Source: Bacteroidaceae bacterium (GTDB lineage Bacteria; Bacteroidota; Bacteroidia; Bacteroidales; Bacteroidaceae). From it: a stretch of 37,647 bases of DNA. The notes below the pieces were generated by a model, which did not search any database, was not told the origin of the DNA, and saw only the letters and a list, made by a program, of their open reading frames with translations. Positions 1-37,647 of this stretch are shown in pieces. Location: positions 1 to 37,647 of the forward strand of contig JAFZVY010000069.1 in NCBI GenBank assembly GCA_017617575.1, in the 5' to 3' direction. The position numbers and the translations under genes were made by a program. Position 1 is the stretch's first letter. The number at the start of each line of letters is the position of its first letter.

Positions 1-1298
1 GGACATAATCCTTTTCCTTCAGACACTCTTTGTTTATTTGCTAAAAAAACTTTATTTACACATTTTCCACAAAAATCATTATGAAAACACTCCTTACATT
101 CGTTTCTGTTGCCATTGTCCGCACTAAGATTTATATTTGAAAATGCATAATAAAGAGGATTACTAAAGGAAAGGAAATCAAGTTTTGGATCTACTTTATA
201 GTTGCCCAAGTTCCACTCTGGTTCCATCATGTTACAAGGTTGTACATTTCCATTTGCCTGAAATGACAACATGGTCCATCCAGCTCCACACGAAGGAATT
301 GCATTGGCAATATTTAATCCACTTTCTCCTAAACGATCTGCAATTGTATGAATACGTTTACCAAATTTCTCTCCTATTTGGATGATCTTTTCTTCCAACA
401 CTATTCTTGATTGACTTCTTCTATCACTCATAAGACAACCATCAGACAATTTGTATGTCCTTCCCTTGTCTATGTTTTCTGGAACACTAACCATCAGATC
501 AAGAATATTATGTGATATCATGTATTCAAAGAAATCATCGACTTCATCAGCATTTTCATTTGTAAGCATATACACTATTCGCAAAAACTTTGGATTTAAG
601 ACCTCTTTAATTCGGATAATATTATCCAATGTCTTCTTAAATGTATTACAAACGCCTCTCTGATAACTATTTGTCTTCTCAGAAAAACCATCTATGCTAA
701 TACTGAAACCGATTTTGTCTTTGTACTTTTTATATATTTCCAAGGTCGAAGAACGTAACAAAACGGCATTTGTCATTATCGTAACCATACCAAATCTTTC
801 ACACGCATCACTAAGAATGTAGTCAAAGTCTGGATTAACCGATGGTTCACCACCTGTCAATTCTATTGTTTTAACATTACGTCCAACCAATTCCGCAAAT
901 AATCTCGCAGCTTCTTCTCTACTAAGATAATTGCTTTTGGTTGGTGCAAATGCTCCATAACAATATCTACATTTAAGATTACATTTTTCAGTAATCTCTA
1001 TACTTGCAACACGAATAGGCTGTTTATTTGCCCTAACAAGTTTTTGTGGACTTGATGACAATACCAAGAATCCCAAACTGGACATATTAGTAATGAAATT
1101 CTCAACACAATTACGAGTTGTTTTATAAGAATTCATTATAATATCAATAATTGAATCCATATCAGTTTTGCCATCAATCAGTTCCAAAATTGGATATGCA
1201 CCAGATGGCAATGATATGTGTTTACCTGTTGTAATATCAATTGCAATTTCTGATTGTTTTGATATGATTACATTTGGATTAATTTGTGGATATTTCAT
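1..1298 (-). CDS. Radical SAM/SPASM peptide maturase, 3' end beyond left edge
   Basis: No stop occurs before the window edge, so 432 residues are visible and the C-terminus is missing. Residues 1 to about 90 resemble a PqqD-like precursor-recognition domain: a conserved-looking SGAYPILELIDGKT stretch near 32-45, then helices ending in a 'M..LGFL' pattern. The radical SAM 4Fe-4S motif CNLKCRYC supplies C106, C110 and C113, followed by ELTGGEP. The SPASM domain is seen as C337-X12-G-X4-C355, then C401-X2-C404-X5-C410-X2-C413 and C432, which should bind two auxiliary Fe-S clusters. Enzymes with this layout make carbon-centred crosslinks such as thioethers in ribosomal peptides. The start at 1298 is the first ATG after the hairpin at 1313-1345 and sits in an A-rich context. 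The Cys-rich peptide gene at 1362-1529 lies 63 bp upstream on the same strand and is the probable substrate. Radical SAM/SPASM assignment is firm; the exact reaction is inferred. Confidence 0.93.
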   Translation of the reverse strand, partial: MKYPQINPNVIISKQSEIAIDITTGKHISLPSGAYPILELIDGKTDMDSIIDIIMNSYKTTRNCVENFITNMSSLGFLVLSSSPQKLVRANKQPIRVASIEITEKCNLKCRYCYGAFAPTKSNYLSREEAARLFAELVGRNVKTIELTGGEPSVNPDFDYILSDACERFGMVTIMTNAVLLRSSTLEIYKKYKDKIGFSISIDGFSEKTNSYQRGVCNTFKKTLDNIIRIKEVLNPKFLRIVYMLTNENADEVDDFFEYMISHNILDLMVSVPENIDKGRTYKLSDGCLMSDRRSQSRIVLEEKIIQIGEKFGKRIHTIADRLGESGLNIANAIPSCGAGWTMLSFQANGNVQPCNMMEPEWNLGNYKVDPKLDFLSFSNPLYYAFSNINLSADNGNRNECKECFHNDFCGKCVNKVFLANKQRVSEGKGLC

Positions 1299-1312
1299 TT
1301 TTTTTGAATTAT

Positions 1313-1345
1313 TTTCAATGGGTATGTATTACATACCCATTGAAA
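1313..1345 (-). promoter_or_regulatory. Intercistronic 16-bp perfect hairpin between peptide and maturase genes
   Basis: Positions 1313-1328 and 1330-1345 are perfect reverse complements with a single central base. The hairpin fills about half of the 63-bp gap between the precursor stop and the maturase start. No T-tract follows on the minus strand, so it looks more like an attenuator or an mRNA-stabilising stem than a full terminator. Such an element would leave more precursor than enzyme, which is usual in peptide maturation operons. The pairing is seen directly; the role is inferred. Confidence 0.8.
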
Positions 1346-1361
1346 TGAATAGATTCTTTTT

Positions 1362-1529
1362 TTAGAATGATGCAAAAGCAGAAACTCCAGCCCAAGCAGC
1401 TACAGTTGCACCGCAAGCTGCACAAAGACCACATGCTGCACACCAGGCGCTCTGTTCTGCTACCTGCTGCATTTCTACTGCACGAAATGTTGTTGTTCCC
1501 ATTGAACCTAAATCTAATTGCTGTTCCAT
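1362..1529 (-). CDS. Cys-rich RiPP precursor, candidate thurincin-like sactipeptide (55 aa)
   Basis: This 55-codon frame begins with an ATG in an AAAA-rich context and ends 63 bp before the radical SAM gene. Residues 1-27 form a polar leader (MEQQLDLGSMGTTTFRAVEM and a few more). The core begins around residue 28: W29 C30 A A C33 G L C36 A A C39, then a small/hydrophobic segment to F55. The cysteines are spaced every third residue. A45, G48, A51 and S54 are small and sit +6, +12, +18 and +24 from C39, C36, C33 and C30. Bulky W46, V49, F52 and F55 alternate with them. Thurincin H from Bacillus has the same four-Cys spacing and the same acceptor offsets. It is not a GG-type Bacteroidales precursor. 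The frame and context are seen; the thioether pattern is inferred. No dedicated promoter is obvious, and 141 bp separate it from the upstream DUF3244-like gene, so co-transcription is possible. Confidence 0.85.
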   Translation of the reverse strand: MEQQLDLGSMGTTTFRAVEMQQVAEQSAWCAACGLCAACGATVAAWAGVSAFASF

Positions 1530-1670
1530 TTTTAATTGTTTTTAAATTGTTAAATTCATTTTCTTTTCTCTTTATCCGATAAGAGTAAAAACGCCTTTGG
1601 GCAGTATGGTCTGCACATATATAAATAACCGGTTAAATTTATGTCTTACTTAAAGCAATCCTAACACATT

Positions 1671-2093
1671 TTACATATCAAAATATGCATAGTATTCCAC
1701 ACCATTGATTGTGACATTCAATGTATAATACCCAGATGAAAGAAAACTAATATCTATCATATTGGGACTGTCTGCAAAAACATCAATAATTGATGAGCTA
1801 ATGTTTTCACCATCTTCATTAAAGATAGAGACCTCAACATCATAAATTTCTTCATCATTATTAAAATACAAATAACCATCTGCCAACCATGCATCGACTG
1901 GTGACGGTACAAAACGCGGTATAAGACTCTTAGGATTAATAGGACTACTTGGAATACCTTTTTTTACAAGGATAATGGGATTACCCTCCAATTCGGTAGT
2001 ATTGTCCAATATTTTCGCACTTACTGTTGTGACAGAAGCAAAACCTACAAATAGTACAACTGATAAAAAGAATTTGTTCATTTGATTATTCAA
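1671..2093 (-). CDS. Secreted DUF3244-like small protein
   Basis: The 140-residue product has a Sec signal peptide (K7 followed by a hydrophobic run, likely cleavage after A26). The mature part of about 114 residues is mostly beta-strand. Its second half, from about residue 68, looks like a small immunoglobulin-like fold of the DUF3244 type: 'DGYLYF', a 'YDVEVSIFN.DGE' strand pair, and an 'SSGYYTLNVTINGVEYYAYF' ending. The start could also be M5 (2081), giving MNKFFLSVVLF. A TACCTTTG promoter element lies at 2126-2133. The gene is first in a possible operon with the Cys-rich peptide and the maturase, and it is divergent from the TPR regulator. DUF3244 proteins have no established function. 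A role as sensor, immunity factor or unrelated neighbour cannot be told apart here. Family assignment is moderately confident. Confidence 0.8.
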   Translation of the reverse strand: MNNQMNKFFLSVVLFVGFASVTTVSAKILDNTTELEGNPIILVKKGIPSSPINPKSLIPRFVPSPVDAWLADGYLYFNNDEEIYDVEVSIFNEDGENISSSIIDVFADSPNMIDISFLSSGYYTLNVTINGVEYYAYFDM

Positions 2094-2125
2094 TTAATTT
2101 TAACTTTTTCTTGCTTAATGCGGTG

Positions 2126-2133
2126 CAAAGGTA
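2126..2133 (-). promoter_or_regulatory. Bacteroidetes -7 promoter element for the DUF3244-like/RiPP genes
   Basis: The minus strand reads TACCTTTG followed by CACCGC, matching the TAnnTTTG consensus used by Bacteroidetes sigma-ABfr. Transcription should start about 7 bp downstream, leaving a short leader before the ATG at 2093. The phased repeat array at 2165-2236 begins about 32 bp upstream, where an activator would sit. Confidence 0.7.
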
Positions 2134-2164
2134 TCATGTCTGTTTTAATTGGCCATGAAAAAAA

Positions 2165-2236
2165 TGTACCAATACGTAACCATCTTGTACCTATATGTCC
2201 CCCCACTTGTAACCACTTTGTAACCTCTATGTAACC
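2165..2236 (-). repeat. Seven-unit ~11-bp phased repeat array (GGTTACAA-type), operator-like
   Basis: On the + strand GTAACC or a variant starts at 2166, 2176, 2187, 2197 (degenerate, GTCC), 2209, 2220 and 2231. The spacings are 10, 11, 10, 12, 11 and 11 bp, so each unit falls on the same face of the helix. On the minus strand the unit consensus is about GGTTACAAAGT. The array is immediately upstream of the minus-strand promoter at 2126-2133 and about 150 bp from the regulator promoter at 2389. It should therefore mainly serve the RiPP side. Repeats are seen directly; operator function is inferred. The rest of 2094-2424 holds only the two divergent promoters and AT-rich DNA. Confidence 0.75.
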
Positions 2237-2388
2237 AAACAGACACCGCCCTATACATCGCTAAATATGAATATGTTAACAAAAGCAATCTAATTACAAG
2301 CAAAAAATTAAATTACTATACATTTTTTTACAATTATATTTCTCTAAAATTCTTGTCAATTAATTATGCAACATGTTATCAAAATAAC

Positions 2389-2396
2389 TAACTTTG
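2389..2396 (+). promoter_or_regulatory. -7 promoter element of the TPR regulator
   Basis: TAACTTTG followed by CA matches TAnnTTTG exactly and lies 29 bp before the ATG at 2425. No clear TTTG -33 element is seen at the usual distance. Confidence 0.6.
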
Positions 2397-2424
2397 CAGC
2401 CAAATTATAACAATTAACACGACT

Positions 2425-4074
2425 ATGCGCTCAAAAATTACTCTTTTTTTATTAACCATTATCATTACTCTTTGTTCTTGTACTGAACATCATGAAGAAA
2501 AGTATAACAAAATTAACGCATTAATGGAAACTAATCCTCGAAAAGGATTGGATGAAGTTCTGTTAATGATAAAACAGAACAAAAAAAATAGTCAATATAC
2601 AAAGATGAAACTTGCCTTGTTGAAGTATAAGGGCGAGGATAAATGCGACACTATACATACTACCGATTCTATAATCAAACCTATTTATGAATACTTCATA
2701 GATAAAGGTAGTAACGGAGAAAAACTTGAGGTCAACTATTATATGGGCAGAACATATACTGATATGCATAAATATCCGTTAGCAATTACATACTATAATA
2801 AAGCCATAGAAATTGGTAATACTACTCAAATATCAAGAACAGATTCCATGGTTCTTGCTAATGTATATTCTCAGTTATCTGGACTTTCTGCCATTATTTC
2901 TGACAATAAAAATCGTGTCAAACAATCATATAAGGCTTTAGAAATTCGTCAAAAATTAGGCATAGATGATGTTTCTTCGTATGCACCATTGGCAACAGCA
3001 TATAATTTTGCAGGGAAAACAGATAGTGCAACATTGTTACACAAACAATGTGTACTTAAAATATCATATAAAAGTAATATTAATGACTACATGCTATATC
3101 TTGCAGAAGAACTGGATTTCTTCTGTGTTCATGACGAAATGCAGATGGCAGAATGGACTCTTAATCTTGCCAAGTCAATAAACAAAGATTCCATTCCACC
3201 TCTTTTGAATTATTCGATTTCTTCATATTACGCTTTTGTGCATTACAATAAAGACTCTTGCTTGTATTACGCCCAAAAGGCTTATGACAAAGAGAATGAT
3301 CTGAAAAATAAAGCAAACTATGCTCAACGTATTGCAACAATATATGCAATGGACAAAGATTACAAAACTGCATTTAATTATGCCTATAGCTATTTTCTTT
3401 TAGAAGATTCTATAAGAAATCTTGAAAGTATAGATGCAACTATCTCTGCTCAGAATTCATACCATACTCAGCTTATAGAAAAGACAAAAATTGAATTAGA
3501 AAATGAACAATCAAAAATAAGAGAATATATTGCATACGGAATAACGGCACTTATGACATTACTATCATTTTTTTCAGTAAGCTTGTACTTGCACGGAAAG
3601 AAAGAAAAGAAATATCTTGCCGACATAGAGGAACTGGAGGCTGCAAAGTCGGAGATAGAAGAAAAGCATCATAATCTCGCAGAGATAGTGGAGGCGGACA
3701 ACCGACTCAGAGCTGAAAGCGCAAAGGATTTGGCATCAATAGTGACACGACTGAAGGCAATAAGCTATGACCCAAAAGAATGTTTAACAGAAGACATGTG
3801 GGAAGACGTGTTTCTTGCCGTGGATAAATTACATCCAAATCTTAGAAGCCATATTCTATCATACTACAAAGGTATAGACAACAAAGATTTAATCCTAATA
3901 TATCTTACGGTACTCGGCATGAATCAGTCAGATGCTGCAAGACTATTCAAGAATGCACGATCTGTAACAAATAGAAAATTCTTACGTCTTAACACTCGAT
4001 TAGGACTTCCTCTTAATGATGTCTTAAAAGAATATGAAGACAAATACGAAGAATCAATTATACATAAATCATAA
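2425..4074 (+). CDS. Membrane-anchored TPR regulator with C-terminal helix-turn-helix
   Basis: 549 residues. The N-terminus is a lipoprotein-like signal (hydrophobic run ending LCSC, C19). TPR-type helical repeats fill roughly residues 75-340, for example 'YYMGRTYTDMHKYPLAITYYNKAIEI'. One transmembrane helix follows at about 365-390 (YIAYGITALMTLLSFFSVSL), then a charged coiled coil (about 395-440) and a C-terminal domain with a helix-turn-helix-like segment (about 490-530, GMNQSDAARLFKNARSVTNR). This layout is common in Bacteroidales as an envelope sensor with a cytoplasmic output domain. The paralogous protein at 26529-28256 has the same order and nearly the same TM position. The gene is divergent from the DUF3244/peptide/maturase genes, so it is the best candidate for their regulator. 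The ligand is unknown. Domain order is seen; DNA binding is inferred. Confidence 0.85.
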   Translation: MRSKITLFLLTIIITLCSCTEHHEEKYNKINALMETNPRKGLDEVLLMIKQNKKNSQYTKMKLALLKYKGEDKCDTIHTTDSIIKPIYEYFIDKGSNGEKLEVNYYMGRTYTDMHKYPLAITYYNKAIEIGNTTQISRTDSMVLANVYSQLSGLSAIISDNKNRVKQSYKALEIRQKLGIDDVSSYAPLATAYNFAGKTDSATLLHKQCVLKISYKSNINDYMLYLAEELDFFCVHDEMQMAEWTLNLAKSINKDSIPPLLNYSISSYYAFVHYNKDSCLYYAQKAYDKENDLKNKANYAQRIATIYAMDKDYKTAFNYAYSYFLLEDSIRNLESIDATISAQNSYHTQLIEKTKIELENEQSKIREYIAYGITALMTLLSFFSVSLYLHGKKEKKYLADIEELEAAKSEIEEKHHNLAEIVEADNRLRAESAKDLASIVTRLKAISYDPKECLTEDMWEDVFLAVDKLHPNLRSHILSYYKGIDNKDLILIYLTVLGMNQSDAARLFKNARSVTNRKFLRLNTRLGLPLNDVLKEYEDKYEESIIHKS

Positions 4075-4240
4075 AGAATATAAGATAACATTATTTCCAT
4101 TCCAGAATACTCAAGCACAGTCCTTCACCCACACCCATTATTCATGGACTTCGTGAAGACTATTGCGGAGTAGTCGAACTTTTTCCGTCACGTACAAATT
4201 ATTTGTCTGTCGGAACGAACTTTTTGCTCAAAAAATACAT

Positions 4241-4272
4241 CGGGCGGGGACAATGTTTCCCGTCCGTTTTTT
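4241..4272 (+). terminator. Rho-independent terminator downstream of the TPR regulator
   Basis: CGGGCGGGGA (4241-4250) pairs with TTCCCGTCCG (4257-4266), ten pairs including two G-U, over a 6-nt loop. A T6 run follows at 4267-4272. It lies about 170 nt after the stop at 4074; the DNA between has no other supported feature. Confidence 0.75.
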
Positions 4273-4330
4273 GCTATTCACCTTGATATTTATCTAAGTT
4301 GTTGAATTAATGTCCATTCCGTCATTGTAC

Positions 4331-4410
4331 TACATTTTTTTGCACATATTTCACTCTGTTCACCACATTTTTTGCACATATTTATGGCTATTCGCTACAT
4401 TTTTTTGCAG
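4331..4410. repeat. Three direct repeats with 32-33 bp period
   Basis: Units start at 4331, 4364 and 4396, each reading (T/C)ACATTTTTTTGCA(C/G)ATA followed by a variable 12-bp tail. The spacing is 33 then 32 bp, about three helical turns. The units contain no open frame. Confidence 0.8.
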
Positions 4411-4465
4411 ATAAAGGAAGAAATGACACTTTTAGCAAGGATACCATAATTACGTAAAAAATACG

Positions 4466-4601
4466 CTATACATCCGTTTTGATTCCGTTGTGCCTCCGCT
4501 ATTTCTCTACTATTTCTCCGCTATTCTCCGCTAAATAGCGGAGGCATAGCGAAGTCACTACGGACTCATAGCGGAGTCATGACGTATTCATAACGTTTGT
4601 A
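4466..4601. repeat. About twelve 11-bp units arranged as an inverted array (CTCCGCTAT / ATAGCGGAG)
   Basis: The first half repeats in strict 11-bp steps from 4466 (CTATACATCCG, TTTTGATTCCG, TTGTGCCTCCG, CTATTTCTCTA, CTATTTCTCCG, then a 10-bp unit). The second half carries the complementary motif in 11-bp steps: TAGCGGAGGCA at 4536, TAGCGAAGTCA at 4547, CTACGGACTCA at 4558, TAGCGGAGTCA at 4569, TGACGTATTCA at 4580 and TAACGTTTGTA at 4591. Positions 4491-4504 and 4533-4546 form a perfect 14-bp inverted repeat. Confidence 0.85.
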
Positions 4602-4609
4602 AATGGGAT

Positions 4610-4708
4610 TTCCCTTACCTTCCCCTTAGGTGTGCCTTAGGTTTCCCTTAGTTTTGTAAGGGAAACAAAGGAGAACCTAAGGGAAACCTAAGGTACACCT
4701 AACACGAA
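4610..4708. repeat. Nine 11-bp units forming a 26-bp inverted repeat (CCTTAGG family)
   Basis: Left units in exact 11-bp register are TTCCCTTACCT (4610), TCCCCTTAGGT (4621), GTGCCTTAGGT (4632) and TTCCCTTAGTT (4643). The register continues through 4654 and 4665 into CCTAAGGGAAA (4676), CCTAAGGTACA (4687) and CCTAACACGAA (4698). Positions 4626-4651 and 4677-4702 are reverse complements with one mismatch. The sequence family differs from the preceding array but the unit length is the same. Confidence 0.85.
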
Positions 4709-4730
4709 AGCTATTCATGTTTCATGTCTC

Positions 4731-4840
4731 TCAGACTATTGATAGTTTGCGAACTGACTATCAATAGTCTGCTATACGAACTATCAATAGCTTGCGGTAC
4801 AGACTATCGATAGTCTGAGAAGCGGCATCTGATAGTCGCT
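4731..4840. repeat. Five ~22-bp palindromic units (GACTATcgATAGTC family)
   Basis: Units begin at about 4731, 4753, 4775, 4797 and 4819, each with an ACTAT-NN-ATAGT dyad or a decayed form. Positions 4732-4746 and 4757-4771 form a perfect 15-bp inverted repeat. Positions 4800-4817 are a perfect 18-bp palindrome. The array ends about 50 bp before the promoter of the membrane protein at 4927. Confidence 0.8.
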
Positions 4841-4890
4841 CCGACAATGCCTTTTCCTTGTATTTATTTTGTTCTTATTCACTTATATCG

Positions 4891-4898
4891 TATCTTTG
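4891..4898 (+). promoter_or_regulatory. -7 promoter element of the membrane protein gene
   Basis: TATCTTTG followed by CA is a perfect TAnnTTTG match, 29 bp before the ATG at 4927. It shows that an earlier in-frame ATG at 4858 lies upstream of the transcription start and is not used. Confidence 0.75.
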
Positions 4899-4926
4899 CA
4901 AAAACAAAATTCCATATCATTTTACC

Positions 4927-5577
4927 ATGGGTTTATTATTTGTATTAATATTTTGGCTTATTATTATGCTGTTCCTTTCTGCTGTTACAGGTGTGGGAGG
5001 AATAATCCTTGCTGTTATTTTCAAGGCTATCACTAAGAAAAGGGTTAGATATTGGGCATGGGCAATAGCGCCAGGCTTCTGCATTATGTTTTTCTGCGGC
5101 TTAATATTTTTTGAGTCTTTGGCATACGGCATAGTATCTGATTCGGATATTGGAATTGGAGATTATGGAAAAGTAAATATCAATGATGAATATTACTTAG
5201 ACTGGGTTGATGTGCCAGATTGGAATTTGGTAGGAGAAGGCATAACAAATGGTGAGCATATAAAAGACATCCTTGAGCTTGATGACAAAATAGTTGTCTC
5301 AGCAGGAGATGAATATGAAGATGCCACAATTTATAGATTATATGAAATAGACACGAATAAAAAGGAATCCAAATATCTGTATTCCGCACGACACACAAAT
5401 ACTTTATGGAACAAATATACCAAAGAACATAATATTGACAGAAGTAAGGTTTATACTTGCGATGAATATTATGCAAAGTACAGGAAGTATTATTTAGTTG
5501 CCGCTGTATTATTTAATTTCATTTTACTGTGTCTAATCTTCATGTTTATAGGAAAGCGTTTGTTCATAAAACAATAA
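4927..5577 (+). CDS. Small membrane protein of unknown function (216 aa)
   Basis: I do not recognise a family. The start at 4927 (MGLLFVLIFW) is chosen because it follows the TATCTTTG promoter; the earlier ATG at 4858 would read through that promoter. Three hydrophobic helices are visible: about residues 2-27, 40-62 and 187-209. Between the second and third lies a polar, acidic domain of about 120 residues rich in Asp, Glu and Tyr, with no cysteine pair or catalytic motif that I can see. With two N-terminal helices and one C-terminal helix, the polar domain would sit on the opposite side of the membrane from the short loop after helix 1 (KAITKKRVRYW), which is positively charged and so probably cytoplasmic. 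The gene is monocistronic, with its own promoter and the terminator at 5637-5676. It lies just downstream of the large repeat region. Confidence 0.75.
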   Translation: MGLLFVLIFWLIIMLFLSAVTGVGGIILAVIFKAITKKRVRYWAWAIAPGFCIMFFCGLIFFESLAYGIVSDSDIGIGDYGKVNINDEYYLDWVDVPDWNLVGEGITNGEHIKDILELDDKIVVSAGDEYEDATIYRLYEIDTNKKESKYLYSARHTNTLWNKYTKEHNIDRSKVYTCDEYYAKYRKYYLVAAVLFNFILLCLIFMFIGKRLFIKQ

Positions 5578-5636
5578 AATCTTTACAATTGAAAATTGAC
5601 CACTAAGCGAAACGATCTCGCTGACCGCAAAAAAGT

Positions 5637-5676
5637 AATTAGCCGTTCGGAGCAAGCATCCGAACGGCTAATTTTT
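5637..5676 (+). terminator. Terminator of the membrane protein gene
   Basis: A perfect 15-bp stem (5637-5651 with 5659-5673) with a 7-nt loop is followed by a T-rich stretch. The stem core GCCGTTCGGA recurs in the terminator at 23655-23690. Confidence 0.9.
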
Positions 5677-5723
5677 GTACGCTCTGCATAAGTATCGGTA
5701 CATATAGAAAATATTCTTAACAA

Positions 5724-5766
5724 CAAAGGGTGTGCCAAGTCATTTATGACTATCGGCACACCCTTA
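5724..5766 (-). terminator. Terminator of the fucosidase gene
   Basis: AAGGGTGTGCC (5726-5736) pairs with GGCACACCCTT (5755-5765), and an inner AGTCA/TGACT stem closes on TTTA. The minus strand continues into TTGTTGTTAA. It lies 27 bp beyond the fucosidase stop. Confidence 0.88.
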
Positions 5767-5791
5767 ATTATGTGTTTACATTTTTTATCTT

Positions 5792-8700
5792 TTACTTTCC
5801 AACAACTACACCTTGACCACCAACGACGTACATACCTTTGGTTGGGCGTTTGATGCGACGGCCGTTGAGGTCATAATATTTACCTTTGCCTTTGCCATTA
5901 ACTACCTTGCTGATGCCGTTGGAAGCAGGAGAACCTAAGTATTCGAGTGTGAAGTGGTCAAACTTACAGTCGTTACTCTGATAGTTCTTCAGTTCAACGC
6001 CAAGGGTGAGCACACCATCAGTAATGTCTGTCATCACACTTACGGCACCATCACCCTGTACGGTTGTCATATCCACCTTGCCGTCATTGGCAAAGAGCCA
6101 CGCACCAGAGTGAATAACGCTACTGCTTGTGCGTACAGATACCCTATAGCGACCGTCAGGCAGACCTGATATCTGCTGTGACATCTTGCGGTCGGTAAGG
6201 TTACCTGAACCTTGCCACTTGTTAAAGTAGCTATTGCCGACCTTGGCAGGAAGGTAGCTGGCATATTCCACCTCAAAGGCATCGTCCTGTGAGAGAGTCC
6301 ATCCTATTGGTTGCTTTGCGTGGAAATTGTTGTAGCGTGTACCATCTGCATTGTTGATGACGTATGAAATGTCTATCGCATTATCTTCCGAAGCCTTATC
6401 CATGTTCTCTACTACTGCGGCATACTGACCGCGAAGGATGGCATAGAAATCAAACTTGCCAATGGCATCGCCCGTGTTGTTTCCTGCAATCTCGTTCGTT
6501 GCGCTCCATCGTCCAAGATAGTCACCGCCCTTGTTGTTCTGCAATGTCCAGTAGCCGTCAGGCATATATGCAGGAGTGACGTATGCACGGTCAGTCCAGC
6601 CCTCGCCATTGTTGTCCGTGCGATAGTTCATCGTTGTGTTGTCGTATGACTGAAGACATACGTCGCTATTGCCAACACCTGTGATGACGAGCCACTTTGC
6701 GGCATCGCCCTTTGCCTCGGAATAATTGTCGGCATTGAATGCATCGAAGAACCAAAGAGCGTTCTTGTTCACCTCTGGATATACTTCAGATTCATACCAC
6801 ATGGTCTGATAGTTCTTATCCTGCTGGTTGCCTGCAGCAAGAACAAGTCCATTGTCCGTGCCATGCTCGTATATTGAAAAGAAATACTGGCTCACATCAT
6901 TGGGCATAGCCTCTATCTTCTGCCATCCATGTTCTGCAGAGTGCATCTCCTGTGCCTCCTTTGGAGAGTAGAGGACGACCTGTTCTGCACGAAACTCCTG
7001 TGTGGAAGAACCATTGAGAAGGTTTGCCTGAAAACCGATGTACACTTCTGTATCTTCTTCAAGCTGGAAGTAGAGTCCCTGAGTCTTCAAGTCACCTGTA
7101 CAATTGATGATGCCATAGTAGGCAAGGCTCTGTTCTGGTATATCAGCCGTATTGCAAAGGCTCTTGCTGACAAACATATATGCCTCGCTACTAATGTTGT
7201 ATGTAGTATTGAAGGCTGCACCGAAGTAGTATTTACCTGCTGCAAGCTTAACCTTGCGATAGATACGGGCATTGCTCAGGCTACCTGTGGTATTGCTTCC
7301 TGCATCGTTCCACACACCGAGCATGAGAGCCTCCTTGCCAGAGTACTTGTCGAGTCCATGCTTCGTGCCGTCATTGCCATTAGGAATGTCGAAGTTCTCC
7401 ACCGTCCAGTACTCAGGAGCGCCGAAACGCTTGCTTCCTCCAGCAGAGCGAGTGAAGTCAGAACCTTCAACGAGGTACTGTGACGTAAGGTTGGCTTCTA
7501 TGATACCGTTGAAAGCACCACCTTTGTTCACACCGTCATTAAGGAAAGAACGGTAGGCCGTCGTGAGTGCCGTGCGAGCATTGTTTGCCTCTTCCTCACT
7601 TGATGTCGATGTTATGACCTTAGCCTTTGCGATAGCCTCACGCAATTGGTTTAGCTTGTTCGGATTCAGTTTGCCCGTGTTGTATGCCTGTGCCTTTGCC
7701 TCTGCTTCGCTTGCAGTTGCCTCTACGCCATTGATGAATTCCTGAAGAATCTCGTATGCACTACGGTTGTCTTCCTTGAATGTGATGCGGAAGACTGGTG
7801 CAATGCTGTTTGGCTTTGTGCTTGGCACATTGATGGTAAGCCCATTGATGTCGTGAGTAAACTTAACGTCACCACCACCAAGGAGAGTCACCTTGTCAAC
7901 CTCGCCACTATAAGATGACTCAGCAATGGAGAATGCCTTGAAAGTGAATGTCTCCGTTGATGGCCAAGCCATGATTGTGGCATAGACTGCACCTTCCTTT
8001 TCGACATAGCGCACATCCTGTGCCGTGTATGACTGTCCCTCGTTGAATCCCTGAGCATTCATAGGATTGGCAGCCTCAGCAAGCGGTCCTTCGCCAAAAG
8101 ACTTCCACATACGTGTGCCGAAGATTGACTCACCATTGATGTCCATCCACGCCTTGATGTCAGCCAATACCTTGCGCTCCTTGTCATCAATAGTTCCGTT
8201 ACCCTTAATAGGGATGTTGAGAAGTAGGTTACCATTCTTTGATACGACGTCAATGAGCATACGGATAACCGTAGCACCACTCTTGTAACCACTGTTGTTA
8301 TATACTCCCTGGCTATAGTGCCAGTCACCGATACAAGTACATGTCTGCCAGTATATGTCCTGTGGACGGTCTGGAATACCGCGCTCCACGTCCCACATCA
8401 TATATCCCTTTTGCTCTGGTGTGAGCTGCTTGCCCGTAACGACCACATTCTGCTTGCCACCATTCTGTGCAGCACTATGGTTGTAGTAGTGCTGGAGAAT
8501 GTTCTTGCCTATCTGGTCATCGCAACCATAGAACGGCATGGCAGTATCGTCAAAGTAGAGCATATCAGGAGCATAGTCATTGATAAGCTGAAGCACACGG
8601 TTCTGGAACTTCTGCTTGTAGGCAGCCGATGGCTGGCTTGCACCATTCTGCCATTCCCACTGACCGTGTATTGTTCCGCTATTGTCCCAACCTGTTGAGT

Positions 8701-9358
8701 GCGTATGGTTCTGCGCATAAAGTTCCTGTGGGTCAAGTCCTTCCCACCACTTGCCAACGCCATCAGCCTTGGTAAGGTTGCCGTCAAACTTCTGCGAAGG
8801 TTCGAGCCACGTCCATGCATGTGAGGCATGGATACTCACACCCATTGGCAGTCCCTCTGCCTTGCAGGCATCACTCCATCCCTTGACCAAGTCCTTCTTA
8901 GGACCTACGTTCACGGAGTTCCACTCTTGATAAGGCGAATCCCAGTTGTCGAAGTTGTCGTGATGATTACCAAGCACCATGAAGTAACGAGCACCCACAC
9001 TCTTGTAAAGGCTCACCAGTTCCTGTGGATTCCATTTGTCAGCCTTCCAAGCATTACAAAGTTCCTTTAGTCCGAAGTCCTTTGGATTACCGAAATGACT
9101 CACGTTCCAATTATACGCTCCGCTTCCCTCATAGTACATAAAACGTGCGTACCAGTCACCATCCTCAGCCTGACACTGAGGACCCCAGTGAGCCCAGATA
9201 CCGAATTTTGCGTCCTTGAACCACTCAGGGCATTCCCACGCACTGAGCGATTCCCAGTCATTGCCAAAGGCACCAGTCTCAACAGCTACGTCCGTCTTCT
9301 GTGCGCTGGCAGTAATGGCAAAAGATGTTAGTAATAATGTAATAGTTCTTTTCATCAT
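5792..9358 (-). CDS. Secreted multidomain GH29 alpha-L-fucosidase
   Basis: 1188 residues, much longer than a bare GH29 enzyme. A signal peptide covers residues 1-19. The GH29 barrel follows (about 25-420) with FKDAKFGIWAHWGP at 47-60, the His pair in GNHHDNFD at 130-137, and MLYFDDTAMPF at 266-276 containing the expected nucleophile Asp. Many family members read KHHDGF at the His pair, so the Lys and Gly are replaced here. A beta-sandwich (about 430-535), a three-helix FIVAR-like segment (about 535-608) and two carbohydrate-binding-like beta domains (about 610-800 and 990-1140) come next. The last 35 residues form a short tail (YYDLNGRRI, then P.KGMYVVGG) typical of secreted Prevotella proteins and possibly a T9SS sorting signal. 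The enzyme should release L-fucose from host or diet glycans outside the cell. A divergent AraC regulator shares the 155-bp promoter region; no SusCD genes are nearby. Confidence 0.9.
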   Translation of the reverse strand: MMKRTITLLLTSFAITASAQKTDVAVETGAFGNDWESLSAWECPEWFKDAKFGIWAHWGPQCQAEDGDWYARFMYYEGSGAYNWNVSHFGNPKDFGLKELCNAWKADKWNPQELVSLYKSVGARYFMVLGNHHDNFDNWDSPYQEWNSVNVGPKKDLVKGWSDACKAEGLPMGVSIHASHAWTWLEPSQKFDGNLTKADGVGKWWEGLDPQELYAQNHTHSTGWDNSGTIHGQWEWQNGASQPSAAYKQKFQNRVLQLINDYAPDMLYFDDTAMPFYGCDDQIGKNILQHYYNHSAAQNGGKQNVVVTGKQLTPEQKGYMMWDVERGIPDRPQDIYWQTCTCIGDWHYSQGVYNNSGYKSGATVIRMLIDVVSKNGNLLLNIPIKGNGTIDDKERKVLADIKAWMDINGESIFGTRMWKSFGEGPLAEAANPMNAQGFNEGQSYTAQDVRYVEKEGAVYATIMAWPSTETFTFKAFSIAESSYSGEVDKVTLLGGGDVKFTHDINGLTINVPSTKPNSIAPVFRITFKEDNRSAYEILQEFINGVEATASEAEAKAQAYNTGKLNPNKLNQLREAIAKAKVITSTSSEEEANNARTALTTAYRSFLNDGVNKGGAFNGIIEANLTSQYLVEGSDFTRSAGGSKRFGAPEYWTVENFDIPNGNDGTKHGLDKYSGKEALMLGVWNDAGSNTTGSLSNARIYRKVKLAAGKYYFGAAFNTTYNISSEAYMFVSKSLCNTADIPEQSLAYYGIINCTGDLKTQGLYFQLEEDTEVYIGFQANLLNGSSTQEFRAEQVVLYSPKEAQEMHSAEHGWQKIEAMPNDVSQYFFSIYEHGTDNGLVLAAGNQQDKNYQTMWYESEVYPEVNKNALWFFDAFNADNYSEAKGDAAKWLVITGVGNSDVCLQSYDNTTMNYRTDNNGEGWTDRAYVTPAYMPDGYWTLQNNKGGDYLGRWSATNEIAGNNTGDAIGKFDFYAILRGQYAAVVENMDKASEDNAIDISYVINNADGTRYNNFHAKQPIGWTLSQDDAFEVEYASYLPAKVGNSYFNKWQGSGNLTDRKMSQQISGLPDGRYRVSVRTSSSVIHSGAWLFANDGKVDMTTVQGDGAVSVMTDITDGVLTLGVELKNYQSNDCKFDHFTLEYLGSPASNGISKVVNGKGKGKYYDLNGRRIKRPTKGMYVVGGQGVVVGK

Positions 9359-9410
9359 GTTAAGTTAATTATTAGTAATAAAGTTTATAAAGACTTGTAA
9401 ATAAGCGGTG

Positions 9411-9418
9411 CAAAGATA
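9411..9418 (-). promoter_or_regulatory. -7 promoter element of the fucosidase gene
   Basis: The minus strand reads TATCTTTG followed by CACCGC, a perfect match to the Bacteroidetes consensus, 53 bp before the ATG at 9358. The identical GCACCGC context occurs at the promoter at 2126. Confidence 0.75.
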
Positions 9419-9487
9419 CGAAACAATACATTTCATTAGTTTTATAAAATATTACAAGAATAGCACAATATTGTCATTTGTTGTTTT

Positions 9488-9495
9488 TATCTTTG
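9488..9495 (+). promoter_or_regulatory. -7 promoter element of the AraC-family gene
   Basis: TATCTTTG lies 18 bp before the ATG at 9514. An in-frame ATG at 9478 falls upstream of this element and is therefore rejected as the start. Confidence 0.75.
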
Positions 9496-9513
9496 CACAC
9501 AAAAACGAGAAAT

Positions 9514-10383
9514 ATGGCACAGATACCTATAGAATCAATGAATCTGATGTTGCTCAACGTGGGACGTGCGCAACATAATGCGGACTGGAACTGGCAGGAT
9601 GTGAGTTCCCCTTTTTCACGTATCTACTACGTGATAGAGGGTGAGGCATTATTGCACCTCCCGGGGCAGGATATAAAACTATGCCCACGTCGCATGTACA
9701 TCATTCCTGCCTACACGGTTCATTCATACGAGTGCCACGGTGTGTTTGTTCATTACTATCTTCATGTTTACGAAGGATTCAAGAACGAGATGAACATTCA
9801 GGAGGTGTACGAATTACCAACGGAGGTGGATGGCAGTAAAACAGCAGAACACCTGTTCGAGTTCCTTTGCGAGCAATTACCAAATGCTCGCCTTCCACAC
9901 AGCAACCCAAACACATACGACACATCAGCACAGACATCAGGCTATGTCCAGCGCTATCTCGACATGGCTCTATGGGAAAAGATGGAACTACGCGGAGCCA
10001 TGCTTATGATTATGTCACACTTCATCCATCATGCCACTCCACGTATATGGACCAAGGACGAGCGAATGAAACATGTGCTTGAATACATCCATTCACATAT
10101 CAGCGAAAGCATAGACGTTGACACATTGGCAAGCATTGGCTGTGTCACAAAGTCTTACCTAATAAAACTGTTCAAACGTGACTTTGGCACCTCACCCATT
10201 CAATACATCAATAAGAAGAAGGTGGAACGTGCCCAACTATTGCTTTTTACAACAGACAAGGCAGTAAAAGAAATAGCATATATGCTCGGCTTCAGTGACC
10301 AAAACTATTTCGTCCGCCTATTCCGAAAGGTTACAGACATCACACCACAAGAATACAGACGCAGGGCATGGGCAAAGGCATAA
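9514..10383 (+). CDS. AraC-family transcriptional regulator
   Basis: 289 residues from the ATG at 9514 (MAQIPIESMN). The N-terminal half (about 1-150) is a cupin-like sensing domain with strands such as SRIYYVIEGEALLHLPGQ and a His-rich stretch (VHSYECHGVFVHYYLHVY). The C-terminal 100 residues carry two helix-turn-helix motifs of the AraC/XylS type: DVDTLASIGCVTKSYLIKLF, then the signature KEIAYMLGFSDQNYFVRLFRK and PQEYRRR. It is divergent from the GH29 fucosidase with about 70 bp between their -7 elements, so it probably controls that gene in response to a sugar such as fucose. The ligand is an inference from context. It is not a hybrid two-component sensor, the more usual regulator of Bacteroidales glycan loci. 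Confidence 0.9.
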   Translation: MAQIPIESMNLMLLNVGRAQHNADWNWQDVSSPFSRIYYVIEGEALLHLPGQDIKLCPRRMYIIPAYTVHSYECHGVFVHYYLHVYEGFKNEMNIQEVYELPTEVDGSKTAEHLFEFLCEQLPNARLPHSNPNTYDTSAQTSGYVQRYLDMALWEKMELRGAMLMIMSHFIHHATPRIWTKDERMKHVLEYIHSHISESIDVDTLASIGCVTKSYLIKLFKRDFGTSPIQYINKKKVERAQLLLFTTDKAVKEIAYMLGFSDQNYFVRLFRKVTDITPQEYRRRAWAKA

Positions 10384-10390
10384 CACTAAT

Positions 10391-10431
10391 GAGGGTGTAC
10401 CAGCAGTCATATTGACTTTTGGTACACCCTC
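10391..10431 (+). terminator. Terminator of the AraC-family gene
   Basis: GAGGGTGTACCA (10391-10402) and TGGTACACCCTC (10420-10431) form a perfect 12-bp stem seven bases after the stop, followed by TATCTTGTT. The stem resembles the fucosidase terminator (GGGTGTGCC). The remaining DNA to 10594 is AT-rich, with a 19-bp near-duplicate (TTCCAACTAAACTGTTAAC and a close copy) around 10513-10550 and a small GTCAC...GTGAC hairpin at about 10576-10593 that may end asnB. Confidence 0.8.
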
Positions 10432-10594
10432 TATCTTGTTAGTTGGTTCGTACATTAATGCTAAAGCATAAGGTTCGTAGATAACGAGACTTATAACTTT
10501 ATAGCTTACGAGTTCCAACTAAACTGTTAACTTCCAACTAAACTATTAATTCTTAACTTATAACTTTTAACTCAGTCACAGCAAAGCGTGACTA

Positions 10595-12298
10595 TTAGTA
10601 TGCTTGTTCATGAACGCCCTTGACGGCACGGCCTGATGGTTCGTTCATCTTCTTCCATGCTTCGTCCCATTCGAGGGCGATGGCAGTGGAGCAAGCAACG
10701 GATGCTTCGTGTGGTACGCTCTTGGCTGCGGAGTCACTTGGGAAGTGCTCCTCGAAGATTGAGCGGTAGTAGTATTCCTCCTTGTTAAGTGGAGTGTTGA
10801 TTGGGAAGCGTTCTGCTGCGTGTGCCATCATCTCGTCTGTGACAGCCTCTGAGGTAATCTGCTTGAGAGTGTCAATCCATGAATAGCCTACGCCGTCGCT
10901 GAACTGTTCCTTCTGACGCCATGCCACTGACTCTGGAAGCATATCGGCAAAGGCTTCACGTACCACCTTCTTCTCCATGGTATTGCCCGGACACATCTTG
11001 ACAGATGGGTTGAGGCGCATTGCCACGTCAAGGAACTCCTTGTCAAGGAATGGTACTCGTCCTTCCACACCCCATGCTGAGAGTGACTTGTTGGCACGGA
11101 GACAGTCGTACTGGTAGAGCTTTGCTATCTTGCGCACGGTCTCCTTGTGGAACTCCTCTGCTGATGGTGCCTTGTGGAAATAGAGATAGCCACCGAACAC
11201 CTCGTCTGCTCCTTCGCCTGAGAGAACCATCTTGATACCCATTGACTTGATGACCCTTGCGAGGAGGTACATAGGTGTACTTGCACGCACGGTTGTCACG
11301 TCGTATGTCTCAATGAAGTAGATAACGTCGCGAATGGCGTCGATACCTTCCTGTATTGTATAGTTCACCTCATGGTGTACTGTACCGATGAAGTCTGCCA
11401 CTTCCTTTGCCTTTGCAAGGTCTGGTGCGCCCTTGAGTCCCACTGCAAAAGAGTGAAGACGTGGCCACCAAGCATCGTGCATGTCGTCTGACTCCACACG
11501 CTTGTGTGCATATTTCTTTGCAATGGCACTTGTGACAGATGAATCGAGTCCACCTGAGAGGAGCACGCCGTATGGTACGTCGGACATGAGCTGACGCTTA
11601 ACGGCTGCCTCAAGTGCATCCTTAATGGCATCTGAAGCTGCCTTCTCGTCTGTACTTCCCGGAGCATTGATGTACTTCTGCATGTTGTCCCACTCCATCC
11701 AGTCGCGTGTGTACCACTTGACCATCTCGTATGGACGCTCTGCACCTTCCTTTGCTGGTACGGCATAGTAGCCTGGGAGGAAAGGTTCGTACTGGTCGCA
11801 GAAACCTTCGAGAGCCTTTAACTCTGATGCAACATATACCTTGCCGTCGGCATCGTAGCCGATGTAGAGAGGTATGACTCCTATTGGGTCACGTGCAATG
11901 AGGAATGTGTCCTTCTCCTCGTCATAGAGGGCAAAGGAGAATATTCCGTTGATGTCCTCAAGGAAGTTGACACCCTTCTCACGATAGAGTGCGAGGATGA
12001 CCTCACAGTCGCTACCTGTCTTGAAGGCATAGTCGCTCCTGCGACGTATGTCCTTGTGATTGTATATCTCACCATTGACGCAGAGAATCTGCTTGTTGTC
12101 AGGGGAGATAAGAGGCTGTCCTCCTGAAAGAGGGTCAACGATACTGAGGCGTTCGTGTGCCAGTATGGCAGACTTGCCCACGTAAATGCCACTCCAGTCT
12201 GGTCCGCGGTGGCGAAGTTTCTGTGACATCTTAAGAGCCTTGGTACGTAGTTCCTTGCTCTGCTGACGTATATTGAATATTCCTACTATTGAGCACAT
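10595..12298 (-). CDS. asnB: Asparagine synthetase B, glutamine-hydrolysing
   Basis: 567 residues, close to the usual 550-560. The N-terminus MCSIVGIFN puts the catalytic Cys at position 2, exposed after Met removal, as in class II glutamine amidotransferases. RHRGPD follows near residue 31. The synthetase half carries the pyrophosphate loop LLSGGLDSSV (about 246-256) and VLSGEGADEVFGGY further on. It converts aspartate, glutamine and ATP to asparagine, glutamate and AMP. It follows gltB and gltD on the same strand, 155 bp after gltD, with a repeat-rich gap between. Glutamine from GlnN upstream feeds both GltBD and this enzyme. No clear promoter is seen just upstream, so read-through from gltD is possible. 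Identification is firm. Confidence 0.97.
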   Translation of the reverse strand: MCSIVGIFNIRQQSKELRTKALKMSQKLRHRGPDWSGIYVGKSAILAHERLSIVDPLSGGQPLISPDNKQILCVNGEIYNHKDIRRRSDYAFKTGSDCEVILALYREKGVNFLEDINGIFSFALYDEEKDTFLIARDPIGVIPLYIGYDADGKVYVASELKALEGFCDQYEPFLPGYYAVPAKEGAERPYEMVKWYTRDWMEWDNMQKYINAPGSTDEKAASDAIKDALEAAVKRQLMSDVPYGVLLSGGLDSSVTSAIAKKYAHKRVESDDMHDAWWPRLHSFAVGLKGAPDLAKAKEVADFIGTVHHEVNYTIQEGIDAIRDVIYFIETYDVTTVRASTPMYLLARVIKSMGIKMVLSGEGADEVFGGYLYFHKAPSAEEFHKETVRKIAKLYQYDCLRANKSLSAWGVEGRVPFLDKEFLDVAMRLNPSVKMCPGNTMEKKVVREAFADMLPESVAWRQKEQFSDGVGYSWIDTLKQITSEAVTDEMMAHAAERFPINTPLNKEEYYYRSIFEEHFPSDSAAKSVPHEASVACSTAIALEWDEAWKKMNEPSGRAVKGVHEQAY

Positions 12299-12350
12299 TG
12301 TCTCTTCGAGAGTTAAAAGTTAAAAATAAAAGTTAGTGCTGAGGGGATTA

Positions 12351-12372
12351 GTCGAGCCAAGGACGACTCGAC
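12351..12372. repeat. Small hairpin with AAGGAC loop, copy 1
   Basis: GTCGAGCC and GACTCGAC pair over an AAGGAC loop (one G-T/A-C position). The element at 37411-37432 has the same 8+6+8 layout and the same loop but a different, compensated stem sequence. Confidence 0.6.
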
Positions 12373-12415
12373 TTACTTATCCTCTGCTTTTGAGCATTTG
12401 GTTAGCGTTTGGCGA

Positions 12416-12452
12416 ACCCTTCCCCCTCCCTATGGAGGGCAGGGGGTGGGGT
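12416..12452. repeat. G/C-rich purine/pyrimidine hairpin, copy in the asnB-gltD gap
   Basis: A run of CCCCCTCCC is followed after TAT by GGAGGGCAGGGGG, giving a stable stem that abuts the gltD stop. It belongs to the same type as the element at 30986-31028. Such CCTCCCC/GGGGAGG intergenic hairpins recur in Bacteroidales genomes. It could act as the gltD terminator or a partial one. Confidence 0.6.
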
Positions 12453-12453
12453 C

Positions 12454-13839
12454 TTACTTCTTAAGATACTTATCCACTGCTTCGGCAGTCTTTCTTCCGC
12501 TTGCGATGGCACGTACAACGAGGCTTGCACCTGATGCTGCGTCACCGGCTACGAATACGTTGGCAGGGAACTCAGGCTGCTGTGGCTTGATGAATCCCAT
12601 TGCAAGGAACACAATGTCAGCCTCGATAGTCTCCTTCTTGCCATCAAGCTTCATGATTGGACGTCCTCCGTCTGGGTTTGGTTCCCAGATAACGCCTTCC
12701 ACTTCCACAGCTTTGACGTTGCCTTTCTTGTCACCAATGAACTTGTTGGTGTTCAAAAGCCATCGACGGGTACAGCCTTCCTCATGAGACGATGTAGTCT
12801 TGAGAATCACTGGCCAGTTCGGCCAAGGCGTGTTTGCGTTGTGGCCTACAGGAGGCTTTGGCATGATCTCAATCTGTGTCACCTCTACTGCACCCTGTCG
12901 ATGGGCAGTACCTATACAGTCACTACCTGTATCACCACCACCGATAACGAGTACCTTCTTGCCCTTGCAGTTGACGAGTTCCTCCTTCTTGAACTCCATG
13001 CCAGCCAAGACACGGTTCTGCTGAGAGAGAAGTTCGAGTGCAAGGTGTATGCCGTTGAGTTCACGTCCCGGAGCCTTGAGGTCTCTTGCCTCTGGAGTTC
13101 CTGTACTTACAACGTAGGCATCAAAGTATTTAGCCTTTGCCATCTTGCCTTCTGCATCGAGTTCGCAGCCTTCAGCGAGCTTGGCAGCGTCAATGTTCAC
13201 GCCATAGACAAACTTCACGCCTTCCTGCTCCATCACATTGATGCGGCGGTCGATAACCTGCTTGTTGAGCTTGAAGTTAGGGATACCGTAGCGGAGAAGT
13301 CCTCCAGCAGCCTCGTTCTTGTCGAAGACTGTCACTTCATATCCCTTGTAGTTAAGCTGGTTGGCTGCTGCAAGTCCAGCAGGGCCTGCACCGATGACAG
13401 CCACCTTCTTACCGTTGCGTGCTGGATGCTCTATTGTCACGTAGCCCTCCTGGAAGGCACGCTCAGCGATGGCACACTCGTTCTCACGGTTTGTCACAGC
13501 CTCGCCTGTAGTGTGATAAAGCACGCACGCCTTTTCGCAGAGTGCAGGGCAGATACGTCCTGTGAACTCAGGGAAGTCGTTAGTTGCCTTTAGAATCTTA
13601 TATGCTGTTTCCCAGTCACCGCGGTAGAGGGCGTCGTTCCATTCTGGGTCCTTGTTGCCAAGTGGGCATGCCCAGTGGCAGAAAGGAACACCACAATCCA
13701 TACAACGGCTTGCCTGCTCTTGGCGGTCCTTAGTGTTAAGTGTCTGTTCAACCTCTCCAAAATCATGGATACGGTCATTTATTGGTCGATAACCAGCCTC
13801 CTTGCGAGGCACAGTTAAAAATGCTTTTGGATTTCCCAT
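12454..13839 (-). CDS. gltD: Glutamate synthase small subunit (NADPH)
   Basis: The start at 13839 (MGNPKAFLTVPRKEAGYRP) is preferred because it matches the family N-terminus and has an AAAGTT context; an ATG five codons earlier (13854) is the alternative. This gives 461 residues. The N-terminal Fe-S region has C46, C49, C54 and C58 (CMDCGVPFCHWACP) and C97, C101, C105. An FAD-binding motif follows (VAVIGAGPAGLAAANQL, about 147-163), then a second Rossmann motif for NADPH (VLVIGGGDTGSD, about 295-306). The subunit passes electrons from NADPH to GltB. The gene lies about 67 bp after gltB on the same strand, almost certainly in one transcript. Its stop abuts a G/C-rich hairpin at 12416-12452. 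Confidence 0.96.
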   Translation of the reverse strand: MGNPKAFLTVPRKEAGYRPINDRIHDFGEVEQTLNTKDRQEQASRCMDCGVPFCHWACPLGNKDPEWNDALYRGDWETAYKILKATNDFPEFTGRICPALCEKACVLYHTTGEAVTNRENECAIAERAFQEGYVTIEHPARNGKKVAVIGAGPAGLAAANQLNYKGYEVTVFDKNEAAGGLLRYGIPNFKLNKQVIDRRINVMEQEGVKFVYGVNIDAAKLAEGCELDAEGKMAKAKYFDAYVVSTGTPEARDLKAPGRELNGIHLALELLSQQNRVLAGMEFKKEELVNCKGKKVLVIGGGDTGSDCIGTAHRQGAVEVTQIEIMPKPPVGHNANTPWPNWPVILKTTSSHEEGCTRRWLLNTNKFIGDKKGNVKAVEVEGVIWEPNPDGGRPIMKLDGKKETIEADIVFLAMGFIKPQQPEFPANVFVAGDAASGASLVVRAIASGRKTAEAVDKYLKK

Positions 13840-13906
13840 AACTTTATGTGGCATTTACCATTTACAATTCGCTGTCTCTATTGAGTCATGCAAACTGTAG
13901 ATGTCC

Positions 13907-16900
13907 TCATTCTTGAATCTCTTGAATCTTTTGTTTCAACTTTGCTATTTTCTCTTCTTCAAGCACACGCTTGTATTCTATAGGAACGACCTGAATGAAC
14001 TCCTCGACGTAGTGGTTCCAGTTGTCCAGCATACGTCCTGCAAGAGCAGAACCTGTATAGAGGTAATGCTTGCGGATGAGTTCCTTGAGTTCCTTACGGT
14101 AGGATGCTTCCTCCACGAGGTTAATCTCTACCATGTCCATGTTACAGAAGTAGTCAAAGTTGTGATTCTTGTCCCATACATAAGCTACGCCACCGCTCAT
14201 ACCAGCAGCGAAGTTACGTCCTGTCTCTCCGAGGACTACCACACGTCCACCTGTCATGTACTCGCAGCAGTGGTCGCCTGCACCTTCGATGACGGCTGTG
14301 GCACCAGAGTTACGGACACCGAAACGCTCACCTACACGTCCGTTGACATAAAGCTCACCAGTTGTGGCACCATAGAGTCCTGTGTTACCTGCAATGATGT
14401 TGTCCTCTGCCACGAACTCCTCGTTGCAGCGTGCAGGAGGAAGGATGGAGATGCGTCCACCTGAGAGTCCCTTGCCGAAGTAGTCGTTACACTCACCCTC
14501 AAGCTTCATGTTCACACCGCTTACGGCAAATGCACCGAATGACTGACCTGCAGAACCCTTGAACTTGATGTTGATTGTTCCGTCAGGGAGACCTGCCTCG
14601 CCATACTTGCGGGCGATTACACCTGAAAGCATTGTACCTACGGCACGGTCAGTATTCTTGATAGCGTAGTCGAGGTTCACCTCTTCGCCAAACTCAAGTG
14701 CTGCCTGTGAAGCCTTGATGATATCGTCGTCCTTGACTGTTGGTATCTTTGTGAATGAGCCACGGTCCCAGTAGAGTGGCTTGTCAGTCTCTGGCTTGTG
14801 GAGAAGGCGGCTGAAGTCGATTGTAGCCCACTTCTCGTTGCTATAGTTAGCGTACTTCTCGCCCTCTTTCACGATAAGGTCTGTGCGACCGATAATCTCC
14901 TTGAGGCTGCGAACGCCCATCTCGCTGAGATATTCCCTTACCTGCTCTGCAAGGAATGTGAAGAAGTTGACCACGTACTCAGCCTTACCAGTGAAGCGTT
15001 CACGAAGCTTGGCATCCTGTGTGGCAACACCTACAGGACAGGTATTGGTGTTACACTTACGCATCATCACACATCCGAGTACGATGAGTGGGAGTGTACC
15101 GAATGAGAACTCGTCGGCACCGAGCATAGCCATGAGGACTACATCCTTGGCAGTCTTTATCTGACCGTCGGTCTGGAGGCGCACCTGATTACGGAGACCG
15201 TTCATCACGAGTGTCTGCTGTGTCTCTGCAAGTCCAATCTCTGGAGAGATACCTGCGAAGCGCATTGAGCTTGCAGGGCTTGCACCTGTACCACCCTCAG
15301 CACCTGAGATGACGATGAGGTCAGCCTTAGCCTTGGCAACACCTGCGGCGATAGTACCGACACCACTCTCGGCTACGAGCTTGACGCTCACTGCAGCAGT
15401 AGGGTTGATGTTCTTGAGGTCGAAGATGAGCTGTGCAAGGTCCTCGATAGAGTAGATATCGTGGTGTGGTGGAGGAGAGATGAGCGAGATACCAGGAATG
15501 GCATTACGAGTCTTGGCAATGATGTCGTTGACCTTGAATCCTGGGAGCTGTCCACCTTCACCTGGCTTGGCACCCTGTGCAACCTTAATCTGTATTTCCT
15601 CAGCGTTGACGAGATACTCGGCTGTGACACCGAAACGTCCGCTGGCAATCTGCTTAGTCTTTGAAGAGAGGCTTACGCCGTCCACCTCTGAGTGGTAGCG
15701 TGCGTTGTCCTCACCACCTTCACCTGTGTTGCTTCGTGTGCCAAGCTTGTTCATGGCAAGTGCAAGTGCCTCGTGAGCCTCGATGGAGAGTGCTCCGAAT
15801 GACATGGCACCTGTGACGAAGTGCTTCACGATGCTCTCCACTGGCTCTACCTCCTCAAGCGGAGTAGGTGTGGCTGCCTTCTTGAATCCGAAGAAGTCAC
15901 GGATGAAGATAGGCTTCTCCTTCTCGTCCACCATCTGTGCCCACTCCTTGAACTTCTTGTATGAGCCGAGGCGAGTGGCAATCTGAAGGTTGGCGATGGT
16001 CTCTGGGTTCCAAGCGTGGAGGATACCGTCCTTGCGATAGTTGAAGAGTCCGTTGTTAGGAAGGAACTCGTTAATCTCCTCTGGCTTGAAAGCCTCGTTA
16101 TGTAGCTTGATGGCGTCTGAAGCAATCTCCTTGAGGCCGATACCACCAATGGTTGAAATCTCTGTTCCGAAGTATCTCTTGAGGAGGTCTTCGCTGAGTC
16201 CTATGCTCTCGAATATCTTTGCACCGCGGTAAGAGCGGATGGTAGAGATACCCATCTTTGACATAATCTTCTTGAGACCCTTGTCCACTGCCTTGATGTA
16301 GTTCTTCTCGGCAGTAGCATACTCCTCCTGAATCTTGTGGTTCTTCACAAGGTCGTCGAGTACTGCGAATGTCATGTAAGGACAGATCGCGCTGGCTCCA
16401 TAGCCAAGAAGCAAGGCAGCGTGCATTACTTCCCTAATCTCACCACTCTCAACGATGAGTGCAGTCTGGACGCGTTTCTGCACGCTGATGAGATAATGAT
16501 GGACGGCACTGACAGCAAGGAGTGATGGAATGGCTGCATGCTTCTCGTCTATGTCGCGATCTGAAAGGATTATATAATTAACTCCCTCGTCAACTGATTG
16601 CTCTGCCTTCTTGCAGAGAGTGTCGATGGCCTCACGGAGACCGCTGGCACCTTTCTCAATGTCGAAGAGCATAGGAAGTTTCTCTGTCTTGAATCCCTTG
16701 TAACGGATGTTACAGAGGATGTCGAGCTGTGTGTTGGTAAGGACTGGCTGTGGGAGGCGCACCATCTTGCAGTTACTCTCGTCAGGAGTAAGGATGTTGG
16801 TACCTACCGCACCGATGTACTCTGTGAGTGACATCACGAGTTCCTCACGTATTGGGTCAATGGCAGGGTTGGTTACCTGCGCAAACTGCTGGCGGAAGTA

Positions 16901-18394
16901 GTTGAAGAATATCTGTGGCTTGTCGCTGATGACGGCAAGCGGAGTGTCGTTACCCATTGCTGCGACAGGCTCCTGTCCCTGAGTACACATAGGAACGACG
17001 GTCTTGTCGATGTCCTCCTGTCCGAAGCCGAAGCTGCGGAGCTTGCGCTTGTAGTTTGCAACGGAGTTGTCAACCTTGCGTCCGCTCTTGAGCTTCTCGA
17101 GCTGGATACAGTTGGTTGAAAGCCACTGACGGTAAGGATGCTCGCCTGCGAGCTTCTCCTTTATCTCTCCGTCGTAGTATATCTTGCCTTCCTGAGTGTC
17201 GATGAGGAGAATCTTACCTGGCTGGAGTCGTCCCTTGCTCACTACGTCGCTTGGGTCGAAGTCCATTACGCCCACCTCACTGGCAACTACCATCATGCCG
17301 CTCTTGGTGATGGTGTAGCGTGAAGGGCGGAGACCGTTACGGTCGAGCATACCACCTGCATAGCGACCGTCGCTGAACATGAGTGCAGCTGGTCCGTCCC
17401 ATGGCTCCATGAGGATGGAGTGGTACTCGTAGAATGCCTTGAGGTCTTCGCTGATAGGGTTCTTGTCGTTGAATGACTCTGGCACGAGGATTGCCATAGC
17501 CTGTGGGAGTGAGAGTCCGCTCATGATGAGGAACTCGAACACGTTGTCGAGGCTGGCAGAGTCGCTCATTCCGTCCTGTACGATAGGGCGGATGTCCTTG
17601 ATGTCACCGAGTGTTGGTGATGAGAGGACGCTCTCCCTTGCCTTCATCCAGCCGCGGTTACCACGGATGGTGTTAATCTCACCGTTGTGGCAGAGGAGGC
17701 GGAAAGGCTGTGCCAGCTTCCACTTAGGGAATGTATTAGTAGAGAATCGTGAGTGAACGAGTGCAAGACCACTTGTGAGGTAGTTGCTTGAGAGGTCTGG
17801 GAAGTAACGGCGGAGCTGTCCGCTCGTAAGCATACCCTTATAGATGATGCTCTTGCTGCTGAGTGAGCAGATGTAGAAGTCCTCGTCGTCGATGCGGTTC
17901 TCAATCTTCTTGCGAACCTTGTAGAGGATGCGCTCTATGTCGGCAGCCTTGTCGTCTGTCACGCCATCTATAAAGATTTGCTTGATGTCTGGTTCTACCT
18001 CTCTTGCGCCAACGCCAAGAACCTCTGGGTTGGTTGGCACGGTGCGAAGGTGCATAAGGTTGAGTCCCTCACGCTCTATCTCCTCGATGATGATGCTCAG
18101 AGCCTTGCTCTGGCGCTTCTCGTCCTTTGGGAGGAAGACAAGTCCGGTACCATATCGTCCCTTTTCTGGTACAGGAATGCCCTGAAGAAGAATAAACTCG
18201 TGTGGTATCTGAATCAAGATACCGGCACCGTCACCAGTCTTATCGCGTGTCTCTGCACCACGATGTTCCATGTTCTCGAGCACCTTGAGTGCATTATCCA
18301 CAAGCTCGTGGTTCTTGCCACCGTGGATATTCACCACCATACCTACACCGCAGGCATCGTGCTCGTATTCTTTACTATATAATCCCTTCTGCAT
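13907..18394 (-). CDS. gltB: Glutamate synthase large subunit
   Basis: 1495 residues, normal for the family. The N-terminal class II amidotransferase domain has its catalytic Cys at C15 (ACGVGMV); the first 14 residues would be removed to expose it. The central and FMN-binding synthase domains follow, with the cofactor and 2-oxoglutarate region SGAEGGTGASPASS and the 3Fe-4S ligands in CVMMRKCNTNTCPVG (about 1107-1121). The GXGXG-type C-terminal beta-helix occupies about 1240-1490 (SAGQSFGAFA, GDYF-like repeats). It converts glutamine and 2-oxoglutarate into two glutamates. With GlnN upstream it forms the GS-GOGAT cycle. The 438-bp region upstream carries a potentially structured leader (18461-18550) and a 23-bp repeat array, suggesting dedicated control separate from glnN. 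Confidence 0.97.
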   Translation of the reverse strand: MQKGLYSKEYEHDACGVGMVVNIHGGKNHELVDNALKVLENMEHRGAETRDKTGDGAGILIQIPHEFILLQGIPVPEKGRYGTGLVFLPKDEKRQSKALSIIIEEIEREGLNLMHLRTVPTNPEVLGVGAREVEPDIKQIFIDGVTDDKAADIERILYKVRKKIENRIDDEDFYICSLSSKSIIYKGMLTSGQLRRYFPDLSSNYLTSGLALVHSRFSTNTFPKWKLAQPFRLLCHNGEINTIRGNRGWMKARESVLSSPTLGDIKDIRPIVQDGMSDSASLDNVFEFLIMSGLSLPQAMAILVPESFNDKNPISEDLKAFYEYHSILMEPWDGPAALMFSDGRYAGGMLDRNGLRPSRYTITKSGMMVVASEVGVMDFDPSDVVSKGRLQPGKILLIDTQEGKIYYDGEIKEKLAGEHPYRQWLSTNCIQLEKLKSGRKVDNSVANYKRKLRSFGFGQEDIDKTVVPMCTQGQEPVAAMGNDTPLAVISDKPQIFFNYFRQQFAQVTNPAIDPIREELVMSLTEYIGAVGTNILTPDESNCKMVRLPQPVLTNTQLDILCNIRYKGFKTEKLPMLFDIEKGASGLREAIDTLCKKAEQSVDEGVNYIILSDRDIDEKHAAIPSLLAVSAVHHYLISVQKRVQTALIVESGEIREVMHAALLLGYGASAICPYMTFAVLDDLVKNHKIQEEYATAEKNYIKAVDKGLKKIMSKMGISTIRSYRGAKIFESIGLSEDLLKRYFGTEISTIGGIGLKEIASDAIKLHNEAFKPEEINEFLPNNGLFNYRKDGILHAWNPETIANLQIATRLGSYKKFKEWAQMVDEKEKPIFIRDFFGFKKAATPTPLEEVEPVESIVKHFVTGAMSFGALSIEAHEALALAMNKLGTRSNTGEGGEDNARYHSEVDGVSLSSKTKQIASGRFGVTAEYLVNAEEIQIKVAQGAKPGEGGQLPGFKVNDIIAKTRNAIPGISLISPPPHHDIYSIEDLAQLIFDLKNINPTAAVSVKLVAESGVGTIAAGVAKAKADLIVISGAEGGTGASPASSMRFAGISPEIGLAETQQTLVMNGLRNQVRLQTDGQIKTAKDVVLMAMLGADEFSFGTLPLIVLGCVMMRKCNTNTCPVGVATQDAKLRERFTGKAEYVVNFFTFLAEQVREYLSEMGVRSLKEIIGRTDLIVKEGEKYANYSNEKWATIDFSRLLHKPETDKPLYWDRGSFTKIPTVKDDDIIKASQAALEFGEEVNLDYAIKNTDRAVGTMLSGVIARKYGEAGLPDGTINIKFKGSAGQSFGAFAVSGVNMKLEGECNDYFGKGLSGGRISILPPARCNEEFVAEDNIIAGNTGLYGATTGELYVNGRVGERFGVRNSGATAVIEGAGDHCCEYMTGGRVVVLGETGRNFAAGMSGGVAYVWDKNHNFDYFCNMDMVEINLVEEASYRKELKELIRKHYLYTGSALAGRMLDNWNHYVEEFIQVVPIEYKRVLEEEKIAKLKQKIQEIQE

Positions 18395-18460
18395 TGTTGT
18401 GTTTTATTTTCGTAAAACCTTAATAATGTTTATTATCTTCTGTTATGATGATTTCCTTGT

Positions 18461-18550
18461 GTCGGGTGCAAGTGGGTTGCCCCAGTGTGTTCCGACTGCC
18501 GACCGTCACCCTGTTCCATTTACCTGTGCGTCCCGAAACGGATGGGTGAC
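18461..18550 (-). promoter_or_regulatory. Potential structured 5' leader of gltB
   Basis: Read on the minus strand, a 7-bp helix GTCACCC/GGGTGAC (18544-18550 with 18505-18511) encloses about 32 nt. It is followed by GTCGG/CCGAC (18492-18496 with 18461-18465) around a symmetric internal loop and a TGGG-GCAA-CCCA hairpin (18473-18484) with a GNRA tetraloop. The element is more G/C-rich than its surroundings and lies 67-156 nt before the gltB ATG. It does not match a riboswitch class that I recognise. A regulatory RNA role is inferred. Confidence 0.4.
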
Positions 18551-18559
18551 CGTTGTCTA

Positions 18560-18767
18560 TGTTTATTGCAAATGAATACGTGTGTTCATTGCAAACGAAT
18601 ACGTGTGCTCGTTGAAACCAACACGCGTGTTCATTATAAGCGAATACGCGTCTTCGTTAAAAACGATTACCTCGTAATTGTTGAAACGAAATCTAGATTT
18701 GGTTTGAACGAAATCTAGGTTTTGTTTGAAACGAAACCTAGAATCGGTTTGAAATGAAACCTAGATT
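18560..18767. repeat. Nine tandem 22-24 bp repeats between glnN and gltB
   Basis: Units start at 18560, 18583, 18606, 18628, 18651, 18675, 18699, 18721 and 18745, with lengths 23, 23, 22, 23, 24, 24, 22, 24 and 23. Most contain a dyad close to TTCGTT-NN-AAACGAA. The first five units end in (A)TACGYG-like sequence; units 6-9 end in CTAGAT or CTAGGT. No unique spacers exist, so this is not a CRISPR. On the minus strand, unit 1 contains TTCATTTG (18567-18574), one base off the -7 consensus, so the gltB promoter may sit in the array. The stretch 18395-18460 shows nothing else. Confidence 0.85.
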
Positions 18768-18772
18768 TGATT

Positions 18773-18821
18773 ATACATCCATCCTCGGTGGAAGCCATGC
18801 CTCCACCGAGGAATGAATGTA
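18773..18821 (-). terminator. Long hairpin after glnN, probable terminator
   Basis: CCTCGGTGGA and TCCACCGAGG pair perfectly near 18785-18811, and flanking ATACATCCAT and ATGAATGTAT extend the stem with small bulges. It lies 12 bp beyond the glnN stop. There is no strong T-tract on the minus strand, so termination may be partial. Confidence 0.65.
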
Positions 18822-18832
18822 TGATAGTTACC

Positions 18833-21022
18833 TTATCGAATGAAGAGAAGCTCGCGATACTTAGGAAGTGGCCAAGCCTCATCGTCAACGATAGTCTCAA
18901 GCTTGTCAACGTGGTAGCGGATTTCCTCGAGGAGAGGAGCCACTGTATCGTGGTAAGCGATTGCCTTCTCGCGCTCGCTCTCAATCTTGTTGGCTGCCTT
19001 GCGAGCCTCAACCATCTTCTCTACGTTCTCGATGATAAATGACTCGTGCTCGCTTATCTTCTCGATGATGAAGATGTTCTCCTTGCTAATCTTGTGAGCC
19101 TTCTCACCAGCAAAGATGCTCATCACCTTGCTCACGTTGTCGATAAGCATTGACTGATACTTAGTGACAACAGGAATGATATGGTTGAGACAGAGGTCGC
19201 CGAAGATACGGCTCTCAATCTGAATCTTCTTAGTGTAAGTCTCCCACTTAATTTCGTTACGTGCCTCAAGCTCGAACTTAGTCATGACGTTAGTCTTCTC
19301 GAACATCTTGATGCTTGACTCCTTGAGGTAGTTGTCGAAGATGATAGGAGCGCTTGTCTCGCAGTCGAGGCCGCGCTTCTTAGCCTCAGCCTTCCACTCG
19401 TCGCCGTAGCCGTTGCCGTTGAAGATTATTGGCTTGATGTACTTGATGTCCTCGCGTACCACCTTGAGGATTGCGCTCTCCTTAGCCTCACCCTTGCCGA
19501 TGAGTGCATCAACGCGAGTCTTGAAGTCGATGAGTGCCTCTGCAACTGCTGAGTTGAGTGTGAGCATTGCGCTTGCGCAGTTAGCCTCAGAACCAACGGC
19601 ACGGAACTCGAAGCGGTTACCTGTGAAGGCGAATGGAGAAGTACGGTTACGGTCTGTATTGTCGATGAGAAGCTCTGGGAATGATGGGAGGTCAAGCTTG
19701 AATGCAGTCTTGCCTGCCACTGAGAGAGCGTCCTCGTCAGCCTTCTCCACGTGCTCGAGGAGGTCGGTAACAGTCTTGCCGAGGAATGAAGATATGATTG
19801 CTGGAGGTGCCTCGTTAGCACCAAGACGATGAGCGTTAGTAGCACTCATGATAGATGCCTTGAGAAGTCCGTTGTGGTCATATACACCCTTGAGAGTCTC
19901 AACGATGAATGTAACGAAGCGGAGGTTGTCGATATCTGTCTTGCCTGGGGCATGGAGGAGAATACCAGTGTTAGTAGAGAGTGACCAGTTGTTGTGCTTA
20001 CCGCTACCGTTGATTCCCTTGAATGGCTTCTCGTGGAGAAGGCAGCGGAATCCGTGCTTGCGAGCCACGCGCTTCATGATTGACATCATGAGCATGTTGT
20101 GGTCAACGGCGAGGTTAGTCTCCTCAAAGATTGGTGCAAGCTCAAACTGGTTAGGTGCAACCTCATTATGGCGAGTCTTGCAAGGGATGCCAAGCTCAAG
20201 AGCCTGAATCTCGATGTCCTTCATGAACTCCTCAACACGTGCTGGGATGCTACCGAAGTAGTGGTCGTCCATCTGCTGGTTCTTTGCAGAGTCATGTCCC
20301 ATGAGCGTACGGCCTGTCATCACGAGGTCAGGACGTGCAGCGAAGAGAGACTCGTCCACGAGGAAGTACTCCTGCTCCCATCCGAGGTTACTTACAACCT
20401 TCGTTACGTCTGGGTTGAAGTACTGAGCAACAGCTGTGGCAGCCTTGTCAACGGCATAGAGAGCCTTCTTCAATGGCACCTTATAGTCGAGAGCCTCACC
20501 TGTGTAAGAGATGAAGATAGTAGGAATCATGAGAGTGTCGCCAATGACGAACACAGGAGATGTTGGGTCCCATGCAGAGTAGCCGCGAGCCTCGAAAGTG
20601 GAACGGATACCACCGTTAGGGAATGAGCTTGCGTCAGGCTCCTGCTGTACGAGAAGCTTGCCTTCAAACTCCTCTACCATACCACCCTTCCAGTCGTGCT
20701 CCACGAAGCCGTCGTGCTTCTCAGCCGTTCCTTCAGTAAGTGGCTGGAACCAGTGAGTGTAGTGAGTCACGCCAAGCTCCATTGCCCAAGTCTTGATACC
20801 CTCTGCCACTGCATCAGCGATGGTTCTGTCGAAAGGTGCACCATTGTCGATGACGTCGCACATCTTCTTGTAAACCTTGGCAGGAAGATACTTGAACATC
20901 TTCTGCTTGTTGAACACATACTTTCCGAAATACTCACTTGGACGCTCCTTTGGAGTTTCCACGATTACTGGACGACGCTTGAACGCCTCGTCAACGACCT
21001 GAAGTCTTAATTTAGCAGCCAT
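18833..21022 (-). CDS. glnN: Glutamine synthetase type III
   Basis: The ATG at 21022 (MAAKLRLQVVDEAF) follows an A-rich stretch and fits family N-termini; an upstream in-frame ATG at 21061 would add 13 atypical residues. This gives 729 residues, the size of GSIII and far above GSI (about 450). GSIII features include the N-terminal segment PSEYFGKYVFNKQKM, HNEVAPNQFELAPIFEETN and the ATP-site stretch GSGKHNNWSLSTNTG. It makes glutamine from glutamate, ammonia and ATP and is the main ammonium-assimilating synthetase in Bacteroides-type bacteria. It lies upstream of gltBD and asnB on the same strand, but a hairpin and a repeat array separate it from gltB. A four-unit 10-bp repeat lies about 130 bp upstream of its start. 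No consensus -7 element is obvious. Identification is firm. Confidence 0.96.
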   Translation of the reverse strand: MAAKLRLQVVDEAFKRRPVIVETPKERPSEYFGKYVFNKQKMFKYLPAKVYKKMCDVIDNGAPFDRTIADAVAEGIKTWAMELGVTHYTHWFQPLTEGTAEKHDGFVEHDWKGGMVEEFEGKLLVQQEPDASSFPNGGIRSTFEARGYSAWDPTSPVFVIGDTLMIPTIFISYTGEALDYKVPLKKALYAVDKAATAVAQYFNPDVTKVVSNLGWEQEYFLVDESLFAARPDLVMTGRTLMGHDSAKNQQMDDHYFGSIPARVEEFMKDIEIQALELGIPCKTRHNEVAPNQFELAPIFEETNLAVDHNMLMMSIMKRVARKHGFRCLLHEKPFKGINGSGKHNNWSLSTNTGILLHAPGKTDIDNLRFVTFIVETLKGVYDHNGLLKASIMSATNAHRLGANEAPPAIISSFLGKTVTDLLEHVEKADEDALSVAGKTAFKLDLPSFPELLIDNTDRNRTSPFAFTGNRFEFRAVGSEANCASAMLTLNSAVAEALIDFKTRVDALIGKGEAKESAILKVVREDIKYIKPIIFNGNGYGDEWKAEAKKRGLDCETSAPIIFDNYLKESSIKMFEKTNVMTKFELEARNEIKWETYTKKIQIESRIFGDLCLNHIIPVVTKYQSMLIDNVSKVMSIFAGEKAHKISKENIFIIEKISEHESFIIENVEKMVEARKAANKIESEREKAIAYHDTVAPLLEEIRYHVDKLETIVDDEAWPLPKYRELLFIR

Positions 21023-21150
21023 AATTTTGTTTGTTGTTTTTGTTGGTGAGACTCTTGCCAAGGATTATTGGAGTGATATGGAGTTTGTAGTAAAGAATGG
21101 TAAATCATTGATAGGCATATCCCCTAATCTCAATGAACAATCATCCGTCT

Positions 21151-21190
21151 CTTTACTTCTTTTTACTCCCTTTAACTCCTTTTTACTTCT
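21151..21190. repeat. Four 10-bp tandem repeats upstream of glnN
   Basis: Units CTTTACTTCT, TTTTACTCCC, TTTAACTCCT and TTTTACTTCT are in exact 10-bp register. On the minus strand they read about AGRAGTWAAA. Similar low-complexity stretches occur in other Bacteroidales intergenic regions, so a regulatory role is possible but not secure. Confidence 0.6.
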
Positions 21191-21216
21191 AAACAACCAA
21201 GAGCCTCGTGTTTGTG

Positions 21217-22419
21217 TTACAATATATTTTTAATTCTTTCTATTGCAAGAATACAATTCTCAGTCTTGCCGAATGCCGTGAAGCGGAAGTAGCCTTCGCC
21301 TGCAGGACCGAAGCCCACGCCTGGAGTACCAACCACGTTAGCCTCAGTGAGAAGCTTGTCGAAGAAGTCCCAGCTTGACATTCCGTTTGGAGTCTTGACC
21401 CAGATGTAAGGAGCATTCTCGCCACCGAACACCTCAAGTCCCATCTCCTTGAATGCATCACGCATTATCTCAGCGTTGTGCATGTAGTATCTGATGGTAT
21501 TCTGTATCTGTTCCCTACCCTCAGGAGAATACGTTGCCTCGGCAGCCCTCTGGGTGATGTAGCTCGTTCCGTTGAACTTTGTGCATTGGCGACGAAGCCA
21601 AAGCTTGTTGAGCTGTATCGTCGTTCCGTCACTTGCCTTTGCAACCTCAAGCTCAAGAGGAACGATGGTGTATCCGCATCTTACTCCTGTGAATCCAGCA
21701 GTCTTGCTGTAGGAGTGGAACTCGATGGCACATTTCTTTGCGCCCGGAATCTCATATATTGAATGAGGAATGTCCTTGTCCTGTATGTATGCCTCGTAAG
21801 CGGCATCGTACATAATCAACGTGTTGTTCGCTATGGCGTAGTCAACCCATTTCTTCAACTGCTCCCTTGTGATTACCGTACCCGTAGGATTGTTTGGGTA
21901 GCAGAGGTAAACGACGTCAACCCTCTCCTTAGGAAGCTCTGCAACGAAGTCGTTGTCCTTGTTGCAAGGGCAGAAGATGATATCGTTGCGTCCTGCCATG
22001 AGGTTGCTGTCAACATATACAGGATAGATAGGGTCGGTCATGCAAATCTTATTGTCAAGTCCGAGTATGTCGCCTATGTTACCCGTGTCACTCTTTGCTC
22101 CGTCATTCACGAAGACCTCATCCATGCTTATGTCTATGCCGCGAGCCTTGAAGTCGTTGTCCACGATAGCCTTGCGGAGGAAGTCATAACCCTGCTCAGG
22201 GCCGTAGCCACGGAATGTGTCCGAGCTTGCCATCTCCTCTACAGCCTTGTGCATAGCCTCGATAACCGCAGGTGCAAGAGGTCTTGTGACGTCGCCTATA
22301 CCAAGCCTTATGATGTTCTTCTGAGGATTAGCCTCCTTGTAAGCACTCACCCTCTTCGCTATGTCGCTGAAAAGGTAGCTTGGTGCGAGCTTTAGAAAGT
22401 TTTCGTTGATATGTGCCAT
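21217..22419 (-). CDS. dapL: LL-diaminopimelate aminotransferase
   Basis: 400 residues, as expected for DapL (about 410). The N-terminus [24 protein letters not shown] and [14 protein letters not shown] are characteristic. The PLP lysine is in [11 protein letters not shown] (about residues 237-247), with YPNNPTGT and the YDAAYEAYI segment also present. It converts tetrahydrodipicolinate and glutamate directly to LL-diaminopimelate, bypassing the succinylase or acetylase branches. The upstream gene dapF takes the product to meso-diaminopimelate for lysine and peptidoglycan. The genes are 138 bp apart on the same strand. The gap holds an AT-rich stretch with two copies of TCAATTGTCAAT-like sequence but no strong terminator. 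Identification is firm. Confidence 0.96.
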
Positions 22420-22557
22420 TACTGTTCGTTAATTGCGTTTGTACCTATGATGTGGGGGTGGTAATAGTTTTTTTCACTCCCCAAAAGGTTCTATTTGATG
22501 TGTCAGCTTATGTAAGCAAAAACTAATCATCAATTGTCAATTATCAATTGTCAATCA

Positions 22558-23355
22558 TTAAATGCAAATGGTTCCTTCAAAGACGGTTTCCGCTGGACCT
22601 GTCATGTAAATATGTCCATCCTTATTCCATTCAATTACAAGTGAACCACCATCCATTATTATTGTATTTATGTTTCCTGTTCTCTTTGTATGTGTTGCTG
22701 CAACAGATGTTGCACACGCTCCGGTTCCGCAAGCCATCGTGATGCCAGAACCTCGCTCCCACACCCTCATCCTTATCTTACCGTCAGGAAGTATGGTGGC
22801 AAACTCTATGTTGCATCTGTTTGGGAACACCTTGTTATGTTCCAGTTTTGGACCCACATCCTCAAGGTTAATGGTGTTTACATCATCCACGAAGATCACG
22901 AAGTGCGGATTGCCCATTGATACTGAGGTTCCTGTTCTTCCGTCAACGCTTGTCAAATTTTCGTCTATCTGGGGTTCGCCCATATCCACCCTTGCGCTGT
23001 TCACCAGACCATCCTCACCCTCGAAGAGCTGCAGAGTCTTTATTCCTGCGAGAGTCTCAAAGGTCACCTCGCTCTTCTCCGTCAAGTGATGGTCTCTTAC
23101 GAACTTGCCACAACATCTTACACCATTGCCACACATCATAGCCTCAGAACCGTCGTTGTTGAATATTCTCATCTTGAAGTCAGCAACCTCGCTCTTCTCT
23201 ATAGTGATGAGACCGTCGCTACCGACGCCGAAGTTCTGTCGGCTCCATTTGATTGATGCTTCAGGTAGATTGTCTATCGGATTGTCGGGTAGATATACAT
23301 ATATATAATTATTACCGCATCCGTGCATCTTCGTGAAGTGTATTTGTCGTGCCAT
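22558..23355 (-). CDS. dapF: Diaminopimelate epimerase
   Basis: 265 residues, typical length. The two catalytic cysteines are visible: C75 in MMCGNGVRC and C209 in MACGTGACATS. The N-terminal HGCGNNYIYV and the central MGNPHFVIFVDDV are family hallmarks. It interconverts LL- and meso-diaminopimelate without a cofactor. It is first in the pair dapF-dapL. A TACTTTTG promoter element lies at 23464-23471, giving an untranslated leader of about 100 nt, longer than most in this window. Identification is firm. Confidence 0.96.
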   Translation of the reverse strand: MARQIHFTKMHGCGNNYIYVYLPDNPIDNLPEASIKWSRQNFGVGSDGLITIEKSEVADFKMRIFNNDGSEAMMCGNGVRCCGKFVRDHHLTEKSEVTFETLAGIKTLQLFEGEDGLVNSARVDMGEPQIDENLTSVDGRTGTSVSMGNPHFVIFVDDVNTINLEDVGPKLEHNKVFPNRCNIEFATILPDGKIRMRVWERGSGITMACGTGACATSVAATHTKRTGNINTIIMDGGSLVIEWNKDGHIYMTGPAETVFEGTICI

Positions 23356-23463
23356 ATCTTTTGTGTATTGTGTATGAGTCTCGAAATATTTTTATTATTG
23401 CATTTTACTACACATAATGTTGTATAAGCAATAGTTTTAGTAACTTTATTCTTATTTTCGATG

Positions 23464-23471
23464 CAAAAGTA
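23464..23471 (-). promoter_or_regulatory. -7 promoter element of dapF
   Basis: The minus strand reads TACTTTTG followed by CATC, a match to TAnnTTTG. It is 109 bp before the dapF ATG. Confidence 0.6.
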
Positions 23472-23654
23472 TGACATTTTAATATTTCCACCAAACAAAT
23501 GCTTACTTTTTTACTATTTAAGGCGCAAAAAGTTGAATAAAGCAATAAAAACACCCTTATTTTTAGCAAAAAGACAATAAAACAACGAATATTTAGCATT
23601 ATTTGTCAGTTTGCATCAATATACTAACAAAAAGAAAGTTCAGTATACATAAAC

Positions 23655-23690
23655 AACAAGCCGTTCGGATATTCTCCGAACGGCTTATTA
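23655..23690 (-). terminator. Terminator of priA
   Basis: AAGCCGTTCGGA (23658-23669) pairs perfectly with TCCGAACGGCTT (23675-23686) over a 5-nt loop. The minus strand continues into GTTGTTTATG. The core is the same as in the terminator at 5637-5676. Confidence 0.85.
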
Positions 23691-23755
23691 TCTAATATCA
23701 GAACATATACCATTCATTGTATTTATATCTGAATATGGAAGTGCCTTTATGTGTG

Positions 23756-25783
23756 TTACATTGGGTCAACATCATAATGTATAGTGAGTCCATGAGCAAC
23801 TGTTTGCTCGAGCATCTGGTTCTGTATGGCTGTAAGCACGTTCCTCACCTTTTCGATGGATGCGCCATGCTCTATCTTAATCATAATCTTGCGAATGTAA
23901 AGAGACTGGATGCGTGACACTGGTGGACAGTCTGGACCTAACACTCGGTTGCCGAACACATTGCGAAGTCGTTCTGCCATATCGTCGGCAAGATGTCCGA
24001 GAAGCTGGTTGTCACGATGACGCAGATACACGTCTATGAGTCGGTAGAAAGGAGGGTAGTGGAAATCCTTTCTCTCCGTCATCTGCTGGAAGAACATGCC
24101 CCAGTAGTCATTATTTACAATCTGCTGAATGATGTCGCTATCCGCATTTCTTGTCTGAAGGAAAACCTTGCCCTGGCGATGCTTTCTTCCTGCACGACCA
24201 GCCACCTGCGAGAGTGTGTGGAAGGTACGCTCGTAACTGCGGAAGTCTGGCTGGTGAAGCAGGTGGTCAGCATCAAGAATGCCCACTATACTTACGTTAT
24301 CAAAGTCGAGTCCCTTGGTCACCATCTGCGTACCGATAAGTATGTCTGCCTTGTGGTCGGCAAACTCATTGATTATATTCTCATACGATGTACGCGAGCG
24401 AGTGGTGTCAAGGTCCATACGAAGGGTTGTTGCTTCTGGGAAGATATCCTTTATCTGGTCTTCCACCTTCTCCGTTCCGAGTCCCTTGTTGGCAAAATGC
24501 TTCTCCTCGCATGCAGGACATTTTTCTGGTAACTTATATGTGTAGCCACAATAGTGACAGGTAAGCTGATCTGTCTTCTTGTGATATGTAAGGCTTACAT
24601 CACAATGTTCGCATCGTGGAACCCATCCACAGTTCTTACATTCGATGAAGTTGGAATATCCGCGTCTGTTCTGGAACAGAATGACCTGTTCCTTGTTTTC
24701 GAGAGCCTCACGTATGGCATCTATAAGCTCAAAGGAGAATGCTCCTTTCATCTTACGCTTGCTACGTGCCTCCTTGAGGTCAACAATCTGTATCGTTGGC
24801 AACTGTATGTCCTTGTATCGCTGGTTAAGTTGTACGTAGCCATAACGGTCCTTGCGTGCAGCATGATAGACCTCAAAGCTTGGAGTGGCTGTGCCAAGAA
24901 GCGTGTGCGCTCCAAACATATTGGCAAGCACAAGTGCCGCGTTACGTGCATGGTAACGTGGTGCAGGGTCTTGTTGCTTGTATGATGTCTCATGTTCCTC
25001 ATCGACTATGACGAGTCCGAGGTTATTGAATGGCAGGAATACGGATGAACGTACACCAAGAATGAGTTGGAACGGCTCGTCGCTCAACTGTTTCTGATAC
25101 ACTGCCACTCTCTGTGCATCCGTAAATTTGGAATGATACACACCCATACGGTCGTGGAACACCCTTTCGAGTCGTTCCGTAATCTGGGTGGTAAGGGCAA
25201 TCTCAGGCAAGAGGTAAAGCACCTGTTTGCCTTCTTTTAGGTATTTGTCTATAAGATGGATGTAAATCTCCGTCTTTCCACTTGATGTCACGCCATGAAG
25301 CAATGTGGTCTTGTGCGTTTCAAACGAAGTGCATATCTCGTCGTATGCCTTGCCTTGTGCCTCTGACAATGGGGAAAGACAAGTGATGTCATCAGACAGG
25401 AAAGCATCACCAAGTATGTTTTTCCTGCGTCTGTTCTTCTCGCGAATCGCCTGCTCATCCTTCGGCTTCAGGCTTCCAGGGATGGCAGCCTTATACACGT
25501 CGCCCATGGAGCAGATGTAATACTTTGAAATCCACTCCCAGAACTGCAACTGCTTTTCGGTAGCTATTGGCGTCGTCTCAAGCAACTCCTTAATAGGCTT
25601 GATGACATCAAAGTCGGGACGCTCGCCATGTACCTTCATCACAATGGCGGTGTATATCTTCTTCGTACCAAAGGGTACAACAACGCGACACCCTCTCTTT
25701 ATGTCGCTCTCCATCTCTGGCGGAACTTCATAAGTGAAGGTGTCGTGTAGTGGTAGTGGAAGTATTACGTCTGCAAATAACAT
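23756..25783 (-). CDS. priA: Primosomal helicase PriA, missing the winged-helix segment
   Basis: 675 residues; Bacteroides PriA proteins that I recall are about 800 or more. The N-terminal 3'-DNA-binding domain is intact (MLFADVILPLPLHDTFTYEV to GDVYKAAIPGSLK, residues 1 to about 106). Only about 45 residues, a basic linker, then separate it from the helicase Walker A motif (LLHGVTSSGKTEIY, about 160-173). The Walker B DEEH, GTATPS and the zinc-binding insert (CKNCGWVPRCEHC and CHYCGYTYKLPEKCPAC) are all present, as is the C-terminal domain ending YDVDPM. PriA restarts stalled replication forks by unwinding and by loading the replicative helicase. The short linker replaces the roughly 150 residues that usually hold the winged helix. 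The frame is continuous, so this is a clean internal deletion and not a frameshift. Function is probably retained. Confidence 0.95.
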   Translation of the reverse strand: MLFADVILPLPLHDTFTYEVPPEMESDIKRGCRVVVPFGTKKIYTAIVMKVHGERPDFDVIKPIKELLETTPIATEKQLQFWEWISKYYICSMGDVYKAAIPGSLKPKDEQAIREKNRRRKNILGDAFLSDDITCLSPLSEAQGKAYDEICTSFETHKTTLLHGVTSSGKTEIYIHLIDKYLKEGKQVLYLLPEIALTTQITERLERVFHDRMGVYHSKFTDAQRVAVYQKQLSDEPFQLILGVRSSVFLPFNNLGLVIVDEEHETSYKQQDPAPRYHARNAALVLANMFGAHTLLGTATPSFEVYHAARKDRYGYVQLNQRYKDIQLPTIQIVDLKEARSKRKMKGAFSFELIDAIREALENKEQVILFQNRRGYSNFIECKNCGWVPRCEHCDVSLTYHKKTDQLTCHYCGYTYKLPEKCPACEEKHFANKGLGTEKVEDQIKDIFPEATTLRMDLDTTRSRTSYENIINEFADHKADILIGTQMVTKGLDFDNVSIVGILDADHLLHQPDFRSYERTFHTLSQVAGRAGRKHRQGKVFLQTRNADSDIIQQIVNNDYWGMFFQQMTERKDFHYPPFYRLIDVYLRHRDNQLLGHLADDMAERLRNVFGNRVLGPDCPPVSRIQSLYIRKIMIKIEHGASIEKVRNVLTAIQNQMLEQTVAHGLTIHYDVDPM

Positions 25784-25885
25784 GTGTCTTGATTGTTAGC
25801 TAGCGGTTGTAAGGTCGCTTCGCTTGACGGTTTTAAGGTTTTACGATATGACGCAAACCGAATAACCGTATAACCTCATCCCCGC

Positions 25886-26449
25886 TTAGAACAAATATGT
25901 CAAGTGAATCTGATGTGTACGGTTCTTGAAGTCAACATTACCAACGCTTGCCTCAGCTGTAGCACCGCATGGGATGTTGTAAGTGTAACCTACACGAATC
26001 TTGCTAAGAACAGTAACACCAGCACCTACGTTCCAGTAGAACTGTGAAGACTTGAGGCTGTATGAGTTCTCAAAGATTGTGTTGTCACCAAGGTTCCAAG
26101 AGAACTGTGGACCTGTAGCGAGGTAAACGCTTGCGAGTGAGCTAAAGCCGATAGTGTACTTAACGTTGATTGGGAGGTCAACATAGTTGAGAGTCTCGTC
26201 TGTTTCACCATTGCTGACACTCTTGTTCTCATAGAGAAGAGCTGCATCGAAGCCAAGTCCGATAATAGGAATAGTGATATCCATCTGTGGACCTACGAAG
26301 TAACCACAACGGTTGTTCTTGTTGAAAGTCTCAGAACTGAAATTAATGTTAGAGATATTCATACCAGCCTTAAGACCCCAATTGATTTGAGCAGAAGATG
26401 GCAAAGCAAATGTGAGTGCTGCCACGATTGCAACGATAATTTTTTTCAT
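25886..26449 (-). CDS. Outer-membrane beta-barrel protein (PorT/OmpW-like)
   Basis: The start at 26449 (MKKIIVAIVAALTFALPSSA) begins a clean signal peptide and follows a TTCCTTTG promoter element at 26482-26489; an ATG at 26494 precedes the predicted transcription start. This gives 187 residues. After cleavage near residue 20 the chain starts INWGLKAGMNISN and alternates strands with aromatic girdles (FVGPQMDITIPI, LDLPINVKYTI-like, VYLATGPQFSWNLG), ending HQIHLTYLF with a terminal Phe. This is the pattern of small Bacteroidetes porin-like barrels of the outer-membrane beta-barrel family. The substrate or partner is unknown. It lies 80 bp downstream of the second TPR regulator and has its own promoter. 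Barrel fold is fairly sure; exact family is not. Confidence 0.85.
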   Translation of the reverse strand: MKKIIVAIVAALTFALPSSAQINWGLKAGMNISNINFSSETFNKNNRCGYFVGPQMDITIPIIGLGFDAALLYENKSVSNGETDETLNYVDLPINVKYTIGFSSLASVYLATGPQFSWNLGDNTIFENSYSLKSSQFYWNVGAGVTVLSKIRVGYTYNIPCGATAEASVGNVDFKNRTHQIHLTYLF

Positions 26450-26481
26450 AACTTTGTATTTGTTTGAATTTAGTTCGGATG

Positions 26482-26489
26482 CAAAGGAA
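26482..26489 (-). promoter_or_regulatory. -7 promoter element of the beta-barrel gene
   Basis: The minus strand reads TTCCTTTG followed by CATCC, one base off TAnnTTTG, 33 bp before the preferred ATG at 26449. Confidence 0.55.
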
Positions 26490-26528
26490 CGCATTTTTTA
26501 TGAAAGAAAAAAGTTAATTAGCAAAAAA

Positions 26529-28256
26529 TTACTTATCTGTCTCCTCTGTTGGCGTGAACTCCGTTAGTATCTGCTCTATATACACGTTCTTATCCGTCAC
26601 GCCGAAGCCATCCTTCTTGAGTTTCAGCTTACGTTTCTGTACGGCAGGTTTCTGAATATCGAAGAAGCGACCTATTTCGTCATTTGTGAGATTGAGGCGT
26701 ATGAGCATACAGAGGCGATAGTCGTCCTCCGAGAAATTAGGATATGATGTTCGCAAGGCACGCATATATCCATTGTCCGTATCGTCAAGAAGGTGTTCGA
26801 TGTTTGCCCAGTCATTGTCCGTACATATAATCTTGTCGCGCCTTCCCCAGAAACGACTTTCTGCATCATCGGTATTATCCTGCGAAAGTAGGTTGCTTAT
26901 AAGTCCTGACTTGGCATCCGCAATATGCTTCTGAATATTGGCACGGTCATGTGTCTGGCGAGTGATGACTGCTTGCTGAGTTTTTATCATGTCGCTCTTA
27001 TGCTCTATCTCATCTTCCTTCACGGCTATCTCCTTGTCCTTCTCCGCAATCTCCTGTAGATGCTTGAGGCGCATTGTCTCCTTACGCATCATATAATACT
27101 TGATGGAGAAGAGTAGCGAGATGACAAGTATGGTGATGATGCCATAGAATATCATCTTGTTCTTGAACGCTTTCATTGCAATCTCCCTTTCTTCCTTCTC
27201 ATGTTCTATGTTGGCCTTGTAGTATGCGTTCTTCTCAGCCATACCCTTGAGGTAAGCCTTTTGTGCGTATGCCATAGAGTAATCATAGTATTTGTTTGCC
27301 TTGTCGTACTCATGCTGTTTCATGCATACCTTGGCAAGGAGCGTATAAGCCTTGGAGCGAACGGTAATGTTCTTTGTCTCCACACATACCTTGAGTACCT
27401 TGCTTGCCTGAGCGAGGGAGTCACATTGGAAGAAGTAGTCGGCAAGTCCGAGAAGTGATTCCTCTGAGTAACGCTTCAAGCCACATGAGAATGCTCTCTT
27501 GGCATAGTCAAGTCCGAGCCTATGGTCACCCTTCGACTTATAGAGATACGACATACTCAATAGGGCGGAGTGCATCAACTGTGCGTCATTATGGTCGGCA
27601 GCAAGGGCTAATGCCTTGTTGTATTCAACGAGTGCTTCCTCTACCTTCCCGTCACACGACAGACAATAAGCAAGGTTCTGAAGTATGGCAATATGGTTTG
27701 CCTCAGAATCTTTTACCTTGTCATATCCAATCATGGCATCCTTGGCAATACTCACCGCCTCCTTTGGATTGCTCCACACCATCCTTTGGCTTAGCACATT
27801 ATTGGCACAATAGAAGGTATGCCAATCATTACAACCTCTTGAAACGGCAATACTCTTGCGCAAAAGGTCCTCGCTTCGCTTGGTGCTATCCTGCTGCGAA
27901 TAATGTATGGCAAGCAGATAGCAACTCTTTGCAAAGTGCCTCAACGTCTGTCTGTCAGCCGAGCTTCCGTCTTCACTCTCGTCTTGGTAATAGGCGTAGG
28001 CATCCACAATGCTTGCATTATCGTTAACTCTCTTACCTCCAAGATGATTTATCTCTGCACGAAGGAGATGGTATAATGCTTTCTCCGCATCATTCATCGT
28101 GCGGTAATTGGTCTTGTTCACAAAGTAAGCGGCACTATCTATGTTATTAGGTAGATAAGCCTCTGCCTTACATAGATTACGCCCGATGTTCTTGTCCCGA
28201 CAACCAGTGGCAAGAACAAGAGTAAGGATTATTGCTATGACCGTATGGTATTTCAT
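26529..28256 (-). CDS. Membrane-anchored TPR regulator with C-terminal helix-turn-helix, second copy
   Basis: The start at 28256 (MKYHTVIAIILTLVLATGC) is chosen because an upstream in-frame ATG at 28307 lies before the predicted transcription start. This gives 575 residues. A lipobox-like end of the signal places Cys at residue 19. TPR helices fill about 30-350, including NLAYCLSCDGKVEEALVEYNKALAL-type repeats. A transmembrane helix lies at about 365-385, then a long charged coiled coil rich in KEIAVKEDEIEHK-like repeats, and a C-terminal helix-turn-helix domain (LNLTNDEIGRFFDIQKPAVQKRK). The order is the same as in the regulator at 2425-4074. Its neighbours are a beta-barrel protein downstream and a small protein plus a BspA-like gene upstream, which are possible targets. 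Role as a transcription regulator is inferred. Confidence 0.85.
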   Translation of the reverse strand: MKYHTVIAIILTLVLATGCRDKNIGRNLCKAEAYLPNNIDSAAYFVNKTNYRTMNDAEKALYHLLRAEINHLGGKRVNDNASIVDAYAYYQDESEDGSSADRQTLRHFAKSCYLLAIHYSQQDSTKRSEDLLRKSIAVSRGCNDWHTFYCANNVLSQRMVWSNPKEAVSIAKDAMIGYDKVKDSEANHIAILQNLAYCLSCDGKVEEALVEYNKALALAADHNDAQLMHSALLSMSYLYKSKGDHRLGLDYAKRAFSCGLKRYSEESLLGLADYFFQCDSLAQASKVLKVCVETKNITVRSKAYTLLAKVCMKQHEYDKANKYYDYSMAYAQKAYLKGMAEKNAYYKANIEHEKEEREIAMKAFKNKMIFYGIITILVISLLFSIKYYMMRKETMRLKHLQEIAEKDKEIAVKEDEIEHKSDMIKTQQAVITRQTHDRANIQKHIADAKSGLISNLLSQDNTDDAESRFWGRRDKIICTDNDWANIEHLLDDTDNGYMRALRTSYPNFSEDDYRLCMLIRLNLTNDEIGRFFDIQKPAVQKRKLKLKKDGFGVTDKNVYIEQILTEFTPTEETDK

Positions 28257-28285
28257 AATCGTTAAAGATATTGAGTTAAGTGATG

Positions 28286-28315
28286 CAAAGATACCAATAA
28301 TTTCCATTTCACAAA
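28286..28315 (-). promoter_or_regulatory. Complete -33/-7 promoter of the second TPR regulator
   Basis: TTTG at 28312-28315 and TATCTTTG at 28286-28293 on the minus strand are 18 bp apart, close to the Bacteroidetes spacing of about 19-21. The ATG at 28256 lies about 23 nt after the expected transcription start. This is the best-formed promoter in the window. Confidence 0.75.
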
Positions 28316-28339
28316 GACATTATTGAAAGTTTGTACATA

Positions 28340-28380
28340 AACAAAAAGCTCCATACCTCCCGAACGAGAGATATGGAGCT
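28340..28380 (-). terminator. Terminator after the 59-residue small protein gene
   Basis: AGCTCCATACCTC (28347-28359) pairs with GAGATATGGAGCT (28368-28380) with one mismatch, and the minus strand continues into TTTTTGTTTATG. It lies 24 bp after the stop at 28404. Confidence 0.85.
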
Positions 28381-28403
28381 AATTATTTAGTGTTACAAAT
28401 TAT

Positions 28404-28583
28404 TTATCTAAAGTAAGCCTCATTAACACTTGCTGACTTCTTAGAAACCTTGAGGGCTTCTGTTTCTGGAAGATTAGATTCCGTTGTTCTCAGTCTCGTG
28501 AAATTACCACTACCAGCCAACAACTGCGCTCTGAAACGCATCTGCGTTGCCTTCATTGAAGGACTAATATATTCTTTGTTCAT
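28404..28583 (-). CDS. Small protein, 59 aa, downstream of BspA-like gene
   Basis: A complete short frame begins MNKEYISPSMKATQMRFRAQ, continues LLAGSG at residues 21-26, and ends NEAYFR before a TAA and a terminator. The N-terminal pattern K-x-Y-x-x-P followed by a short beta segment and LLAGS resembles small proteins found beside surface or secreted protein genes in Prevotella. I do not know a function. There is no signal peptide, no cysteine and no transmembrane helix; the C-terminal half is polar and Lys/Ser-rich. It lies 66 bp after the BspA-like gene on the same strand and before a terminator, so the two are probably co-transcribed. A leader or partner role for surface export is conceivable but not shown. 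Coding status is supported by the clean start context and the terminator position. Confidence 0.75.
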   Translation of the reverse strand: MNKEYISPSMKATQMRFRAQLLAGSGNFTRLRTTESNLPETEALKVSKKSASVNEAYFR

Positions 28584-28649
28584 AGTTCTTTAAGTTGATG
28601 CCCCTTCTCCTTCCCTCATTAAGGTGAGAGAGAGACGTTTATTTATCTA

Positions 28650-30200
28650 TTACTTAATTATCACCTTCTTTCCATTATGGATATAAACACCATTCTGTGC
28701 TGGCTTATCACCAAGCTTCACGCCCTGAAGAGTGTACCATGATGATTCCTCACCCTGTGCCTCGCAAGCATCAATGGATGTTGCTTCGTCACCAAATTCG
28801 AAATTGAACGAAGTTATACGACGCACATTGCTAACATTATCATCACCAATACGGAAGTATGCGCGCTGAGCACCAATCGCAGTATGCGAATCTGGATAAT
28901 AAAGCGTATTATTTGAACCGAGCAAAAGTACATTGTCATTTTCGCTGAATTCCACCTTCTGATGTGTACCTATGAAACGGACACGTGAGTCACCACTTTG
29001 AGCATTGTCATAGACATAAATATCTTTCTTTATTGTCACATCATCAAATTCTAGATTTGAAATATTATCTCCACTATTCCACTTAATAAGGTAAGGTTTT
29101 CCTGCTTCAAGCACACTAACAGGGACACTAAACGTAAGGTTTAGATCCATGTCTTCCGTAATGGATGCAGATGTAAGTGTACGAGCTATTGCACCAGCCA
29201 AAACGCTATTTTCAATATCCACATCGAAAGGCAAGCAAATTGTGTTCCAATCACCATCCTTATAGAGTGTACGGTCATAAAGCAAAACGTCAACTACCTT
29301 GCCATTATCGTCCGCTATTTTTTCAGTGTTATCTCCACTATTGGAAAGATCAACAATCTCATTACGTTCTACAATATCGTCCGCATAAGCAGCCCATCTT
29401 TTCTGAAAAACTTCTTTACAACCATATGGAACATATATCTTGCGTTCTGAAGCATTTCGACTGAATACTTTTTCTCCATAGCTAATCATTGATTTGGCAA
29501 AAATATTAACTGTGTGTAATCTATTACAGTTGAAGAAAACATTATTTCCAAAACTTGTCACGCTACTAGGGATATTCACTACCGTTAAATTCTTGCAGCC
29601 TTCAAAAGCACCAAGTCCAATACTCTTGACACTACTTGGGATAGATACAGACAATAGGTCAGAACAACCATAAAAAACATTATCTCCTATACTTTCCACA
29701 CTATTAGGAATAACTACGTTTTTCAAACTACTACAACCGTCAAAAACATCTGCTTCAAGAGTTTGTAATTTATTTGAAATCGTAACTGATTCAATACCCG
29801 AACAATTAAGAAAAGCTTGTTTTGACAACGTAGTTACACTATTCGGAATAACAATAGAACTTATTCCTTCACAACCTTCAAAAGCATTTTGACCAATTGT
29901 CGTTACTGTATTCGGAATAGTAACAGATGTCACTTCTTCACATAAATACAAAGCTGTATTATCTATGACAGTCACGGTATATTTAACACCACCATAACTT
30001 ACGTTAGAAGGAATATTTATCGCTCCTGAAGGATATTCATCAAGACATCCATTAAATGTAACCGTGGAAGGATTGTCAGTATTAACGGTGTAAGTCAAAC
30101 CATTTACTACAAAATCGAACGCCCACGTCACCGAACACATGAGCATGGCAATAAGGCTAACTATTAGTCTTTTTGTCAAAAATTGTGATTTCATTTGCAT
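28650..30200 (-). CDS. BspA-like leucine-rich repeat surface protein
   Basis: About 516 residues from the ATG at 30200; 30194 (MKSQFLTKRL) is an equally good start, while an ATG at 30284 precedes the promoter-like element. The signal peptide ends at VTWA. About seven 23-residue LRR_5 repeats follow (about 60-240), with the pattern 'VTIPNTVTTIGQNAFEGC', as in Treponema and Bacteroides BspA proteins that bind host matrix or other bacteria. A beta-rich domain (about 285-440) follows. The last 29 residues (WYTLQGVKLG, then NGVYIHNGKKVIIK) match the tail type of the fucosidase at 5792-9358 and may direct T9SS export. It is likely co-transcribed with the 59-residue small protein. Adhesive function is inferred from the family. 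Confidence 0.88.
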   Translation of the reverse strand: MQMKSQFLTKRLIVSLIAMLMCSVTWAFDFVVNGLTYTVNTDNPSTVTFNGCLDEYPSGAINIPSNVSYGGVKYTVTVIDNTALYLCEEVTSVTIPNTVTTIGQNAFEGCEGISSIVIPNSVTTLSKQAFLNCSGIESVTISNKLQTLEADVFDGCSSLKNVVIPNSVESIGDNVFYGCSDLLSVSIPSSVKSIGLGAFEGCKNLTVVNIPSSVTSFGNNVFFNCNRLHTVNIFAKSMISYGEKVFSRNASERKIYVPYGCKEVFQKRWAAYADDIVERNEIVDLSNSGDNTEKIADDNGKVVDVLLYDRTLYKDGDWNTICLPFDVDIENSVLAGAIARTLTSASITEDMDLNLTFSVPVSVLEAGKPYLIKWNSGDNISNLEFDDVTIKKDIYVYDNAQSGDSRVRFIGTHQKVEFSENDNVLLLGSNNTLYYPDSHTAIGAQRAYFRIGDDNVSNVRRITSFNFEFGDEATSIDACEAQGEESSWYTLQGVKLGDKPAQNGVYIHNGKKVIIK

Positions 30201-30273
30201 ATTACGATGTATGTTTTTAATTTTATATTTCACGTTAATCGTTATTTTAGTGTAATTCTTACATTTCACGGTG

Positions 30274-30281
30274 TAAAAGTA
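30274..30281 (-). promoter_or_regulatory. Possible -7 promoter element of the BspA-like gene
   Basis: The minus strand reads TACTTTTA followed by CACCGTG, seven of eight bases matching a TAnnTTTG element, 74 bp before the ATG at 30200. Confidence 0.45.
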
Positions 30282-30403
30282 CACATTTTATATAAAACAA
30301 CAAATCTAACTACAATAAAACATCGTTTTTATCAGCAAAAATATCGTTTTTAGAGAAAGAATAAACAAATTTCACACAAATAATAGCATTTTTGTGCAAT
30401 CAA

Positions 30404-30449
30404 TTAACGGTGATTCAACATCGTTATAATGATGTTGAATCACCGTTAA
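30404..30449 (-). terminator. 46-bp near-perfect palindrome after tsaE
   Basis: TTAACGGTGATTCAACATC (30404-30422) and its exact reverse complement (30431-30449) flank an 8-bp AT-rich centre that is itself almost palindromic. It lies 22 bp after the tsaE stop and is likely its terminator, although no T-tract is clear. The AT-rich DNA from 30285 to 30403 shows nothing else. Confidence 0.7.
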
Positions 30450-30471
30450 ATACATATTAAAGAGATATGCG

Positions 30472-30882
30472 TTAAAGTGTGACCTTACGTGTGCCGTCAG
30501 GTTGTTCCTCTATCGTCACCTTTACTGTTTCATCTGGAAGAAGGTCTTCGATGAGTTCTGGCCACTCCATAAAACAAACGTTGCCGCTATACACATAGTC
30601 CTCGTAGCCAATGTCAAGCACTTCCTGTTCTTTCTTGATACGGTAGAAGTCGAAGTGGAATATCTGTTCTCCATTACCATCAAGATACTCATTGACTATG
30701 GCGAATGTAGGCGAGTTGATTACGTCCTGCACTCCCAGTTCCTCACACACAGCCTTGATAAAGGTTGTCTTACCTGCGCCCATCTTGCCGTAGAAAGCAA
30801 AGATTTTGTTGTCGCCCATCGCATCCACAAACTGCCTTGCAGCTTCACGGATGCTGTCTATACCTTTTATTGTTATTTCCAT
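30472..30882 (-). CDS. tsaE: tRNA threonylcarbamoyladenosine biosynthesis ATPase TsaE
   Basis: 136 residues, typical for TsaE. The Walker A motif GKMGAGKTT is at residues 32-40, followed by the [10 protein letters not shown] segment and HFDFYRI, then CFMEWPEL, which is the diagnostic order of this family. It is the ATPase that works with TsaB and TsaD to place threonylcarbamoyl on A37 of ANN-decoding tRNAs. It follows porX on the same strand with 153 bp between, a gap filled by G/C-rich hairpins. Placement beside porX is also seen in other Bacteroidetes, as I recall. Identification is firm. Confidence 0.95.
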
Positions 30883-30893
30883 AATATAAAATG

Positions 30894-30931
30894 ACCTTCT
30901 CCCAACCCCTTCCTTTCAGGACGGGGAGAAG
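30894..30931. repeat. C/T-rich hairpin, porX-tsaE gap
   Basis: CTTCTCCC near 30897 pairs with GGGGAGAAG near 30923, enclosing CCCCTTCCTTTC-like sequence. It is a weaker member of the same G/C-rich family as 30986-31028. Confidence 0.5.
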
Positions 30932-30985
30932 ATAGCTTGTTGCTAATTGATATTATATAATTGGCACCACACCATTTCCCTTGGT

Positions 30986-31028
30986 AACCTCTCCCTCCCC
31001 TTGAAAGGGGGAGGGCTGGGGAGGGGGT
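30986..31028. repeat. G/C-rich purine/pyrimidine hairpin after porX
   Basis: CTCTCCCTCCCCTTG is followed by AAAGGGGGAGGGCTGGGGAGG, a strong stem within 8 bp of the porX stop. Similar to 12416-12452. It could terminate or attenuate porX read-through into tsaE. Confidence 0.65.
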
Positions 31029-31035
31029 CCATACC

Positions 31036-32580
31036 TTATCTTTTCCTCTTCATTACCACAAGTGGTATGAGCATTTCCTCCATACTTATTCCACCATGCT
31101 GGAACGTATTCTTGTAATAGCTTACGTAATAATTATAGTTATTAGGATAAGCAAAGAAATCGTCGTTCTGAGCAAAGATGTAGGTGGTGCTCAAGTTTGG
31201 CGATGGCAGGAATGCTGCCTTTGGCGACTTCATCTCAAACACTTGCTTCTGGTTGTACGAAAGGTTCTTTCCCAACTTGTAGCGAAGATTGGTGTTCGTA
31301 TTCTTATCGCCAATAACCTTGATAGGATTGTTCACACGTATGCTTCCGTGGTCAGTGGTTATGACAACCTTGGCATCCGTCCTTGCAATCATCTTGAACA
31401 GTTCGCGCACAGGTGAGTTGTGGAACCACGAAGCAGTAATGCTTCGGTAAGCCTTCTCGTCGGAGGCAAGTTCACGAACCATGCGTGACTCTGTACGAGC
31501 GTGAGAGAGCATATCAATGAAGTTGATGACAATAACATTAAGGTCATTGTTCATAAGCGTGTTGAACTTGTCAACCAACTTCTCAGAATCGCCCGAATTG
31601 TTCAGTTTATAGTATGAGAAGCTATTCTTCTTCCTATATCTGTCAAGCTGTGTCTGAATAAGTGGACCTTCGTTGAGGTTCTTACCTTCCTCCTCGTCCT
31701 CATCCACCCAGAGGTCAGGGAACATATTGGCAATCTGCTCTGGCATGAGACCTGAGAAGATGGCGTTACGTGCATACTGAGTGGCTGTTGGCAGAATAGA
31801 AAGGTAGAGTTGCTCGTCAAAGACAAAGTCATCAGCCAGTTCCTTACTCACCACGCGCCACTGGTCGTATCGGAAGTTGTCGAACACGATGAGGAACACC
31901 TTCTCGCCTTCAGCAAGTGATGGGAATACCATTGTCTTGAAAACATCAGGCGACATCAATGGACGTGACTCAGAGTCTTTCACCCAGTCGAGGTAGTTCT
32001 TACGCACAAACTTAGAAAACTCCTGATTGGCTTCCTGCTTCTGCATCTTAAGCATCTCGGACATCTCACCATTGGTCTCAGCAAGTTCAAGCTCCCAGAA
32101 CACAAGTCGCTTGTAAACCTCCTTCCAGTCATCGAGCGTATAGGAGTCGTTTATCTGCATACCTATCTTTGAGAAGTTCTGCTGATAACCAGAATTGACA
32201 GCCTCGCTCTCCAGTTCGCGCTTATGCAGGTGTTTCTTGAGCGTCATGAGTATCTGCGATGGATTGACAGGCTTGATAAGATAGTCGGCAATCTTTGAGC
32301 CGATAGCCATATCCATGAGGTTCTCCTCCTCGCTCTTCGTCACCATGACAACAGGCATGGTAGGACATAGCTCCTTCATCTGCGAAAGAGTTTCAAGGCC
32401 ACTAAGTCCTGGCATGTTCTCGTCAAGGAAGACCAAGTCGAAGGTTCTGTTTCTGCACATTTCAAGTGCATCCTGACCATTAGAAGCAGTCAAGACCTCA
32501 TAATCCTTTTTCTCAAGAAAGATGATGTATGCCTTCAGCAACTCAATCTCATCATCTACCCACAAAACTGTTCCACTCAT
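31036..32580 (-). CDS. porX: PorX, T9SS response regulator with PglZ/alkaline-phosphatase-like domain
   Basis: 514 residues. The receiver domain (1-120) has acidic residues D9 and D10, the phospho-acceptor D53 in LVFLDENMPG, T81 and K103 in DYLIKPVNP. A helical linker follows, then a PglZ/alkaline-phosphatase superfamily domain from about residue 210 (LIVFDNFRYDQW, MLSHARTE, VITTDHGSIRVNN). PorX works with the sensor PorY in Porphyromonas to control T9SS genes, and its effector domain is a zinc-dependent phosphodiesterase in studied homologues. It lies 31 bp after porW on the same strand, so both are probably one transcript. PorY and the core T9SS genes are outside the window. Identification is firm by domain order and by the neighbouring porW. 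Confidence 0.94.
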   Translation of the reverse strand: MSGTVLWVDDEIELLKAYIIFLEKKDYEVLTASNGQDALEMCRNRTFDLVFLDENMPGLSGLETLSQMKELCPTMPVVMVTKSEEENLMDMAIGSKIADYLIKPVNPSQILMTLKKHLHKRELESEAVNSGYQQNFSKIGMQINDSYTLDDWKEVYKRLVFWELELAETNGEMSEMLKMQKQEANQEFSKFVRKNYLDWVKDSESRPLMSPDVFKTMVFPSLAEGEKVFLIVFDNFRYDQWRVVSKELADDFVFDEQLYLSILPTATQYARNAIFSGLMPEQIANMFPDLWVDEDEEEGKNLNEGPLIQTQLDRYRKKNSFSYYKLNNSGDSEKLVDKFNTLMNNDLNVIVINFIDMLSHARTESRMVRELASDEKAYRSITASWFHNSPVRELFKMIARTDAKVVITTDHGSIRVNNPIKVIGDKNTNTNLRYKLGKNLSYNQKQVFEMKSPKAAFLPSPNLSTTYIFAQNDDFFAYPNNYNYYVSYYKNTFQHGGISMEEMLIPLVVMKRKR

Positions 32581-32611
32581 ACCTGTTTAATCATTATCGT
32601 TTGCAACTATT

Positions 32612-35518
32612 TTAATAGTCTTCTTCCTCCTCTTCATCGTCGTAATACTCTCCGTCATCCTCATATTCGCCTTCCTCGTCCTCGTAGTCAGGGAGGTCGG
32701 TAGTGGAGTCAAGTGAGTCTTCATCAACCTGAAGGTGACCAATACGGTCAAAGTTCTCGTCATAGAACTGGAAATAGTCAGAGAAACTAAACTTGCTCAT
32801 CAAGAGCTTCAGGTTGTCGGAAGAGATGATAAAGCATTTCAGTCCTTGCAACTTATACGCCATCTCCTCGTCGTTCATTAGACGGTGAAGGTATATGTAC
32901 GCTTCGTCATAGTTGTTGAAAGTACGCACCTGAAGCATATCTATTCCGTCGCCCTTGTCAAAACTGATGTCAAAGTTACGGATAGTAAACTTCGTAAAGT
33001 TGTACTTAGCCATCTCAAACAGCAACTGATTCTCGTCAATGCTGTCACGCTCATAGGCAATGGCAAACAACCATTCGTTATTTTTTTCCTTACTAAAGAG
33101 AGAGTCTGCACTAAGGGAATCACCATCTTCACCAAAGCTGCGACGACGCTCCCATATTGAACCCATCTCAAACTTACCACTCGCAAGGAGACGTCCCTCT
33201 TTAAGTCCCTTTACATAAAGACCTGCAAGTTCGCTTACAGAACTCTTTGGGTACTTCTCAACAATCTCCTTGAGCAATGCCATAAAGTTGTCCCTGTCGC
33301 CCATCTCAAGACGACTGAGGGCATCAATGAACATAAACCTTGGGCGGTTGTCTCCATTAGGATATTCCTTGAGTGCAAGCGCATTATTCTCTGCCACCGT
33401 GGCATAGTCATTTCGCACAAAGGCATCATATGCCACAGAATAGATTGAATCCTCTATCTCCTTTCCGTATTTTCCCTTATAGATGAAATCAGGGTCGGCA
33501 ATAAGGATGGCATGAGGATTGTCAGGGTACTCCTTAATAAGTTTCTGACGATATTCTTCTGCCTTATCCGTCTGTCCAAGCCTTGAATAGAGCTGGAAGA
33601 GATTGTAGTACATCTCATCCATTGACTCAAAGTCTGGGAAGTCCTTTAATATACGGTTGAAAGTACGCTCTGCAAGAGGGAAGTTCTCCATCTCGTCCTT
33701 ATAAACAACGGCAGAACCGAACAAACCATCCACAAGTGCCTTGTTTGACTCCTCCATCTTCTCCGGAGTAAGAGGTATGTCCTTTAGATAATACTCTGGA
33801 CGATGAGGGTCTTTCTCATACTCCTCCTGTTTCTCGTCCTTTTCAGTATTGCCTGATTCCTTGTCAGCAGCATTGTCTGCAAGGTCTCCAGCATTAGCAA
33901 GACTGTCATTAGACAGAGTGTCCTGTGGCTCGTTGAAGTCATCCAGCACAGTCTTGTTGTTTCGGCGCCAGTCATCGGCAAGGGCACGCTTTCCCCATTT
34001 ACGGGCAAACTCCTTCTTACCAGCCTCCACAGCCGTAGGGTTATAGAAATACCACACAGCAGCCTGACCGTTCCTGTTTGCTGGATTGTTATTTCTAAAA
34101 TTATTATTGTTGTTGTTAGCCGCCTTGTTTCTTGACGAAGAATTTGCAGCATCCTCCGAGTCTATCTTTGCACGCTCCTCTTCCTTCTCCTTCTTCTTTA
34201 GTTCCTCAATGATGTTCTTGATTACAACCATTCGCTGTTTCTCATCCATCTTTGCAAGAACCTGAAGGCTATCCTGCAACTCCACAGCGGAAGCGTAAGG
34301 CAAGAGAGCATCAAGTATCTTTGAGCGGTCGTATATCTCGTCATACTCGTCCTTCTCCTTGTCAAAGAGACTGAGAGCATCAGCATAGCACTTCTGACAC
34401 TTCACAAACTGCTCTGTTTCCCAATACAAGCGACCAAGATGAAGGAGGACTACGCCCTTCTCCACACCGTTGCGCGTACTCTTCTCCACTCCATCCTTGT
34501 AAGCCCAAATAGCCCTTGTGGTATCGCCCTGACTGAGATAGACATTACCTATGGCATAATACACTTGGTCAAGGTATTCCTTGTTCTTTGAGTTCTTCGC
34601 CATAGACTGAAGGTTGCGGATTATCTGCTTTGCCTGAGCACCTTCCACACATTCCGTCCTGTTAATACGTGCGTTGAACTCCAACTCATAAGGAGGGTTG
34701 CGCTTGACTACCTTAGAGTAGTATTTATATGCATTGGCATTATCTCCCACCTTATGCGACAACTGTCCAAGAAGGAAATACATGCGTGTCTTCTCCAACG
34801 AGCGTTTTTCTTTCTTTAAGGCTGTAAGGATATTAGGAATAGCCTCGGCATACTTCTGCTGTCGCAACATAAGGTCTGCATTTACCGAAGCCTTGAGATG
34901 GTTTATGTTCTGTGGAAAACTATCCCTCTGCGCCCTAACAAGAAGGTCTTCGGCATCATAGAACCACTCAAGTTCTGCATAGCACTTTGCCTCAAGCATC
35001 CTTGCCTTTGCCACGATGTCAGGATTTGAGAAATAGATATTCTGAATATATGCGAATGTAGATGCAGCCTCCATATATTCACCCTGTCTAAACTGGCTCT
35101 CGCCCATCAAGAACCAAGGCTTGTAAAGAAAAGGGTTATACTCTTTCTGGCTGAGCCAAATCTTGTCTTTCTGCGTCTTAGGTTTATTGCTTTTCCACTC
35201 AGGACGTGCAACGATACTGTGCTGCTTAATGGATTTCTGGCATTTCTCTATAGTTCTGTCAAAATTAGACTTGCCAGCCTTTGCCGTCGCTGGGTTTGAC
35301 GTCATATAGAGTGGAATGATTTCCGTGAAATTATCCTTATTGGCTTGTTCCTGCGAAAGAACGCCATCCATATACGCCACCTGACCATTATAGAAAGAGT
35401 TGTAATGAGCCTTTATTGCCTGCACACGGCGTGTCATGGCTGTATTCTTTTTCGTTGAACACGCCACAAGTACACCAAGTACCATAACTGTCATAAATAC
35501 TCTTACTAAGGTTCGCAT
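32612..35518 (-). CDS. porW: PorW/SprE-like T9SS TPR lipoprotein
   Basis: 968 residues. The lipoprotein signal ends in VLVAC with the lipidated Cys at residue 20. The opening STKKNTAMTRRVQAIKAHYNSFYNGQ matches the PorW/SprE type. Many TPR repeats follow (about 120-410 and 600-720), separated by a low-complexity Asn-rich stretch near 470-490 and an acidic linker. The protein ends in a strongly acidic tail of about 35 residues rich in Glu, Asp and Tyr. PorW is an outer-membrane lipoprotein needed for T9SS secretion and, in gliding relatives, motility. It is the first gene of a likely porW-porX pair. The gap upstream to the 139-residue gene is 127 bp. I am confident of the TPR lipoprotein and fairly confident of PorW. 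Confidence 0.85.
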   Translation of the reverse strand: MRTLVRVFMTVMVLGVLVACSTKKNTAMTRRVQAIKAHYNSFYNGQVAYMDGVLSQEQANKDNFTEIIPLYMTSNPATAKAGKSNFDRTIEKCQKSIKQHSIVARPEWKSNKPKTQKDKIWLSQKEYNPFLYKPWFLMGESQFRQGEYMEAASTFAYIQNIYFSNPDIVAKARMLEAKCYAELEWFYDAEDLLVRAQRDSFPQNINHLKASVNADLMLRQQKYAEAIPNILTALKKEKRSLEKTRMYFLLGQLSHKVGDNANAYKYYSKVVKRNPPYELEFNARINRTECVEGAQAKQIIRNLQSMAKNSKNKEYLDQVYYAIGNVYLSQGDTTRAIWAYKDGVEKSTRNGVEKGVVLLHLGRLYWETEQFVKCQKCYADALSLFDKEKDEYDEIYDRSKILDALLPYASAVELQDSLQVLAKMDEKQRMVVIKNIIEELKKKEKEEERAKIDSEDAANSSSRNKAANNNNNNFRNNNPANRNGQAAVWYFYNPTAVEAGKKEFARKWGKRALADDWRRNNKTVLDDFNEPQDTLSNDSLANAGDLADNAADKESGNTEKDEKQEEYEKDPHRPEYYLKDIPLTPEKMEESNKALVDGLFGSAVVYKDEMENFPLAERTFNRILKDFPDFESMDEMYYNLFQLYSRLGQTDKAEEYRQKLIKEYPDNPHAILIADPDFIYKGKYGKEIEDSIYSVAYDAFVRNDYATVAENNALALKEYPNGDNRPRFMFIDALSRLEMGDRDNFMALLKEIVEKYPKSSVSELAGLYVKGLKEGRLLASGKFEMGSIWERRRSFGEDGDSLSADSLFSKEKNNEWLFAIAYERDSIDENQLLFEMAKYNFTKFTIRNFDISFDKGDGIDMLQVRTFNNYDEAYIYLHRLMNDEEMAYKLQGLKCFIISSDNLKLLMSKFSFSDYFQFYDENFDRIGHLQVDEDSLDSTTDLPDYEDEEGEYEDDGEYYDDEEEEEDY

Positions 35519-35645
35519 ATAAATATAAACGAGGAAAACGCTATTTTATTATGAGCCGTTCCCTTAAAAAGATTTATCCGAATGGCTACTTACCTTCGGT
35601 CAGTGAGACCGCTTCGCTTAGTTTCGCATTACTAATCGCTCATTA

Positions 35646-36065
35646 CTAATTAAACCTACGTTCTCCTACTATTAAGATTACTTCATCCTTTAGTTCGTCA
35701 GGCAACTCAATGGAACGAAGCTGAAGGCTACGCACCCATCCTGCTACCTCATCATCTTTCATGGTGTATAGTACCTCACGAAACTCGCTCACAGCACTAT
35801 CATCATATTCGTCTGAACTGACTCCGCGGTAACGGTCAAGTTCTTCGTCATTGTAATATTCCTCATCCTTGCTCACGGCAGCCAAGAGACTCTCCTTCTC
35901 ACACACCTCATGTTGACCGCAACACTCAGAGTCAACCTGATTTACCGTAGGCATCTCAGATATCTCTCCGCTTTCGAGCTGCTTCTTTAGCTTCTTCTCC
36001 CTTATGAATCCTGCTATAAGAGCAATGACTCCCAGAAGAACTATTGAAATAATAAGAATTATCAT
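35646..36065 (-). CDS. Conserved small membrane-anchored protein next to aroA
   Basis: 139 residues with a single N-terminal transmembrane helix (about 2-20, IILIISIVLLGVIALIAGF) and a basic stop (REKKLKK). The rest is soluble: a Cys-containing stretch (C48, C49 in ECCGQHEVC and C55), acidic residues, then a helical C-terminal domain (VSEFREVLYTMKDDEVAGWV and a RSIELPDELKDEVI helix). The C-terminal part would lie in the cytoplasm if the short N-terminus is outside. Its ATG overlaps the aroA stop by 4 bp (36062-36065), which is translational coupling. I recall that similar genes beside aroA in Bacteroidales are sometimes labelled phospholipase without support. Function unknown. Confidence 0.85.
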   Translation of the reverse strand: MIILIISIVLLGVIALIAGFIREKKLKKQLESGEISEMPTVNQVDSECCGQHEVCEKESLLAAVSKDEEYYNDEELDRYRGVSSDEYDDSAVSEFREVLYTMKDDEVAGWVRSLQLRSIELPDELKDEVILIVGERRFN

Positions 36066-37285
36066 AGTGTAAAACCAACATACTTGAGGTCATCCCAATA
36101 TCTTGGATAAGACTTTGAAACCACCTCTGGGTTGTTAATATTTATAGAACCAAGAACGAGGGCACATGGAGCAAAAGCCATTGCCATTCTATGGTCTTCG
36201 TATGTATCTATTGCAACATCTGACTCTACAGGACATCTTTCTCCGTCCCAGATAAGCTCAGAGTCATTCTTATCCATGATGACATAGCCAAGCTTGCGAA
36301 GCTCCGTCTTCAAGGCTTCTATACGGTCAGTCTCCTTTATCTTGAGGCTCTGCAAACCTGTAAAGTGGAATGGAACGCCCAACATACAGCAAGTGACAAC
36401 AAATGTCTGTGCAAGGTCTGGCATCTCAACAAAGTCATAATCCAAACGACTTACCACATCACCGCTCTTGCTTATCCTAACGTCATTACCCACATGCTCC
36501 GTCTTGACACCAAGCTTCTCAAACACCTTTGCACCGCCAGCATCACCCTGAAGACTCTCAGCAAACAATCCCGGAAGCACAATCTCCGCATCCGCATTCT
36601 TTGCAAGGGCAACCATCTGGTACCAATAGCTTGCAGCACTCCAGTCGCTCTCTACGAAGTAATCACGCATGATATAAGGAACAGGTTCCACAACAATAGA
36701 GTCATCTGATACCCATCCAGCCTTTGCGCCAAACTCTTTCATCATAGAAAGCGTCATATTGATATATGGACGACTTACTATATTATCAGTAAGCACAAGC
36801 TTGAGTCCTTTCTTCAGCACAGGACCTATCATAAGGAGAGCTGAAATATATTGCGAGCTAACATTACCTGGCAATGACAATTCACCACCCTCAAGATTAG
36901 TATTACCAATGATACGAAGTGGAGGGAAACCATCCTTCTCCACATACTCCACATTAGCACCTAACGAACGAAGAGCATCAACAAGCACGCCAATAGGTCT
37001 GTTCTTCATTCTCTCCGTACCAGTAATTACATGCGTACCTTCCATCACAGCAAGGCGAGCAGAAGAGAAACGCATTGCAGTACCAGCAGCACCTATATCC
37101 ACCGTCTCAGGACACTCTGAGAGCCATTTAACCATAACTCTCGTATCGTCACAATCCGAAAGATTCTGAGGGTGACAATCATTACCAGCCAAAGAGTTTA
37201 TCACAAGCGCACGATTGCATATACTCTTTGACGAAGGAAGCACTACCTTCCCCTTTACATTATATGGTGCCTTAACTATTATCAT
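36062..37285 (-). CDS. aroA: 3-phosphoshikimate 1-carboxyvinyltransferase (EPSP synthase)
   Basis: The start at 37285 (MIIVKAPYNVKGKVVLPSSKS) follows a TATCTTTG promoter element at 37305-37312; an ATG at 37357 lies upstream of the promoter and is rejected. This gives 407 residues, near the usual 420-430. Hallmarks include PSSKSICNRAL near the N-terminus, GTAMRFSSA, SLKIKETDRIEAL and DHRMAMAFAP near the C-terminus. It joins shikimate-3-phosphate with phosphoenolpyruvate in the chorismate pathway, which leads to aromatic amino acids. Its stop overlaps the next gene by 4 bp (36062-36065). The 5S rRNA gene and its terminator lie upstream. Identification is firm. Confidence 0.95.
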   Translation of the reverse strand: MIIVKAPYNVKGKVVLPSSKSICNRALVINSLAGNDCHPQNLSDCDDTRVMVKWLSECPETVDIGAAGTAMRFSSARLAVMEGTHVITGTERMKNRPIGVLVDALRSLGANVEYVEKDGFPPLRIIGNTNLEGGELSLPGNVSSQYISALLMIGPVLKKGLKLVLTDNIVSRPYINMTLSMMKEFGAKAGWVSDDSIVVEPVPYIMRDYFVESDWSAASYWYQMVALAKNADAEIVLPGLFAESLQGDAGGAKVFEKLGVKTEHVGNDVRISKSGDVVSRLDYDFVEMPDLAQTFVVTCCMLGVPFHFTGLQSLKIKETDRIEALKTELRKLGYVIMDKNDSELIWDGERCPVESDVAIDTYEDHRMAMAFAPCALVLGSININNPEVVSKSYPRYWDDLKYVGFTL

Positions 37286-37304
37286 CGATGCAATATATTT
37301 TCTG

Positions 37305-37312
37305 CAAAGATA
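37305..37312 (-). promoter_or_regulatory. -7 promoter element of aroA
   Basis: The minus strand reads TATCTTTG followed by CAG, a perfect consensus match 20 bp before the ATG at 37285. Confidence 0.75.
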
Positions 37313-37410
37313 TGAATTAAAATTAAGAATTAAGAAACTTTTGTTCGACGAAGTCAATGAAGAGTTAAGATTTTATACAGAAGCAGCGCACGCATGCATT
37401 CCATGCCTAT

Positions 37411-37432
37411 CAAGAGCCAAGGACGGCTCTTG
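37411..37432. repeat. Small hairpin with AAGGAC loop, copy 2
   Basis: CAAGAGCC (37411-37418) and GGCTCTTG (37425-37432) pair perfectly over an AAGGAC loop. The layout and loop equal those of 12351-12372, while several stem pairs differ but stay complementary. It lies inside a larger imperfect inverted region of about 37385-37475 (GCATGCATTCC and GTATGAATGCC). Confidence 0.6.
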
Positions 37433-37500
37433 CCTTTCGTGCCATACATGCCTCGTATGAATGCCTGCGCCAGCCCATTTTGCATTCTGAATTTTGCATT

Positions 37501-37537
37501 TAAAACAAAAAGCCTCCAGCATTTCTGCTGAAGGCTT
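37501..37537 (-). terminator. rRNA operon terminator
   Basis: AAGCCTCCAGCA (37510-37521) pairs with TGCTGAAGGCTT (37526-37537) with one mismatch and a TTTC loop, and the minus strand continues into TTTTTGTTTTAAA. It lies just after the 5S rRNA 3' end. Confidence 0.9.
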
Positions 37538-37543
37538 CCTAAG

Positions 37544-37647
37544 AAGGCGGCGACCTACTCTCCCACATTGCGGTGCAGTACCATCGGCGCGCTCGGGCTT
37601 AACTTCTCTGTTCGGGATGGGAAGAGGTGGAACCCCGAGGCTAAAAC
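37544..37647 (-). rRNA. rrf: 5S ribosomal RNA, 5' end beyond right edge
   Basis: Read on the minus strand, GGGGTTCCACCTCTTCCCAT, then CCGAACAGAGAAGTTAAGCC, then GCGCCGATGGTACTGC and GGGAGAGTAGGTCGCCGCC are the universal loop and stem segments of bacterial 5S rRNA in the Bacteroidales form. The first few to about 15 bases are outside the window. The 3' end near 37544 is estimated from the terminator stem that follows. This marks the end of an rRNA operon whose 16S and 23S genes would lie to the right. Confidence 0.95.

Follow-up and report, generated by a model that had tools for sequence, protein, structure and literature searches.

Background

Does the end of a Bacteroidaceae contig, where a small cysteine-rich gene lies directly ahead of a gene for a radical SAM enzyme, encode a sactipeptide? 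The characterised sactipeptides named in the reviews consulted come from Gram-positive bacteria, and one account describes class I bacteriocins as elusive in Bacteroidales (PMC10352776). A first-pass annotation had read the locus as a sactipeptide precursor with its maturase and had noted no known described example in Bacteroidales of the thurincin type. That second statement requires narrowing, as predicted sactipeptide-like clusters have been published for Bacteroides, but their precursors, in the relevant passages of PMC4573289, are of another kind (double-glycine/class II or TIGR04149). Here, we analyse the window, meaning the whole contig of 37,647 nucleotides. The locus pairs a gene for a short ladder peptide with one for a radical enzyme; in Gram-positive bacteria, enzymes of this sort tie such peptides into hairpins. 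It is therefore probably an operon for a sactipeptide of type I, with a nested hairpin, in a genome of Bacteroidales type.

Results and discussion

A cysteine-ladder precursor gene

The precursor gene (1362..1529, minus strand) encodes 55 amino acids and lies first, 63 bases ahead of the maturase gene; the open reading frame (ORF) call thus bears out the annotated cysteine-rich peptide gene in front of a radical SAM gene. Its four Cys, at residues 30, 33, 36 and 39, form a CxxCxxCxxC ladder (1413..1442, minus strand) with the donor spacing of thurincin H (positions 4, 7, 10 and 13), and the peptide ends in SAWCAACGLCAACGATVAAWAGVSAFASF. Sixteen residues follow the ladder where at least 15 are needed for thurincin spacing, so four nested bridges just fit. 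Such an arrangement, in which Cys donors cluster in the N-terminal part of the core and leave room for acceptors in the C-terminal part, is a feature of type I sactipeptides. When the precursor was shuffled 200,000 times, 28 of the sequences had the same ladder. Six-frame translation of the window gives 439 small ORFs, of which just two contain the motif: the precursor itself and one at 17863-17973, which runs antisense to glutamate synthase (13907-18394). On the strength of the shuffles and of its rarity in other small ORFs, here and in the locus scans below, we reject chance as the source of the ladder.

Leaders of known sactipeptides span 8-29 residues, as given in PMC8326336, and within this range we place a predicted leader at residues 1-27 (1449..1529, minus strand), a boundary that is inferred. 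The predicted core, residues 28-55 (1365..1448, minus strand), follows from the geometry of thurincin H, whose bridges are given in PMC8172795 as 4-28, 7-25, 10-22 and 13-19. If that geometry is kept, the most likely pairs would be C39-A45, C36-G48, C33-A51 and C30-S54. Sequence searches of plasmids, phages, viral contigs and PDB chains returned no homologue of the precursor (the BLAST low-complexity filter may mask some), and among 45 genomes of the genus only its own matched.

The maturase

The adjacent radical SAM/SPASM maturase, recognized by ORF call, Pfam, NCBIfam and trees, occupies 432 codons (3..1298, minus strand) and runs to the contig end; its frame has no stop codon because the window is the entire contig. 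Pfam detects the Radical_SAM domain (E 3.9e-24) and the SPASM domain (24 bits against a cut-off of 21.5). Reading the sequence by eye places the CX3CX2C motif at residues 106-113 (C106, C110 and C113; 960..983, minus strand) and seven Cys in a SPASM region at residues 337-432 (3..290, minus strand; Pfam match 337-404), namely C337, C355 (after GX4), C401, C404, C410, C413 and C432. An adjacent enzyme with this motif and a SPASM domain is a further type I feature. The annotated architecture therefore stands for the radical SAM and SPASM cysteines, while the PqqD-like leader-binding (RRE) front domain (residues 20-78; 1065..1241, minus strand) is a weak Pfam match, at 19.6 bits below the cut-off of 23.4.

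The best NCBIfam model is the subtilosin maturase AlbA (NF012164), at 93.7 bits far under its cut-off of 850, followed by StsB (78.9 bits), SkfB (72.0) and PapB (71.6, cut-off 340). AlbA leads StsB by 15 bits, and every NCBIfam maturase cut-off is missed by far; the SCIFF maturase model does not appear among the best 25 of 94 matches. The best PDB match is SkfB (E 3.4e-16). As a sactipeptide pair, the annotated system thus has on its side a ladder as in thurincin H, AlbA as best model and the tree group described below, and against it the AlbA score far below cut-off.

These scores bear on the strongest rival, a ranthipeptide, in which the same gene pair would join each Cys sulfur to the beta or gamma carbon of its acceptor by a thioether. 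Radical SAM/SPASM enzymes are alike for both kinds, PapB scores nearly as SkfB does, and gamma-thioethers are held plausible for another Bacteroidales cluster (PMC10352776). We nevertheless judge a ranthipeptide unlikely: the two top models, AlbA and StsB, are sactipeptide maturases, and the PapB cut-off is missed. Known ranthipeptides have spaced Cys patterns, unlike the precursor ladder, which is of the thurincin H type.

The sactipeptide reading finds its closest model in thurincin H of Bacillus thuringiensis, which shares with the window CxxCxxCxxC donors N-terminal in the core and a tail for four nested bridges. Its maturase, ThnB, likewise belongs to the radical SAM enzymes and carries a PqqD-like domain (a match below cut-off in the window), a likeness of architecture rather than of compared sequences. 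The two systems differ in leader length (9 residues against a predicted 27 or so), in precursor copies (three against one seen) and in acceptors (Asn/Thr/Thr/Ser against the predicted Ala/Gly/Ala/Ser). The window also differs in its Bacteroidota host and TPR/DUF3244 context, and in that transporter and protease are not seen on the contig. Gnavucin D of the gut bacterium Mediterraneibacter gnavus, as described in PMC13239113, is also thurincin-like with four predicted bridges; unlike the window, it has a Gram-positive host, five tandem precursor genes and a 9-residue leader.

Genomic context and regulation

A stem-loop with 21-nt arms, 90% complementary, lies between the precursor stop and the maturase start (1308..1350, minus strand). 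The surrounding region, 1299-1365, folds with -21.2 kcal/mol (z -7.3), and 0 of 200 shuffles were as stable. Its likely role is to restrict read-through or to shield the precursor mRNA.

Upstream of the precursor lies the gene for a secreted DUF3244-like protein (1671..2081, minus strand; 27.9 bits against a cut-off of 25). Its start is likely the ATG at 2081, which yields a signal-peptide-like N-terminus, rather than the TTG at 2093 of the ORF list. The divergent gene (2425..4074, plus strand), identified by ORF call, Pfam and BLAST, had been annotated as a TPR/helix-turn-helix regulator. Its best TPR score falls just short of the cut-off (29.2 against 30.1), and for the helix-turn-helix there is no library match, only a BT3442 family match far under cut-off; by eye, the N-terminus of the protein resembles that of a lipoprotein, and a membrane segment and perhaps a DNA-binding region at the C-terminus can be made out. 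A pattern search with TAnnTTTGC, which we take to be the Bacteroides-type -7 box consensus, found TACCTTTGC ahead of the DUF3244 gene (2125..2133, minus strand) and TAACTTTGC ahead of the TPR gene (2389..2397, plus strand), among 15 boxes in the window where 6.5 are expected. The two-part promoter pattern (-33 TTG) has no match at the former and fits the latter with one mismatch. Since TAnnTTTGC is absent between the DUF3244 and precursor genes, the two likely form one operon.

The inclusion of the TPR and DUF3244 genes as parts of the system is not sustained by relatives; the pair need not belong. In a relative from the genus, locus L060 has a divergent TPR gene homologous to that of the window (26% identity across 377 residues, E 7e-27) next to a DUF3244-like gene, and the 3.2 kb covered there contain no radical SAM gene, which suggests that the pair is probably a more general module. 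This view rests mainly on L060: among four neighbour genes read by eye as TPR regulators beside DUF3244, Pfam placed that of L060 just below cut-off, gave L061 a weak DUF6377 match and found nothing in L053 and L067, and by BLAST against the window protein L053 is weak (4e-5) and L061 and L067 are not significant. Because the sactipeptide reading does not depend on the module, its odds are unaffected by the weakness of this claim.

Next among the rivals, and improbable, is a product linked to the TPR/DUF3244 pair that serves in signalling or self-regulation, and not as a bacteriocin. A regulator and a secreted DUF3244 protein do flank the precursor and maturase, and in a relative of the family Bacteroidaceae (L048) the gene for a DUF3244 protein (59.6 bits) directly precedes three others, for a GG-type precursor, a radical SAM enzyme and a C39 transporter, and a TPR gene lies some 5 kb further upstream; against it, L060 has the homologous TPR gene and a DUF3244-like gene with no such enzyme in the 3.2 kb covered. 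The Bacteroidales GG-leader radical SAM peptides (PMC10352776; L004 and L048) resemble the window, at L048, in the DUF3244 protein beside the cluster and the TPR gene nearby, but they have a GG leader and a C39 transporter and lack a Cys ladder. No GG motif occurs anywhere in the 55-residue precursor, as the annotation had observed in setting it apart from such targets, and the L004 maturase falls elsewhere in the tree than that of the window; on these grounds we reject a GG-type system.

No transporter, protease or immunity gene was seen on the contig, which ends inside the maturase gene, and its first 174 bases have no match elsewhere in the assembly (E 0.001). A C39 transporter as the missing part finds no support, since the assembly yielded a single C39 peptidase, which lies inside a different contig (C94). 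The other genes of the window, including a response regulator/PglZ protein, glutamate synthase and type III glutamine synthetase, look like those of an ordinary Bacteroidota chromosome, so a contaminating Bacillota contig is unlikely.

Distant relatives with the same gene order

Overlapping draws of 61, 399, 393, 345 and 395 genomes (4-5 candidates scored per genome in the family, order, phylum and class draws) contained no close relative of the maturase. Only its own genome matched among 61 relatives at 1e-20, among 393 genomes of the order at 1e-18 and, with a four-row profile, among 395 of the class at 1e-35 (1/395). At 1e-12, 15 of 399 family genomes matched, the 14 besides its own at 23-33% identity and mostly over part of the query; at 1e-15, 8 of 345 genomes of the phylum did so, again including its own. 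The family that holds loci L035 and L037 gave 4 of 86 at 1e-15, or 25 of 86 with a profile at 1e-25. A genome contig scan with two poorly placed patterns returned 159 stretches with two relatives, both from Enterococcus, and the best of 43 loci from a viral contig profile scan was the Enterococcus locus again, the rest being partial matches.

In the tree, the maturase groups with an Enterococcus subtilosin-type maturase and with L035 and L037, which belong to a different family of the phylum (97/96), at 22-31% identity to these three. A larger tree recovers the group with the addition of an Anaerococcus plasmid maturase (94/95), just under the starred level of the tool and with long branches. 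According to a warning of the tool, the joining of L035 with L037 could be false; the group holds when either is removed (96/94 without L035, 94/97 without L037). The trees were built without ThnB, SkfB and AlbA itself.

Of 28 radical SAM neighbourhoods, three contain a small ORF with the ladder (those of the window, L035 and L037), and in each it lies immediately ahead of the radical SAM gene and on its strand. A second scan found such ORFs at 2 of 30 loci, the same two places only, and a third, of 57 loci, only at the Anaerococcus peptide, which two overlapping loci contain. Conservation of the precursor beside homologous maturases is therefore seen at a distance (L035, L037, Anaerococcus) and not in close relatives. 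Ladder peptides have four or five Cys, and ladder and tail length fit the bridges in the window, L035 and L037; the Anaerococcus tail, at 17 residues, is one short for five thurincin-type bridges. On plasmid pAPRE01 of Anaerococcus prevotii (L141), the peptide precedes an AlbA-like maturase by 212 bases; this system differs from the window in its Bacillota host, its five Cys and the ABC transporter ATP-binding gene that follows. The Enterococcus cluster (L018, L032) has a maturase that falls into the tree group of the window enzyme (29-31% identity across most of the length), but its subtilosin-type precursors have three Cys in CxxCx5C spacing and no ladder. Subtilosin itself has a cyclic backbone. 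A caspase-fold peptidase adjoins L035.

Radical SAM/SPASM peptide enzymes catalyse many reactions, and this one scores low against proven sactisynthases; it might perform another modification (C-C or C-O bonds, or epimerisation, for example), with the Cys ladder binding metal or forming disulfides. The strict ladder with a bridge-fitting tail in the window, L035 and L037, and the kinship to a subtilosin-type maturase, make this improbable. It is highly improbable that the peptide ORF is spurious or that the pair is a decayed remnant: only its own genome matched among the closer kin searched and the contig end cuts the operon, but both frames are open as far as the sequence runs, the ladder is beyond chance and distant relatives share the arrangement.

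A model for maturation

For the favoured sactipeptide, the PqqD-like domain would bind the precursor leader, the radical SAM centre would abstract alpha-hydrogens from four acceptor residues, and the SPASM clusters would help to join the four Cys thiols to the acceptor alpha carbons, turning residues 30-54 into a hairpin held by four thioethers. Once the leader had been cut off, products of genes that lie beyond the end of the contig would export the peptide, which would most likely act as a narrow-spectrum bacteriocin. The DUF3244 promoter, controlled by the TPR regulator, would probably drive expression, and the hairpin 3' of the precursor gene may keep peptide in excess over maturase.

Conclusions

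We tentatively suggest that CxxC-ladder sactipeptides form an old lineage of both Gram-negative and Gram-positive bacteria, with AlbA-related maturases acting on nested-ladder precursors in Bacteroidales, in another family of the phylum, which we infer to be green sulfur bacteria, and in anaerobic Bacillota. Regulation (here TPR/DUF3244) and leader removal (the caspase-fold peptidase at L035) would be local, and in the window small residues (Ala, Gly, Ala and Ser) would serve as acceptors. One 55-residue precursor and one enzyme make a ready pair for testing, with a predicted mass change of -8 Da (2 Da per bridge). If the reading is correct, a Bacteroidales sactipeptide would add a type of modified peptide to an abundant gut order, and would raise the question of how such a peptide passes the outer membrane.

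Precursor peptide and organization of the predicted operon

The first 2 kb of the window are predicted, on good sequence evidence, to carry a type I sactipeptide operon, in which thioethers from sulfur to alpha-carbon would form a nested hairpin. Since the window is the entire contig (C138), this operon is cut at base 1. Its minus-strand order is a gene for a secreted DUF3244-like protein (1671-2081, by domain match), a gene for a 55-residue peptide (1362-1529), a stem-loop (1308-1350) between the precursor and maturase genes, and a radical SAM/SPASM enzyme gene, likewise recognized by domain match, running from 1298 to the contig end; a TPR protein gene (2425-4074) is divergent. The final maturase codon before the contig end encodes a Cys consistent with the close of the SPASM pattern, so the enzyme is probably almost complete.

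The first-pass annotation had placed a Cys-rich peptide gene ahead of a radical SAM/SPASM enzyme, and both were found: residues Cys30, 33, 36 and 39 form an exact CxxCxxCxxC ladder, an arrangement reached in only 28 of 200,000 shuffles of the precursor. The bridges of thurincin H, from Bacillus thuringiensis, link Cys4-Ser28, Cys7-Thr25, Cys10-Thr22 and Cys13-Asn19 (PMC8172795), a geometry in which the innermost bridge spans six residues and each subsequent one six more. Four such bridges require 15 residues after the last Cys, and the window peptide has 16; the predicted acceptors, if this geometry applies, would be A45, G48, A51 and S54.

The genes for the maturase, the DUF3244 protein and the TPR protein have a G+C content of approximately 33%, against 47% for the precursor gene and 44.5% for the window as a whole, a contrast that hints at acquisition. 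The remaining contig resembles an ordinary Bacteroidota chromosome, with a response regulator/PglZ protein (PorX type), glutamate synthase and type III glutamine synthetase. By eye, an intergenic segment at 4430-4850 is rich in short repeats, both direct and inverted, such as ctatcaatagtctg units.

The motif TAnnTTTGC, the Bacteroides-type -7 element, occurs 15 times in the window (6.5 expected), including 2125-2133 ahead of the DUF3244 gene and 2389-2397 ahead of the TPR gene; the interval from DUF3244 to precursor has none. When a -33 TTG is added (23 matches against 13 expected), the TPR box fits with one mismatch but the DUF3244 box does not. Positions 1299-1365 fold at -21.2 kcal/mol (z -7.3; none of 200 shuffles was equally stable) and, because this hairpin lacks a T run, it may serve to attenuate transcription or to protect the transcript.

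Relationships of the maturase

The leading NCBIfam models for the window maturase are AlbA, the subtilosin maturase (93.7 bits), and StsB (78.9), followed by SkfB (72.0) and the ranthipeptide enzyme PapB (71.6), all far under cut-off. AlbA is also the top model for three of nine other radical SAM proteins, namely those of L018, a subtilosin-type Enterococcus cluster (338.6), and of L035 (140.6) and L037 (155.1), loci from another family of the phylum, apparently green sulfur bacteria; the other six favour ScmE (L004, L007), StsB (L009, L038, L045) or the mycofactocin maturase (L044). An enzyme from Anaerococcus prevotii plasmid pAPRE01 (L141) again has AlbA as its top model (101.5).

A 24-row tree, built without the enzymes of L011, L016, L031, L039, L040 and L041 and with the second enzymes L036b and L044b, grouped the window maturase with the Enterococcus pair, L035 and L037 (support 97/96). 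A 26-row tree, which gained two enzymes from Anaerococcus and one from an E. coli plasmid and lost L018 as a near-duplicate, grouped window, Enterococcus, L035, L037 and L141 at 94/95, slightly below the tool's starred level, with branching inside the five-member group left open; the E. coli enzyme and the other one from Anaerococcus fell outside. ThnB (the thurincin H maturase), SkfB and AlbA itself are absent from both trees. The tool flagged long branches and the joining of L035 with L037; group support was 96/94 without L035 and 94/97 without L037.

Ladder peptides beside related maturases

Six-frame ORFs of 25-150 residues were scanned up to 1.6 kb, as far as the available sequence reached, on either side of 28 radical SAM genes, three of which (L018, L031, L032) represent roughly one, nearly identical, Enterococcus cluster. 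A C..C..C..C ORF was found at three, the window, L035 and L037, each time immediately upstream of the enzyme on the same strand. Among 30 loci from the L035/L037 family the ladder occurred at two, again the L035 and L037 places, and among 57 further loci (54 from a viral collection, three from plasmids; whole length, 5,409 small ORFs) only in the Anaerococcus peptide, present in two overlapping loci. This relative was retrieved with the L037 and L018 enzymes as queries, and 212 bases separate the end of its peptide gene from the enzyme gene. The L037 peptide has four Cys and 18 residues beyond the last; that of L035 has five Cys and 20 residues against 18 required. The five-Cys Anaerococcus peptide has a tail of 17, one residue short, and so not all its Cys fit the thurincin register.

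No ladder peptide lies near the E. coli plasmid enzyme from the same search or at the Enterococcus maturase loci, where subtilosin-type precursors are visible in L018 and L032 (L031 starts too near the enzyme to reveal them). Precursor matches were confined to one of 45 genus genomes. For the maturase, the source genome stood alone among 61 relatives, and also among 393 genomes of the order (1e-18) and 395 of the class (1e-35); these draws overlap and the last two scored few candidates per genome, so that relatives may have been missed. As for conservation of the precursor beside homologous maturases, on which the first-pass annotation had staked its proposal, a ladder peptide accompanies the maturase at distant loci (L035, L037 and Anaerococcus), but these searches found no such pair in closer kin of this genome.

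In L046 (1115-3864, genome G949) an AlbA-like maturase follows a long-leader ladder precursor with five Cys, and next comes a caspase-fold peptidase (PF00656, E 1.1e-27), which might remove the leader. The four-Cys precursor of L037 (786-2550; also L047, genome G1062), ECGGCVSCGACPITHIKAGYLLTAFSLSK, lies immediately ahead of its AlbA-like maturase. On pAPRE01 the 41-residue CxxC-ladder peptide preceding the AlbA-like radical SAM gene (L141, 4567-6266) is annotated as hypothetical, and just upstream of the pair lies another system, whose peptide is annotated as a putative sactipeptide and has no ladder. The radical SAM gene of E. coli plasmid CP099011.1 (L142, 2898-4526), which aligns with 61% of the Enterococcus maturase at 31% identity, is preceded by a 38-residue ORF with two Cys; five more enterobacterial plasmids matched in that search, CP099011.1 being the one record examined. 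In L018, an IMG/VR contig nearly identical to Enterococcus in that region, a Mutator-family transposase (PF00872; 5351-6541) separates the subtilosin-type precursors from the maturase. Beside radical SAM genes in L038 (peptide at 2342-2659; best enzyme model StsB) and L072 (peptide at 2816-3247) are peptides that repeat a CGIGAGC or CGSAFGC unit and carry a twin-arginine-like leader, RRKFLKYG.

The DUF3244 and TPR genes

DUF3244 was matched at 18 places in 14 of 45 genus genomes, including the source genome, and seven of these loci were inspected. One, L060, from a genus relative, repeats the window layout, with a DUF3244-like gene and a divergent TPR gene homologous to that of the window (26% identity over 377 residues), and contains no radical SAM gene within the 3.2 kb covered. 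A neighbour gene in L053 shows weaker kinship to the window TPR protein (E 4e-5); the large neighbour genes of L061 and L067 show no significant kinship. L066 and L067 are one place, the L052 locus is truncated and L050 encodes a longer protein. In L048, from a Bacteroidaceae relative, a radical SAM peptide cluster (7221-14491) has the gene order DUF3244 protein (59.6 bits), GG-type precursor, radical SAM enzyme and C39 transporter (107 bits); a TPR gene lies approximately 5 kb further upstream. Mainly from L060, we infer that regulator and DUF3244 protein may constitute a module able to drive different cargo. The sole C39 peptidase-transporter found in the window's own assembly (L042, contig C94, 6343-8568) has no radical SAM gene that we noticed in the surrounding 17 kb.

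Sactipeptides in the Bacteroidota

The precursors of four predicted Bacteroides sactipeptide clusters belong to the double-glycine/class II or TIGR04149 types (PMC4573289), and mining of 1,136 Bacteroidales genomes uncovered many radical SAM areas, with emphasis on GG leaders and C39 transporters (PMC10352776). The available text on 14 Bacteroidetes strains and one Chlorobi strain lists no sactipeptides (PMC4289311); another source gives four sactipeptide clusters and describes ranthipeptides as largely absent from Bacteroidota (PMC13289728). The vast majority of 2,126 antiSMASH sactipeptide clusters from rumen genomes belong to Firmicutes (PMC8241843), implying that some predicted ones lie elsewhere. 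Seven known sactipeptides have leaders of 8-29 residues (PMC8326336) and, by our reading, Gram-positive hosts; approximately ten characterized members were counted when gnavucin D was described (PMC13239113). Searching for sactipeptides together with Chlorobium returned no paper, and a search covering few subscription papers or bioRxiv preprints found no description of a thurincin-like precursor for Bacteroidales. The predicted type I sactipeptide operon would encode a known kind of peptide in an unexpected host.
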